Shown: positions 1 to 64,000, counted from the first letter of the stretch. The stretch is 64,000 nucleotides of DNA from Planctomycetota bacterium (GCA_028823345.1 JAPKBR010000003.1:62001-126000); one strand, 5' to 3'. Numbers and translations are program-made. The notes: generated by a model not told the origin, from the letters alone.

Positions 1-387
1 CTCATAGGGAAGCACCCCAGCGTCGATTTCATCCTGGCTCGGCAGCGGGTCCATGGGCGCCCAATCCGCATTGGTCCCGGGCTTGGCCCCGAGGGTCAAA
101 AGCGCCGCGTTCAGCATCTCCGGGTCCACATCGGTGAGCAAAAGGGTCTCGTGGGCGGCTCCCTGCGGCCCAGCCAGGAGGTACTCCAATAGGTCGTTGG
201 TCACGCCCACCTCCGCAGGAATTGAAACCCGACCCTGCTCTAACTCCAGGGCAATCCCCTGGGCCTCAAACACATCCCGCAAACCCGCCAGGGGATCAGG
301 GCCATCAGCGGGGTCCTGGGCCCAACCCACCAAGAGCGGCGTCAAACTAGCCAAGGCCAACAGGGAGATGCGCGAAATGAGGTTCAT
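1..387 (-). CDS. YdjY-like secreted protein (partial, runs off window start)
   Basis: Manual reverse-strand reading from ATG at 387: MNLISRISLLALASLTPLLVGWAQ...GPQGAAHETLLLTDVDPEMLNAALLTLGAKPG; signal peptide; motif recalls YdjY-domain proteins of planctomycetes. Open to window edge. Confidence 0.6.
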   Translation of the reverse strand, partial: MNLISRISLLALASLTPLLVGWAQDPADGPDPLAGLRDVFEAQGIALELEQGRVSIPAEVGVTNDLLEYLLAGPQGAAHETLLLTDVDPEMLNAALLTLGAKPGTNADWAPMDPLPSQDEIDAGVLPYE

Positions 388-445
388 GGCAAAGGACAAA
401 CGGGCCGGCAAGGGGTGGGGTTCATGGGCAAATTTGCCCAATTCG

Positions 446-1243
446 TTAGTGGCTCGATCGGAGGGCATCGATATCGACTCCGATGCGCTCCAACTCGGGC
501 TGCAGCAACTTCAAGATGCCCTCCGCAAATTGACGGATTTCATACTGGGCATCCACCGACAGGCGTTGGTCGAGGAAGTGCAGCACGCCTTGCAGGCTGA
601 CAGTCCAATAGGCCTGGGTGTAGAGACTTTGGGGAAGCATCATGCGGGCGATCTCCTTGGCTACGCCGCGCTCGATACGATCCTCGTAACGCTCGAAAGA
701 GGCGGTGCACTCGTCGAGCATCGCCTGACGTTCGCCCGCGTGATCGAAATCTGCAGGCAAATCCACAGACGCTTGCTTGTTCCCGTGGGAAGGATTCGAG
801 CGCATCGTACTGGGCACATAGAACTCGGGGGTCCACTGCACATAGCGACCGCTGATCTCGTTCCAGGAACAACCCTTGTCCGTATCGAAGAAGACATCGA
901 ACACATCCAGTGACACGGACTGGCCGTTGGCCTCGTACTCACGCCAGCCGGATCCCACCTGGTATTTGAACGCTTGACGGAAGACAAACAGGGGCGCCTT
1001 CCAATGGAACGTAAAGAACGAATGGCGGAAAGGTGAAGTATGCCCGTGCTTCCACAGGAACCCGCAGAGCTTGCTGTCCGCATCGGCAAAGGAATCCTTA
1101 CGCTTGTCGTAAGAAATACGCGCAGCATTGACCACCTTGAGGGACGAATCCTCTTTCATGCGGTCCACGAGAGAGATGAACCCGATGCCGTCATCAAGGG
1201 TCTCAATCGCGCCAACGGGGAGGGTAACGGATGTCGTGCTCAT
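446..1243 (-). CDS. thyX: Flavin-dependent thymidylate synthase (ThyX)
   Basis: ORF 265 aa; HTSPFRHSFFTFHWKAPLFVFRQAFKYQ...SWNEISGRYVQW resembles the ThyX core; C-terminal ...RLSVDAQYEIRQFAEGILKLLQ. Confidence 0.85.
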   Translation of the reverse strand: MSTTSVTLPVGAIETLDDGIGFISLVDRMKEDSSLKVVNAARISYDKRKDSFADADSKLCGFLWKHGHTSPFRHSFFTFHWKAPLFVFRQAFKYQVGSGWREYEANGQSVSLDVFDVFFDTDKGCSWNEISGRYVQWTPEFYVPSTMRSNPSHGNKQASVDLPADFDHAGERQAMLDECTASFERYEDRIERGVAKEIARMMLPQSLYTQAYWTVSLQGVLHFLDQRLSVDAQYEIRQFAEGILKLLQPELERIGVDIDALRSSH

Positions 1244-1319
1244 GGTTGATTGTCGTGTTGCAATAGGGGAAAGGATTCGGTGCGCAAGAATCCTATTGTA
1301 CCCGCCTCACGCGAGACCA

Positions 1320-3875
1320 TCAACGGCCCAAACGGCCCCGTTGGGATTGGGAAAGGCCCCGCAGGGCTTGACCCAGGTGCCGCTCGATCACGGCAGGATC
1401 CCCAGCCCCAGGGCCCGCCCGCAGCCACCGCACCTGCAAGCTGCTGCGTGGGTTTTGCTCCCCGGCTAGGGCTACCCGAGCAGCGCTCAGGAGCCGAGCA
1501 GACGTATTTGTATCCTGGGCTGCGAAGTGGGCCAGCTCGTACAGAAGCCTCGCGTCGAGGCGCCACCACTGCCCCGCAGCAGCCAAGACTGCGGGGGCCT
1601 GGCCATTGTTGGCCAAGGCCCGGAAGGCCTCCAGTTCGGGGCGCCAGTTCGAGAGGATCCCCGGCAGGCTTTCCCCACGAAACCGCAGGGTCATGTCGGA
1701 ATCCGCTTGGGCCATGGGCCGCTCCAGGATGAGTCCCAACCATTCCTGGGGCACGGGCCCGCGACAGGCCAGGGCGCGCAGGAGGTCGAGCAATTCGGAT
1801 CCCACAAAGGGGTTTGCGGGCATGGCCACCCCATCTCTAAGGCGGGCTTCCAACTCTCGACGCAGAAGCTCCTCCGCGCCTTCGAGATTGCAAAATTGGT
1901 CCACCACCGCCAGTCGCAAATCAGGGGAGGCCAGTTGCAACAGGGGAGCCAACGCCTCTAGATCCTTGCACTGGCCAAGGGCTTCGATGGCTGCCACTTG
2001 AACCTCTTGTTGCCCGGCGGGATCCACGATCCAACGTACAAAGTCTCCACCCAGGGACACTTCCTTCAGCCGGCCCAAGGCGCGCACCGCTCGCAACTGC
2101 AGAACCCGGTCCACCGAGTCGAACAGCTCAACCAAGGTGCTGCGGAAAGGCTCAATCTCTGCTTGCCACCGCACCCCTTGCAAGGCCGCTTCAAAACGCA
2201 GACGGAGTGGATTTCCCAGCTCCATGACGCCCAACAGATCGGCGCGGCCGTCCCCACCCCGAGCCAACACGGCCAGCGCCGCCTTGCCTAACTCGTGGCG
2301 CGTGGAGGGATGATTCTTGCTGGCGATTTGCAGCCCGCGCCGGGTCAAAGCTCGCGACCCTTCAGGATTCACCCGTGCTAGGGCTTGCAAGAGATCAGTG
2401 GCCGTTGCCTCCGCCCGGCGACGGTCTGTGTCCTCGGCTCCGTCGACCACGCCCAAGGCCCGGGCCAACTCCTCTTCTAAGACTTCGCTCACCCCCCCAT
2501 CTCCGCGAAACCGCCCAAGTAACTCGATCGCACCGCTGGCGTCCGTGGGTTCATCCGTAAGCAACTTCAAGAAGTCCGCCCGGAATGCCGGCAAGGCCCG
2601 ACCCCGTGGCAAGTCCCGCAAACGCTCCCGGCGAGCTCCAGCAGGTAACCCAGCCCAACGATCCCGAAAGGCTTGCTCTTGGTCCGGATCGAGTTCCACA
2701 TCGGACAACCAGCGAAAGGCCGCTAAGCGCAGGCTGGGAGCCGAACCCTGCACCAGTTCCAAAAACAAAGTGACCCACTCTTTTGCGTGGGGTCCATTCA
2801 GCTGGCCCGAGGCAAAGAGCGCGATATCAAAACGCAAGGCCGCATTCCGATCGGAAAAGAGCCAGGGCTCTAGATCCGCCGCGCGCCAGCGGTACCTGCG
2901 CCCGCCCAGGGTTTGCCAAAAAATCAAGGCGCGTTCATCGTCCAGAGCCTGCCCCACCGAGGCCGCCTGCTTGGGAGGCAAGCATAGGGCTGCCCCTTCC
3001 AAGAGTAACTCCAGTGAAGCCTCCGCTTCCAAGTCCATGGCCTCGGCCTGTTCGAACAACCCGAGGCCCAGGGTTTTGGCCAAGGTCAAGTCTTCGCGCT
3101 CTCCCAAGAGTTGCGCCAACTCCCGGCGCTGCTTCAGTACGCGTCGGTGGTCGATACCAGCACAGAAATCCCCAAGGAGTACGGGCAACAACGGGTCGAG
3201 CCCAGCGCTGACGCACAAGCCTTCAATCAGGATCTGATCGGGATGGTCCGAAGCGCGCAGGGCCAGGGCAAGCTCTGGGGACACTCCTCCCAGGGACAAG
3301 GGCTCCAGCGCATCGGCCAACTCCACCGCGCCCCATAAAACCGCGTCCCGCTGTTCTCGCCAAGCACCCGGTCCCGCGGTCATCAAGTGCCAATGGGCCA
3401 CGGCGCGAACCATCGGGTCATCATCATCGACCAGCTCAACCAACACCGTGGGCAGGCCGCAACGGGCGGCGGCGGTGCGCACGAGTGGGTGCACATCCTT
3501 GGCTAGGCCAACCATTTCCGCCTGAAAGGTTTCGGATTCGGCGCCTCCCCCACGCACGAGAGCACGAATCGCTCCGGCACGCACATTGGGTTGGGGATGG
3601 TCCAAGCAAGCGCGTACCTGATCCAACACCACGTCCAGGACCCCACCGGTTTCGGAGCGCGCAATGGCTTCCAAGGCCACCAATCGTTCGGGCCAGGAAT
3701 CAGAAACCAGCAGTGCGTCGAGCCGATCCCCTTGCCCTCCGTCACCAAGTGCGAGCCCCCGGATGCGTGCCTCGCGCTCCACCGCGCCGGATTGGGCAAA
3801 GGCTCCTAGGGCCAAGGCGCCAAAGAGGGTTGCCACCAGCGACCCTCTGGAAAGTCTGCCCAGGATTCCCCTCAC
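1320..3875 (-). CDS. Secreted HEAT-repeat protein
   Basis: Long ORF with repeated helical pairs (LVALEAIARSE, VRAGAIRALVRGG, VRTAAARCGLP, LRAVRALGRL, VAAIEALGQCKDLEALAPLLQLA); GTG at 3875 gives signal peptide VRGILGRLSRGSLVATLFGALALGAFAQ and overlaps the upstream stop (GTGA). Confidence 0.75.
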   Translation of the reverse strand: MRGILGRLSRGSLVATLFGALALGAFAQSGAVEREARIRGLALGDGGQGDRLDALLVSDSWPERLVALEAIARSETGGVLDVVLDQVRACLDHPQPNVRAGAIRALVRGGGAESETFQAEMVGLAKDVHPLVRTAAARCGLPTVLVELVDDDDPMVRAVAHWHLMTAGPGAWREQRDAVLWGAVELADALEPLSLGGVSPELALALRASDHPDQILIEGLCVSAGLDPLLPVLLGDFCAGIDHRRVLKQRRELAQLLGEREDLTLAKTLGLGLFEQAEAMDLEAEASLELLLEGAALCLPPKQAASVGQALDDERALIFWQTLGGRRYRWRAADLEPWLFSDRNAALRFDIALFASGQLNGPHAKEWVTLFLELVQGSAPSLRLAAFRWLSDVELDPDQEQAFRDRWAGLPAGARRERLRDLPRGRALPAFRADFLKLLTDEPTDASGAIELLGRFRGDGGVSEVLEEELARALGVVDGAEDTDRRRAEATATDLLQALARVNPEGSRALTRRGLQIASKNHPSTRHELGKAALAVLARGGDGRADLLGVMELGNPLRLRFEAALQGVRWQAEIEPFRSTLVELFDSVDRVLQLRAVRALGRLKEVSLGGDFVRWIVDPAGQQEVQVAAIEALGQCKDLEALAPLLQLASPDLRLAVVDQFCNLEGAEELLRRELEARLRDGVAMPANPFVGSELLDLLRALACRGPVPQEWLGLILERPMAQADSDMTLRFRGESLPGILSNWRPELEAFRALANNGQAPAVLAAAGQWWRLDARLLYELAHFAAQDTNTSARLLSAARVALAGEQNPRSSLQVRWLRAGPGAGDPAVIERHLGQALRGLSQSQRGRLGR

Positions 3876-4786
3876 GCACCTTCCCCCCGCATCTGGCGGA
3901 AGGCTCCTGGCAAACCGTCGATCAGATCCCCAGCGATCAAGCACTCGGGTCCTAACTTAGCCCGCTGCAAGTCGCCAGCTCGGGCGTGCAATTCGACTCC
4001 CGCGCAAACCGCATCCAAGCTGCCGTAGGCATTTGCATCGTCCGTACAGCGGCACAACAGTGCCGCAATGATCCCGCTCAACACATCCCCCGCTCCTGCG
4101 GTGGCCATGCCCGCATTCCCCCGTTGGCAAACCCACGAGCCCTCGCCCCGCACGACCACGGTTCTTTGTCCCTTGAGCACCACGGTTGCTTGGGTGATCT
4201 CCGCCAAGCGATGCGCGGCTGCCTGCCGGTCTTCGTCGCTGCTACCAAAGTCTTCACCCAGCAGCCCACGCGCTTCACCGGGATGGGGCGTCAAGATCAC
4301 TTCGCCCTTGGCCTGGGCGACCAAGTCTGGATGGTCCGCCAACACGCCTAGGGCATCCGCGTCCAACAGGAGCGGCGTCGTGTTGTCTTGGTCTTCGAGC
4401 AAGCGATGCACCAATTCACGCGTGCTCCCCGAACGTGTCAAACCCGGTCCCACGAGACGCACATTGTGGCGCAGATTGCGCAGGGCGCTGGGGATGCGTC
4501 CCGCGAGCAAGTCACGCTTGGTGCTCACATCGAGATGCAATACCTCGGGGCATGCGCTGGCCACGATGGGCAAAGTACCCGGCCAAAGATGCACCACTGT
4601 GACCAACCCGGCTCCCGCGCGCTGGGCCGCGCGGGCGGCGAGGATCGCCGCCCCGGGCATCTCAGTCGAACCCGCGATGCACAGCACACGCCCCGCATCC
4701 CCCTTGTGGGAGTCCCCGGGAAGGGGTTCGGGGAGATGGGGCTCGGGGAGGGAAGACACGGGGGGATTGGACGAAGATTTCGCCAT
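3872..4786 (-). CDS. nnrD: ADP-dependent NAD(P)H-hydrate dehydratase (YjeF C-terminal domain)
   Basis: HKGDAGRVLCIAGSTEMPGAAILAARAAQRAGAGLVTV...LTPHPGEARGLLG...VVLKGQRTVVV...GNAGMATAGAGDVLSGIIAALL motifs. Confidence 0.85.
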   Translation of the reverse strand: MAKSSSNPPVSSLPEPHLPEPLPGDSHKGDAGRVLCIAGSTEMPGAAILAARAAQRAGAGLVTVVHLWPGTLPIVASACPEVLHLDVSTKRDLLAGRIPSALRNLRHNVRLVGPGLTRSGSTRELVHRLLEDQDNTTPLLLDADALGVLADHPDLVAQAKGEVILTPHPGEARGLLGEDFGSSDEDRQAAAHRLAEITQATVVLKGQRTVVVRGEGSWVCQRGNAGMATAGAGDVLSGIIAALLCRCTDDANAYGSLDAVCAGVELHARAGDLQRAKLGPECLIAGDLIDGLPGAFRQMRGEGA

Positions 4787-4845
4787 GGATCCGACTCTAA
4801 CCCGAGGGAGGCGGTCAGCGAGGGTTATCCTGCCCACGAGCTACT

Positions 4846-5226
4846 ATGAACCCTCCCCGCCCTGCCTCCTGGATCGCCTTCCTCCTGCCCCTGATCCTGC
4901 TAGGTGCGGTGGGCTTGGCAGCCGCTATTCTGGCCCTCGGGCCTGATTCGATCCTCACCTGGGTGGGCTACGGGGTCGCCGGTTTGGTGCTGCTGTGGCT
5001 CGGGGCCACCACTTTTTGGCCCGCGCGAGCCGATCGGGCCTGCCCGGAATGCGGCCAAGAGAGCCTGGAACGCATGGACGCAAAAACCACCATGGGCCTA
5101 GTCTGCACCCTGTGCACCTACCAGGACCCCCAGGCCAGCGGCTGGTTCCTAGCCGAGGAAGAAGAAACGGACCTGGAAGATCTCGTGCGCCAGCAAAGGC
5201 AGGCCCTGCGCGATTCCCGACGATGA
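4846..5226 (+). CDS. Small membrane protein with zinc-ribbon
   Basis: Two N-terminal hydrophobic helices followed by CPECG...CTLC. Confidence 0.65.
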   Translation: MNPPRPASWIAFLLPLILLGAVGLAAAILALGPDSILTWVGYGVAGLVLLWLGATTFWPARADRACPECGQESLERMDAKTTMGLVCTLCTYQDPQASGWFLAEEEETDLEDLVRQQRQALRDSRR

Positions 5227-5260
5227 AACCCGGGCTCTCGTGAGCCATACTGATCCCAGA

Positions 5261-5719
5261 ATGGATTTCCCCAACGAACCCCAAATCCCCATGCGGCTGT
5301 GCAACCTGTTTTTGCGGGACAACTCAAGCCAGCAGTGGCTGCAGCTTGCCGAAGTCGACGGCACGCGCGGTTTCCCCATCGTGATCGGCACCAACGAAGC
5401 CCACGAGATCCAGCGCGTCCTGACCGGCACGGAACCCCCGCGCCCCATGACCCATCAACTGGCCCTTGAATCGATTCAAGCCCTCGGCGGTCAGGTGGAA
5501 CGGGTTGCGATCACCGACCTGAAAGACAACACCTTCTACGCCCAACTGATCCTGCGCACCCCGGATGGGACAGAACATGCGATCGAGTCCCGCCCAAGCG
5601 ATGCCTTGGCCCTGGGCCTGCGCGTCGGCTGCGAGATTCACGTGGCCGAAAGCGTCCTTGAGGCAGTCCGCACGGATCAGAGCGGCCAAGATCCCTTGGA
5701 CGATCCCAAGGATTTCTAG
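5261..5719 (+). CDS. Bifunctional nuclease (BFN/DUF151) family protein
   Basis: IVIGTNEAHEIQRVLTG..RPMTHQLALESIQALGGQVERVAITDLKDNTFYAQLIL...IESRPSDALALGLRVGCEIHVAESVL. Confidence 0.85.
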   Translation: MDFPNEPQIPMRLCNLFLRDNSSQQWLQLAEVDGTRGFPIVIGTNEAHEIQRVLTGTEPPRPMTHQLALESIQALGGQVERVAITDLKDNTFYAQLILRTPDGTEHAIESRPSDALALGLRVGCEIHVAESVLEAVRTDQSGQDPLDDPKDF

Positions 5720-5821
5720 CTGCACGCTCACCAGAACCGGAATCACCAGATCCCGAGTGAACGCCCCGGCACCATCCACTTGCCATGTGGCACCCTGTGG
5801 CGGGGTGCGCCCCCACGGTAC

Positions 5822-7738
5822 CTAGCCGATCTTGCCGCTAGGCTTCTCGCCGCCTTGCTGGGCCTCTTCGGGCTTGGCCTCTTCCTTCGCGCGCTTCCCG
5901 CGAATCTCGCGCTCGCCGGTGTCTGATTTACGCTCGCCCTTGAGCGTGCCGTCCTCTTGCAAGGTCCCTTCGTAGTGGGAAGTGCCGTAGGACTCAGACT
6001 TGTACATGCCCTTGACAGTCTTGGTTTCCTTGTCGTAGGTCAGGTCGAGCAAGGGGCCGCCGCTACCCATGACGCCCAGGTCTCCGGAGATGGAACCGTC
6101 CTCGTGGTGCTGAAAAGTCAGGGTGAACTCGAAGACCACTTCGCCTTCCGAGTACATGGCCATGTCCCACTTGCCCTCGAGGGGTCCGCTAGCTTTGGGA
6201 CTGCTGGAGGCTTCCACCACCGCAGCCTCTTCGGGCTCGGGTTTTTCCACATAGCGAGGCAAGATCGAATCGGCCATGGCTAGGTTGTAGGCGGTGACCG
6301 CGGAGCACACTGCGGATTGAACCAGGTTCTCTTCCACCGCATAGCGCGTGGTGTCGTTCTGGGTGTGCCAAACGAAGCGGTAGTTGCGGGCTTCGCGGCC
6401 GGTCAGACCCTTTTCAGCCCAGTAGAAACCCGGAACTCCAAGACGGTTGAAAGACGCATGGTCGCTGGAACCACCACGGGGCATTTTCTCTTGCACGGAG
6501 AGCGAGATCTGCAGGTCCGGGAACCGAGCGTTGACCGGAGCAATCGCTTCTTCAAGCATGGGAGCCATGGCCTCGGTGCAGTTCAAACCGCCCTGATAGC
6601 CGGTTCCTCCATCATCCACAAAGCAGGCAGAGATGCCGTCCAACTGGTCGGTTTCCTTGAGCCACTCGGCGTAGCGCTTGGACCCAAAGAGGCCTTGTTC
6701 TTCGCCACTCCAAAGGCAGACGCGAATGGTGCGCCGGGGTTGGACCCCACTGGCAGCAAGAATTCGCGCAGCTTCGATCATCACCGACGATCCGGTGCCA
6801 TTGTCCTGACACCCCTGGGATCCAGGACCGTTCCAAGAATCCAGGTGGGCGGAAATGATCACGACCTCATCGGGAAACTCGGTGCCGGGGATCTCGGCGA
6901 TCACATCAAACACAGGGAAGGGACCTTCGGTGAAAAAGTGCACCAAGTCCGCTTCCAACTCCACGGGCTTGCCTGCGGAAAGTTGCTCGTCGAGAGCATC
7001 ATAGTCTGTCTTGCGAATGGTGATCGAACGATCCTTGGAGAGGGTGTCCATGGTCAGTTCCATCCAATCACGAACGCCACCGGTGGTCACCTGATCATTG
7101 CGACTTGCGCGGATGGTGCCCGCGATGTCCGCCTCCTCGATGGCCTCTTTGATCTCCTTGCGCAGACGAGACTTCTCCAGGCGTGACATTTTCTGATCCT
7201 CACTTTCGCCTTCCTCGGCATCTTCGTCTTTGCTGCTGCCGCGACGACGGCGAGAGCTCACGTCCTCCAAAATCCAAGCGCCATCCAAACGATTGCGCAC
7301 CGCTTCGAATTCTTCGGGGGTAGTGGGGCGCTTGAACACGAAACCGCGCAGGGGTCCGTCCGTACCCGGCGCCCAGGCGCGGGTGGTGAATTCAAAGTCG
7401 GCCTCCACCGGCGACACCATGCGCACGCTGGAGGGTCCGCGATCAAAGCGCACGGGAACCTCGCCCCACTTCCAGAGGTGCGCATTCTTCATGCCGTAGG
7501 AAGCGAACTTGCCCCGTGCCCAAGTGGATGCGCGCTCGAGTCCAGCAGATCCTGTCAAGCGCGGCCCGATTCCGTGGCACAACTCTTCCAGGGTTGCCCA
7601 GACCTGCGTGCGCTCGGTCCCCTCCTCAATCAGAGAGGCAACCGCTTCGGGGGAGCCCTGGGACGAGGCCGCAGGGGTCAGGAAAAAAGCGGGAAGAAGG
7701 GTCAGGGCCAGCAGGATAAGGAATCGTTGGATTTGCAT
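5822..7738 (-). CDS. M28-family secreted aminopeptidase-like metallopeptidase
   Basis: Signal peptide MQIQRFLILLALTLLPAFFL; zinc peptidase motifs VVIISAHLDSWNGPGSQGCQDNGTGSSVMIEAARIL, CLWSGEEQGLFGSKRYAE, GGSSDHASFNRLGVPGFYW, VWHTQNDT. Confidence 0.88.
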   Translation of the reverse strand: MQIQRFLILLALTLLPAFFLTPAASSQGSPEAVASLIEEGTERTQVWATLEELCHGIGPRLTGSAGLERASTWARGKFASYGMKNAHLWKWGEVPVRFDRGPSSVRMVSPVEADFEFTTRAWAPGTDGPLRGFVFKRPTTPEEFEAVRNRLDGAWILEDVSSRRRRGSSKDEDAEEGESEDQKMSRLEKSRLRKEIKEAIEEADIAGTIRASRNDQVTTGGVRDWMELTMDTLSKDRSITIRKTDYDALDEQLSAGKPVELEADLVHFFTEGPFPVFDVIAEIPGTEFPDEVVIISAHLDSWNGPGSQGCQDNGTGSSVMIEAARILAASGVQPRRTIRVCLWSGEEQGLFGSKRYAEWLKETDQLDGISACFVDDGGTGYQGGLNCTEAMAPMLEEAIAPVNARFPDLQISLSVQEKMPRGGSSDHASFNRLGVPGFYWAEKGLTGREARNYRFVWHTQNDTTRYAVEENLVQSAVCSAVTAYNLAMADSILPRYVEKPEPEEAAVVEASSSPKASGPLEGKWDMAMYSEGEVVFEFTLTFQHHEDGSISGDLGVMGSGGPLLDLTYDKETKTVKGMYKSESYGTSHYEGTLQEDGTLKGERKSDTGEREIRGKRAKEEAKPEEAQQGGEKPSGKIG

Positions 7739-7866
7739 GGTTGGTTCGCTCTTGGGGATCGGTCGTCTATGGATGCTAACGCCTATGGGCCCGTAGTGGG
7801 GCCCGAGCAACACACCTCGTACGGAGAAGCCTTCACTCGTCCCACCTAAGTGGCTACCTTGACCCG

Positions 7867-9687
7867 GTGCAGGACTCCCCCACCCCCAACAGAACTCCCT
7901 GGCTGGGGCTCTTTCTCCTGCTGTTCTCCTCTGCGAGCCTGCGCCTTTTCCCCATCCAGCACGGCCTGCCGGACAATCATGTGCCAGATACGCATGTGGT
8001 GAAGGCTGCTCTAGGTATGGCCCAGGATCGAGATCTGATTCCTCCCGTCGGACGCTGGAGCACCTACCCCAACCTCTTGCCCTATGTGTTGCTCCCATGC
8101 TATGCGGGTCAATTTGCGCTGGGGCGTATGAACGGAGAGTGGCGCAATCCCGACGAGTATGCCAAGGCAATCAAGTCGAGCCCCGGGCGCGCGCACCTCT
8201 TGGCCCGTATCGTGCTCGCCCTGATCAGCGCCCTCGCCCCGATTTTTGTGGTGCTCGGTCTGCGCGCCGCCGGGTTCGGCTGGGGAGCATGGTGCGGAGG
8301 ATGGCTCAGCGCGTCATCCCTCTTGCTGGTGCAGCTTGCCACACACGAACGACCATGGGCGCCCCTTGCAACATTCATTGCCCTCAGCATGTGGCCCGCG
8401 GCAATCCATGTAAGGACCGGTGCAGCGCGACCCTTGCTGCTCTCCGGACTTGCAGCAGCCCTTGCCTTCAGTACACATCAGGCAGGAGCCTTCGCGATTT
8501 TGATCCCGGCCATCGCCTGGGCCAGCACAACCCAGAGTTGGCAAGGAGCCGGCCTCAAGGAACGAATGCGCGTGGGATTCATCTGCGCGGGATTATTCCT
8601 GGTGGTGGCCCTCACCATCGGGCACCCCTATTTGATTCGGCACGGAATGACACCCACCGATGCGGTGGCGGCCGGTAGCCAACTAGAAGGATCCCAACAC
8701 GTTTCCATCGGTGGCCAATCTGTAATCTTTCAGCTTTCTGCCGAGACCCTTCAAAAGCTCAGCAAGGCCTTAGTGGGATATGACCCGTTGCTGTTGATCT
8801 TGGCCCTGCTTGGATTTGCCGCAGGTCTCAAGCGTCGTGAGACCCGGCCGGCGACGGGCTTTGCCCTCATCTGGGGCTTGTTCTTTTTGACCAACCAGAA
8901 CGACCATGTGCGCTATCTGGTTCCCCTGGCCGTGGGATTGGCCTGGCCTGCGGGAATCGCCTGCGAGAGCCTCCTACGTAAACCCCTGCCCCGCACCCTA
9001 CTGCTGCTGGGGTTCTGCCTGCCCTTGGCTCAGGCCCTGCGCCTCGGTGTCATCCTGCGCCGCCCGGACACCAGGGCCATGGCCCAGGCGGAACTCTTGC
9101 AACAGCAGGGGAACGAGCCCATTGCTGAAGGGGTCGGCGGACCCCATTTAGCACTCAGCCGCACGGCTCTCCACCGCCTGGCTCAATTACGCGACCTGCG
9201 CACACGCGAACTGTACCGTTTGGTGATCTTGGATGAAGGGATTGAGCCGGAGAGCGGCTATGGCCTCGACGCCCTGCCCCTTGAAGATGTATTCGAATTC
9301 GACCCGCGCCACCACGCATCCTGGCCCCGGAAAAAAACTATAGAGCGCCTCGGTAAAGACGCCAACGACCCCATCATGGTGCTGCGCGCCTTCGGCTGCG
9401 ACACGATTCTGTTGGCGGACCGCACGCCCCTGGACGGGCATCCGCCCATGCTCATGGATCGGCGGGAGGCAACCCAAGAACCGGGGCCGGACCTCAGTTT
9501 GCACCCAGAGGGCGTCCGTCCAAGACTCAAACCCCTTGCCCTGCCTCCGCGCCCTTTGGCCAGTTGGAGTCCAGGCAAGAACGTCAGCGACGCACGCCTG
9601 CCCCTAGAGCTCGGCTTCCCTCTAACAGAGCTCTGGAAAATCGAACGACCCGGTCCCCTGCTGCAGCTTTATCGGGTCCCGCGCTGA
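7867..9687 (+). CDS. Multi-pass membrane glycosyltransferase (GT39/PMT-like)
   Basis: 606 aa, many TM helices; [39 protein letters not shown]; architecture of GT39-type proteins; GTG start. Confidence 0.55.
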
Positions 9688-9741
9688 GATCGGTGCCAAT
9701 GGGCCGCGTGAGTCGCTATGATCCCACCGCGTTCATCGCAC

Positions 9742-9829
9742 GGAGGAGTGGCAGAGTGGCCGAACGCGGCGGTTTTGAAAACCGCTGACTCGAAAGGGTC
9801 CGGGGGTTCAAATCCCTCCTCCTCCGCCA
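9742..9829 (+). tRNA. tRNA-Ser (anticodon TGA), encoded CCA
   Basis: GGAGGAG acceptor pairs with CTCCTCC + G + CCA; anticodon stem GCGGTTTTGAAAACCGC; long variable arm; GGTTCAAATCC T-arm. Confidence 0.95.
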
Positions 9830-9856
9830 TCCACTCGCGCCAAGAGCGCCGAGCGC

Positions 9857-10903
9857 TCACTTGATCTGCGCGTAGCGCCCTTCAAGGACGCGCATACCCG
9901 GGGCCACGCCCAAGAGTCGATCCGAGGTGACGAATGCGGGTCCTTTAGCGCCAATGATCGTGGTGGTACGCTGGGCATAAGGCTTGCCGCGGTAGGTTCC
10001 CGAATCCACCACCACATAGGCCTTGTCCTGCAACCAACCTTGCATGGAACCGGAGAAGCCCATGTTGTCCATCCACAGGATGTCGTAGCACTTACGCATG
10101 GTGTTCCAAGATGTCATGCGGTACTCCTTATAAACCGGCATGCCCGGCTCCGGCTCGTTTTCCACAACGGTGATCAATGCCAGGCCACCGGGGAAAAGGT
10201 CACTGCGCTCGATGGCGCTCATGGTAATCGCAGCCTTGCCCGGTTCGGTAATCACCGATCCCTGCAAACGGCTGACGCCCAAGCTTGAAGTAAGCTTGGC
10301 CAGTTCGCCCCGGGGCCGGGCGCTATCGGAGCCAGCGTCCCGAGCCACGCGCCGCTCACCCCCAAAGGGTTCAAAGGTGCCGTCGATCATCACGAATCCC
10401 TCGTGGGTGTCGACCATGGAAAGGACCTTCATCCTGCCCTTGCCGCCTTCGAACGTAAATGTTCCGCGCTCGATCGCGAGCTTGCCCTGGTTCTCGCCCA
10501 AGGTAGCCGTCAAGAGCGTCGCACCGGTCCAGGTGGCAACCGAACGACTGACGCCCTTGCGGTTGTCGCAGGCGAAAGATACGAGGTGCCCAGCCTGGGG
10601 ATCAAAGGCATAGAAAGTTGTGGAGCGATAGCCACCGGGTAGGACCTCGCCCAGATCCACCACCAAGTGCTCACGCACTCCATGACCGTCGAGGATCCGC
10701 TCGACCACCAAGGTCGCAGTCCACTCCATGGCCGAGCCGCCGGGACCGTCATAGGCAACACCTCGGCCAACCCACTGACCCAGCATGGGCTGGAATGCCT
10801 TGAGGGACCGGTGGGGACGGGGGCCCTGGGAGGGCACTTGAATAGGATCCTGGGGAGCGGCGAGCAGAACGGCGCAGCAGGCCAATATGAGGGAAGCAGT
10901 CAT
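9857..10903 (-). CDS. Secreted DUF1579-like protein
   Basis: Signal peptide [42 protein letters not shown]...[17 protein letters not shown]; beta-rich DUF1579-type pattern. Confidence 0.5.
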
Positions 10904-11077
10904 GGGTAGGGTTTTGGGTCAGAGAAGATCGGACCCCCATCTATCGGCCTCGAAGCACCTCACACTTCAGCTACGCACCTCAACCCCTACCCTAGGGGTG
11001 AAAAGGGTCCGAAATTGAGGCACAGGAGCAACAGCAACGACCTATCAGGGCCCCTGAAGGCCCCCCAGGGTGCTCAC

Positions 11078-13555
11078 CTATTGCACCAGTTCACGCAGGA
11101 CCTTGCGGCCTTGAATCAGTTTTTCGAGTTCGGCGTTGTTCCGAGCGCGAGCAGCTGAGAGCACCGCGAGGGCACGGCCCGAGTCCCCTCCAGCAACCAG
11201 GCCTTCCACTGTGAGCACAATCATCCAGGGGTCCTCGGGGGTCCGCAAGAGAACCTCGGCAGCCAATTGTCCGGTGCGCACAGCGTCCCCTTGGCCATCC
11301 GTCACAAAAACCAACAGACGCTGCAGCTCGGGCACATCGGGGGTGGCGGCAAGCTGCTCCAGCAAAAGTAACTCTGCTTGTCCACCGCGCTCGGTTCGCA
11401 TCCAGAGGAGAGCCAAGCTATAGGTGGCTCGCCCTTCACTAGGGTCGAGGGCGCGTGCTTCTTGGATCAGAGGCTCGGCCTCGGCGTATTCCCCGGCCGA
11501 AACAAGACTGATCCCCAAGTTGACCAGGGCGCGCAGGTGGGTTGGTTCGATCCCGAGCGTCTTACGATAGTGCCCGCGCGCTTCCTCGGGCCTCTTCAGG
11601 GCCTCTACCACCACCGCCAAGTTGAACCAAGCGTCGGCAGAGAGCGGATCAGCATCGAGCCCCTTGCGAATGGCAGCCTCAGCAACCACGTCCCTTCCGA
11701 GTTGGTGCTCTAGGTGGCCGATTCCAACCCAAGCCTCGGCGGATCGTTCATCGATGACAAGCGCCCGCTCATATGCAGCCCGTGCCTCCTTGAAGGCACC
11801 GTCTTCGGTGAGCCAGTCTCCCTCACGCACCAAGGGCAAGGGGTTCAGCGGATCCATCTTCTGGGCCTTGGCCAGACGTTCTCGCCAGGCACCCAGCCCC
11901 ACCTCACGCTCGATCTCGGCCAACTCTAGCCAATCGGTAGAAGTCGCACCCGCCCCCACGACCGTGGACTTCATCCACTCCAGAGCCTCCTCCGTACGGC
12001 CCAATTGCCGCAAGACTTCTCCCCGGGCCGTACGCAACATGGCATCCCCGGGCTCTTCCTCCAAGAGCATCAGGATCGCCTCCTCGGCCTCTTCGAAGCG
12101 GTCGGAGCGCACCAATTCCTGGACAACCTGGCTGCGCCCCCAGAACGTGACCTTGTCTTTCGGGTCCGAAAGGGGGCCATCTGACATATTGCCCTCCGCC
12201 GCACCGCTGGCATAACCCAGGGCAGCAAGGGTTTCCGCCACTTCCAGGGAGTCCGACCCCGCGTCCACCCTGCGCACATCCATCTCCCCGTCGGACAAGA
12301 GTTCTTCCAAGTCATCCCCCATCTCCTCGAGCCGCGCCCCCTCATCCTTGGATCGATCAATCAGTTCTTCGGGATCATTCTTCAAGTCATAGAGTTCCGG
12401 ACGGGGTGCACGGATCGAACGCCAGCGATCATTCCGCAAACTCCGAAGATCCGACCAGCCATGGTCAAAGAAGCTGGACATACCTTCCGAGTAGGCGCCA
12501 GCGCCGGTCTCCAGAGGTTCCCCCCCCATGCACACGGAGCCGTGGGAGCGGCCGTCCATAGGCACGGACGGCGTGCCCAACAATTCCAACACGGTCGGAG
12601 CCAAATCCGCTCCGCTGACAACCCCGGACACGACGGTTCCCCCTGTCAGGCTTGGATGGGACAAGATCCAGGGCACGTGGATGGTGGCGTCATACACGAA
12701 CAAGCCGTGGCTACGCTCTTGGTGTTCCCCAAGGGCTTCACCATGATCCGCTGTGAAAGCGATCAGGGTATTGTCCAACTGACCACGCCGTTTTAAATCC
12801 TCCAGCAAGACCCCCAGCATGTGATCGCTGTAGGCGATTTCCGCATCGTAAGGATTGGGCACATCCGAGAAAAATGGCTCGGGGGCCTCGTAGTCCGCGT
12901 GGGGATCAAAAAGGTGCAACCACAGGAACCACGGTCCCTCTTGCACCCCATCGAGGAATTTCTGAGCCCTTCGCACCCCATCATCTGCCCGGGTTTCGCG
13001 AAACATGAACAAGGGCGCCTGGACCGCCTGGCTCAAATCGTCGTCGTACACATCAAAGCCCCGGGCAAGGCCAAAACGAGAATCCAGCACAAAGGCACTG
13101 ACCACGGCGCCAGTGGTGTAGCCCTCTGCCGAGAGCAAAGTGGACAAAGTAGGCACGTCCTCTGGGAGACGGTGGGTGCCGTTATTGCGTGCCCCATGGT
13201 TGAAAGGCAGCCGGCCCGAGAGGATCGAGGCATGTGACGGCAGGGTGATCGGTGCCACGCTCATGCAGTATTCAAAGCGCACGCCCCCCGCGGCGAGGCC
13301 ATCGAGCACCGGCGTCACAGCTCCCGTGTACCCATAGGACCCAAGGTGATCCGCCCTGGTGGTGTCCAGGGTAATCAACAACAGATTAGTCTTGGGGGGC
13401 AGATGGTCAATGGACTGGCCGCCACAGCTGATAAAACTCGCCGCGCTCAAGACCGCGACACCCAGACCAAACACCATTCTCGGGAGTTTGGTCAACCGCC
13501 GGGAGGAAGAATCGCAACCCATCACAGGTCGTGCAGCAATTGAACGGGAAATCAT
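11078..13555 (-). CDS. Sulfatase/alkaline-phosphatase-superfamily protein with C-terminal TPR repeats (lipoprotein)
   Basis: NLLLITLDTTRADHLGSYGYTGAVTPVLDGLAAGGVRF...TLPSHASILSGRLPFNHGARNNG...LFDPHADYEAP...FTADHGEALGEHQERSHGLFVYD; TPRs in C-terminal half (YERALVIDERSAEAWVGIGHLEHQLG). Confidence 0.9.
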   Translation of the reverse strand: MISRSIAARPVMGCDSSSRRLTKLPRMVFGLGVAVLSAASFISCGGQSIDHLPPKTNLLLITLDTTRADHLGSYGYTGAVTPVLDGLAAGGVRFEYCMSVAPITLPSHASILSGRLPFNHGARNNGTHRLPEDVPTLSTLLSAEGYTTGAVVSAFVLDSRFGLARGFDVYDDDLSQAVQAPLFMFRETRADDGVRRAQKFLDGVQEGPWFLWLHLFDPHADYEAPEPFFSDVPNPYDAEIAYSDHMLGVLLEDLKRRGQLDNTLIAFTADHGEALGEHQERSHGLFVYDATIHVPWILSHPSLTGGTVVSGVVSGADLAPTVLELLGTPSVPMDGRSHGSVCMGGEPLETGAGAYSEGMSSFFDHGWSDLRSLRNDRWRSIRAPRPELYDLKNDPEELIDRSKDEGARLEEMGDDLEELLSDGEMDVRRVDAGSDSLEVAETLAALGYASGAAEGNMSDGPLSDPKDKVTFWGRSQVVQELVRSDRFEEAEEAILMLLEEEPGDAMLRTARGEVLRQLGRTEEALEWMKSTVVGAGATSTDWLELAEIEREVGLGAWRERLAKAQKMDPLNPLPLVREGDWLTEDGAFKEARAAYERALVIDERSAEAWVGIGHLEHQLGRDVVAEAAIRKGLDADPLSADAWFNLAVVVEALKRPEEARGHYRKTLGIEPTHLRALVNLGISLVSAGEYAEAEPLIQEARALDPSEGRATYSLALLWMRTERGGQAELLLLEQLAATPDVPELQRLLVFVTDGQGDAVRTGQLAAEVLLRTPEDPWMIVLTVEGLVAGGDSGRALAVLSAARARNNAELEKLIQGRKVLRELVQ

Positions 13556-13787
13556 GGGGAATTCGTCGGCCTGCAGACCTCGTCGTCTACGCAGAAGGGA
13601 TGGGCCATCATGTCTCAAGGAAAGATCCAAGCCAAGCGCATCTCAGAATGAAAAATGCGCTTGCCCTCAGAGTGTCTCAAATGTGAGCCAGTCGATCGAG
13701 TCCCAGCCTTGAATCCCTCAAAACTGAGGATCCATGCCTAAACGGACCCCTGAAAGCGCAAACCTCCCCGCATCCCTGTCATTCCCC

Positions 13788-13802
13788 GGACTCTCTGAGT
13801 CC
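13788..13802. terminator. Short hairpin downstream of 13872..14981 gene
   Basis: GGACTC-TCT-GAGTCC perfect 6-bp stem in the intergenic region; no clear U-tract. Confidence 0.3.
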
Positions 13803-13871
13803 TGCTAAGCCGCCCGGCCTCATCCCGGGGCGATTCGCCCATCTCAGGGGAGCTTCATCTTCCACTGGATC

Positions 13872-14981
13872 CTAGAAGATCCAGACCATGCCCTCGGACC
13901 AGGCTTCGTCGGCGACTTTGGACACAACTACCACGGCCAATTCCAGGCTGGGATCATCGCGCCTCATGGCCGATTCCAGTGGCGCCTGCTCAGGCAAGAT
14001 GACGCTCATTTCAAGGTCCTGATTCTCGCATACTTCGAATCCAGGACAAGCCCAGCGTTGGTTGCGGGCGCGCAATAGGAGACGGTAACGGCCGGGACGG
14101 ACCGCAGGCCAAATACCAGGTCCACTTCGCAGCCTGCCCGCGGGGATCGCATAGACCTTGCGCCAAGCAAGGTCTTGGGATTCCACCACATTGGGCAGCC
14201 TAACTCGGCGCTGCAATTCAAAGCTCATGCCCGAAAATTCGCCCTCGGGCAACAGGCGGTCGAGAGTGAATTCCACGCGCAAGCCGCGCTCGATGTGGAT
14301 CTCCACTTCGTGCCGGCCAGCCACAAGGGTGCGAGACGGGCCGTATTCCCCAAAGGCCATACCCACGGGGCCTACGGAGATGCGCCAGTTGCCTGGTTCG
14401 AGTGAGGGAGAACGGAAGGCTCCTTCAAACGTGCAGCGCGAACGGGGCAAACGAGCACCGTCCAGTTGAGTCTCGGGGTGCTCGGAGCCTTCAGGCAAGA
14501 ACCACACGTCTAATGAGCCACTCGGACCCCCGTGTCGCTCCACCAAGTGCCCCTGCACCTGAGCGAACTTGCCGCCGAGGATCTGGACCTCTATGGATTC
14601 CCCCTCGGGCACAAAGACTGTTTTTTCGTTGCGCACACCAGCAGCCGTTTCGAGCGCGACAATCCAGGTGCCCGCCTGAACCAGCACCCAAATCCCGGGT
14701 TCCACTTCGCGCTCTTGCCCCACTCCGTCTGGCAATGCCGCGCTCATGAAGACACGATCTCCATTGGCGGGGTCGAGGGAGATCACCTTCAGTCGGGTAC
14801 TGACGGACACCAGCGGGAGCGGGCCCGAATCCGAGTCTACGGCTGTGGTTGCCATAGCCTTTACCCCGCTGGTTTGCGAACCACCAAGGGGTAAGACATC
14901 GCCCGGGGGCGCGGCCACCTGCCAGATGAATCCGGACAAGATCAATAGAACAGGGAGGATTAGGGCACGGGAGGATACCAT
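13872..14981 (-). CDS. Secreted hypothetical protein, carboxypeptidase-regulatory-like beta domains
   Basis: N-terminal signal MVSSRALILPVLLILSGFIWQVAAPP; VQGHLVERHGGPSGSLDVWFLPEG... beta-sandwich style repeats. Confidence 0.5.
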   Translation of the reverse strand: MVSSRALILPVLLILSGFIWQVAAPPGDVLPLGGSQTSGVKAMATTAVDSDSGPLPLVSVSTRLKVISLDPANGDRVFMSAALPDGVGQEREVEPGIWVLVQAGTWIVALETAAGVRNEKTVFVPEGESIEVQILGGKFAQVQGHLVERHGGPSGSLDVWFLPEGSEHPETQLDGARLPRSRCTFEGAFRSPSLEPGNWRISVGPVGMAFGEYGPSRTLVAGRHEVEIHIERGLRVEFTLDRLLPEGEFSGMSFELQRRVRLPNVVESQDLAWRKVYAIPAGRLRSGPGIWPAVRPGRYRLLLRARNQRWACPGFEVCENQDLEMSVILPEQAPLESAMRRDDPSLELAVVVVSKVADEAWSEGMVWIF

Positions 14982-15064
14982 CCTGTAAGGATCGGTCGAA
15001 TCCTGTGGGGGCCTTAAAAGAGGGCGCTACAGTCGCCCCGGATGCCTCAAATTGAACCACGCCC

Positions 15065-17293
15065 TTAGGCATCCGAAAGCAGCAGAACGGTCCTTCCTTC
15101 CTGTACGTCTGCTTCGGTGACTTGAGCGCTCCCCTTGAGCCCGCCGCAGCTCCAGCGCAACTCTTCCCCCACCACGTCTCCCGCGGCTTCGCCGCCGCTG
15201 GGGTAGGGCCAACGGACGCACGCCTCCCCATCAGGCCCGGCTTTGGCGCTAGCCCGGTGCATCAATCGGTGCCCGTCGGGCAAGATCAAGGGCAAGGCAA
15301 CCTGCAAGACATCACCAGGATTCACCCTGGCGACGAGGTTCGCTCCGGCCACAATCCGGTAAATGCGCGCTCCGGGCTGGGGGTGGGGGTCCTCCGTGTG
15401 GACACGGTCGAAGAGCTCGCGAGGTGACTGATGAACGAGCTGTAAATATCCCGGCACGTCGCGCATCTCCAGCAAGCGCTGCACTAGCGCATCATCGGGC
15501 ATTGTTGTTATGCCCAGGTTTTGGAGCCAGGGCACTAGGTTGCGTTGCCAACGGCTCGTCACCAACAGGTGACTGACCTTGAAATTCGCAAGAGATTCTC
15601 GCAGCTCTACATCATCAGTGCTGGCCAAGGCTACCCATGGGGCGCGGAATACGTCACGTCCTAGGTAGGCGCCAAAGTTGCTCGCCAGAGTCCTACGCCG
15701 GGCGAGCCATTCAATCCCGTGCCCCAGATCCCACTGGGCGAGCACCGCCCAGTCACTGCCGGGATCAGGTTGCTCACGCAACCAAACACATGCCTCGCGC
15801 ATGCTGCGATGGGACGAAAGAGTCGCGGACTCCTGGTCCCCCATTGCCCGTCCCTGGGTCCAGCCCGGCGCCCCATGGGGCAGCCAACCGTGAACGGCCA
15901 ACAGCAAGATAAGCGACGCCATTGAAGCCCACAGGGGCCGACGGGCCACCGGCTTGAGTGACCCAAGAGCGACTCCCGCCAAGATCCCCATCAAGGGTAT
16001 TAAGGACTCGGTGAAGCGTACCTGCATGAAGGCGGCTAACAACGCCCCAATAAACATGAGGCGCCAAAGAAGCAGTCCCTTCCGCCAGGGAAAAAACAAA
16101 CCACCCAGGGCCAACAAAAGCCCCGGCCCGGTCCAATTCAAGAGTGCCGCCCCCGGCGCACGGCTCTCCCCTATCACCCCCATGAACTCGTCCCGGGCAC
16201 TTAGCCACGCCAAGCCCCGCATAAAGCCAGCTTGGGCTTCCCGGGGCACGTCGGCTAGGACCCAACCACCGACCATCAGCACAAGAAGGCCGCGCGACGC
16301 CAGGGGGTTCTTGGACCCAAAGGCCAATGGCAAGAAGCTTAGCCCCAAGCCACCCGCCAACAACGCCTGCAACATAGATGGTTCCAGCAAACGATCCGCT
16401 GGCCAGGGACTGGTCAGTCCCATGGGCACGAGGAACAAGGCCACGGCGCAAAAGTACAAGAGCGCCGTACGGGCCACCTCTCGGCGGCGAAGAGAATCAC
16501 GTTCCGCACGCCAACATGTGTGACCAAAAAAGAGCACCCCCATCCCGAGCAAGCCCAGGCATGGCAACCAAACCGAAACCCCAAGGGCCAGCACGCCTGC
16601 AGCCAAAAGAGTCCGGACCAAGGGGACGCCAAGGCCGCCTCGCTTGACCAAGCCATCGAGCAGCAGCAGGCTGAGGATGATGAGCCCAGAAGCCAAGGCG
16701 TGGTGATCACCCATGCCAAGAAACGAGTAACGCAGGGCAGCGGGAGCGAGAGCCACGATTCCTCCCCCCATGGCGGCCGCGGTCAGCCCCCCCTTGCCCC
16801 CCACCAACCACGCGGCCGCAACCGCCGCGACCAAAGCTTGCAACACACCGAAGAGAACTCCGGAGGAGCCCACAAAGACCTCGACGAAAGCGTCCCTCTC
16901 GGGCCCCGCCTGCTTGGGTGCAAAGGGCGTTGCAGCAAGCCAAAGCAGCCGGGTGAAACCCGAGGGCCAGGGGATTGGCGCTCCCCGGGGATCTTCCAAG
17001 ACCCCGCTCAACTTTCCGGCGGTCAGCAGGGGATCACGCCCAGCGATCTGCCCTCCGTCTGCGAGCGCCCGCTCCAGCCGGCGCATGTGATAGTGCCCAT
17101 CAGGATCAAAGGTCCCAAAGCTCGTACCCTCTGCCACGGCTAGACCCGGCTCTAAGACCGTACGCGTGGTAATGCGCGTCGTGAGAGCAAGAACCGCCAC
17201 GCCAATCAAAACCAAGGCAAGCCCGCCCCGGGGAAGCGCTCCATTTGACGGGCCCGAGATCAATCCTCTCGCACCCTCAGGAAACGCCGGCAT
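15065..17293 (-). CDS. STT3/AglB-like oligosaccharyltransferase family membrane protein
   Basis: FDPDGHYHMRRLERAL (STT3 DxD region), GMGDHHALASGLI (DHH region), WAVLAQWDLGHGIEWLARRRTLASNFGAYLG (WWDYG-like region); multi-TM N-terminal half with soluble C-terminus. Confidence 0.75.
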   Translation of the reverse strand: MPAFPEGARGLISGPSNGALPRGGLALVLIGVAVLALTTRITTRTVLEPGLAVAEGTSFGTFDPDGHYHMRRLERALADGGQIAGRDPLLTAGKLSGVLEDPRGAPIPWPSGFTRLLWLAATPFAPKQAGPERDAFVEVFVGSSGVLFGVLQALVAAVAAAWLVGGKGGLTAAAMGGGIVALAPAALRYSFLGMGDHHALASGLIILSLLLLDGLVKRGGLGVPLVRTLLAAGVLALGVSVWLPCLGLLGMGVLFFGHTCWRAERDSLRRREVARTALLYFCAVALFLVPMGLTSPWPADRLLEPSMLQALLAGGLGLSFLPLAFGSKNPLASRGLLVLMVGGWVLADVPREAQAGFMRGLAWLSARDEFMGVIGESRAPGAALLNWTGPGLLLALGGLFFPWRKGLLLWRLMFIGALLAAFMQVRFTESLIPLMGILAGVALGSLKPVARRPLWASMASLILLLAVHGWLPHGAPGWTQGRAMGDQESATLSSHRSMREACVWLREQPDPGSDWAVLAQWDLGHGIEWLARRRTLASNFGAYLGRDVFRAPWVALASTDDVELRESLANFKVSHLLVTSRWQRNLVPWLQNLGITTMPDDALVQRLLEMRDVPGYLQLVHQSPRELFDRVHTEDPHPQPGARIYRIVAGANLVARVNPGDVLQVALPLILPDGHRLMHRASAKAGPDGEACVRWPYPSGGEAAGDVVGEELRWSCGGLKGSAQVTEADVQEGRTVLLLSDA

Positions 17294-19224
17294 TCCCCGG
17301 CCACAATCCCAAGAGCCTCCCGCTGCTCCTCAAAATGCGCCTCTCGATCCAGCATGGGGTGCCAATCCGAGTCATAGACGGTCAGGAAGTCTCGCTCGGG
17401 AATCAGGGGCAAACTAAAAATACCCGAGGTGGTCCAAACTCCGAGGTGTGCCCAAGCGCCCATCACTCGCACCCGTTGCTTTGGAGGATCGAACAGGCTC
17501 TGTCCGAGGCTGTACCCCGCGCGGTGTTCCGGATTCACACCCAAACACTCCAACAGAGTGCTGGAAACATCCAAGTGACTGGTGGGCCGCGACTCCACAC
17601 CAACCTCGATACCGGGACCCGACATGAGGAATGGCACGGCAACCTGTGCTGGTGTGAAGTTCGACGTATGGCCCCAATAGCCGTGCTCGCCAAACTCCTC
17701 CCCATGGTCGCCGGTGACGATCACAAGGGGCTCGGCCTCGCCTTCGTACTCGTCCAAGGCAGCGAGCAATCGGCCGGCCACCGCATCACTGTGGTGCACC
17801 GCGTTGCGATAGGTATTGTGCACCTCTTCGCTCAGTTGTTCCTGTTCAGGGCCCGGGGGAGTCGTGCCCAAATCGATGTAGTTCAGGTTCTCGAGGGCCG
17901 GCTGATAGGGACCACCGGGGTTGAAATAGGGCTGGTGGGGCGAATCGAGAAGCACAAAGCAGAAGAAGGGCTGTTCGGAATCCCGTTCCGCAAGCCACTG
18001 CTCAAAGGCCTCGGCCACCAGGACATCTTTGACATCCGAGCGTCGAGTACGAGGCCTCCCTTCCCCATCAAGGAACCGGTCGGTCACCTGCCCGGGATCC
18101 AGGCTACTCCAGGCAGTCAGCTTGAACTCGGGGAAACTCATGGAAGCGGCCGAGAACACGCGCACCTCATAGCCAGCAGCCACCAGGGCAGTGACTAGCA
18201 CCGGCGGCACGCCCTGTTCTAAAATGTACTCCCAATAGGAACCGTGCAAGCCATAGAGCATGCCGAGCAAACCGAACCGCGTCGCATTGCCACTGGAAAG
18301 ATGATCCTCGAAGCTACGGGCGTTCTGGGCGAAAGCATGCAGGTTCGGGGTCAGTTTCGGGCCGAGCGCATCCTGGCGCCAAGAATCCAACACGCAGATC
18401 AACACATCTGGATTCCCTTGATCGGGGGGGATCACCGGTTGAATTTGGGGCCACGCAATTTCGGTGTTCGCCGGGCGCAGGTGCTCACCGAGCAAACCCG
18501 CACCCACCGGGTCAGCTATTTGGCTAGGGCGAATCTTGAGCCCCGGCAAACCACTGGTCGCAGCCAGCACTTCGGTCTCACCTGTCCATTCTGCAGCACC
18601 CCAAACGGCTTTTTCCAAAACGACCAGGGGCATCAGGAAAACCAGAGACACGAAAGCGGGGCGCAGCAACAACCGGGAACGACGACCAACCAAAATGCGC
18701 TCGCTCTCACTCTTCACACGCCAGTTCCAAAACAACATCTGCATGAAAGTCGCGGTCAAGAAAACCAAAGCCGCGGTGACCCAAATGTAGGGGCCAAGAA
18801 CCAGCGCGTCCCCGGAGCCCTCGGTCATCACCAGATTGACGAAGGTCTCGTTCAGGTGATAGCGCATGATCCGGAACACCACCGTGTCGGTGTACAGCAG
18901 AATCAGGAAGGCGCCGCCGGCCATGGCCTGCAAGGTGCCGATCCAGCGCCAAGGAATTCGTAGGCGTAGGGCGATGGCGAACAGACTCCCCGGCACGAGC
19001 CCAAGGATGAGCACACTGGAGATCAGCGAAAAGGCGGTGTAGATCCGGATCCAGGGGGCCAGGTCCGCTGGCTCTCGAACCAGCCAGAGGCTCCCCACGA
19101 GGGCCCCACCCACCACCATCAGGAGCCAGAGCTGGAATGACGCATAGACCAGGGCGGGCCGGGGAGGGACCGCTTTCAGAGGTGCTACGGGCGAGGAAAA
19201 GGGGAGGCGGGGCATAGCGGACAT
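17260..19224 (-). CDS. Membrane-anchored sulfatase/phosphoglycerol-transferase-like protein
   Basis: N-terminal TM bundle then PDVLICVLDSWRQDALGPKLTPNLHAFAQNA...SSGNATRFGLLGMLYG...VTGDHGEEFGEHGYWGHTSNFTPAQVAVPFLM. Confidence 0.88.
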   Translation of the reverse strand: MSAMPRLPFSSPVAPLKAVPPRPALVYASFQLWLLMVVGGALVGSLWLVREPADLAPWIRIYTAFSLISSVLILGLVPGSLFAIALRLRIPWRWIGTLQAMAGGAFLILLYTDTVVFRIMRYHLNETFVNLVMTEGSGDALVLGPYIWVTAALVFLTATFMQMLFWNWRVKSESERILVGRRSRLLLRPAFVSLVFLMPLVVLEKAVWGAAEWTGETEVLAATSGLPGLKIRPSQIADPVGAGLLGEHLRPANTEIAWPQIQPVIPPDQGNPDVLICVLDSWRQDALGPKLTPNLHAFAQNARSFEDHLSSGNATRFGLLGMLYGLHGSYWEYILEQGVPPVLVTALVAAGYEVRVFSAASMSFPEFKLTAWSSLDPGQVTDRFLDGEGRPRTRRSDVKDVLVAEAFEQWLAERDSEQPFFCFVLLDSPHQPYFNPGGPYQPALENLNYIDLGTTPPGPEQEQLSEEVHNTYRNAVHHSDAVAGRLLAALDEYEGEAEPLVIVTGDHGEEFGEHGYWGHTSNFTPAQVAVPFLMSGPGIEVGVESRPTSHLDVSSTLLECLGVNPEHRAGYSLGQSLFDPPKQRVRVMGAWAHLGVWTTSGIFSLPLIPERDFLTVYDSDWHPMLDREAHFEEQREALGIVAGECRRFLRVRED

Positions 19225-19365
19225 CCCATGTTAGTGTGAAAACGGGTCCTGGCCGTGCAAGAAAGGCATTTGAAGGGGCTTAAAGCCCCCGGAACGGATT
19301 TCCCCTCGTCGCTAGATTGAGGCTTGCCCCCCGCCGGGGAGCCGGATACCCTTCCCGCCCTGCTT

Positions 19366-19455
19366 GGAGAGGTGGCAGAGCGGCTGAATGCGCGACATTG
19401 CTAATGTCGTGACCTCGTAAGGGGTCCGGGGGTTCGAATCCCCCCCTCTCCGCCA
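19366..19455 (+). tRNA. tRNA-Ser (anticodon GCT), encoded CCA
   Basis: GGAGAGG acceptor pairs with CCTCTCC + G + CCA; anticodon stem GACATTGCTAATGTC; long variable arm; GGTTCGAATCC T-arm. Confidence 0.95.
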
Positions 19456-19577
19456 GGGCCTTCCCCTGGTTTCCTGGCAGGCCGGTGCCGCCTTGGCCCC
19501 GCCCAGGTGGGCTTTCCGGCCCCGCCAGCCATTTATCTGATTCGTTTTCCTCCCGGACAAAAGGCATCCTCTGCCCC

Positions 19578-20108
19578 ATGGATCATCCCACGAACCAAGA
19601 TCCCCGGTCGAGCACCTCTGCGCGACGCCTCCCCAAATCCCGAGGGCCTCTTTTATTCGCGCTGCTCCTTGGCCTTGGGGCCTGCACGCCGATTCGCACC
19701 CTGACCATCGAATCAAACCCCAGTGGTGCGACGGTTCGACTCGATGAAGCGATGGTTGGGCAAACCCCGCTAGTCTTGCCCTTTGACCACCACGGCTCAC
19801 GCCGGGTCAGCATCTACCTGGAGGGTTATCAGGTCTGGACAGAAATCACCGAGATCAAAACCCCTTGGTGGGCGTACTTCCCCCTGGATCTGATCAGCGA
19901 TCACCTGATCCCCTGGCAATTGCATGATGAACACAAGGTCCATGCGGCCATGACCCCCGGCAGTGGAGCCCCTTTGGTTACCGGGTGGGATCAATTCATC
20001 GAACACACAAGGAAAGTACACGCCGAAGAGCGCAGCCGGTCGCTGGGCACCGCAGACCCTTTGACGCAAAACAATCAAGACGCCGATCCATCGGTCGACG
20101 AACAGTGA
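19578..20108 (+). CDS. PEGA-domain lipoprotein
   Basis: Lipobox LLLGLGAC; TLTIESNPSGATVRLDEAMVGQTPLVLPFDHHGSRRVSIYLEGYQVW is a canonical PEGA pattern. Confidence 0.8.
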   Translation: MDHPTNQDPRSSTSARRLPKSRGPLLFALLLGLGACTPIRTLTIESNPSGATVRLDEAMVGQTPLVLPFDHHGSRRVSIYLEGYQVWTEITEIKTPWWAYFPLDLISDHLIPWQLHDEHKVHAAMTPGSGAPLVTGWDQFIEHTRKVHAEERSRSLGTADPLTQNNQDADPSVDEQ

Positions 20109-21445
20109 CCGCAACCCGAGGACGCGCACTGGTCATGGGACTCGGCCTCTTCGGAGGGGGCGCAGGAGCCGCACGGTATCTGGTCCACAAGGGATGGGAT
20201 GTTCTGGTCACGGATCTGCGCTCGGAAGAAACCCTCGCCGCTGGCGTGGAGCAGCTCGAGGGGATGACCCTCAACATGCGCCTCGGTTGCCACGAGGAAG
20301 CGGATTTCCGGGAAGCAGATCTGGTGGTCGCCAACCCTGCAGTGCGCCCCGACAATCGCTTCTTGCAGATTGCGCGGGAAAGCGGCGCGCGCATCACAAG
20401 TGAATTGGAACTCTTCCTGGAATCCGTACCAAGCCGTCTGGTTTTGATCACCGGCACTGCGGGCAAGAGCTCCAGCGCCAGCTTCCTGGTCACCCTCCTT
20501 GAGGCAAGTGGGCAACAAGCTCACCTGGGGGGCAACATTGGGCGCAGCTTGCTGGGAGCGCTCGCGACCCTTGGCCCCGAGGACATCGTTTGCCTTGAGG
20601 TCTCCTCCTATCAACTGGAAGCTCTGGAATTGAAATCCCACCCGCGGGTGGAATTGGTGGCTATTACCAATGTCTCCGGCGACCATCTGGAACGCCATGG
20701 GAGCCTGGGGGAATACGCCCGGGCCAAGGGGCGCATCCTGGGCCTAGGCGCGGAGGATGCCACCGCTGTCCTGCCCCGTGACCTTCGGACCCAAGCAGCC
20801 TTTGCCACAACACTGAGGACTCTCGACCACCCGGGTTCAGGATCGGATGGGGCTCAGCTCGAGCTCCCTCGGGGCCCAATCTCCATGGAGCACTTACCGC
20901 TTCTGCCTGACTTTCAGCGCGCCAACGTACGCCTGGCTATGTTGCTGGGCAGCTGCCTGGGCCTGACCCGCGAGCAATTGGAAGAGGGCCTTGCCCACCT
21001 GAAGCCTCCCCCTCACCGGGCCGAAGAACTCGGTCACTTCGGCGGTATCCGGGTGGTCGACAATGGCATTTCCACGACCCCTGAAGCGACCCTCGTGGTG
21101 CTCGAAGGAGAACCAGAATGCGTGACTCTTCTTTTGGGAGGCGAACCCAAACAAGGACTGGCCTTTGATCCGTTGATTGAGGCCTGCGCCCGTCGCGGGG
21201 ATCGCCTGCTGCTTTACGGCAAGGCCGCCGAATCGATCCACGCACTCTGTTCCAAGAACGGGATCGAAGCCCACCGGGCGGACTCCTTTCAGTTGGCGGT
21301 CTACGGCGCCCTGGAAAAGACCCCGGCAGGGGGCACCCTGTTGTTTTCCCCAGGATGCGCGAGCTTCGACACCCATAAGAATTTTAAAGACCGCGCCTTG
21401 GCATTCCGGCGCCTGCTACCACCGGCCGACTCGTCCGGCATTTAA
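20105..21445 (+). CDS. murD: UDP-N-acetylmuramoylalanine--D-glutamate ligase
   Basis: MGLGLFGGGAGAARYLVHKGWDVLVTDLR..., ITGTAGKSSSASFLVTLLEASGQQAHLGGNIGRSL, LEVSSYQLEAL, ITNVSGDHLERHGSLGEYARAKGRIL, LLFSPGCASFDTHKNFKDRALAFRRLL. GTG start overlaps upstream stop (GTGA). Confidence 0.9.
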   Translation: MTATRGRALVMGLGLFGGGAGAARYLVHKGWDVLVTDLRSEETLAAGVEQLEGMTLNMRLGCHEEADFREADLVVANPAVRPDNRFLQIARESGARITSELELFLESVPSRLVLITGTAGKSSSASFLVTLLEASGQQAHLGGNIGRSLLGALATLGPEDIVCLEVSSYQLEALELKSHPRVELVAITNVSGDHLERHGSLGEYARAKGRILGLGAEDATAVLPRDLRTQAAFATTLRTLDHPGSGSDGAQLELPRGPISMEHLPLLPDFQRANVRLAMLLGSCLGLTREQLEEGLAHLKPPPHRAEELGHFGGIRVVDNGISTTPEATLVVLEGEPECVTLLLGGEPKQGLAFDPLIEACARRGDRLLLYGKAAESIHALCSKNGIEAHRADSFQLAVYGALEKTPAGGTLLFSPGCASFDTHKNFKDRALAFRRLLPPADSSGI

Positions 21446-21458
21446 CCCTGACTCGATC

Positions 21459-22319
21459 ATGAAGACCAGCTCCGCCACCATCCAAGCGCTCATGCAGCAA
21501 GCTCACCAACGAGCGTTGCAACTGCACGCGGACTCCTTGACCCTTGAGCACCTCTTAGAGGCTACTCTCGCCAACGAAGACTCCGCCGCCTGCCAAGCGG
21601 TGACCTTCGCATTTGCCGATCCTGAAACCCTCGGCCAAGAAATCCTCGCCATCGCGAACGGCCTGATGGTAGTGGGCTCCAAGGCGGTGTTGCCCTTCAG
21701 CCCTCTGGCCGTGAAGAGCCTGTACCAAGCACGTGAGTCAGCCGCAAGTCGCGGAGCCACGGCGGTGCTTCTGACCGATGTGCTCGAGCACGCCTATGAA
21801 TACGCACCCGATGAAATCTGCAAGGACTTGTCCCAGGCTGGATTGTCCCTGACTTCGCTGCGCCACGAGGACGAGAGCGGCGATTGCCTGGTGGATAAGG
21901 GCCCCCTGTTCCGTCACTTTCACAATGACACACGCCGGTGCTTGTCCCTGGCATGCAAGGTCGCGGCCCAAGAGAAGCTAGAGGCTATTTCCCCGGCGCA
22001 CTTAATCCTGGGAGCCCTTTCCGCAGCAGACGCGAGAGAACTGGCCGGCTTGCGCCTAAGCGCTGCCCAACAGATATTGCGAGGCCGCAGCGCCGACCTC
22101 ACCGCTCCCGAGGAACGGCAGCTGCAGCCCGAGGGCAATCTGCAGGCCTTGCTGCAGAGTCTGGGAGACGACGCGGACAGCCTGGACCTCCTGCTGGCCT
22201 GCCACCAGCACGGTTCCCCTGAATTACAGGCGGCCCTTGCTCGTCACAAGATCAGCCCGGAACTGCTTCAGAGGGCCCGTGGGGCCTGGCAAGACGAGTC
22301 TCCCCAGACTGACGGTTGA
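21459..22319 (+). CDS. Stand-alone Clp N-terminal (repeat) domain protein
   Basis: SSATIQALMQQAHQRALQLHADSLTLEHLLEATLANEDSAACQAV and second half FNDTRRCLSLACKVAAQEKLEAISPAHLILGAL resemble Clp-N repeats; no AAA+ motifs. Confidence 0.75.
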   Translation: MKTSSATIQALMQQAHQRALQLHADSLTLEHLLEATLANEDSAACQAVTFAFADPETLGQEILAIANGLMVVGSKAVLPFSPLAVKSLYQARESAASRGATAVLLTDVLEHAYEYAPDEICKDLSQAGLSLTSLRHEDESGDCLVDKGPLFRHFHNDTRRCLSLACKVAAQEKLEAISPAHLILGALSAADARELAGLRLSAAQQILRGRSADLTAPEERQLQPEGNLQALLQSLGDDADSLDLLLACHQHGSPELQAALARHKISPELLQRARGAWQDESPQTDG

Positions 22320-22378
22320 TCTGGAGTACTCGGCGGCTTATTCCTGGTAGACTCAATTGCTCAGCCACGCCCCAAATC

Positions 22379-22939
22379 ATGACCCTCTGCCAATCCTGCA
22401 ACAACAACCACGCCACCGTGCATGTGCTCGGCGTGGAGGAGTTCCGTGGGTTCAAGGCTGCGGAGAACAAGGTCAACGTGGAGCACCTGTGCGAAACCTG
22501 TGCTGGCGCCAAGGATGTGCCGTTTGCCATGCCCGCCACGAAGCAGCTGCAAAATATCTGGGAGCTGCTCAGCCAGAAGGCCCAGGGCGCGTCCACGGCC
22601 CCGAACAAGGCTCCCCTCAAGAGCTGCAACTCCTGCGGCACGGACGTCCAGACCTTTCAACGAACGGGCCGTCTGGGCTGCGAAGAGTGCTACGAAGCCT
22701 TCGCCGACGAGCTCTCGGACATCTTCGACCGCATCCACGGAGCCACCGCCCACGCGGGCCGCAGCCCTGGGGAAGACCCCGCGACTTTCGAGCGCCGGGC
22801 GCGTGTCGAGGGCCTCGAGCGGGAGCTGGAGGCTGCCATCGAGCAAGAAGCCTACGAGCGGGCCGCAGGAATTCGCGACGAATTGAAGGGTCTTGGGGAC
22901 TCCGAAGAAGGCGCAACGCCCGCCCCCGAAGCCTCGTGA
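22379..22939 (+). CDS. mcsA: McsA-like protein (zinc fingers plus UVR motif)
   Basis: CQSCNNNHATVHV...LCETCA...CNSCGTDVQTFQRTGRLGCEECYEAFADEL and C-terminal UVR LERELEAAIEQEAYERAAGIRDELKGL. Confidence 0.82.
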   Translation: MTLCQSCNNNHATVHVLGVEEFRGFKAAENKVNVEHLCETCAGAKDVPFAMPATKQLQNIWELLSQKAQGASTAPNKAPLKSCNSCGTDVQTFQRTGRLGCEECYEAFADELSDIFDRIHGATAHAGRSPGEDPATFERRARVEGLERELEAAIEQEAYERAAGIRDELKGLGDSEEGATPAPEAS

Positions 22940-23215
22940 CCCCCGTCCTAGCCCCCAGTTGGGCAAAGAACCTCTCCCTGACCGAGATTTATCCGCCACC
23001 CCCAAGTGGGTACTTTTTTCGGCATTCCTAGGGCTCAAGGGCCCTCTAGGGCATCTCGAGTGGACTTTGCATAATGTTTCGCTGCAACCCACGACTACCG
23101 CCACCACGAGTTCCTCAGCATGGGCTCAACCGTTTGGCCTTGAACGCCGAAAAACCTAGACCAAGAGCTTCCCACCGACGCTCTGTCCCACTCACCTCCC
23201 CTATATAAAAGCAAC

Positions 23216-25744
23216 ATGTTCGATCGTTTCACTGACCGCGCCAAAAAGGTGATGAACCTCGCCCGCCAAGAGGCGCAACGGTTCAACCATGAGTACCTGG
23301 GCACCGAGCACGTGCTGCTCGGCCTCGTTCAAGAGGGATCAGGCGTCGCTGCCAATGTGCTCAAGAACATGGGCATCGACCTGACCAAAATCCGTATGGA
23401 GGTCGAGAAAATCGTGAAGACCGGCCCCAGCATGGTCACCATGGGCCAGCTCCCCTTCACCCCGCGGGCCAAAAAGGTGCTTGAGCTTTCCATGGAGGAA
23501 GCGGGCAGCCTGGGTCACAACTACATCGGAACCGAGCACCTGCTGCTCGGTCTGATCAAGGAAAACGAAGGCATCGCCGCACAGGTACTGCTGAACCTCG
23601 GCATCAAGTTGCAAGACGTGCGCGATGAGGTACTCGATTTCCTCGGCGCCGAAACCGGCGAAGATGACGACGATGAGATCTCGGTGGACGAGCCCACCGG
23701 CGGTGGCGCTGGCAGCCCCGCAGGCAAGAGTAAAACCCCTGCCCTGGACTCCTTCGGCCGCGACCTAACTGAACTCGCCAAGGGTGGACGCCTGGATGTG
23801 GTGATCGGACGCGAGCAAGAAATCGAACGCGTGGTCCAGATTCTCTCACGACGCACCAAGAACAACCCTGTGTTGTTGGGCGAGCCCGGCGTGGGCAAGA
23901 CCGCGATCGTCGAGGGCCTGGCCCAGATGATCATCGACAACACGGTCCCCGAAATTCTGCGCGGCAAGCGCATCGTGGTTCTGGACCTAGCTCTGATGGT
24001 TGCGGGCACCAAGTACCGCGGCCAGTTCGAAGAGCGTATCAAGGCCGTGATGACCGAAGTGCGCCGGGTCAAGGACGTGGTGCTCTTCATCGACGAGCTG
24101 CACACCCTGGTGGGAGCCGGCGGCGCTGAAGGCGCCATCGACGCCTCCAATGTGCTCAAGCCCGCCCTCTCCCGCGGAGAGATCCAGTGCATCGGCGCCA
24201 CGACCCTCGACGAATACCGCAAGCACATCGAGAAAGACGGCGCTCTAGAGCGTCGCTTCCAGTCGGTCAACGTGGAACCCCCCACCCCGGACCAAGCCAT
24301 CGCAATCCTCATGGGTTTGCGAGATCGCTACGAAGCTCACCACAGAGTGTCCTACACCGATGATGCCCTTAAGTTGGCGGTGGAGCTTTCCACCCGTTAC
24401 ATCAATAACCGTTTCCTGCCGGACAAAGCCATCGACGTGATGGACGAGGCTGGTGCCCGAGTGCGCATCAAGGCCATGGTTCCCCCGCCCGACATGCGCG
24501 AATTGACCGAGAAGATCGAGCACCTCGAGCGTGAAAAGGACGCTGCGGTGGCCGGTCAGGACTTCGAAAAGGCCGCCAGCCTTCGCGATGATGCTTACCA
24601 GCTGAAGCGCAAGAAGGAGGAGACCCAAGCCGAATGGCGCCAGGAGCAATCCGACAAGGAGCAAGTGGGTGAAGTGGACACAGATGTGATCCAAGAAACG
24701 GTCTCAAAAATGACCGGCATTCCGCTCACGCGCCTCGAGAAGGCTGAACGCGAGCGCCTCTTGCAAATGGAAGCCGAAATGGGCCAGGTGGTCATCCACC
24801 AGGACGCCGCTATCAACGCGATCGCCCGTTCCGTTCGCCGTTCGCGCTCGGGACTCAAGGATCCGCGTCGCCCCATGGGCTCGTTCCTGTTCCTCGGCCC
24901 GTCGGGCGTGGGCAAGACGTTCCTTTGCAAGCAACTGGCCAAGTTCATGTTTGGTGACGAAGACGCTGTGACCGTAATGGACATGAGCGAATACATGGAG
25001 AAGCACAACGCATCCCGCCTGGTCGGTGCGCCTCCGGGCTATGTGGGCTACGAAGAGGGAGGCCAGCTGACCGAAAAGGTCCGCCGTCGCCCCTACTCCG
25101 TGGTGCTGCTCGACGAAATCGAGAAAGCACACCCGGATGTGTTCAACATGCTGCTGCAGATCATGGAAGAAGGTCGCTTGACCGACTCCTTCGGCCGCCA
25201 TGTGGACTTCCGCAATGTGATCGTGATCATGACTTCCAACCTTGGCTCCGCCCAGATGAAGACCAGCTCGACCCTGGGCTTTGGACGCACGGACAAGTCG
25301 GACCTGAGCGAGACCGATCAACGCAAGAAGATCGAGTCCGACGTGATGGTCGAAGTGGAACGCCACTTCCGTCCTGAGTTCCTGAACCGTCTCGACGAGG
25401 TCGTGATCTTCAACTCCCTAGTCAAGGAAGACCTGGTGCGGATTGTCGAGCTGCAATTGGACGAAGTGTCCAAGCGTCTTGCCCAGCACGATGTGGACCT
25501 GAAGCTGACCCAGAGCGCAAAATCGTTCCTGATCGAAAAGGGATTCCACCCGGATTACGGCGCGCGTCCCCTGCGACGGGCCATCGAGCGGCACGTGGAA
25601 GATCCCCTGGCGGAACACCTCCTGCGCGGAGAAGCCGATGCGGAACGCAGCATCTGGGTAGACTTCGCCGAGGGCGCGGATTGCCTGCGCTTCCTGGACG
25701 AAGAGCCCGCTGCTCCCAAGAAAAAGAAGACCAAGGCCAAGTAA
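23216..25744 (+). CDS. clpC: ATP-dependent Clp protease ATPase subunit ClpC
   Basis: [36 protein letters not shown]; two Walker A motifs GEPGVGKT and [11 protein letters not shown]-type middle domain; [36 protein letters not shown]. Confidence 0.97.
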
Positions 25745-25768
25745 GCCTCGGCCTCTAAGGACTGATCC

Positions 25769-25803
25769 AGCGAGGGTCGCCACTACCGGTGGCGACCCTC
25801 GCT
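25769..25803. terminator. Strong hairpin between convergent clpC and 25809..27338
   Basis: AGCGAGGGTCGCCAC-TACCG-GTGGCGACCCTCGCT: perfect 15-bp stem, 5-nt loop, immediately between two converging genes. Confidence 0.85.
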
Positions 25804-25808
25804 GTTCA

Positions 25809-27338
25809 TTAGTCGAAGGCCTTTCCGGTGATATGCAGGCTCTTCATCGGAATCGAAAAGACCAAGGCGGTCATCGCCGTGGCAGAAAGACGCGAGTCTG
25901 CCCCATAGCCAGAGTTGTCCCTGTTCGGCTGGTAATAGAACGAGCCGTCCGGACATTGGGAAAGCACGAACCACCAGCGATTGGCATCCATCAGGGTCCT
26001 GAAGCTCTTGGGTCGAACGTTGGCCGCGAGAGCTCCGTAGACCATACCCATGATTGGCGAAGCATGGGTGTCCGGGAAGGTTTCGGGGTGCATCCCAATC
26101 ACCCCCGCATGGGAGCGAGCGCGGGAAGCGTAAACCCGATTGGAATAGGGGCTTAGGAAATTCGCGATGCCTGCTGCACCGGTCCTTCCCATGTCCGCCC
26201 AGTTCTGATTGCCTGCAACTTCGTCCTTGTACCACAGGTAACCGTTCTTGCCGGTCCCCCGGGCTAGGAAGGCGTAGGCGGCATCGTGTCGCTCACGATC
26301 CACCTCAATGCCACAGTGACTCATGAGTGCCAAGGCCAGTGCGCCCTGACCGGTGATCATCGAGATCGGGCCATAACCCTCAAAGCCAGGGTTGTGGCCC
26401 CAGCCCCCGTGGGAATCAAGGGGGCCCTTGGGCTGGGATCCGGGATGGGTGTCCTTGGACTCCTTGGCTAACTGAGAGATATCCATGTACTGGGTGCTCA
26501 TCAAGAAGTCATAGACCTCTTGCAGTTCCGGCAGCAACCATTTTTCCTTAGTGGCCAGGTAGTACTCCCCCATCACGATGGCGGCTCCGGTGTAACGCCA
26601 ATTGATCAACCACGAGTCATCTTCAGCACTGGTGGTGCGCGCGTGCATGCGGACATTCTTCTCCACTGCGGCTAGGTGCTTCCGGTCGCCGCTGGCCAAG
26701 AGCGCTAAGGGTGCATGCACGTCATGGACCGGTGATCCCCAGGACCCATCTTTGCGTTGATTCTCAATCAAATAGCTATAGACATCCCGGCGGACAAGTT
26801 CACTCTTGGCACAGTCGGCTGGAAAGGTTTTGGAGAAAACCCCATAGCGCGTCCCAAGGGGTAACTTCACCTTCAGGACTTCCTTGCCGCGCAACAGTCC
26901 CACTTCAAGCCGCCCCTTGTTCTTCTTGCCCTTCTTCTGACTTTTCTCCAATGCCGCGGCGAACTCCTGCATGGGTCCTGCCCCACCAAACACATCCATG
27001 CCATAGCCATTGCGGTGCTCCACCACAAACAGACGCCCCCCCGCACCGGTGATGCGATCCCCAACACGCACCAAGCCTTCGGCCGGGGAGTCCTTGAGTA
27101 TCCCCTTGACCAACAGCTGCTTAGGCGAGTCCGCAATCAACTGCACCCGGATCCCGCTGATCCCCAGATTGTAGTACCAGCCATCCATGTCCTTGTCCGG
27201 CCCACGGTTCGCACCCTGAGTCCAGGGGCGTCCGTCCGGGTGGTAATGAACCTGGCCGATGGTGGGAGCGCTCAGTTGAAGCGCCAAGAGAACAGCGCCG
27301 CAACGCAGGATGGATTTGCTCAGATGAAAATTGCACAT
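25809..27338 (-). CDS. Secreted DUF6288-like protein (PDZ-like plus alpha-toroid)
   Basis: Signal peptide MCNFHLSKSILRCGAVLLALQLSAPTIGQ; PDZ-like KGILKDSPAEGLVRVGDRITGAGG; helical-toroid-like YSYLIENQRKDGSWGSPVHDVHAPLALLASGD. Family name from memory. Confidence 0.6.
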   Translation of the reverse strand: MCNFHLSKSILRCGAVLLALQLSAPTIGQVHYHPDGRPWTQGANRGPDKDMDGWYYNLGISGIRVQLIADSPKQLLVKGILKDSPAEGLVRVGDRITGAGGRLFVVEHRNGYGMDVFGGAGPMQEFAAALEKSQKKGKKNKGRLEVGLLRGKEVLKVKLPLGTRYGVFSKTFPADCAKSELVRRDVYSYLIENQRKDGSWGSPVHDVHAPLALLASGDRKHLAAVEKNVRMHARTTSAEDDSWLINWRYTGAAIVMGEYYLATKEKWLLPELQEVYDFLMSTQYMDISQLAKESKDTHPGSQPKGPLDSHGGWGHNPGFEGYGPISMITGQGALALALMSHCGIEVDRERHDAAYAFLARGTGKNGYLWYKDEVAGNQNWADMGRTGAAGIANFLSPYSNRVYASRARSHAGVIGMHPETFPDTHASPIMGMVYGALAANVRPKSFRTLMDANRWWFVLSQCPDGSFYYQPNRDNSGYGADSRLSATAMTALVFSIPMKSLHITGKAFD

Positions 27339-27548
27339 GATGGTGGTCTCGGGGGTGATCCCCCAGAGGCAGGAGCAAGGTAGCGCGGAACAGCCAACGG
27401 GTCCAGCCCTGCGAATCGGGCAGGCCCATCCGCGTTTGGAGCACCCTTGGGCCGGCCTTTCCACTTCGGGACGGATCCAATCGTCACCCTTGACCAAATT
27501 CTGGGTTAGAGTCAGGTCCGGGGTAGGCACTAGACGCCTCGAATCATC

Positions 27549-28349
27549 ATGCAAGCAATCCTCAGCCTCCTCCTCATTGTCCCCCTTGCTCAGGCCCCCG
27601 CAGATCCAGCGAGCGATCTGCGCGAACAAGCCGAGACCGCCGTGGAGCGCATCGACAAAGCGTTCAAGAACAAAACCATGGAGCCCTCGCAGAAGGGAAA
27701 TGCCCTGCGTGCGGAATCCGGAGTGCTTCACGAGTTGGTGATCAAGCGCATCGCCAAGGAGCTCGGGGACAAGAAACCCCTGATCCGTGATGCGGCTGTG
27801 GAGAGCCTCGGCACCATGATCCACACCGAATCCCTCAAGGCCCTCTTGAAGCACGGCAAGCGCGACCGCAAGCAGATGGTCAAGCAAGATGAGTACCACG
27901 TGGCTTGGATCAAGGCGATCGGGCGGCAACAGGATGAGGAAGCTCTCGATGCTTTGACCAACAAGCTATTCACCTATCCCACGGCCGCCGTAATCCAGGC
28001 ACGTGTTTTTGCAATCGGAAACATCCGCTCCGTGAAGAGTGTGGACACCCTTATCCAACTGATGACGGTCACCGATGCGCGCAGGGTCAACAACCACATG
28101 CCCAACCTGCAGACCGCTCTGATTCGCCTGACCAGCGTGGATCTCGGCGTGAATGCACAGAGTTGGGCTGATTGGTGGCGCACGTCCAAAAAGACCTTTC
28201 AGATCCCCAAAGAACCACCTGTGATGAAGAAACAAATGCAGGCCCGCTGGGATCGGTTTTGGGGCTACGAACGCACCTACGATCGCAACGCTAAACGCAG
28301 CAAGCGCGGGCAGGATCCGGAAGACGACCCAGATGGCGGCGGGAATTGA
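27549..28349 (+). CDS. Secreted HEAT-repeat-like protein
   Basis: Signal peptide MQAILSLLLIVPLAQAPA; KKPLIRDAAVESLGTM; VKAIGRQQDEEALDALTNKL; SVDLGVNAQSWADWW. Confidence 0.65.
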   Translation: MQAILSLLLIVPLAQAPADPASDLREQAETAVERIDKAFKNKTMEPSQKGNALRAESGVLHELVIKRIAKELGDKKPLIRDAAVESLGTMIHTESLKALLKHGKRDRKQMVKQDEYHVAWIKAIGRQQDEEALDALTNKLFTYPTAAVIQARVFAIGNIRSVKSVDTLIQLMTVTDARRVNNHMPNLQTALIRLTSVDLGVNAQSWADWWRTSKKTFQIPKEPPVMKKQMQARWDRFWGYERTYDRNAKRSKRGQDPEDDPDGGGN

Positions 28350-28732
28350 AGATCGAACCCCCGGAAGAGGATTTCGACCCGGAACAATTCGATGCAGCTG
28401 CACGCGAGACCGCCATCGGTGAGGGCATAGCCCACTTCAACGGGGGCGACTACTATGAAGCCCACGAGTGCTTCGAACGCTGCTGGCTCGCATCCGAAGG
28501 CGAAGGCAGCAACTTTTGGAAAGGCCTCGTGCAGGCATCTATCTGCCTCGATCATTTGAGCCGCAACAATCAGGAGGGGGCGCGCAAACTGCACACGGGC
28601 ATGCGCCGCCTATTGGCTCCCTTCTTCCCTCATCACGAAGGCTTGGACGTGCAACAGTTCTTGTCCGAGATGCAAACCCAACTTCGAGACTCCTCCGCCA
28701 AGGCTCCTGCCCTGCGCCGCATGGAACTGTAA
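28346..28732 (+). CDS. DUF309-family protein
   Basis: IAHFNGGDYYEAHECFERCWLASEGEGSNFWKGLVQASICLDHLSRNNQEGARKLHTGM; TTG start overlaps upstream stop. Confidence 0.8.
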   Translation: MKIEPPEEDFDPEQFDAAARETAIGEGIAHFNGGDYYEAHECFERCWLASEGEGSNFWKGLVQASICLDHLSRNNQEGARKLHTGMRRLLAPFFPHHEGLDVQQFLSEMQTQLRDSSAKAPALRRMEL

Positions 28733-28778
28733 TCCGGTGCCGGAGTGCACTTCCGAGGATCCTGTGCCAGGCACGCTC

Positions 28779-29192
28779 TTATTGCTGAGTTGCTTCGAGG
28801 GCGGCGCGGATCTCAGCGGGTAAGGCCTGGGCCGTCAGAGGCCGTTGAGCGAGGCTCACGCAAGCTAGCTCGACCTCGGCCTGGGCAAGCATCGCCTCCT
28901 CGTCCACCCGTCGAATGGTGTAACCAAAAGTGATCGAGGCCGCCCGCAAACGCTGCACCCAAATCGTGACCACCAGGTGATCCTCGTAATGTGCCGCAGC
29001 CCGGTAGCGAATGCTCAAGTTCCTCACGGGCAACCCAATGCCCGCCTTTTCCAGAGCCCCATAGGGATGCCCTAATTCCCGCAGCCACTCCGTTCGCGCC
29101 TCTTCGAGATAGGCCACATAAGCCCCATGGTGCACGACCCCCATCTGATCGGTTTCGCCATAACGGACTCGTACATGATGCTGGTAGACCAT
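28779..29192 (-). CDS. Acyl-CoA thioesterase (YbgC/4HBT hot-dog family)
   Basis: HHVRVRYGETDQMGVVHHGAYVAYLEEARTEWLRELGHPYGALEKAGIGLPVRNLSIRYRAAAHYEDHLVV. Confidence 0.92.
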   Translation of the reverse strand: MVYQHHVRVRYGETDQMGVVHHGAYVAYLEEARTEWLRELGHPYGALEKAGIGLPVRNLSIRYRAAAHYEDHLVVTIWVQRLRAASITFGYTIRRVDEEAMLAQAEVELACVSLAQRPLTAQALPAEIRAALEATQQ

Positions 29193-29389
29193 GGGTGGAC
29201 TTTACGGTGCCTGGTCATGGGGTACCAGCCCATGCCAGATCCCCGCCCCACCGGAAGCGCCCCACCCGGAGATCTAACGGTTCAGCCCGAGCCACGCGGT
29301 GGTCGAGTGCAAGGCGCAGATCCCAGGTTTCACCCTCTCCTCGCTTGCAAGAATAGGTGCCAGGGGGCACCCTATGCTCCTTCCCCACA

Positions 29390-30196
29390 ATGCAAAACAA
29401 AGACTCCCAAGGCGACCCGACGGTCGCCACCCTCCTGACCTGGTTCGTGCCGGGGGCGGGACACCTTTATCTAGGGCGGCCCCTGTTTGCCCTCGTGGCC
29501 TTCCTATTGGTGGAAGGGGTCTACCTGCTCGGACTCTGGCTGACCGATGGTCGCGCCTTCGAGATTCTGCCAGCGGAGATGCGCAGCCAATTCGCCCCAT
29601 TCCTGGCACCGGAATTGGGCAATCTCGGGGCCATGCTCTTCCAGAGCTCACGCTTTGGGTTCGGCACAGGCGCCCCCTCGGTCTGGCCGGACACCATGAA
29701 CTTAGGCATGGCCCTTACGTCGTTCGGCGGCATCCTCAATGTGCTGCTCATGTCCCGGGCACATTTCGACGCCCGTGCCAGCAAGACAGCCCCTGGCTTG
29801 AGGCCCGAAGCCGCGGCCCTTGCCTGTTGGGTGCTCCCTGGTCTGGGTCAGATTTTGCAAGGCCGGCGCCTACGGGGAATCTTGATGTTCGTCCTGCTGG
29901 TGGGAATCTTCGCCATTGGGACAACCATGGGCGAAGGCGCCAACCTCGATCGGGAGCGGCACTATTTCTACTGGGGTGGCCAATTCATGTTGGGAGTGCC
30001 GGCCTTGTTCGCAGAGATGATCCACGGACACGCGCCCCTGGACCATGAGGTGCCCTACCACGATTTGGCAGTGGTGATGGGCTGCGTCGCGGGTCTCTTG
30101 AATGTGCTGGTCATGGTCGATGCCTATGGGTGGAGCGAATCCTTGCGCATTGGCCGAAATCCCAGGCATGGCTTGACCGCGGAGGGCACCCCATGA
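29390..30196 (+). CDS. Multi-pass membrane protein (DUF6677-like)
   Basis: TWFVPGAGHLYLGRPLFALVAFLLVEGVYLLGLWL and repeated LPGLGQILQGRRLRGILMFVLLVG. Confidence 0.6.
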   Translation: MQNKDSQGDPTVATLLTWFVPGAGHLYLGRPLFALVAFLLVEGVYLLGLWLTDGRAFEILPAEMRSQFAPFLAPELGNLGAMLFQSSRFGFGTGAPSVWPDTMNLGMALTSFGGILNVLLMSRAHFDARASKTAPGLRPEAAALACWVLPGLGQILQGRRLRGILMFVLLVGIFAIGTTMGEGANLDRERHYFYWGGQFMLGVPALFAEMIHGHAPLDHEVPYHDLAVVMGCVAGLLNVLVMVDAYGWSESLRIGRNPRHGLTAEGTP

Positions 30197-30390
30197 AAGA
30201 CATCTGGCTGCATCTGTTCTTGTTCCTACTGGCAAGCACCGCCATCGTCGGAGTCACCACCATGTTGGCGGAACCCAATGATGCGATAGCGCGACTGGTC
30301 TTTCCCCGCCGCTGGCTGAAGTTCGTACTGACCAGCGGCGCAGTGGCGTTGATGATGATCCTGCTGGGATATACCCTGGCATCGATCTAG
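30193..30390 (+). CDS. Small membrane protein
   Basis: 66 aa, two hydrophobic segments; ATGA overlap with the upstream gene. Confidence 0.6.
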   Translation: MKDIWLHLFLFLLASTAIVGVTTMLAEPNDAIARLVFPRRWLKFVLTSGAVALMMILLGYTLASI

Positions 30391-30395
30391 GGCTT

Positions 30396-31310
30396 TCAAG
30401 ATTCCTCACGTGCGCTGATCCAGAGCCCACCCGGAATGCGCTTGACGCGACCATCGAGTTCCAAGTCCACCAAGCGAGCTGAAGTCTCCAAAAGGGGCTG
30501 ATTCACCCGAAAACAAAGGTTCTCTGCGCTGATGGCGTCTCCCTCAAGGGCGCGTAGAATCGGATCCGCGTCCCCCACATGCTCGCCCCAATCACCCCCC
30601 GCAGGTCGCCCGCCCCGCATGGATTCCAGGTCCGTCAACAATTGACCGGGTGATCCCACTGCATTCGCCCCCTCACGTAACAGACGTAAGGCCCCGAGTC
30701 CCAGAGGATGGTCCACGGCCTGGGGTAGGACGAACACCGCCCGCCCCAGATCCGCCGCCCAACGTGCGGTGATCAACGATCCCGAACGGTGGGCCGCTTC
30801 GATCACCAAGGTCGCATCGCACAGAGCAGCGATGATTCTGTTGCGCATTGGAAAGTGATGGCGTCGAGGCGAGACCCCAGGTTCAAATTCGCTGAGCAGC
30901 AGTCCGTGTTGGGTCATGCGTTCGGTGAGGTCTCCCGTGGGCCAGGGCTGATCTACGCCACAACCGAGTACGCCAATGGTGGTGCCACCTTCGTCCAAGA
31001 CTGCTTGATGCGCGATGCCATCGACGCCCCGCGCGAGCCCACTGACCACAACACATCCCGCGCGGGCGAGAGCCCCCGCGAAACGCAGGGCTTGGTTGCG
31101 CCCATAGGCCGTGGGCGAGCGTGACCCCACCACCGCAATCCGCGGTCCTGCTTGCAGGATCTCCTTTCGACCACGGGTCCAAAAAGTTCGAACCGCCGGG
31201 TCCAACCCCAACAGTCCTTCCAATGGAGCGCCCCAGTCATTCCGCGGGCGCTCGTGTCGTTGAATGCTCTGCACAAAAGCACAGACGCACGGGGAGCGCG
31301 GTGGTTTCAC
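30396..31310 (-). CDS. dprA: DNA-processing protein DprA
   Basis: IAVVGSRSPTAYGRNQALRFAGALARAGCVVVSGLARGVDGIAHQAVLDEGGTTIGVLGCGVDQPWP...LLSEFEPGVSPRRHHFPMRNRIIAALCDATLVIEAAHRSGSLITARWAADLGRAVFVLP. Confidence 0.95.
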   Translation of the reverse strand: MKPPRSPCVCAFVQSIQRHERPRNDWGAPLEGLLGLDPAVRTFWTRGRKEILQAGPRIAVVGSRSPTAYGRNQALRFAGALARAGCVVVSGLARGVDGIAHQAVLDEGGTTIGVLGCGVDQPWPTGDLTERMTQHGLLLSEFEPGVSPRRHHFPMRNRIIAALCDATLVIEAAHRSGSLITARWAADLGRAVFVLPQAVDHPLGLGALRLLREGANAVGSPGQLLTDLESMRGGRPAGGDWGEHVGDADPILRALEGDAISAENLCFRVNQPLLETSARLVDLELDGRVKRIPGGLWISAREES

Positions 31311-31363
31311 TCCGAATTTGCGAGAGGGCTCCTGGCCTGCCCCGGTGGAGCACGAAGGCGGTC

Positions 31364-31594
31364 CTAGGCAGAGGGCTTGCTCGACTTCTCGCTTTTCACA
31401 AGCGACAATTCAGGAGCAGGCAGTTGCGGCGCGGGCTCGGACCAAACCGCGTGGAAAATGCCTGGCTGGGCATCTAGGACTCGGTCGGCACAGGCCCTGC
31501 ACGTGGTGCCATCAGGCAGCAAATTGAGGACCGGGGGCTGGCCGGTACTCTGGGCGCAGGTCATGCAAATGGTCTCAGGTTGGGATGTTCTCAC
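31364..31594 (-). CDS. Small zinc-ribbon-like hypothetical protein
   Basis: CMTCAQSTG...CRACADRVLDAQPGIFHAVW: two CxxC pairs. Confidence 0.5.
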   Translation of the reverse strand: MRTSQPETICMTCAQSTGQPPVLNLLPDGTTCRACADRVLDAQPGIFHAVWSEPAPQLPAPELSLVKSEKSSKPSA

Positions 31595-31886
31595 CCCCTC
31601 TCTTTCGACCCAGGAACCCCTATTCCTTGAGGGCTGCCCCCCATTGGCCCGGGTCTGACACTCCCAGGTACCCCCAAAGCCTGAATCCAGATCTAAAAAC
31701 CCTTCATATTAGGTTGGGTTTTCCCTGATTTATACCCCTCAGGCCCCTCTGTGACCTATCGTATGGGTATAGGGCACTGATTTGAAGCACATTGATCAGC
31801 GGCCCCCAGCCCCCTCAACTCAATCCGTACTAATAAAGTGCCGATAGACCCAGGGGTCCCCAAACCACCATCCATCTCATCGAGCC

Positions 31887-32375
31887 ATGCTCAAACTCAC
31901 AAAGCGCACTGAATACGGGCTGATTGCCCTAACCCACCTGGCTCAAATGCCCGGTGAGGTCGTGCCCGCTCGTGAGATTGGAGACAGCTTCCCCATCCCC
32001 CGCCGTCTCTTGGCTGAGGTGCTCAAGGACCTTTGTCGCGTCAACCTGATCGACTCGACCCGCGGAGCCCATGGGGGCTATGCCCTCTCGCGTTCGGCGA
32101 AGGAAATATCCCTGGCAGAAATTGTCAGTGCCCTAGAGGGCGCCCCCACCGTGAGCGGTTGCGGCGATGGAGATCTCTTGGCCGGCGAAACCCCCTGCGA
32201 GGTGCGACCGATTTGTCCAATCCGCTCCCCCCTTGAACGCATCAGGGAAAGGATCTGGCAGATCATGCTGACCACTAGCCTGGCCACTCTAGCACAGCCC
32301 AACGAACCCCCTGTTTCCATAGTCAATCACCTGCAGACCAATCACAATCTGCAAGCCAACGAACAACAATCATGA
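31887..32375 (+). CDS. iscR: Rrf2-family transcriptional regulator (IscR-like)
   Basis: [66 protein letters not shown]; Cys cluster [20 protein letters not shown]; immediately upstream of iscS. Confidence 0.88.
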
Positions 32376-33586
32376 ACACCCCCGTCTACCTCGACTTCCA
32401 AGCCACCACCCCCGTGGACCCGCGGGTCCTAGAGGCGATTTTGCCGTACTTCACTGAAGTCTTCGGCAACGCCGCCAGCCGCAACCACCCCTTTGGGTGG
32501 GATGCGGAAAAGGCGGTGGACAATGCGCGCGCTCAGTGCGCAGCCTTGATCGGCGCCCACGAAAAGGAAATCGTCTTCACCTCCGGCTCCACCGAAGCGA
32601 TCAACTTGGCCCTCAAGGGTGTCGCTGAGATGTACGGCTCGAAGGGCAAGCACATCATCACCAGCATGTCCGAGCACAAGGCCGTCTTGGATGTGGCCAA
32701 GCACTTGGAAAAGGAAGGTTTTGAAGTCACCTACCTCACCCCGGACAAATTGGGCCGTCACAGCGTTGAACAGATCGAAGCCGCCATGCGCGATGACACG
32801 ATTCTGGTGGCGATCATGTGGGCCAACAACGAAATTGGCACGATCCAATCCATTGCTGAAATCGGCAAACTCTGCAAAGAGCGCAAAGTGCTCTTTATGT
32901 GCGATGGCACCCAAGCTGCCGGGAAGATCCCCGTCAACGTGGACGAAGCCGGCGTGGACTTGATGTGCGCCTCGGGGCACAAGATGTACGGACCTAAGGG
33001 CGTAGGCTTCCTCTACGTGCGCCGCAAGAATCCGCGGGTGCGCCTGGTGGCCCAAATGGACGGTGGCGGTCACGAGCGCGGCATGCGTTCGGGCACCTTG
33101 AACGTCCCGGGAATTGTGGGCCTTGGGGCTGCGGCCGATGTTGCGCTCAAGGACCTAGAGAAGGACGCTAAGCACTCGCTTCAGTTGCGTGAACGCTTCG
33201 AAGCGCGCGTCTTCAAAGCCCTCGATCAGGTCTTCATCAACGGCGACAAAGACAACCGCCTGCCCGGTTGCTCGAACCTTTCGTTTGCCTACGTGGAGGG
33301 CGAGAGCCTGATCATGGGCATTCCTGAATTGGCGGTTTCCTCAGGCTCCGCCTGCACCTCCGCCAGCCTCGAACCTAGCCACGTGCTGCAAAGCATGGGC
33401 GTGGGTGACGAATTGGCCCACTCCTCAATCCGCTTCGGTTTCGGCCGCTTGACCACGGAAGAGGAAACGGATTACGCCGCCGACCAAATCATCCGCGCAG
33501 TGATCAAGCTGCGCGAACTTTCACCCCTTTACGAGATGGCCCTAGAGGGCATCGATTTAAGTCAAGTTAACTGGACGGGCCACTAG
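32372..33586 (+). CDS. iscS: Cysteine desulfurase IscS
   Basis: [21 protein letters not shown]..., [61 protein letters not shown] overlap with iscR. Confidence 0.97.
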
Positions 33587-33606
33587 GCCCTATTGGAAAT
33601 CAAATT

Positions 33607-33996
33607 ATGGCATACAGCGACAAGGTCCTCGACCACTACAACAACCCGCGCAACGTGGGCTCATTGGATAAAACCAGCAAAGCCGTGGGCACCGGCATCG
33701 TCGGCGCTCCCGAGTGCGGCGATGTGATGAAGCTTCAAATCGAAGTGGACGGCGATCGCATTGTGGATGCGAAGTTCAAAACGTTCGGTTGCGGATCGGC
33801 AATCGCCTCTTCGTCCCTAGCCACCGAGTGGCTGCGGGGCAAAACCCTGCAAGAGGCCACCGCCATCACCAACACGGAAATCGTGCAAGAGCTCAGCCTG
33901 CCCCCGGTCAAGATCCACTGTTCGGTGCTAGCCGAGGATGCGATCAAGGCTGCGGTTTCGGACTTCAAGCGCAAGCACGAAGGGGAGGACGCCTGA
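33607..33996 (+). CDS. iscU: Fe-S scaffold IscU
   Basis: MAYSDKVLDHYNNPRNVGSLDK...GAPECGDVMKLQIEV...KTFGCGSAIASSSLATEWLRGKT...LPPVKIHCSVLAEDAIKAAV. Confidence 0.97.
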   Translation: MAYSDKVLDHYNNPRNVGSLDKTSKAVGTGIVGAPECGDVMKLQIEVDGDRIVDAKFKTFGCGSAIASSSLATEWLRGKTLQEATAITNTEIVQELSLPPVKIHCSVLAEDAIKAAVSDFKRKHEGEDA

Positions 33997-33997
33997 T

Positions 33998-34327
33998 ATG
34001 GCTATCTCCCTTTCAGAACGCGCCGTCAAGGAAGTCGAGCGAATCGTTACCGATCAGTCTCTGCCCGAAGAAACCGGCCTGCGGGTTGGAGTCAAGGGCG
34101 GCGGTTGTTCTGGATTTTCCTACACCCTGGGCTTTGACGATCAAAAACGCGCCACGGACCAGATCTCGGTATTCGCCGGAGTGCGCATCCTCTGCGATCC
34201 GAAATCGTTCCTGTACCTGAACGGCACCATGATCGACTTTGAAGAGAGCCTGATGGGCCGCGGCTTCAAATTCACCAACCCCAACGCCAGCAAGAGCTGC
34301 GGCTGTGGCGAAAGTTTCAGCGTCTAG
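33998..34327 (+). CDS. iscA: A-type Fe-S carrier IscA
   Basis: LRVGVKGGGCSGFSYTLGFDDQ...LNGTMIDFEESLMGRGFKFTNPNASKSCGCGESFSV. Confidence 0.95.
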   Translation: MAISLSERAVKEVERIVTDQSLPEETGLRVGVKGGGCSGFSYTLGFDDQKRATDQISVFAGVRILCDPKSFLYLNGTMIDFEESLMGRGFKFTNPNASKSCGCGESFSV

Positions 34328-34340
34328 AACCATTCTTCCC

Positions 34341-34997
34341 GTGGACACCGGCCTCCACTCCTGCCCCCACTGTGACGCCGAGCTGTGGAGCCCCCTCGCT
34401 TGTGAAGAGTGCGGGGCGCTGCTCGAATCCAGTGACCATGGCACGCCCTTTGTAGTCTTTGGCCTCGAGCGCGCTTGGGACATCGACCGCAAGGATCTGC
34501 GGCGACGGCTCTTGCGCCTGCAACGCCTGGTGCACCCGGACCACGCCGGGGCTACGGACCAGGCCCAGGAGGCAGCGGCCACCTTGAATCACGCCCACGA
34601 GGTCTTGGCGGATCCGTCCCTACGAGCAAACCTATTGCTGCGCTTGCTCGGCGGCCCGGACGAATCCACCGAACGCAAGATGCCCCAGGATTTCCTCATG
34701 GAAGTTCTCGAATGGAACGAAACCCTGGATGAAATTACCGAGGACCAGGGTTCCGAGCCGGCCTCGCGAGAAGCGCGCCTGATCCACCTGCAAGACGAGT
34801 TGCTCCAACGCAGGGAAGACCTACTGGTCGAAGTGGGCGCCGCACTCATGCCGCTCCCCGAACCCAAGTCCGAATCCCTCGCCCTTCTGCGCCGCCGCCT
34901 GAATGCCGCGCGCTACCTCGCTCGTACACTTTGGCGCATCCGCGAAATGCGCCTCACCGAACAGGGCCTTTCCGGCGCCACGAAACCTCCCCTTTGA
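34341..34997 (+). CDS. hscB: Co-chaperone HscB (J-domain) with N-terminal zinc-ribbon
   Basis: CPHCDAELWSPLACEECGALLE followed by FVVFGLERAWDIDRKDLRRRLLRLQRLVHPDHAG...LNHAHEVLADPSLRANLLLRLLG...MPQDFLMEVLEWNE. HPD motif present. Alternative start at 34305. Confidence 0.9.
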   Translation: MDTGLHSCPHCDAELWSPLACEECGALLESSDHGTPFVVFGLERAWDIDRKDLRRRLLRLQRLVHPDHAGATDQAQEAAATLNHAHEVLADPSLRANLLLRLLGGPDESTERKMPQDFLMEVLEWNETLDEITEDQGSEPASREARLIHLQDELLQRREDLLVEVGAALMPLPEPKSESLALLRRRLNAARYLARTLWRIREMRLTEQGLSGATKPPL

Positions 34998-35033
34998 TCT
35001 CCCCCCACCACCCCCCAACCAAAAAACAACACC

Positions 35034-36899
35034 GTGGGTTACATTGAACTCGACGTCGTAAACAACGACGCGCCGCGCGTGGTAATAGGCATTGACCTTG
35101 GAACCACCAATTCCCTCGCCGCCATCTGGGAAGACACAGGGCCACGCGTCCTGACTCCCGACGGTATGAGCGCTTCAATTCCAAGCGTGGTGCATGTGCC
35201 CGCGGAAGGCAACCCGGTGGTGGGAACAGACGCAAAGGCCCAGGCCATGGTCGATCCCGAGCACACGGTTTTCTCCGTCAAGCGCATGATGGGGCGCGGA
35301 GTCGAGGACCTCGACTTGGCCAACAATCCCCTGCCCTATAAGGTGCTGGAGGATGACAGAAAGCTCGCCATGGTCGAGCTGCACGGAAAGCGCATGACGC
35401 CCCAAGAGCTCTCCGCTTGGATCTTGGTGGGAGTCCTTGAACACGCTCGCAAGGCCACGGGATCCGAAGTGGCCGCCGCGGTGATCACCGTCCCCGCTTA
35501 CTTTGATGACGCACAACGCCAAGCCACCCGGGACGCGGCTCGCATCGCTGGCTTGGAAGTCCTGCGCATCGTCAACGAGCCCACCGCCGCCAGCCTGGCC
35601 TATGGGTTAGGCCGAACCGACGCCCAAACCGTCGCGGTCTTTGACCTGGGCGGCGGGACCTTTGATGTTTCCCTGCTTTCCATCGAGGAGGGCGTGTTCC
35701 AAGTGCTGGCCACCAACGGCGACACTCGCCTCGGGGGTGACGACTTTGACCAAGCCCTGGTGCAACTGGCCCGTGAAGATCTGGCGAACGATGTTTCCCC
35801 TGAACTCTTCAACGACCCGGCCTTCCTGCAAGCTGCGCGCCTGTCCGCAGAAAAGTGCAAGCAAGCCCTGAGTTCCGATCCCGAAGCCGAGTTGCACTTG
35901 GCCCTGCCGGACCTGAACATCAACTACCGCCGGCGCATCACGCGCCCGGAATTCGAAGCCCTCATCGAACCCCTGGTGCAGCGCACCCTCCAGTCCTGCC
36001 GCCGCGCCCTCAGCGATGCGGAACTCACCACCGACCAAATCGACGAAGTGGTGCTTGTGGGCGGATCCACCCGCGTGCCCCTCGTGCGCGCCCAAGTGGA
36101 AGCCTTCTTCGGTCGCGCCCCCCACACCGCCCTGAACCCCGACCACGTGGTGGCCCTCGGCGCAGCGGTCCAAGCGCATGTGCTCACTGGCGGCACGCGA
36201 GACGTTCTACTGATGGATGTCACGCCCCTTTCCCTCGGCATCGAGACCATGGGAGGCGCTGTGTCTAAGATGATCGAGCGCAACTCGACCATCCCCTGCA
36301 GCCACAAGGAAGGTTTCTCCACCTACGCCGAAGGCCAAACGGGCATCGACTTCCACGTGATCCAAGGCGAGCGCGAACTAGCCGCCGACTGCCGCTCCCT
36401 CGGACGCTTCAGTCTCAAGGACATCCCCCCCATGCCCGCTGGTATGGCCCGAGTCGGCGTGCGCTTTGCCCTCGATGCCGACGGCGTGCTCACGGTCAGC
36501 GCCAAGGAGGAATCCACCGGCGCCAGTGCCTCCATCGAAATCGCACCCATGCACGGCCTAACCGACAACGAAGTCGAAACCATGCTGGACGCGGGATTCG
36601 CAAATGCCCAAGAGGACTTCGACAACCGTCGCGTCGTCGACCTGCAAACCGAGATCGGCACCATGCTGACCGCCATCGACCGCAGCAACGAAGCCGCTCA
36701 AACGGGCCTCGACCGAGAGTCGCTTCTCGACCTCACCGAAGCAGTCGAAGCTGCGAAGAAAGCCCAGACCACCCACGACCTGCCCCAAATCCAGTCCGCC
36801 CGCGACCGGCTTGAGCAGGCATCCCTACCCCTGGCCACGATTTTAATGGACGGAGTAGTGAAGGGTGCAATTACGGGGAAGAGAGTGGACGAGCTATGA
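35034..36899 (+). CDS. hscA: Fe-S assembly Hsp70 chaperone HscA
   Basis: VVIGIDLGTTNSLAAIW..., VITVPAYFDDAQRQATRDAARIAGLEVLRIVNEPTAASLAYGLG, VFDLGGGTFDVSLL, LVGGSTRVPLVRAQVEAFFG; directly follows hscB. Confidence 0.95.
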   Translation: MGYIELDVVNNDAPRVVIGIDLGTTNSLAAIWEDTGPRVLTPDGMSASIPSVVHVPAEGNPVVGTDAKAQAMVDPEHTVFSVKRMMGRGVEDLDLANNPLPYKVLEDDRKLAMVELHGKRMTPQELSAWILVGVLEHARKATGSEVAAAVITVPAYFDDAQRQATRDAARIAGLEVLRIVNEPTAASLAYGLGRTDAQTVAVFDLGGGTFDVSLLSIEEGVFQVLATNGDTRLGGDDFDQALVQLAREDLANDVSPELFNDPAFLQAARLSAEKCKQALSSDPEAELHLALPDLNINYRRRITRPEFEALIEPLVQRTLQSCRRALSDAELTTDQIDEVVLVGGSTRVPLVRAQVEAFFGRAPHTALNPDHVVALGAAVQAHVLTGGTRDVLLMDVTPLSLGIETMGGAVSKMIERNSTIPCSHKEGFSTYAEGQTGIDFHVIQGERELAADCRSLGRFSLKDIPPMPAGMARVGVRFALDADGVLTVSAKEESTGASASIEIAPMHGLTDNEVETMLDAGFANAQEDFDNRRVVDLQTEIGTMLTAIDRSNEAAQTGLDRESLLDLTEAVEAAKKAQTTHDLPQIQSARDRLEQASLPLATILMDGVVKGAITGKRVDEL

Positions 36900-36912
36900 G
36901 CGTGGGCGGTCC

Positions 36913-37131
36913 ATGAGTACCGCCCAGTCACAGCCCCCTGCCCCCCGTCGCCGGTCCAGGGCGAGAACGTACAAACCCGAGGCCTCCGTGGGTCGACTCG
37001 GGCGGTCCCATGATCGGGTCACTGGGGCAGGCCTTGAGTCCCAGGTGTTTTCCATTTCCAGCCTCGGCCCCTTCTTCACGGACCTGGGTAGATTCTTTAC
37101 GAGCATGCTTCGGAGGAAACAGAACACTTGA
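36913..37131 (+). CDS. Possible small basic protein linking hscA and DCC gene
   Basis: 73-aa frame ending in a TTGA overlap with the next gene's start; RRRSRARTYKPEAS...FFTDLGRFFTSMLRRKQNT. No recognised homology. Confidence 0.35.
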   Translation: MSTAQSQPPAPRRRSRARTYKPEASVGRLGRSHDRVTGAGLESQVFSISSLGPFFTDLGRFFTSMLRRKQNT

Positions 37132-37550
37132 GCTCCAACTTCAGCCCGGCCTCAGCAATTGTGCTCTACGATTCCAAGTGTGGTATTTGCGATCGATCGG
37201 TCCGTTGGCTGATCGCTCACGACCCACACTCCCGGCTGTTGTTTGCATGCTTGCAAGGAAGCACCGCTAAGGAGCTACGCAACCGACACCCCGCGATCCC
37301 CGCCGAAACCGAATCCCTCGTTTTGGTCGAAGGCACAGGACTAGACGAACAAGTTTCCTTGCGCAGCCGGGCGGTTCTCGGGGCACTAGCCCTCCTGCCC
37401 TGGCCATGGAGAGCCGGGAGCTGGTTCCGTGTCCTGCCCAGGTTCCTCCTTGATCCCGCCTACAGGCTGTTCGCCTCACGGCGCCATCGCTTCACACCAG
37501 CAGGAACATGCGCCCTGCCACACTCCCAAGAAAAACGTTTCTTGCCCTGA
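37128..37550 (+). CDS. DCC-family thiol-disulfide oxidoreductase-like protein (DUF393)
   Basis: VLYDSKCGICDRSVRWLIAHDPHSRLLFACLQG...RSRAVLGALALLPWPWRAGSWFRVLPRFLLDPAYRLFASRRHRF. Confidence 0.88.
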   Translation: MSSNFSPASAIVLYDSKCGICDRSVRWLIAHDPHSRLLFACLQGSTAKELRNRHPAIPAETESLVLVEGTGLDEQVSLRSRAVLGALALLPWPWRAGSWFRVLPRFLLDPAYRLFASRRHRFTPAGTCALPHSQEKRFLP

Positions 37551-37698
37551 GTGCTGCGGGATCGGAATCAAGAGACCTGAAGGCAACGCACCGAACGGTG
37601 AAAGATGTGCCTCCCTCGACCAATCGCCCAAGGCCCAGATCCTGGCCCACCCCTAAGAAACTTCAGTTTGCCTGGGCTCGCAGGTATAGTTTTCTTCC

Positions 37699-39048
37699 AT
37701 GTCAACCAACACGGAACTCAAACGAGAGCTCGGGCCGGTGATGCTCTGGGGCCTCGGCGTGGGCTATGTCATTTCAGGGATGTACTTTGGCTGGAACCTG
37801 GGATTGCCGGAGGCGGGGCCCTATGGGATGTTGCTCGCCACGGTCATGGTCACGATCATGTATGTGACCTTTACGCTGAGTTACTCGGAGTTGGCCTGCG
37901 CCATTCCCAAGGCCGGGGGCGTGTTTGTCTATGCGGATCGGGCCCTGGGTCCGAAGTTGGGTTTCTTAGGGGGCGTAGCGCAAATTGTTGAGTTTGTTTT
38001 TGCACCGCCAGCAATTGCGGCGGCCATCGGCGCCTACTTGAACATCAAGTTTCCTGATGTGGACACCTGGATGTTTGCTGTGGGTGCCTATGTGCTGTTC
38101 ACCAGCCTTAACATCTGGGGCGTCAAGCTCTCAGCGATCTTCGAACTGGTCGTGACCGTGCTGGCGGTCATCGAGCTTTTGATCTTCGCGGGGGTCACAG
38201 CCCCGCACTTCACGTTTGAAGCCTTCAGCAAGAACCCCTTGCCCAATGGTTGGGGCGGCGCGTTTGCAGCGATCCCTTTTGCAATCTGGTTTTACCTCGC
38301 CATCGAAGGCCTGGCCAACGTGGCCGAAGAGACCCACAACCCCCAGCGCAACATCAGCATCGGGTTTGGCTCTGCCATTGGAACCCTGGTGATGCTGGCT
38401 TTCTTAACCTTCTTTTGTTCGGTGGGAGTCAACGGGTGGGAGACAGTGGTCTTTGAACCGGGGTCCAGCGAGCCATCGGACTCGCCCTTGCCCCTAGCCA
38501 TGGCGCACCTCTTAGGCCGAGAATCGTTTCTGTTCACGCTCTTGATCAACGTAGGGCTACTTGGGCTGATTGCCTCGTTCCACGGCATCATTCTGGTAGC
38601 GGGCCGGGCGACTTTTGAGTTTGGCCGAGTGGGCTATGCGCCGAAGTTCCTTGGGCGGACACACCCCACCCGCAAAACTCCCGCGGCGGCCTTGATCTTG
38701 AACATGCTGGTGGGCTTTGGAGCCCTAATGAGCGGCCGTACGGGGGACATCATCACCATGGCGGTGTTTGGCGCCTTGACCCTCTACTTGGTCTCCATGC
38801 TGTCGCTTTTCGCCCTGCGCCGAAAAGAACCGGATTTGGATAGGCCCTATCGCGCACCTTTCTATCCCGTGATCCCGGGAGTGGCCCTGGTCCTTTCCCT
38901 CGTGAGCCTCGTGGCTCTGACTTACCACAACCACCAAATCGCCCTGTTGTACGGCGCGATCTTGACCTTAGCCTTTGGCTGGTTCTTCTTGGTAGTACCC
39001 AAGGAACGCCGCCAGGGTCTGCACACCCTTGGAGACAACGACAAGTGA
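37699..39048 (+). CDS. APC-superfamily permease, ethanolamine-permease-like
   Basis: LKRELGPVMLWGLGVGYVISGMYFGWNLGLPEAGPYGMLLATVMVTIMYVTFTLSYSELACAIPKAGGVFVYADRALGPKLGFLGGVAQIVEFVFAPPAIAAAIGAYL resembles ethanolamine permeases. Confidence 0.82.
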   Translation: MSTNTELKRELGPVMLWGLGVGYVISGMYFGWNLGLPEAGPYGMLLATVMVTIMYVTFTLSYSELACAIPKAGGVFVYADRALGPKLGFLGGVAQIVEFVFAPPAIAAAIGAYLNIKFPDVDTWMFAVGAYVLFTSLNIWGVKLSAIFELVVTVLAVIELLIFAGVTAPHFTFEAFSKNPLPNGWGGAFAAIPFAIWFYLAIEGLANVAEETHNPQRNISIGFGSAIGTLVMLAFLTFFCSVGVNGWETVVFEPGSSEPSDSPLPLAMAHLLGRESFLFTLLINVGLLGLIASFHGIILVAGRATFEFGRVGYAPKFLGRTHPTRKTPAAALILNMLVGFGALMSGRTGDIITMAVFGALTLYLVSMLSLFALRRKEPDLDRPYRAPFYPVIPGVALVLSLVSLVALTYHNHQIALLYGAILTLAFGWFFLVVPKERRQGLHTLGDNDK

Positions 39049-40421
39049 GTAACCCCATCGCAACCACCGAAGAGATCATCGAAGAGGTGACCTCCAGTTC
39101 CTCCCCCTTCGTCAAGCTGGCCGTGTGCGACATCGACGGTGTCCTACGGGGCAAGTATGTGCACAAGGACAAGTTCCTTTCGGTGCTCAAGGAGGGCCTT
39201 GGGTTCTGCGATGTGATCTTTGGATGGGACATGGGGGATCAGTGCTATGACCATGTTCCATTCACCGGCTGGCATACGGGCTATCCCGATGCACAGGCGC
39301 GCCTCGACCCCAAGAGCTTCCGGAAAATTCCCTGGGAAAACGAAGTGCCCTTTTTCCTGGGTGACTTTTCCAAGGAGGACAACCCCGCCGGAGCCCCTCC
39401 CTGCCCGCGCACGCTTCTGAAGAAAGTCATCGCCCAGGCGAGCGACATGAACCTGCTACCAGCTTTCTCCATGGAGTTTGAGTGGTTCAACTTCTTCGAG
39501 ACCGCCGAGAGCCTGGAGGAAAAGGGCTTTGTGCGTCCCCAGCCCATCACCCCCGGAATGCACGGGTACTCCATGCTGCGCACGAGCCAGAACTCTGAGT
39601 TCTTTGCCACCCTGCACGGGGCCCTGGAGGACTTTGACGTGCCCATCGAGGGCCTGCACACGGAAACGGGCCCCGGAGTCTTGGAAGCGGCGCTCATTTA
39701 CAGCGACGTCCTGGAAGCAGCCGATCGGGCGGTGCTTTTCAAGTGGGGCGCCAAGTCCATCGCCCACGACTTTGGAATGATGGCCAGCTTTATGGCCAAG
39801 TGGAACAGCGAGCTGCCCGGTTGCAGCGGGCACATTCACCAGAGTCTCTGGAGCGCAGACGGAAAAACCAACCTGTTCTTCGATGGGAATGGGCCGGACA
39901 ACATGAGCGACACCTTCCGCCACTATCTTGCGGGGCAAATGCACTGCCTGCCAGAAATCCTGCCGCTCCTAGCACCCAACATCAACAGCTACAAACGGCT
40001 AGTAGAAGGGCACTGGGCCCCCACCACAGTCACCTGGGGCATCAACAATCGCACGGCGGCTTTGCGGGTGATCAGCGGCGGTGAAAAGTCCACGCGCCTG
40101 GAAAACCGCGTTGTGGGATCCGACGCGAACCCCTACCTCGCTATGGCCGCTTCCCTGGCCAGTGGGCTCTATGGCATCCGGCACAAGCTGGAGCCGGTGC
40201 GGGACAAGGTGATCGGCAACGCGTACGAGGACACCGGCGCCGTTCGTCTGCCCAACACGCTCTCCGCAGCCACCGAGCGCATGGCAGAATCCGCCATCGC
40301 CAAAGAACTATTCGACGAAGCCTTCATCGAACACTTTGTGGCCACCCGACGCTGGGAGTGCAAGCAGCACCAGGCTGCGGTCACCGACTGGGAAACCCAG
40401 CGTTACTTTGAAATCGTCTAG
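39045..40421 (+). CDS. Glutamine-synthetase-family gamma-glutamyl-amine ligase (PuuA/IpuC/GlnA4-like)
   Basis: FSMEFEWFNF, LHTETGPGVLEAAL, GCSGHIHQSLW, NNRTAALRVI...TRLENRVVGSDANPYLAMAASLASGLYGI; N-terminal beta-grasp differs from GlnA-I. Confidence 0.85.
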   Translation: MSNPIATTEEIIEEVTSSSSPFVKLAVCDIDGVLRGKYVHKDKFLSVLKEGLGFCDVIFGWDMGDQCYDHVPFTGWHTGYPDAQARLDPKSFRKIPWENEVPFFLGDFSKEDNPAGAPPCPRTLLKKVIAQASDMNLLPAFSMEFEWFNFFETAESLEEKGFVRPQPITPGMHGYSMLRTSQNSEFFATLHGALEDFDVPIEGLHTETGPGVLEAALIYSDVLEAADRAVLFKWGAKSIAHDFGMMASFMAKWNSELPGCSGHIHQSLWSADGKTNLFFDGNGPDNMSDTFRHYLAGQMHCLPEILPLLAPNINSYKRLVEGHWAPTTVTWGINNRTAALRVISGGEKSTRLENRVVGSDANPYLAMAASLASGLYGIRHKLEPVRDKVIGNAYEDTGAVRLPNTLSAATERMAESAIAKELFDEAFIEHFVATRRWECKQHQAAVTDWETQRYFEIV

Positions 40422-40430
40422 CATCTGGCC

Positions 40431-41603
40431 ATGACTCCCGTCACTCAGTTCAATTACCCGACCCAGGTGCGCTTCGGCCCCGGATCCATGGGCGAAGTTC
40501 CAGAGCACCTGACCGCCCTGGGGATCCAACGCCCTCTTCTGGTCACCGACAAGATCGTCGCCGAATTGCCCCCTGGACAAAAGCTGGCAAGCTGTCTGGA
40601 AAACTTGCCCTTGGACAGCGCTGTGTTCTCCGGTATCTGGGGCAACCCGGTGATCAGTCAAGTGCAAGCGGGAGTGGCCGCGTTCAAAGAACACAAAGCC
40701 GACGGCATCGTGGCCCTCGGCGGCGGCGCGTCCATGGATGTGGCCAAGATCATTGCGCTCATGGCCCATCACCCGGGTTCCGTGTTGGACTACGAGGACG
40801 GGAATCCCAATCAAAAGCCAATTCAAAACCCGATCCCGCCGATCATCGCGATTCCAACCACCGCAGGCACGGGCAGCGAAGTGGGCCGGGCCGCAGTGGT
40901 TTCGGAAGACGGCTCCCATCGCAAAGCGATTCTGTTTCATCCGCGTCTCTTGCCCGCGGTGGTGTTGCTCGATCCGGAACTGACCGTGGGTTTGCCCGCA
41001 AAGGTCACTGCCGCCACGGGCATGGATGCCTTGAGCCACCTGGGAGAAGCATTCTTGGTCGACAGCTTTCACCCCATGGCGGATGGAGTTTCCCTGGAGG
41101 GCCTGGGTTTGATTTCCAAGAGCCTTTTGGATTGTGTCGATTTCGCGAATGCTGGCACGGGAGCCACGCCCGAACACATCGACGCCCGGGGCTTGATGCT
41201 GACTGCTTCCATGATGGGCGCCGTGGCCTTTCAAAAAGGTTTGGGTGTGACCCATTCCTGCGCCCATGCCCTCTCGACGGTTTGCGATTTGCACCACGGA
41301 CTGGCCAACGGGATCATGTTGCCCTTCACCTTCGGCTTCAACCGCAGTGCCTGCGAAGATAAGTTCAAGCGCATGAGCATCGCGGTGGGAGCAGATGGAA
41401 GCGCGGATGGCTTTTTCCGCTGGTTGGACGGGCTGCGAGCGCAGATTGGCATTCCCGCAAGCCTGAGGTTGGCCGGTGTTGGACCGGAGCACCTCGACGA
41501 CTTGATTGCCTTTGCACTCAAAGATTCTTGCCACTTGGAAAACCCAGTGCCGGTTTCTGAAGCTGATTTCCGTGCCCTCTTTCAGTCCGCGCTTCAGGCA
41601 TGA
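40431..41603 (+). CDS. Iron-containing (group III) alcohol dehydrogenase
   Basis: GGGASMDVAKIIALMAHHPG, IPTTAGTGSEVGRAAVV, TGMDALSHLGEAFL, HSCAHALSTVCDLHHGLANGIMLPFTFGFN. Confidence 0.92.
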   Translation: MTPVTQFNYPTQVRFGPGSMGEVPEHLTALGIQRPLLVTDKIVAELPPGQKLASCLENLPLDSAVFSGIWGNPVISQVQAGVAAFKEHKADGIVALGGGASMDVAKIIALMAHHPGSVLDYEDGNPNQKPIQNPIPPIIAIPTTAGTGSEVGRAAVVSEDGSHRKAILFHPRLLPAVVLLDPELTVGLPAKVTAATGMDALSHLGEAFLVDSFHPMADGVSLEGLGLISKSLLDCVDFANAGTGATPEHIDARGLMLTASMMGAVAFQKGLGVTHSCAHALSTVCDLHHGLANGIMLPFTFGFNRSACEDKFKRMSIAVGADGSADGFFRWLDGLRAQIGIPASLRLAGVGPEHLDDLIAFALKDSCHLENPVPVSEADFRALFQSALQA

Positions 41604-42364
41604 CTCCCCGTCCCCTCAAAATCGGCCTCGGCGCGTGCTTTTTCCACGCGGATCCCGCGCGCCCCATTTTCAAAGGCAAGACCCTGCAATACATGGAGCA
41701 GTCCATGGCTCATTGGGTGATGGCCTCCGGGGCAGTGCCCTTGATGTTGCCCCGGCCCAGCGGCCTGGTCGATGTGCGAATGCTGGTGGAGGAAATCGAC
41801 GGCTTACTGCTACAGGGTGGCTCGGATGTTTCCCCAAAAACCTATGGCATGCAAGCGCACAAACCCGAGTGGGCCGGAGACCGAGAGCGTGACCTCTATG
41901 AGATCGAGCTGCTCAACGAATGCTTGCGGGTGGGGAAACCTGTCCTGGGTATTTGCCGCGGCCTGCAATTGATCAATGTCGCCTTCGGCGGGACTCTCTA
42001 TCAGGATTTGGAAACCCAGTGCCCCGAATCCCAAGTCCATCGGGATTGGAATGTGTACGAGGATCTGCATCACGAGGTAGTGTTTGAGCCTGGCTCACGC
42101 CTGCACGAGTTCTATCCGGGGAAATCCGGCGGGCGCGTGAACAGCATTCATCATCAAGCCGTCATGGATCTTGCCGAAGGGCTGGTGATTGAAGCCCGTT
42201 CCGTGGACGACGGGATTGTTGAAGCCCTGCACCGTCCCGGACCCAGCTACCTCTACGCGCTGCAATGGCATCCCGAGTTCATTTCTGCGGAAGCTGCGGA
42301 GCTCCTGTCTCCAAATCCAATCATGCGCAGTTTCCTTTCCGCTGCTGAAGAAGCCCGCGCCTAA
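41600..42364 (+). CDS. Gamma-glutamyl-amine hydrolase (peptidase C26, PuuD-like)
   Basis: GLLLQGGSDVSPKTYG, PVLGICRGLQLINVAFGGTLYQDL, VNSIHHQAVMDLAEGLVIEARS, LYALQWHPEF. Confidence 0.92.
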   Translation: MTPRPLKIGLGACFFHADPARPIFKGKTLQYMEQSMAHWVMASGAVPLMLPRPSGLVDVRMLVEEIDGLLLQGGSDVSPKTYGMQAHKPEWAGDRERDLYEIELLNECLRVGKPVLGICRGLQLINVAFGGTLYQDLETQCPESQVHRDWNVYEDLHHEVVFEPGSRLHEFYPGKSGGRVNSIHHQAVMDLAEGLVIEARSVDDGIVEALHRPGPSYLYALQWHPEFISAEAAELLSPNPIMRSFLSAAEEARA

Positions 42365-42369
42365 AATCC

Positions 42370-43743
42370 ATGCTGCAAGTCATCAACCCAGCCACCGGCG
42401 GTGCGCTCTGTGAGCTAAGAACCGACTCCCCCGAAATGGTGAGCGACAAGTACCAACAAGCACGCCTGGCCCAACCCGCCTGGGCCGCTCTTGAGGTCCA
42501 AGAACGCTGCGCTTTTATACGCCGCTTCCAGCAACAACTGATCGAGCGCCAGGAAGAACTCGCAGGCCTTTTGACCTCGGAAACGGGCAAGCCCCTGCAG
42601 CAGTCCCTCAACGAACTGAATGGCGTCCAGGGTCGCATCGATTTCTTCCTGAAGAGCACCGCGGACACCATTCAGGCCCTCGATATGCTGCCGTCGGGCA
42701 ACAATCCCGCCGAGCGCCTGACCTTTGAACCCCTGGGAGTGATCGCAAACATCTCCGCCTGGAATTACCCCTACCTTGTGGGTGCCAATGTCTTCATCCC
42801 GGCGCTCCTGACCGGTAATACGGTGCTTTACAAGCCGTCGGAATTCGCCTCCCTCACAGGCAAGGCGATCTTCGACATGTTCACCTCGAGCGGTCTACCG
42901 GAGGGTGTCTTGAGCGTCATCATTGGTGAAGGCGAGGTGGGTGCACACCTGCTCCAACAGCCCATCGATGGGGTCTACTTCACCGGGTCTCATGCCACTG
43001 GCGTCAAGATCGCCGCGGGCGCCGCCCCAAATTTGATGCGCGTCCAACTGGAACTGGGAGGCAAAGACCCGGTCTATGTGATGGAGGACGCTCCAGTTGC
43101 CGCCGCCGCAACCGCCCTTGCGGACGGAGCCTTCTACAACGCAGGCCAAAGCTGCTGCGCAGTGGAGCGAATCTATGTGCGCAACGAGATCATGGACGAG
43201 TTCGTAAAGCACTTTGTTATCGCCGCACAAAAACTCGTTGTTGGATCCCCCACCGATCCCACCACCACCCTCGGGCCCCTGACCCGTGCCGCGCAACTCG
43301 ACGTGCTGGACGCCCAGGTGGCGGATGCTCTGCAAAAGGGCGCCCAGCTCAAGGTCGGCGGGCAAAGGCTCCCTGGTCCCGGGTCGTTCTATCAGCCAAC
43401 CGTCATGACCCAGGTCAACCACACCATGGACCTGATGACCGAAGAGAGTTTTGGCCCCATCATCGGCATCCAAGGTGTGTCTTCTGACAGCGAAGCACTA
43501 GAGCTGATGAACGACAGCCCCTATGGCCTGACCGCGGCGGTTTTTTCTCCCGACCAACAACGGGCCCAAGGCATCCTGGCCCGCGTCAACTCCGGCACCG
43601 TCTACTGGAATTGCTGCGACCGGGTCAGTCCGCACCTGCCCTGGACCGGCCGGGGGAACTCAGGCATCGGCAGCACGCTCTCGACCCTTGGGATTCAGGC
43701 GTTTGTGCAGCCAAAGAGCTGGCACATGAACGCGGGCCAATAG
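42370..43743 (+). CDS. NAD(P)-dependent aldehyde dehydrogenase
   Basis: ISAWNYPYLVGANVFIPALLTGNTVLYKPSEFAS, LELGGKDPVYVM, GAFYNAGQSCCAVERIYV. Confidence 0.95.
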   Translation: MLQVINPATGGALCELRTDSPEMVSDKYQQARLAQPAWAALEVQERCAFIRRFQQQLIERQEELAGLLTSETGKPLQQSLNELNGVQGRIDFFLKSTADTIQALDMLPSGNNPAERLTFEPLGVIANISAWNYPYLVGANVFIPALLTGNTVLYKPSEFASLTGKAIFDMFTSSGLPEGVLSVIIGEGEVGAHLLQQPIDGVYFTGSHATGVKIAAGAAPNLMRVQLELGGKDPVYVMEDAPVAAAATALADGAFYNAGQSCCAVERIYVRNEIMDEFVKHFVIAAQKLVVGSPTDPTTTLGPLTRAAQLDVLDAQVADALQKGAQLKVGGQRLPGPGSFYQPTVMTQVNHTMDLMTEESFGPIIGIQGVSSDSEALELMNDSPYGLTAAVFSPDQQRAQGILARVNSGTVYWNCCDRVSPHLPWTGRGNSGIGSTLSTLGIQAFVQPKSWHMNAGQ

Positions 43744-43800
43744 GGAATCAAGGCTTGATTGGCACTTGGGTAACTCGAAGGGGAGGGGTGAACTAACCCC

Positions 43801-45333
43801 TCACTCAAACAAGCTGCGGGCAGTCATGGCGGAGGGTACCTCCAAATCAAGCACCTGCAAGAGCGTCGGGGCCACGTCCGCCAGCACGCCGTGGGGCCGA
43901 ATCGACTGGCCTTTCAGGGACTCGCCGCAAAAGACGATGGGCACGGGGTTCAAGGTGTGGGCTGTGTGAGGTTCGCCGGACTCAGGATCCACAAGCTTTT
44001 CCGAGTTGCCATGGTCTGCGGTGATGACCGCCAGGCCGCCTAAGGCGTTCACCGCAGCGGTGACCTCTTGCAGGCAACTATCCACGAACGCCACCGCTTG
44101 GCAAGCGGCACCGTAGTCCCCCGTGTGACCCACCATGTCCGCGTTGGCGTAGTTGATGATGAACACGTCGGTTTCAGCGCGGCCAAGTTCCTTCAAGATT
44201 GCGTCGGTAACGCCTCGGGCGCTCATTTGGGGCGCCAAGTCATAGGTGGCGACTTTGGGGCTAGGGAGCAGAATGCGGTTTTCGCCTGGCAGCACATCTT
44301 CTTTGCCCCCAGAAAAGAAAAAGGTCACGTGGGCGTACTTTTCGGTCTCTGCAATCCGCGCCTGCCGCAGCCCAGCACGGCTGAGCACCTCCGGGAGCAT
44401 GTCCGACAGATCGTTCGGCGCAAAGGCGATGGGAAAGGGGAAGTCCGCGCGGTATTGGGTGAAGGTGGTGATGGCCGGGCGGCCCGTGCCTCGCCGTTCG
44501 AAGTGCTCGAAGTCTTCAAATGCCAAAGCAAGTGAAATCTCGCGCACACGATCCGACCGGTAATTGAACATGATCAGCGGTTCGTCTGAACCGATGCGCG
44601 TGCCCTCCGCCGGGCCGATCAAGGTGGGCTCCATAAACTCGTCGGTGATTCCTGCTGCGTAGGATTGTTCCAGTGCATTTAACACCGAATCCCGCTGCTC
44701 ACCGATTCCAGCGGTGAGTAAGTCGTGAGCCTTTTGCACGCGCTCCCAGCGATTGTCCCGATCCATGGCCCAGTAGCGTCCCACAAGACTGACAATGCGG
44801 CCCACACCCACTTCAACGCAGGCCGCCTCAAGGCGCGCCAGATGTTTCACCCCTGAGCGCGGTGCCGTGTCCCGTCCATCAGTCAGGGCGTGGATCAAAA
44901 CCTTATCGCCAGGCACGCCGACCTTTTTGGCCATGCGCAAGAGAGCCACGATGTGTTTGTCGCTGGCATGCACGGCCCCATCAGAGACCAGCCCCATGAG
45001 GTGCAGGTTTTGGTCTCCCCGCCGAGCGTCCTCCATGGCTTTCAGCAACGCGCCATTCTCGAAGAACTCGCCGCTCTCGATGGCCGCGTCGATACGCGTG
45101 ATGTCCTGATTGATCACCCGCCCAGCGCCAAGGCTCATGTGCCCCACCTCACTGTTGCCCATGATTCCCTCCGGCAGGCCCACTTCCCGCCCGCAGGCAT
45201 GCAGCAGTCCGTGGGGATACTGACCCAACAACTGCTGAAAGAAAGGCGCAGAGGAGGCGATCGCGTTGAACTCAGGTTCATCGCGCTGCCCCCAACCATC
45301 GAGGACAACCAACAGGAGCGGAGGACGTTTCAT
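43801..45333 (-). CDS. gpmI: 2,3-bisphosphoglycerate-independent phosphoglycerate mutase
   Basis: LLLVVLDGWGQRDEPEFNAIASS, GLPEGIMGNSEVGHMSLGAGRVINQDITRID, GLVSDGAVHASDKHI, ALTDGRDTAPRSG, NYANADMVGHTGDYGA, ITADHGNSEKL. Confidence 0.96.
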   Translation of the reverse strand: MKRPPLLLVVLDGWGQRDEPEFNAIASSAPFFQQLLGQYPHGLLHACGREVGLPEGIMGNSEVGHMSLGAGRVINQDITRIDAAIESGEFFENGALLKAMEDARRGDQNLHLMGLVSDGAVHASDKHIVALLRMAKKVGVPGDKVLIHALTDGRDTAPRSGVKHLARLEAACVEVGVGRIVSLVGRYWAMDRDNRWERVQKAHDLLTAGIGEQRDSVLNALEQSYAAGITDEFMEPTLIGPAEGTRIGSDEPLIMFNYRSDRVREISLALAFEDFEHFERRGTGRPAITTFTQYRADFPFPIAFAPNDLSDMLPEVLSRAGLRQARIAETEKYAHVTFFFSGGKEDVLPGENRILLPSPKVATYDLAPQMSARGVTDAILKELGRAETDVFIINYANADMVGHTGDYGAACQAVAFVDSCLQEVTAAVNALGGLAVITADHGNSEKLVDPESGEPHTAHTLNPVPIVFCGESLKGQSIRPHGVLADVAPTLLQVLDLEVPSAMTARSLFE

Positions 45334-45399
45334 GCTTAGAATTCCTGGGGAAAAGCACCTGTGGCCCAGGGCTCCCCACATGCACCATACTAAAGGCCC

Positions 45400-46224
45400 A
45401 TGGAAAAGAAGAAGCCGACCACCACTCGAATCACGCGAGCTTTCAGGGCTGCAGGCCTCGCGGGCCTGGGCCTGCTGGCCAGTTGCGCCAACTTCAATAC
45501 CTTCAGCGTCCAAGAGGACGTCACCCTCGGGGTAAGGGCGTATGAGGACGTGCGCAGCAAGGAGCCCCTGGTCACCTCGGGCCCCGCCCTAGAGCATGTC
45601 TTGAGGGTCACCGAGCGCCTAGTCCCTGCGGCCCTGGTGGATGCCCCGTCATTTGCCGAGAAATTCCCCTGGGAGACCGTCCTGATCCAAGAGGACAGCA
45701 CCCTCAACGCCTTCTGCCTCCCCGGGGGCAAGATGGCGGTCTACACGGGCATTTTGGCAGTCACCCAAGACGAGGCGGGCTTGGCAGTGGTCATGGCCCA
45801 CGAAATCGCCCATGCCACAGCGCGCCACGGCACCCAAGCCATGACGCGCCAATTGGCCTTGAGCGGAGGGCTGGCCATGCTGGGCGTGGTGCTGGAGGAG
45901 AACGAGCTGAACCCCGAATACTCCATGGCGATCGCCTCCATTAGCGCCACCCTGCTGACCCTCTCCTATGGGCGAGACGCGGAGCTAGAAGCGGACCGGG
46001 TGGGCCTCATCACTATGGCCAGGGCGGGCTATGACCCCCGGGTGGCGGTGGAGTTTTGGCAGCGCATGGAGGCCCAGGGCGGTGGAGCCCCGCCGGAGTG
46101 GCTCTCCACGCACCCCTCCCACGGTCACCGCATCGAGCAGATTCGAAGCCTCTTGCCCGAAGCCCTGGCCATCTGGGAAAGCACCCAGGGCCGGGGGGGA
46201 AGCTCTACAGAATCGGATTTCTGA
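45400..46224 (+). CDS. M48-family metalloprotease lipoprotein
   Basis: Lipobox LGLLASCAN; LNAFCLPGGKMAVYTGIL..LAVVMAHEIAHATARHGTQ, AELEADRVGLITMARAGYDP, WLSTHPSHGHRIEQIRS. Confidence 0.93.
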   Translation: MEKKKPTTTRITRAFRAAGLAGLGLLASCANFNTFSVQEDVTLGVRAYEDVRSKEPLVTSGPALEHVLRVTERLVPAALVDAPSFAEKFPWETVLIQEDSTLNAFCLPGGKMAVYTGILAVTQDEAGLAVVMAHEIAHATARHGTQAMTRQLALSGGLAMLGVVLEENELNPEYSMAIASISATLLTLSYGRDAELEADRVGLITMARAGYDPRVAVEFWQRMEAQGGGAPPEWLSTHPSHGHRIEQIRSLLPEALAIWESTQGRGGSSTESDF

Positions 46225-46228
46225 AAAG

Positions 46229-46256
46229 TTGTAAACCCCTTGCAGTCAAGGGGTTA
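46229..46256 (+). terminator. Hairpin after the M48 gene
   Basis: GTTGTAAACCCCTTG-CAGT-CAAGGGGTTACAAC: about 14-bp stem with one bulge, just downstream of the stop codon. Confidence 0.65.
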
Positions 46257-46411
46257 CAACGGCGGGGCCGAAGGAGGGCAAGCGAAGTCGGGCTGCGGTT
46301 TCTACTTTCCTATGCCCACGGGACCAACCCCGAGGTATTCCGGGTCCCCACGGACCCCCGCCCGAGTACTTCTCCGGGCATTTCCACCAGCACCTACCCC
46401 TCCGCTGCCCC

Positions 46412-47899
46412 GTGAAGGTCGCCTTCGCAACTCCCGAATTCCAGAGCTTGGTGCGCCGCACCAACCTCGCCGAGATCGCTGAACAACTCCCCCGCGCCCT
46501 GATGGCTGCGGGTGCGAATGTCCGTGTCTTTTTGCCTCTGACCAAGGACATCGACACCTCGATTCTCACCGGGCTCAAGAACGCGGGCAGCCTGACTCTC
46601 CCGGATGGGGACGAAACCGTGCGCGTGCGAGTGATGCGCGGCCAGCTCAACGGCTTGGAGCTCTGCCTGATCGATCATGCCCAGCTCTTCCGCACGCGGC
46701 ACCCCTACGGAGATGCCCAGGGCCCCTATAGCGACAACTGGCGCCGGTTCGCGATTTTCGCACGGGCCGTTCTGGAAGGCCTTGAACTCATCCGCTTCTC
46801 CGCAGATGTGATCCACTGTTTTGATTGGACCACGGGTTTGATTCCGGTCATTCAAAAACTCGAGTACCAAAACCGCGTTGAGAAACACCCTGCCTCCAAG
46901 GCTGGCACTTTCTTCGCCGTGCAAAACACCGCTATGCAAGGCAGTTTTGAGCGCGAGATCTTGCCAAAGATCGGAATCCCCCACTCAGAATTCCACGCCA
47001 TTGGCGGAGTCGAGTTGGGAGGCAAGATCAACTACCTGAAGGCAGGGGCAGAGTACGCCACAATCATCGGCACCAACTCCCCCACAATGGTGGGGTCAGT
47101 AACCTCCTTGCCCAACGACAGCACGGTCTACGACACCTTTAGGCGTCGAGAAAAAGAGATCGTTGGCATTACGCCCGGCATCAACTATCGCTCTTGGGAC
47201 CCGAGCTGCGACCCCCTGCTGGCCCAGGTCTTCGGTCCCGATGACAAGGATCCCACCGCAGGCAAGCGCAGGTGCAAAGTCACCTTGCAAAAAGCCCTCA
47301 AACTAGACAACGGTCCCCGGACGCCCCTGATCTGCGTGATCGGCCAGTTCGACAGCGATGGCGGTTTCGACATTGTCTCTGAGGCGCTCACTCCCCTGCT
47401 GGAGCGGTCCGTGCAAGTGGTCATGATGGGCCCGGGAAGTCCCGAGGTTCTTGAGCGCCTGCACACCATCGAGCAAACATTCGCCGGCCGTTGCCGAATC
47501 ATCGAGGGCTACAACGTCAACACTGCCCATGTGTTGCTTGGTGGGTCCGACATCTTGCTGTTACCGTCCCACTTCCACGCTGCGCCAACCTTGCCCGCAA
47601 TTGGCATGCGCTACGGCGTGGTCCCAGTCACTTTTGCGAACGGCGGACTCGCAGATGTGGTTCGGGATGTGCGCGATCATCCGCTTAATGGCACTGGATT
47701 TTCATTCAAGAGCTACGACGCTGACTCTATGCTCGAGGATGGCATCGATGCTGCGCGGCAGCACTACAAGAACACCCCTGACTGGAAACAAGTGGTTCTG
47801 CGCTGCCTGGGCGAAGACAACTCTTGGGCTGCTGCAGCCGATCAACAGCTCAAGGCCTACCGCCGCGTTCGTCGGCGTACTCCCCCGAGGAGGAGCTAG
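46412..47899 (+). CDS. GlgA-like glycosyltransferase (divergent glycogen/starch synthase homologue)
   Basis: MKVAFATPEFQSLVRRTNLAEIAEQLPRALMAAGANVRVFLP, VIHCFDWTTGLIPVI, INYLKAGAEYATIIGTNSPTM, GITPGINYRSWDPSCD, LPSHFHAAPTLPAIGMRYGVVPVTFANGGLADVV; collinear with GlgA. Confidence 0.78.
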   Translation: MKVAFATPEFQSLVRRTNLAEIAEQLPRALMAAGANVRVFLPLTKDIDTSILTGLKNAGSLTLPDGDETVRVRVMRGQLNGLELCLIDHAQLFRTRHPYGDAQGPYSDNWRRFAIFARAVLEGLELIRFSADVIHCFDWTTGLIPVIQKLEYQNRVEKHPASKAGTFFAVQNTAMQGSFEREILPKIGIPHSEFHAIGGVELGGKINYLKAGAEYATIIGTNSPTMVGSVTSLPNDSTVYDTFRRREKEIVGITPGINYRSWDPSCDPLLAQVFGPDDKDPTAGKRRCKVTLQKALKLDNGPRTPLICVIGQFDSDGGFDIVSEALTPLLERSVQVVMMGPGSPEVLERLHTIEQTFAGRCRIIEGYNVNTAHVLLGGSDILLLPSHFHAAPTLPAIGMRYGVVPVTFANGGLADVVRDVRDHPLNGTGFSFKSYDADSMLEDGIDAARQHYKNTPDWKQVVLRCLGEDNSWAAAADQQLKAYRRVRRRTPPRRS

Positions 47900-47905
47900 C
47901 TGCTA

Positions 47906-48817
47906 ATGTCGCCGACCGGTCGTTTCCTAGGTCTCGACATCGGTGGAACCTCGGTCAAGGCCGGCATGGTCGGGCCCGGGGAAAAACGAGTGGGTGCATC
48001 TATGCCCCTGCCCACCCAAATCCAGGACGGGCCAGAAGTCTTTCTTGACCGGCTTTGCGACTACGCTCGCTCTTTCGGTCCCTTTGACGCGGTAGGCGTA
48101 GGCTGCCCCGGGGTATTTGATCCAGGTACGGGTGCCCTGCGCGCTTCGGCCAACCTCCAAAATCTCGAGGGGCGCATCTTGGGCCAAGAAATTGCGCAAC
48201 GGCTCAACCTATCCGAGAACCAAGTGCGCGTGGACAACGACGCGAACCTTGCCGCCTATGGGGAACAGTGGCACGGTGCCGGAGCAGGTCGTGACAACAT
48301 GTGCCTGCTCACCCTGGGCACCGGGATCGGCGGCGGACTGATCCAAGACGGTCGGCTCTTCACCGGCCCCCACGGTATGGCAAGCGAGGTGGGCCACATC
48401 GTGATTCTGCCCAAGGAACAGGGAGGGCATCCCTGCGGCTGCGGCAGTGCCGGCTGCCTGGAAACCCTGGCCTCTGCCACCCACGTGAGACGCCGCGCGC
48501 GGGAAGCGGGCCTGACCGAGGATACGGTGGAACTCTGCCGCCGTGCCGAGGCGGCGGCGGGACCCGAACGGGAATTGCTGCACCAGGTTGGCCGCGACTT
48601 GGGACGGGGCATGTCCTATGTAGTTTCGCTCTTAGACATCACCTTCTTCGTGATCGCAGGGGGCTTCAGCGCGGCCTTGCCCCAGATGATCGAAGGGATC
48701 CACGAAACACTTTCTGAGCGGCGCTATGGCACGCCCAAGCCTGATGTGGTTCGTGCGACCCTGGGCCCTGATGCTGGCTGGATGGGGGCCGCTCGCCTAG
48801 CGGGGGACGCCCGGTGA
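47906..48817 (+). CDS. ROK-family sugar kinase (glucokinase-like)
   Basis: FLGLDIGGTSVKAGMV, VDNDANLAAYGEQWHGAG, TLGTGIGGGLIQDGRLFTGPHGMASEVGHIVI, CGCGSAGCLETLASA. Confidence 0.93.
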   Translation: MSPTGRFLGLDIGGTSVKAGMVGPGEKRVGASMPLPTQIQDGPEVFLDRLCDYARSFGPFDAVGVGCPGVFDPGTGALRASANLQNLEGRILGQEIAQRLNLSENQVRVDNDANLAAYGEQWHGAGAGRDNMCLLTLGTGIGGGLIQDGRLFTGPHGMASEVGHIVILPKEQGGHPCGCGSAGCLETLASATHVRRRAREAGLTEDTVELCRRAEAAAGPERELLHQVGRDLGRGMSYVVSLLDITFFVIAGGFSAALPQMIEGIHETLSERRYGTPKPDVVRATLGPDAGWMGAARLAGDAR

Positions 48818-50259
48818 CCAAGAACTGGATCGACGAACTGCGCACAATAGTCGGGCCCCGCAATGTAATCACCGGCTCTGAATCCCTTGCTTGGGAATCC
48901 GACGGATTGTCATTGGTGCGCGGAATGGGCCAAGCCATCGTCTTGCCGTTGGATACGGAAGAAACCGTCCTGGTCATGAAACTATTGGCACGAGAGGGAG
49001 TCCCGGTGGTGCCAAGAGGCGCTGGCACTGGCCTCACCGGCGGAGCCACACCAGTCGAAGGAGGCGTGACCGTGGGAACCGCGCGCATGCGCGAGATCTT
49101 TTCCATTGATCCAGTCGGACGATTGGCGCATGTGCAGGCGGGAGTAGTGAACTCGGATCTCAGCGTGGCTGCCCGGCCCCATGGTCTGTTCTATGCCCCG
49201 GACCCTTCGAGTCAAGCGGCTTGCACCTTGGGAGGCAACGTGGCAAACAACTCGGGCGGGCCCCACTGCTTCATGCACGGATCCACCACCCGCCACGTGC
49301 GCGGAGTCAAGTTGGTGGATGCCCAGGGCCAAGTGCTCGACCTCTTGGCCAGCCCGGCGGATCCCGAAGGCCTCGATCTGGTCGGTCTGATCACCGGTAG
49401 CGAAGGCATGTTCGGGATGGTCACCGAAGTGCAGCTGAACCTCGAGCCTCTTCCCGAGGAGGTCCAGACCATCATTGCGGTTTTCCCCAGCTTGGATGCG
49501 GCCTGCGACTGCGTTTCCGAAGCAATCGCCGCCCACATCGAAGCATCAGCCATCGAGATCCTCGACAAGCTCACCATCGCTGCGGTGGAGGACAGCATTT
49601 TTGCTGCGGGCTATCCCCGGGAGGCAGAAGCGCTCTTGCTCGTGGAAGCGGAAGGGGGTGCCTTGGAAGTGCAAGAGACCATCGACTTGGTTTTGCAACT
49701 GGCGAAGAAACACGGGGCCATGGAAATCCGCAGCGCTCAAGACAAGGCTGAACGCGCACGGCTTTGGGCCGGCCGCAAGGGAGCCTTCGGGGCCATGGGG
49801 CGCGTGGCGCCGGACCTCTATGTTGCCGACGTGGTCGCGCCTCGCACGCGCTTGCGGGAAATCGTCGCCCTTGCGATCAAGATCGCCGAGGAACGCAACC
49901 TGCGCTTGGGCAACGTTTTCCATGCAGGGGATGGCAACCTGCACCCGAATATCGCCTACGACCGGCGAGACGAGGACGAGGTCCGTCGCGTACTGGAAGC
50001 GGGACAGCTGATCATGGAGGCCTGCATCGAACGGGGCGGATCCTTGACCGGCGAACACGGGGTGGGGGTCGAAAAGATGACCCACATGTGCGACCTATTC
50101 GACGACGACGACCTGAACACCATGCACCGGGTACGGGATGCACTTGATCCCAAACGCCGCATGAACCCAACCAAGGTTCTGCCCCTGCGCGCCTGCCGCG
50201 AAGTACGCAACGGCGGATTGCCCTTTTCACCCATGGGGAATCTGGGGGCCAAGACATGA
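48814..50259 (+). CDS. glcD: Glycolate oxidase subunit GlcD (FAD-linked oxidase)
   Basis: VPVVPRGAGTGLTGGATPVEGGVTVGTARM, CTLGGNVANNSGGPHCFMHGSTTRHVRGVKLVD, GNVFHAGDGNLHPNIAYDRRD, EHGVGVEK. Confidence 0.93.
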   Translation: MTKNWIDELRTIVGPRNVITGSESLAWESDGLSLVRGMGQAIVLPLDTEETVLVMKLLAREGVPVVPRGAGTGLTGGATPVEGGVTVGTARMREIFSIDPVGRLAHVQAGVVNSDLSVAARPHGLFYAPDPSSQAACTLGGNVANNSGGPHCFMHGSTTRHVRGVKLVDAQGQVLDLLASPADPEGLDLVGLITGSEGMFGMVTEVQLNLEPLPEEVQTIIAVFPSLDAACDCVSEAIAAHIEASAIEILDKLTIAAVEDSIFAAGYPREAEALLLVEAEGGALEVQETIDLVLQLAKKHGAMEIRSAQDKAERARLWAGRKGAFGAMGRVAPDLYVADVVAPRTRLREIVALAIKIAEERNLRLGNVFHAGDGNLHPNIAYDRRDEDEVRRVLEAGQLIMEACIERGGSLTGEHGVGVEKMTHMCDLFDDDDLNTMHRVRDALDPKRRMNPTKVLPLRACREVRNGGLPFSPMGNLGAKT

Positions 50260-51500
50260 GCCAGACCAATGCTTCAGACCGCGCGCACCTCTTGGGCCAG
50301 GGCTCGGGATGCGCCCTGGGAGAAGTGCGTGAATTGACTTGTCTCGCACCCAAGGACCACGGCCAACTGGCGGAGGTCCTGGGGGAAGCCCGTCGCAGGA
50401 GTTTCTCCGTGCTGCCCATCGGCGCAGGAAGTCAATTGGCCTGGTGTCGTCCCGATGCCATCGATGACCCGGCCAACGCCCCCATCCCGATCAGCCTCAT
50501 GCACATGGCCGGGGTGCTAGAGCAGATCCCTGGCGAAGGCACGGTCACCGCCCAGGCTGGCACTCCTTGGTGCGACCTAGCCCAAGCCGTTGAGCAATCA
50601 GGCGAATGCCTCCCGGCGGACTTGGCCGGAGCAACCACGTCCACCCTGGGGGGCATTTTGGCAGCGGGACGCTCGGGCCCCAACCGATTGCGCCATGGCC
50701 CCCTGCGCCATCATGTGCTGGGCATGCAGGTCATGCTGTCTGACGGCACCCTGGCCAAGAGCGGTGGACGATTGGTCAAGAACGTCACCGGGTTCGATCT
50801 TCATCGCTTGTACACGGGTTCCCGCGGCACCCTGGCCATCATTCTTGAAGCCAGCTTGCGGCTCAAGGCCCTCCCCGAACGGGAATGGAGTTTTTCCATG
50901 CCCGTGGCAGACTGCGCCAGCGGATTTACCAAGGCCTTAGAAATCCAACAGGCCATGCCACGCCTGCACTGGTTGGTGCTGACGCGCACCCAGTCCGGAG
51001 TGCGCCTGCAAGGTGGACTCGCGGGGCGTGCAAGCCAAGTGAGGTCGGATCAGGAGAGGGTCCTAAGGGCCCTTGGGGGCACACCCGAATCCTTTGATGG
51101 CCAAGCACCCACCGAGCGCAAACGCCTCGGGGAAGAGGGGGCAGAGAATCGCCACGCCTGGGAAATCGGCAGTCCACTCACCCACTGCGCCGAACTCCTA
51201 GGCATCCTCGAAGCCCAACTGCCCACCGAGACAAAGCTGTGGGTGGATTGCGGTGCAGGTCGTATTTTGGTGGGTCCGGCGGGAGACGCGACCGTCACGG
51301 AAAAGCCCTCTTGGGCGGAAACCATCGGTGCAGAGGCCACATCCCTGCGCCCTCTCTGTGTCCACCGCCACTTGCACGCCCAGTGGACAGGGTCCAATCC
51401 AAGCCCCACTCAAACGAATTGGCAACAACGCTTGACGTGCGGACTCGATCCGGCCGGCATCTTCTCCATGACCCTTGATCCCGGGAAGGCACCCGCATGA
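50256..51500 (+). CDS. glcE: Glycolate oxidase subunit GlcE
   Basis: FAD_binding_4-type half: FSVLPIGAGSQLAW..., ATTSTLGGILAAGRSGPNRLRHGPLRHHVLGMQVMLSDGTLAKSGGRLVKNVTGFDLHRLYTGSRGTLAIILEASLRLK; overlaps glcD and glcF by 4 bp. Confidence 0.9.
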   Translation: MSQTNASDRAHLLGQGSGCALGEVRELTCLAPKDHGQLAEVLGEARRRSFSVLPIGAGSQLAWCRPDAIDDPANAPIPISLMHMAGVLEQIPGEGTVTAQAGTPWCDLAQAVEQSGECLPADLAGATTSTLGGILAAGRSGPNRLRHGPLRHHVLGMQVMLSDGTLAKSGGRLVKNVTGFDLHRLYTGSRGTLAIILEASLRLKALPEREWSFSMPVADCASGFTKALEIQQAMPRLHWLVLTRTQSGVRLQGGLAGRASQVRSDQERVLRALGGTPESFDGQAPTERKRLGEEGAENRHAWEIGSPLTHCAELLGILEAQLPTETKLWVDCGAGRILVGPAGDATVTEKPSWAETIGAEATSLRPLCVHRHLHAQWTGSNPSPTQTNWQQRLTCGLDPAGIFSMTLDPGKAPA

Positions 51501-52822
51501 GCAGCGCGATCCGCTCCTTGCCCCTGGACTACGACCTGACCCTGGACTGCATCCACTGCGGTTTGTGTCTGAACTCCTGTCCTACCTATCGCCAAAGCGG
51601 CCGGGAATCAGAGGGCCCCCGCGGCAGAATACATCTGATGCGCGCCCTGGCCGAAGGACGCCTAGAGGCCGATCAGGATTGCGTGGAAGCCCTTGACTCG
51701 TGCCTAGTCTGCCGCAATTGCGAAACCGTTTGCCCCGCCGGAGTGCAGTTCGGCGCCCTGATGGAAAGCGCCCGGGACCATCTGCCTGCGCCGGGTCTTC
51801 TCGCACGGGGCCTGCGTTGGTTTGGGTTCCGCTTGGTCCTTCCCCACCGCCGGGTGCTTGGGTTCTTGGCAGGAGCCGTGCGCCTGACGCAACTCCTGCG
51901 ACTGCCCCAGGCCATAGCACCGCTCTTGGGTCAGCGTGGAATTGCTCTGGCCCATCTGCCGGTTTTCCCGGAAGCGAACAAGCGTCGTAATCTGCCCCCC
52001 ATATGCCCCAGCACGAGCGAACGCACGGAAGCCGTGGGCATGCTGGAAGGTTGCGTGCAGAGGCAACTGTACGGGGATGTCAACCGCGCAACCGTCGCAG
52101 TCCTCAATGCTTGCGGTGCCGATGTGCACACGCCACAAGACCACGCATGTTGCGGGGCACTGCACGCGCACAACGGGGACTTGGACGAAGCCCGACGCTT
52201 GGCCCAAAAAACCATCCAAGCATTCGAGGACATGGGCGGCGAACCGGACATGCGGATTGTGTTGAACTCGGCCGGTTGTGGAGCCCACATGGCCGAGTAC
52301 CCAAGGCTCTTCGCTGAGGATCCCCTATGGCTCCCGCGGGCGGATGCCTTTGCGCAACGGGTGATCGATTTCTCCGCCTTTGTGGCCCAAGCCGAACGGG
52401 CTGAGCGACTCAAGAAACAACTCGCACCCCTAGCCCCACGCAAGGTTGCCTGGGACGATCCCTGCCATCTTTGTCACGGCCAAGGAATCACCGCCGAGCC
52501 TCGGGCCCTGTTGGATTTAATTCCTGGAATCGAGCGGGTGGAGATGCCGGGCGCTGGATCCTGCTGCGGGTCAGCGGGCATCCATGCCCTCTTGTATCCA
52601 GCGGAATCCAACCAGTTACTCGACGCCAAACTAGAGGAGTTCACTAGCTCTGAAGCCGATGTATTGATCACCGCGAATCCCGGGTGCCAGATGCAGTGGC
52701 ATGGGGGTTTCTCAAGAACAGGAAAGGCTACCCGGCCCCAACACTTAGCCGAAATCCTCGCCGCATCCTTGGCTCAAGGACCCCAGGTGGTTTCGAAGGC
52801 TAAGCCTCCGAAGAAGGGATAG
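51497..52822 (+). CDS. glcF: Glycolate oxidase iron-sulfur subunit GlcF
   Basis: CIHCGLCLNSCPTYR and CLVCRNCETVCPAG 4Fe-4S motifs; CCG domains ACCGALHAHNGD, SCCGSAGIHALLYP. Confidence 0.94.
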   Translation: MSSAIRSLPLDYDLTLDCIHCGLCLNSCPTYRQSGRESEGPRGRIHLMRALAEGRLEADQDCVEALDSCLVCRNCETVCPAGVQFGALMESARDHLPAPGLLARGLRWFGFRLVLPHRRVLGFLAGAVRLTQLLRLPQAIAPLLGQRGIALAHLPVFPEANKRRNLPPICPSTSERTEAVGMLEGCVQRQLYGDVNRATVAVLNACGADVHTPQDHACCGALHAHNGDLDEARRLAQKTIQAFEDMGGEPDMRIVLNSAGCGAHMAEYPRLFAEDPLWLPRADAFAQRVIDFSAFVAQAERAERLKKQLAPLAPRKVAWDDPCHLCHGQGITAEPRALLDLIPGIERVEMPGAGSCCGSAGIHALLYPAESNQLLDAKLEEFTSSEADVLITANPGCQMQWHGGFSRTGKATRPQHLAEILAASLAQGPQVVSKAKPPKKG

Positions 52823-52892
52823 GGCTGCTATCCAAGTTAGTCCAACGAGACTTGGGGACCAAAGAGATGCTCGGCACCTCATTCATCAATCC

Positions 52893-53636
52893 CTAAGGAG
52901 TCTGGGGCGACTCGTCCCCTTCGGGATTCTGTTCGGAGTCCAGCGTGGGAGGCAACCAAGCCGCGACAAACGGCTCAAGGTCCTCATATCTGGCGCGGGC
53001 CCTGGGCGGAAAAGCGAGGTGCAAGATCAGTGCCCTCGGGCCGCTCGTCAAGTCCACCCGCAAGGTGTCGTGAAAGGTGGGCTCCCCGTCGACCCTCTCG
53101 AAGTGTCTCAGGTGAACCCAGGGCACCTCGTAGGGGCCCCAAGGAATGCGCCCCCCATCCATGGGCAAGGCCTCGCCCTTGAAATTCAAGCTCTCGATCC
53201 CCTTGTAGTTGAGGCCTCGAAAGAGCTTCTTGCGCTGGTCCAAGCTGGTCTTGATCGGGTGCCGTACCAAGAGTGCCCCACTGGGGCCGAATCCTTCGCG
53301 CTGCTTCAGGTGCCCCCAAGGTTTGGGCTGCATTTTCCCCATCCTTTTCGGCATATTGGATAGGGCTTCGGCTTCCTGCTCATCAGCCACGAACTCGGGC
53401 GTAGCATCCCCCAAGGGCGAGTACCGCAACATGACGCGCCCATCGGGCACGGACTCGCAGCCATCCACTTTCCAGCCCAGGGGAGATCCCACAGGATCGA
53501 AGACCTCGTTCAAAAACGGTTCTTCCTCGATGGCTAGCGCCGAGCGAGAGCATTGACCTGAAAAGGTCATGCCCAACAGGGCGAGGCCGCCGAAGAGGGC
53601 CAGTACTCCCCCCACACTTTCGCGCGATCGACTCAT
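52893..53636 (-). CDS. Hypothetical membrane/secreted protein
   Basis: N-terminal hydrophobic segment; ATGA overlap with 53633..54289 gene. Confidence 0.6.
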   Translation of the reverse strand: MSRSRESVGGVLALFGGLALLGMTFSGQCSRSALAIEEEPFLNEVFDPVGSPLGWKVDGCESVPDGRVMLRYSPLGDATPEFVADEQEAEALSNMPKRMGKMQPKPWGHLKQREGFGPSGALLVRHPIKTSLDQRKKLFRGLNYKGIESLNFKGEALPMDGGRIPWGPYEVPWVHLRHFERVDGEPTFHDTLRVDLTSGPRALILHLAFPPRARARYEDLEPFVAAWLPPTLDSEQNPEGDESPQTP

Positions 53637-54289
53637 TGGTCGGAATCTTCCTCGTCAGATATCTCTTCGATCGGCTCAGGCTCTTCTTGTACCAGTGAGT
53701 ACGCCCCATCCGGTCCAATCGTGAAGGGATCAAAGAAGACCCGCAGCTCCTCGTCGGTGATCTCACCCTTCGATCCCGTGCGCTGAAACTGGACCATGAT
53801 GACGGGCAGGGCGCCTTCCTCGCTGAGCTCCAACATGAAAGTCGACCCGCTTGATGTATTCGTATCGTAGCTCCCTTCGAAAACACGCCCTTGAATCTCA
53901 ATCGTGCGCTCCGCCCCACCCGAAGGAGCGGTTTCATCCCAGTGCTCACCCGCCATTTCCATGTCGTTGATCACAAAGAAAAAAGCGGTCACGGGGGAGC
54001 CATCATCTCCACCGGGCCCCTGCATAACGAAAACCTCAAAATCCATGAAGGGGATCTTGTTCCCGAGTACCAGGTTCCAGCCTTCGGGCAACTCTTCCAC
54101 CGGCAAGGCTTCGGCCAGCCTTTCAAGGCTGGCCTCGGGGTTCAGGGCATCCTTAACCCAACCAACCCCCATGAAGCCGATCACTCCGGCAATTACCAGC
54201 AGGCCCAAGCAGCCCAAGCCACAGCCCCAAAGCAGTGGATTGCGCTTCTTTTTACCGCCACCTTCCGTCGATCCCCAATCATCAGCCAT
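53633..54289 (-). CDS. Hypothetical single-TM protein with acidic tail
   Basis: KKKRNPLLWGCGLGCLGLLVIAGVIGFMGVGWV TM; acidic C-terminus EEPEPIEEISDEEDSDQ; 3-bp gap from 54292 gene. Confidence 0.6.
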   Translation of the reverse strand: MADDWGSTEGGGKKKRNPLLWGCGLGCLGLLVIAGVIGFMGVGWVKDALNPEASLERLAEALPVEELPEGWNLVLGNKIPFMDFEVFVMQGPGGDDGSPVTAFFFVINDMEMAGEHWDETAPSGGAERTIEIQGRVFEGSYDTNTSSGSTFMLELSEEGALPVIMVQFQRTGSKGEITDEELRVFFDPFTIGPDGAYSLVQEEPEPIEEISDEEDSDQ

Positions 54290-54291
54290 AT

Positions 54292-55149
<858 letters not shown>

Positions 55150-55176
55150 GAAAGTCAAAAAGGAAGGTGCAGAGGA

Positions 55177-56208
55177 CTAGGGAACCAGGATGATCTTACC
55201 GCGCACGGCTCGATCCTCCAGCAACTGATGGGCTTGGCGCGCTTCGGCCAGGGGCAAAATGCGATCGATCACCGGCCGGTAGACTCCGGCGGAGAGCCTC
55301 GCAAGAATCAGGGGCAAAGCACTGCGTGGCCCCATGGTGGAACCGAGCACGGTCTGCTGTTTGATGAATAGGTGCGGCAGTTGCAACTGAACCTCTGGAC
55401 CTGTGGTGCCCCCGCAGGTGACCAAGCGACCGAGCCGCGCCAGGACACGCATGGAACCGGACCAGGTGGCGGGGCCCACGTGCTCCACCACCACATCTGT
55501 GCCCTTGCCGCCAGTAAGCGCCTTGATCTCCTTGGGCCAATTGGGATCGGTGTGGTCCACTGCAGCTTCGGCGCCCAATTCGAGCCCCAATGCGCGACCC
55601 TCGGGGCTGCTGGCGCTGGTGAAAACCCGGCAACCCTCATCCCTCGCAATTTGAATTGCGGCGCAACCCACGCCCGATCCGGCACCGAGGATCATCACGG
55701 TTTCGCCTTTGCGAATTACCGCGCGCTCCATCAGCATGCCCCATGCGGTCAAGAACGTAAGGGGCGTGGCAGCGGTTGTGATCGGGTCCAGCCCAGCGGG
55801 AAGGGGCAGACAGTAGCGGGCGGGCAAGGTCACATATTCCGCGGCGAAACCATCGCAGTGTTCTCCGCGAATCCCATAGTCCGGCGCCAGATTGTCTTGA
55901 CCCAAGCGCACAAAATCAGAATCCAGAGACGTGGTGAAGCCCGGCTCAAGCAGGACCTGTTGACCCACGGAAAGGTCATTGACTCCAGCCCCTAGGGCCG
56001 CCACTTCCCCGGTGCCGTCGCAGCCAGGAATGCGGGGAAACTCCACCGGAAATCCGGGCATACCCCGACGCACCCAGAGATCCAGGTGATTGACCGAAAC
56101 CGCGAGCACCCGAACCAGGACTTCCCCGGGGCCGGGCTCAGGGCGCTGGACGTCGGCCAGTTGCAAGACCTCGGGGCCTCCGTGCTGGGTGATCTGAACT
56201 GCTTGCAT
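55177..56208 (-). CDS. Zinc-type/quinone-oxidoreductase MDR-family dehydrogenase
   Basis: MQAVQITQHGGPEVLQLADVQRPEPGPGEVLVRVLAVSVNHLDLWVRRG, GETVMILGAGSGVGCAAIQIARDEGCRVFTSASS, VVEHVGPATWSGSMRVLARLGRLVTCGGTTG. Confidence 0.93.
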   Translation of the reverse strand: MQAVQITQHGGPEVLQLADVQRPEPGPGEVLVRVLAVSVNHLDLWVRRGMPGFPVEFPRIPGCDGTGEVAALGAGVNDLSVGQQVLLEPGFTTSLDSDFVRLGQDNLAPDYGIRGEHCDGFAAEYVTLPARYCLPLPAGLDPITTAATPLTFLTAWGMLMERAVIRKGETVMILGAGSGVGCAAIQIARDEGCRVFTSASSPEGRALGLELGAEAAVDHTDPNWPKEIKALTGGKGTDVVVEHVGPATWSGSMRVLARLGRLVTCGGTTGPEVQLQLPHLFIKQQTVLGSTMGPRSALPLILARLSAGVYRPVIDRILPLAEARQAHQLLEDRAVRGKIILVP

Positions 56209-56231
56209 AGGACTTGGGGGAATGAAAAGCC

Positions 56232-57065
56232 TTAGCGCCCTTGGAAATCGGGCTTACGCTTGTTGGTAAAGGCATCCATGCCCTCTCGCGCATCTTCACT
56301 AGCGAAGAGGCGTTGCTGCATTTCCCGTTCCAACGCTAACCCCGATTCAAGGGGAACTTCCATACCGCTCTTGACCGCGCGCTTAATCATGCCCACTGCC
56401 ATAGAAGCGCGATTGGGCGAGGTAAAGGTCTGTGCGTATTCCAGGAGGGACTCCACAAACTCCCCCTCGTTGTCCGCTGGGCGCACTTCGTCCACCAATC
56501 CCAGAGACAGAGCCTCGTCAAATCCAAAGGTGCGTCCACTGGCCATCAACTCGATCGCGCGACTGGCACCCACGATGCGTGACAAACGTTGGGTGCCGCC
56601 AGTACCGGGCAAGACACCTAGGTGGACTTCAGGCAAGCCGCACTTACCCGAGCCAGCCCGGGCGATGCGCAAGTCGCAGGCCAAGGCGATTTCCAAACCG
56701 CCTCCAACACAATGACCACCGAGCCCAGCAATCACCAACTTGGGCGTGTGCTCAAGCCGCAACATGGTCTCGTTGGCATGCAGGCAGAATTGGTATTTGT
56801 AAGTGGGAGTGATGCCCTTGAGCACATTGATGTCGGCTCCGGCACAAAAGAACTTTTCTCCCGCGCCCACGAGCACCAGCACTTGCACACCGTCATCAAA
56901 GCGAGCCCGCAGAATCGCCTGATCCAAGTCGAGCATCATCTCGTGGCTGTAACCGTTGGCCGGTTCGTTGTGCAGGCAGATCAAGGCCACGCCGGCACCA
57001 CTGCGGTAGTTCACCAGCCCGTGGGGCATGCTCTGTGCTTCAGTTAGTTCGTCCAATAGGCTCAT
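56232..57065 (-). CDS. Enoyl-CoA hydratase/isomerase family protein
   Basis: ALICLHNEPANGYSHEMMLDLDQAI, LVLVGAGEKFFCAGADINVLKG, VIAGLGGHCVGGGLEIALACDLRIA, GLPEVHLGVLPGTGGTQRLSRIVG. Confidence 0.95.
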   Translation of the reverse strand: MSLLDELTEAQSMPHGLVNYRSGAGVALICLHNEPANGYSHEMMLDLDQAILRARFDDGVQVLVLVGAGEKFFCAGADINVLKGITPTYKYQFCLHANETMLRLEHTPKLVIAGLGGHCVGGGLEIALACDLRIARAGSGKCGLPEVHLGVLPGTGGTQRLSRIVGASRAIELMASGRTFGFDEALSLGLVDEVRPADNEGEFVESLLEYAQTFTSPNRASMAVGMIKRAVKSGMEVPLESGLALEREMQQRLFASEDAREGMDAFTNKRKPDFQGR

Positions 57066-57140
57066 GATTGACTCGTCCGCGGGGCTGCGCGAAAAGAGCT
57101 TAACGGACGGCAGGGCCACAGAGGCCAAGCGCACCAGCCC

Positions 57141-58727
57141 TCAGGGCAGAATCACAAAGCGGTTCTCAGCGCTCGGGGTCAGCCCCCGGCCCTCTTTCCA
57201 TTCCCGGGCCAGGGCATTCTCCAGCAAGGTGCGTTGCAGGATCGGATCCGTAACCCGCTCCCGGGCCTGCTGGAACTCGATGTAGGCATCGCCACCATTG
57301 GCAAGGAAACTGTTCGTGGTCACCTTGTATTCTTGAGTCGGCACGAGTTTCTGGCCGTCCACCAGCAGAGCCACCACTGTGGGGTAACGGCCGTTACGTT
57401 TGACTTGTGCAACAATTCCGCTGAACTCCAATCCAGAGCGTCCGCGGCCTTCTAGAGAACGCGTCAAGAGATCCGTCAACTGACTCCCGGTCATCGTCAA
57501 GGTCACCAAATTGTTGTCGAAGGGCAGGATGCGGAACAAATCCCGGCGGGTCACTTCCCCTGCCTCGATACCCGCACGGATCCCACCACGGTTGTGAATC
57601 GCCACCTGGGCCCCCGCATGGGCACGCATCAAGTCGGTGATCAGGTTGCCCGATGCCGTGGTGGCATAGGCATCCTTACCCCGGCCTAGGGCCCCATCCA
57701 GCCGACCAATAACCTTGTCCATAGCGATGGCACTGCGGCGCAGCATTTCGTCGCAGGCGGCAGCGATAGCCGGCACCCCTTCGCCCTCGGCGGGTTCCCC
57801 ATAAAGGTTCACCAGCCGAGCCTCACCGCGCAACAGGGATTTCGTTTCTGCATCAAACCACAAGTCCACCCGTCCTATGCTGCGAGCTTTGGAACCCGCC
57901 TGCACGATGAGGGTGCGCCCCTCGCGCTCGCCCTTATGGAGCACCGTGTGGGTGTGCCCGCCCACGATCAGCTCCAAGTCCGGGTGGGCCTTGGCCAACT
58001 TTTTGTCGTCGTACACACCGCAATGGGTCACCGGCAGCCAAAAGTCCACGTTCACTTCGCGCTCGGCCAACTCTTTTTTGATGCGCGTGAGAGTATCGGC
58101 GGGTTCTTCCCACTCAAGATCACGGGTCGACACATGGCTCATCTCCGGCGTCTGGACCGAACACATGCCGACCACGCAGATCGACAGGCCGCCACGCTCG
58201 AGCACGGAGTACTCACCGGTCCCAGGGATCGTGCCCCCGGTCTTGGTACGTGCATTTGCAAGGAGAGCCGGCAGGGGCGCGCTCTTCAGCAACTCTTCAA
58301 AGTGCGCCACGCCGTGATCGAACTCGTGATTGCCCACGGTGACCAGGTCGTAGCCCATCAACATCATGACCTTCAAGATCCCAAGGCCCTTGTCCAAGCC
58401 CCCTTCCGGTGTTCCCTGGTACCAGTCTCCCCCATCCACCACCAAGATCGCCGCGCCCTCTTCGGCGGCCGCGTCCCGGGTGCGCTTGATGTAGGCACCG
58501 ATGCGGTTCAGGCCACCCGAGGTCGGGGGCGGGTCCTGGTCCTTGACCCAAGTCGCGGGCAGGGGCACCACTTGACCGTGCATATCGTTGGTGTGGAGCA
58601 CGATCAGGTGCAGCCTCTCGGGAGCTTCAGATGCCCCGTCTTGAGCAGCCTCGCTTGAGGCCGCAATGAGTAAGAACGGGACGAGCAAGGCCCCCATAAG
58701 CGGGGCGAATAGTGATCGGATGCGCAT
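57141..58727 (-). CDS. 5'-nucleotidase/metallophosphatase, secreted (UshA-like)
   Basis: Signal peptide; LIVLHTNDMHGQVVPL, VDGGDWYQGTPEGGL, VTVGNHEFDHGVAHF, LIVGGHTHTVLH, RGGIRAGIEAGEVTRRDLFRILPFDNNLVTLTMTGSQL. Confidence 0.94.
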   Translation of the reverse strand: MRIRSLFAPLMGALLVPFLLIAASSEAAQDGASEAPERLHLIVLHTNDMHGQVVPLPATWVKDQDPPPTSGGLNRIGAYIKRTRDAAAEEGAAILVVDGGDWYQGTPEGGLDKGLGILKVMMLMGYDLVTVGNHEFDHGVAHFEELLKSAPLPALLANARTKTGGTIPGTGEYSVLERGGLSICVVGMCSVQTPEMSHVSTRDLEWEEPADTLTRIKKELAEREVNVDFWLPVTHCGVYDDKKLAKAHPDLELIVGGHTHTVLHKGEREGRTLIVQAGSKARSIGRVDLWFDAETKSLLRGEARLVNLYGEPAEGEGVPAIAAACDEMLRRSAIAMDKVIGRLDGALGRGKDAYATTASGNLITDLMRAHAGAQVAIHNRGGIRAGIEAGEVTRRDLFRILPFDNNLVTLTMTGSQLTDLLTRSLEGRGRSGLEFSGIVAQVKRNGRYPTVVALLVDGQKLVPTQEYKVTTNSFLANGGDAYIEFQQARERVTDPILQRTLLENALAREWKEGRGLTPSAENRFVILP

Positions 58728-59216
58728 GATTCAGAGATGGGACAAGAGAATGGCCTCTAGGGACCAGCAAGCAGGGTACATCAGAAAGCCCACAGCAAGG
58801 GGAGGAAGGATTCAGGACCGACCGCTCGAAGGCTCAAAGTTGAAGGTGGCAAGCCCCGACCAAGGCCCCAGGCCACCCCGCTGACCCCAATTAGAGACCC
58901 ATCAACCCCGCCCAATCCTTCACACCACTGTGCCTGCTGGTGCTGGTGCACGAGGATCTGAATCACGCCTCAGATGCTCCGCCGCTTTTTCGCACCCAGC
59001 ACCTCGGCGGATTCCGGGCTCCGGAAGAAGCCAAAGCCACCAGCCGGTTGGTTCAGCGGGCGCTTGGGGCTTGCGCTACCGCGCGCGGTTCAAACGCTGA
59101 GGAGAACGCCCATCATCTGGGGAAAACCCGGGCAATCCATAGGAACCTCAACCCGCCAGTGAGTTTTTGGGACCTCGCTCTGGAATCACATGCGGACACT
59201 TCTCTAGCGTGTGTCC

Positions 59217-60146
59217 ATGCAAGCCTGTGACAAGCCAAACATCACCCCTGAGATCCGTCCCGCCCTGGACAAGGACGACAGGCAAGCTACGCAAACCCTC
59301 GCCCCGGACGAAACCCAACTCGCCCCTGATACAGCGCCGATTCCGTCCGCTGCACCCTTCACCACGCCAACCCACGCAGCCCCAACCAATTGGAAAGCCC
59401 TGGACCGCGAGCGAAGAAATCTGCCCGCGGACGCTTTCCCCCTGGTCACCTCCCGTGCCTGTCCACCGGGTTGCCCGTCATGTCACAATTCCTTTGGCCG
59501 CAGCGTGCGAGCTCGCTCCTTAGAGAGCGTCCTGGAGGAAGCCCGCAAGAGCTTGACCAGCGGCCTGACCCATGTGGTATTGCTTGACGAGATTTTTGAC
59601 CATGACGCCGCCCAAGCCACCCGCATAACCCAGGGGTTGGCCAAACTAGGGGTCAAGAAAATCAGCCTGGCCCATCCACTTGCTGGGGAACGCACGACCC
59701 CTGCCCTGGCCCAGGCCCTTGCCGCCGCAGGCCTCACCCAATGTGAATTGCACGCGGGACCACCCAGGCGCCTACAGGGCTTGCTCGGCGTACACCAGGA
59801 CAGCCGAGCATTCCAGGCCGCCGCAAAGTCATTAGACGCTGAAGGAATACAGATTCGATTGCGGATATTCCTCGGCTGGCCAGGAGAAGACGCACAGGAT
59901 CGCCGCGCCACATTCAGCTTGGCCATGGGCCTTCCCTGGAGCCACCTGCGCGTGCAACCCGCCTCCCAATCTGTCCAGATGCCGCACCTGGCAAGCGCTC
60001 TCCCAACGGAAAGCCCGCGCAGGATTCGCATCCGCTGCCTCTGCATTGCTCTGATCGGAAACCTGCACCCCAATGCTCGCTTGCGCCATGCTCGACAGGT
60101 TATCCAGAAGCTCAAGCTGCGACTCATGCCTCCCCAAGGGGCCTGA
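59217..60146 (+). CDS. Radical-SAM-like protein with Pro/Thr-rich N-terminus
   Basis: VTSRACPPGCPSCHNSFGRSVRARSLESVLEEARKSL (Cx3Cx2C) and LDAEGIQIRLRIFLGWPGED. Confidence 0.65.
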   Translation: MQACDKPNITPEIRPALDKDDRQATQTLAPDETQLAPDTAPIPSAAPFTTPTHAAPTNWKALDRERRNLPADAFPLVTSRACPPGCPSCHNSFGRSVRARSLESVLEEARKSLTSGLTHVVLLDEIFDHDAAQATRITQGLAKLGVKKISLAHPLAGERTTPALAQALAAAGLTQCELHAGPPRRLQGLLGVHQDSRAFQAAAKSLDAEGIQIRLRIFLGWPGEDAQDRRATFSLAMGLPWSHLRVQPASQSVQMPHLASALPTESPRRIRIRCLCIALIGNLHPNARLRHARQVIQKLKLRLMPPQGA

Positions 60147-60266
60147 GGACACCCAGCCCTCAAGATCCGAGAAGGGCCAGTGCGTAGCAGCCCGCCTGCC
60201 CGTGCAAAAGTGACTCTCCGGGGCCCCCAAGGCGCTGCCCTCGTGGGGCATGGTGTATCCTCTGCC

Positions 60267-62222
60267 ATGGCCATCGATCAACATTCCGCTTCGGCGAAGG
60301 ACTTTCTGCCCACCAGCGCCGAAGAAGCGCGAGCTCGTGGCTGGGATGAGCTCGATGTGATCTTTGTGAGCGGGGATGCCTATGTGGACCACCCCTCCTT
60401 CGCGGCTTCCCTCTTGGGGCGTGTCCTAGAGGCCAAAGGCCTGCGGGTCGGCATCCTGGCCCAACCTGATTGGCGCAACGCCGATGCCTTTCGCAGCATG
60501 GGCCCGCCGCGCTTGTTCTTTGCCGTCAGCGCAGGGAACATGGACTCGATGATCAATCACTACACCGCCAATCGCAAGCGGCGCAACCAGGATGCCTACT
60601 CCCCTGGTGGCGCGATTGAACTGCGCCCGGACCGGGCCACGAATGTCTACACCCAACGCTGCCGAGAAGCATTCCCCGGAATCCCAGTGGTGGCTGGCGG
60701 CGTCGAAGCCAGCCTGCGCAGGGTGGCGCACTATGACTGGTGGTCCGACAACGTGCGCCCAAGCATCTTGACATCAAGTAAGGCTGATCTGGTGGGCTAC
60801 GGTATGGGCGAAGAAGTCATCTGCCAAGTAGCCGACATCCTTGACCAGGGTGGCACCATCAAGGACTGCCGCAAGTTACGCGGGGTGGCCTATTTGCTTG
60901 GAGCCAAGGAAGAGCTGCCCGACCACCCTTTCACCGAACACAGTGGGGATGGGCGCACCATGGAACTGCCCAGTTTCGAAGTTATTTGCGAGGACAAGCT
61001 GGCCTTCGCGATGGCAACTCGGAGAGTGCACCTAGAAACCAACCCCCACAACGCTCGACGCATTGTCCAGCCCCATGGGGACAGGCGGGTGGTGATCAAT
61101 CCCCCGGCCCTCCCCTTCAGCGAAACCCAGCTCGATAAGATCTACGACCTCCCCTACCAGCGCCGACCCCATCCCACGTACAAGGAGGAAATCCCTGCCT
61201 TCACCATGATCCGCGATTCGATCACGATCATGCGTGGTTGCTTTGGGGGCTGCACCTTTTGCTCGATCACCCTGCACCAGGGGCGCACGATCCAGAGCCG
61301 TTCCAAGGAGTCGATCATGGCCGAGGTGGAACAGACCGCACAGGCTCACGACTTCAAGGGCACGATCTCTGATCTGGGCGGTCCCACTGCCAACATGTAC
61401 CGCATGCATTGCACGAAGCCCGAGGTCGAGAAAATCTGCCGCCGACTCTCCTGCGTGCACCCCACCATTTGCAAGCTGCTTTCCACCGACCACGGCCCCA
61501 CCCGGGAGCTCATGAGTGAAGCGCGCGAAACCGAAGGGGTCAAGCGGGTGCACATTGCCTCTGGTATCCGGACGGATCTGGCACAGAGAGACCCGGCCTA
61601 CCTGGATGATCTTGCGGCGCGCCACGTGGGCGGGCACCTGAAGGTGGCACCAGAACACGCATCATCCAAGGTGCTCAAGCTGATGAAGAAGCCCGACCCC
61701 GGAGACTTTGACAGCTTTGCCGATCGCTTCGCAGAAGCCAGCGCGCGGGCGGGAAAAGAACAGTACCTGGTGCCTTACTTCATCGCCGGACACCCGGGTA
61801 CGGGTCCCGAAGAAATGATCGAGTTGGCCGAGTTCCTTAAGGGTCGAGGTTACAAGCCGCGCCAAGTGCAGGAGTTCATCCCCGCACCCATGGACATCGC
61901 CACCTGCATGCATTACGCGGGACTCGACCCCATGACCCTCAAGCCGGTCAAGACCGTGCGACGCCTGCGGGATCGGCGCATACAAAAGGCCATGATGCAA
62001 TTCTTTGAACCAAGCAATTGGTTCCTCGTGCACGAAGCCCTCCTCGCTGCTGGCCGCGAAGATCTCATCGGCAAGGGCCCCAAGTGTCTGATACCCGCCC
62101 AGCCCCCGGCGGAAGCCATCGCTGCGCGGAAGGCTAGAAAGGCCAAACGGGATGGCAAGGGCCCGCCCAGCCAGAAAAGCTCCGCTGGCAGTGACCGTCA
62201 AAAAAGCAACCGCCGCAAATAG
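60267..62222 (+). CDS. YgiQ-family radical SAM protein
   Basis: DVIFVSGDAYVDHPSFAASLLGRVLEAKGLRVGILAQPDWRN, SAGNMDSMINHYTANRKRRNQDAYSPGG, TIMRGCFGGCTFCSITLHQGRTIQSRS, PYFIAGHPGTG. Confidence 0.95.
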   Translation: MAIDQHSASAKDFLPTSAEEARARGWDELDVIFVSGDAYVDHPSFAASLLGRVLEAKGLRVGILAQPDWRNADAFRSMGPPRLFFAVSAGNMDSMINHYTANRKRRNQDAYSPGGAIELRPDRATNVYTQRCREAFPGIPVVAGGVEASLRRVAHYDWWSDNVRPSILTSSKADLVGYGMGEEVICQVADILDQGGTIKDCRKLRGVAYLLGAKEELPDHPFTEHSGDGRTMELPSFEVICEDKLAFAMATRRVHLETNPHNARRIVQPHGDRRVVINPPALPFSETQLDKIYDLPYQRRPHPTYKEEIPAFTMIRDSITIMRGCFGGCTFCSITLHQGRTIQSRSKESIMAEVEQTAQAHDFKGTISDLGGPTANMYRMHCTKPEVEKICRRLSCVHPTICKLLSTDHGPTRELMSEARETEGVKRVHIASGIRTDLAQRDPAYLDDLAARHVGGHLKVAPEHASSKVLKLMKKPDPGDFDSFADRFAEASARAGKEQYLVPYFIAGHPGTGPEEMIELAEFLKGRGYKPRQVQEFIPAPMDIATCMHYAGLDPMTLKPVKTVRRLRDRRIQKAMMQFFEPSNWFLVHEALLAAGREDLIGKGPKCLIPAQPPAEAIAARKARKAKRDGKGPPSQKSSAGSDRQKSNRRK

Positions 62223-62265
62223 CGCCGGTTGCCATGAGTCATAAGCGATCGGGAGGATCGACGGC

Positions 62266-62280
62266 GGTGCAACTTGCACC
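62266..62280. terminator. Small palindrome between convergent ygiQ-like and ferredoxin genes
   Basis: GGTGCAA-C-TTGCACC, near-perfect inverted repeat in a convergent intergenic region. Confidence 0.35.
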
Positions 62281-62336
62281 TGCCAGAGGATTCAAACCCG
62301 TCGCGCTGATGGAGGAGTAACTCCCCCACCCACCGA

Positions 62337-62675
62337 TCACTCGGTGAAGGCTTCTTCGGAGAGATGCTCGCGCTTCTTCTCCACGTCCTTCCACTCTTCC
62401 GCCTCGTCGAGGGCGTCTTTCTTGTCGGTGATCAACGGCCAGAGGCCCGCCAGCTTGGCGTTGATTTCCACGTACTCAGCCCACTGCTCGGGTACTTCGG
62501 TCTCTTCGAAGATCGCTTCGGTGGGACACTCGGGAACGCAAGCACCGCAGTCGATGCACTCGTCCGGGTTGATGACGAGGAAGTTCTCCCCTTCGGCAAA
62601 GCAATCCACCGGACAAACATCTACACAGTCAGTGTACTTGCATTTAATACAGGGTTCGGCGACGACGTAAGCCAT
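62337..62675 (-). CDS. fdxA: 7Fe/8Fe-type ferredoxin (FdxA)
   Basis: [65 protein letters not shown]. Confidence 0.97.
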
Positions 62676-62784
62676 GGTTTCTACTCTTCTGGTCTCTAGG
62701 GGAAAATGGGGGGAGAATCGGGTTTCTCCGGCGCAGGAGTCTAGCGCAAGGGCGACTGGTGGGCAAACACGACCCAGAACAAAA

Positions 62785-63600
62785 TCAACACCAGGAATTG
62801 TTGATTACTTCGCCTAGGCCGCCGGCTCCGGGCACGATGTACCCAGCCTCCGTGAGGCCCCGTTCCTGTGCCCAGAGGGTCCCAGGAACCTCTAGGAGCA
62901 CATGCTCGGGAGAGAGCCCCCGGTCCACGCGGCCGGCAAAGACTTTCACCTCTTGCTTCAGGTCCCGGGCGCTGGCCAGGAATTCGGGGGTCGCGATCAG
63001 GGGCATGGCGAGGATTTGAGACGGCGTCCCATGGTTCTCGACCAGCCAATTCACCGCCGTACGCAGGGTGCCCCCGGTGGCTCCCATGGGATCGGGAATC
63101 ACAAGGGTCACCCCATCGAGGGAGCCCCCCACCTTGGCGGCACGTAAATCCACGCCGCTCACACGACCGGCCGAGTCAGCGACCCGAGCCATATCCAAGT
63201 GGTCAAGGCGCAAGCAATCCAGGGGCAACACTAAGGTCAGGAGTTCGAACAGGGTCTGGGCGGGCACGATGCCACCGCGCATGATGTCCAGCACCACGAC
63301 ACGCTGGGATGGATCTAGGTGCTCTCCTCGCAGCACCCCCGCATCCGGTTGGGAGACCGCCATACGCGTAGGGCGTTCAGATTGGACCGTGGGCAGGGTC
63401 ATGCCAAAAGCCTCGGCGCCCAGATGTTGGTAGGCCGCGCGCAAAATTGCCATCACTTCTGGATGGGGAGTATCCGCGCATGAAAGGCGCGCCAAGAGAG
63501 TGCTGCTCAGGGCATCGTCTTGGATGTGTACGTTTTCGCCATAGGCGTGCTGCAGGCCATGCTGGGAAATGTCGAAGGGCGTAGTGGAAGAACCACCCAT
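62785..63600 (-). CDS. upp: Uracil phosphoribosyltransferase family protein
   Basis: [42 protein letters not shown] (PRPP loop), [18 protein letters not shown]. Confidence 0.85.
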
Positions 63601-63603
63601 GGG

Positions 63604-64000
63604 TCAAGCTTCCCCTGCCACTTGGACACCATTGGCGAGAGCCTTGACCAGGCGCGCCACTTGAGCCACCGGAGTCGCACAAAGAGCAATCCGAACACCC
63701 CCGTCGAGGGGCACCACAAAGACTCCATTCTCGCGACAAACGGCGGCCGTCTTGCGCGCGTTGGGAGTGAATACGGTGACGAAGAAGCCACCCTCATAGC
63801 GCGGGAAATCCAAACCAGCGCTGCGGGCGGCACCATTGAAAGCCGCGACGCGCTCGCTCAAAAGCCGCACCAGCCGCGCACGATCCAAATCCGCTTGGCT
63901 GCGCAGGTCAGGGTCTTGTAACAGATTAGCGATTGCCAAGAGACCCAAGTGATTGCAGTTGGACCAAGTGCCCCGAGATGAATGCTGCAGGGCACAGCGG
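63604..64000 (-). CDS. Aspartate/aromatic aminotransferase (class I), C-terminal part; runs off window end
   Basis: Reading past the listed TTG: RCALQHSSRGTWSNCNHLGLLAIANLLQDPDL...; PRYEGGFFVTVFTPNARKTAAVCRENGVFVVPLDGGVRIALCA. Confidence 0.75.
   Translation of the reverse strand, partial: RCALQHSSRGTWSNCNHLGLLAIANLLQDPDLRSQADLDRARLVRLLSERVAAFNGAARSAGLDFPRYEGGFFVTVFTPNARKTAAVCRENGVFVVPLDGGVRIALCATPVAQVARLVKALANGVQVAGEA

Follow-up and report, generated by a model that had tools for sequence, protein, structure and literature searches.

The window, that is, the whole stretch of 64,000 nucleotides analyzed here, carries five ORFs on the + strand at positions 37699-43743. Their coordinates and strand were confirmed, and the gene junctions are -4, +9, -4 and +5 bp in order, in agreement with the 4-bp overlaps and 5-9 bp gaps described in an earlier note on this DNA. 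The first gene (37699..39048, +) encodes an APC permease of the ethanolamine (Eat) family. The second (39045..40421, +), which begins with a GTG start codon and overlaps the permease stop by 4 bp, encodes a GS-like gamma-glutamyl amine ligase that is probably ethanolamine-specific. These are followed by genes for an Fe-ADH (40431..41603, +), probably a gamma-glutamylethanolamide dehydrogenase; a peptidase C26/PuuD-like gamma-glutamyl hydrolase (41600..42364, +), probably acting on gamma-Glu-Gly; and an ALDH (42370..43743, +), probably a gamma-glutamyl-aminoacetaldehyde dehydrogenase. The five family assignments in that note were borne out by matches to TIGR00908, PF00120, PF00465, PF07722 and PF00171.

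A gene for a DCC1-like thiol-disulfide oxidoreductase lies upstream of the five genes and a large opposite-strand ORF, by eye a phosphoglycerate mutase, lies downstream. Thus, the operon is bounded at 37699-43743.

Other gene groups were seen elsewhere in the window. Upstream, positions 31887-36899 (+) encode an Rrf2 regulator and then, by eye, IscS, IscU, IscA, HscB and HscA, which reads as an isc-type Fe-S operon. At 46412-48817 (+), a starch/glycogen synthase-like GT5 protein gene is followed after a 6 bp gap by a ROK kinase gene, and three overlapping genes at 48814-52822 (+) with FAD-oxidase, FAD-binding and Fer4/CCG domains resemble glycolate oxidase GlcDEF. On the - strand, the region 15065-19224 contains a gene for a 742 aa protein with a weak AglB_L1 match, which adjoins a sulfatase/DUF3413 protein gene; AT skew is unusually high (0.27) at 16-18 kb.

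Permease and ligase

The permease scored 456.8 bits against the ethanolamine permease model TIGR00908, the cutoff of which is 381.75 bits. Its closest relatives on plasmids share 46-48% identity with it, and EutB and EutC are encoded alongside them in all three of the neighborhoods inspected (Azospirillum, Moraxella and Pararhizobium). The score and the EutBC-adjacent relatives together are the strongest indicator in the sequence that the substrate may be ethanolamine. Further, eat adjoins a gene for a GS-like ligase in Thermomicrobium, Photobacterium GJ3 and Arthrobacter.

The ligase matched PF00120 (Gln-synt_C) with 323 bits. It scored 212 bits against the GlnA model (cutoff 429) and 201 bits against the gamma-glutamylputrescine synthetase (PuuA) model NF045547 (cutoff 650), and it was below the cutoff of TIGR03105 (type III ligase) as well. 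When aligned to E. coli GlnA, the ligase retained the metal, glutamate and ATP residues, and Glu327 of the ammonium site was replaced by Trp. The same Glu327 of GSI is lost in Streptomyces GlnA4 (Phe) and PauA7 (Trp) (Krysenko et al., PMC6529630). A separate GSIII, which can make glutamine, is encoded elsewhere in the genome.

For comparison, we used the S. meliloti (L030) and P. denitrificans (L161) loci, which are examples of the TRAP-type ethanolamine operon by layout. The window ligase is 34-35% identical to the ligases of these two species, and in a tree of 41 rows its clade was apart from the S. meliloti-type ligase. A joint clade of the window and S. meliloti ligases was rejected (delta lnL 247, p-AU 4e-44). 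The identity and the rejected clade rule out that the window ligase is an orthologue of the TRAP-type (eto) ligase, and a single origin of the ethanolamine-cluster ligases is likewise rejected for the window clade and the S. meliloti ligase. PDB 5dm3 (entry title 'L-glutamine synthetase'), which we take to be the C. salexigens ligase, matched the S. meliloti ligase with 675 bits and the window ligase with 229 bits. Because the window ligase lies outside the S. meliloti/C. salexigens-type clade, its substrate is not readable from orthology.

The ligase is approximately 40% identical to IpuC, which formed its own clade in the tree. On the curated cutoffs, the residue table and the trees, the ligase was rejected as a true GS, PuuA or IpuC. 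Its nearer plasmid relatives (46-49% identical) have aminotransferases, a GMC oxidase or polyamine-type ABC transporters as neighbors; such varied catabolic contexts indicate that substrate shifts are common. A ligase 77% identical to that of the window was found in 'Planctomycetota bacterium bin32s' (L031), which places the window's host among the planctomycetes.

Dehydrogenases and hydrolase

The Fe-ADH matched PF00465 (162 bits) and PF25137, and its catalytic residues D199, H203, H275 and H289 are intact by motif position. It passed no equivalog cutoff; its best model, below cutoff, was 4-hydroxybutyrate dehydrogenase, which was also the best model of the Fe-ADH in the S. meliloti ethanolamine-type operon. 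Its best plasmid homologues (44%) belong to the NFGA-TRAP-GS-ALDH-FeADH operon of Paracoccus denitrificans, and its identity to the Fe-ADHs of TRAP-type ethanolamine operons is 41-46%. In a tree with eight other Fe-ADHs, those of the ethanolamine operons, including that of the window, formed one clade (100/99). When a closer control from outside such clusters (a Pseudosulfitobacter Fe-ADH) was added, it fell inside this group, which rules out an exclusive clade. The Fe-ADH lineage is therefore not exclusive to ethanolamine operons.

The hydrolase matched PF07722 (Peptidase_C26) with 193 bits, and C119, H224 and E226 are intact by motif position. PuuD (6vtv) and Lin1909 (3fij) were among its PDB matches, and its family is that of PuuD, not N-formylglutamate amidohydrolase. 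The ALDH matched PF00171 with 427 bits, with C262 and E228 intact by motif position, and in the search of curated models it passed no NCBIfam equivalog cutoff.

Conservation of the gene order

We scanned 85,488 species genomes for the ligase and scored the gene order in the best 80 ligase loci. The order eat-GS-FeADH-C26-ALDH, on the same strand, was present in 39 of these 80 loci, or in 35 of the 61 that had enough flanking sequence. The five-gene arrangement is therefore far beyond chance, and the order, for which the earlier note had suggested a search of genomes, does recur, mostly in Bacteroidota. The 39 loci comprise 35 from Bacteroidota, single loci labeled Planctomycetota, Bdellovibrionota and Pseudomonadota, and one without assignment; three (L038, L064 and L067) have insertions between cassette genes. 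Eight further loci of the best 80 contain the last four genes without eat. The cassette permeases of Cyclobacterium (434 bits) and of locus L048 (424 bits) pass the TIGR00908 cutoff, as does that of the window.

Within the genus of the window, the permease, ligase, ADH and hydrolase occur together in five of seven genomes, including the window's own; the two without a match (G003 and G006) are incomplete (77-79%). Among 297 sampled Planctomycetota genomes, a close ligase was found in only eight, which suggests patchy inheritance or transfer of the ligase in this phylum.

In 12 of the best 80 loci, the ligase is part of a different cluster. This alternative cluster (L071, L075, L081, L083, L084, L085, L090, L094, L101, L103 and L108; for example, L084:7289-12441), found in Mucilaginibacter, Fodinibius and others, has the same ligase subfamily without eat, ADH, C26 or ALDH, and ethanolamine catabolism is therefore not the sole role of this subfamily. 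The neighbors are a protein of approximately 347-372 aa without a Pfam match, a HAD phosphatase and often a GS-fold protein of approximately 336 aa. By eye, the 347-372 aa protein has a kinase-like DWNIGNF...RWDYDW motif, and its predicted model is poor (pLDDT 51). The cluster is perhaps a gamma-glutamyl biosynthetic set.

Proposed pathway and alternatives

Ethanolamine is a breakdown product of membrane lipids. The operon probably specifies a gamma-glutamylation route for ethanolamine that ends in glycine, judging from the sequence and its relatives. The substrate and intermediates in the following scheme, like the direction of the reactions and the physiological role, are inferred. The Eat permease would bring in ethanolamine, which the GS-like ligase would join to glutamate at the expense of ATP, yielding gamma-glutamylethanolamide. 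The Fe-ADH would then oxidize the hydroxyl of this compound to the gamma-glutamyl aldehyde, the ALDH would convert the aldehyde to gamma-glutamylglycine, and the C26 hydrolase would release glycine and regenerate glutamate. Glycine may then enter glycine cleavage or serine synthesis; GcvP, which can use glycine, is encoded in the genome. The operon would thus serve as a scavenging route for nitrogen and carbon.

This series of reactions had been proposed in the earlier note, and the permease family, the loss of Glu327, the kinship of the Fe-ADH to those of ethanolamine operons and the gene order are consistent with it. The note had further proposed that no EutBC lyase takes part. In agreement with this, EutB had no match in any of the seven genus genomes (77-91% complete), and only E. 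coli was positive among 14 controls.

It is unlikely that the enzymes act in the same way on a different amino alcohol, turning 3-aminopropanol into beta-alanine, alaninol into alanine or 4-aminobutanol into GABA, and that the permease carries that compound. Such a reading would accord with the ease with which GS-like ligases change substrate, with the different catabolic contexts of neighboring ligase clades and with the 4-hydroxybutyrate dehydrogenase model, below cutoff, as the best for the Fe-ADH. However, the S. meliloti operon Fe-ADH shares that model, and the permease score and the plasmid relatives beside EutBC favor ethanolamine.

A Puu- or Ipu-type pathway for polyamines or alkylamines appears very improbable. 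Although a C26 hydrolase and a GS-like ligase are common to Puu, and the ligase resembles IpuC in sequence, the operon contains no PuuB oxidase, PuuE or P450. Further, the ligase scored far below the PuuA cutoff, IpuC is in a clade of its own and the permease is of the ethanolamine type. That the ligase is an ordinary glutamine synthetase, placed by chance in an alcohol-oxidizing operon, is scarcely credible: it has the Gln-synt_C domain with all catalytic residues, but its GlnA score is half the cutoff, Glu327 is replaced by Trp and the genome has a GSIII.

Comparison with known systems

The earlier note, which had cited the GlnA4 step only, implied that the pathway was novel. This claim is not supported in view of previous reports (PMC6529630, PMC9397018, PMC10132767). 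A four-step route in C. salexigens and A. tumefaciens is attributed to Vetting et al., as cited in PMC10132767. In Phaeobacter, the route is supported by proteomics, and the operon is induced by phosphorylethanolamine (Westermann et al., PMC10132767). In S. coelicolor, the full route was deduced; GlnA4 was assayed and the later steps were inferred (PMC6529630). Since the full route is known elsewhere, the window operon is a variant of it, with the same predicted reactions and with a ligase from another clade, a different hydrolase family, a different transporter and a different gene order.

The TRAP-type operon (C. salexigens/Agrobacterium/Phaeobacter MED193) likewise combines a GS-like ligase, ALDH, Fe-ADH and gamma-Glu-Gly hydrolase, and the Paracoccus operon has the layout of that of Phaeobacter (PMC10132767). 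In contrast to the window, however, its hydrolase is an N-formylglutamate amidohydrolase rather than a C26 enzyme, its transporter is TRAP EtoVWX, or a different permease in the case of S. meliloti, rather than APC Eat, and its order is GS-ALDH-FeADH rather than GS-FeADH-C26-ALDH. An RpiR regulator is also present in Phaeobacter and S. meliloti.

The Streptomyces glnA4 cluster has the same deduced route to glycine and, in some species, includes genes for an ethanolamine permease and a glutamine amidotransferase (PMC6529630), whereas its second enzyme is a short-chain dehydrogenase instead of an Fe-ADH. Actinobacterial ligases beside eat (L115 and L116) are in another clade than that of the window. 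The E. coli Puu pathway (L113) also proceeds through gamma-glutamyl intermediates and relies on a GS-like ligase, an ALDH and a C26 hydrolase, but it has the amine oxidase PuuB, in whose stead the window has an alcohol dehydrogenase, together with a putrescine permease and the aminotransferase PuuE. The short eut operon (eat-eutBC) shares the permease family with the window and differs in its B12-dependent ammonia-lyase.

In the open-access literature, we found no description of a Bacteroidota-type cassette for ethanolamine gamma-glutamylation. On balance, we lean toward the view that the route arose on two or more occasions with ligases from separate branches of the GS-like family, and that the window branch is a B12-free eat-ligase-FeADH-C26-ALDH cassette that is widespread in Bacteroidota and has passed sporadically into Planctomycetota, Bdellovibrionota and other groups. 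Should ethanolamine prove to be the substrate, the B12-independent and compartment-free use of this compound from membrane lipids would extend to numerous Bacteroidota of soils and waters and to some planctomycetes, and the conserved five-gene order would provide an easy genomic marker. GS-like ligases would then have reached one substrate from separate branches, which would help specificity prediction where orthology misleads.

Planctomycete relatives without the window operon (L006-L017) encode a different GS-like ligase. It shares 45-60% identity with the ethanolamine-type ligase of S. meliloti, and its gene is often located near one for a C26 hydrolase or ALDH.
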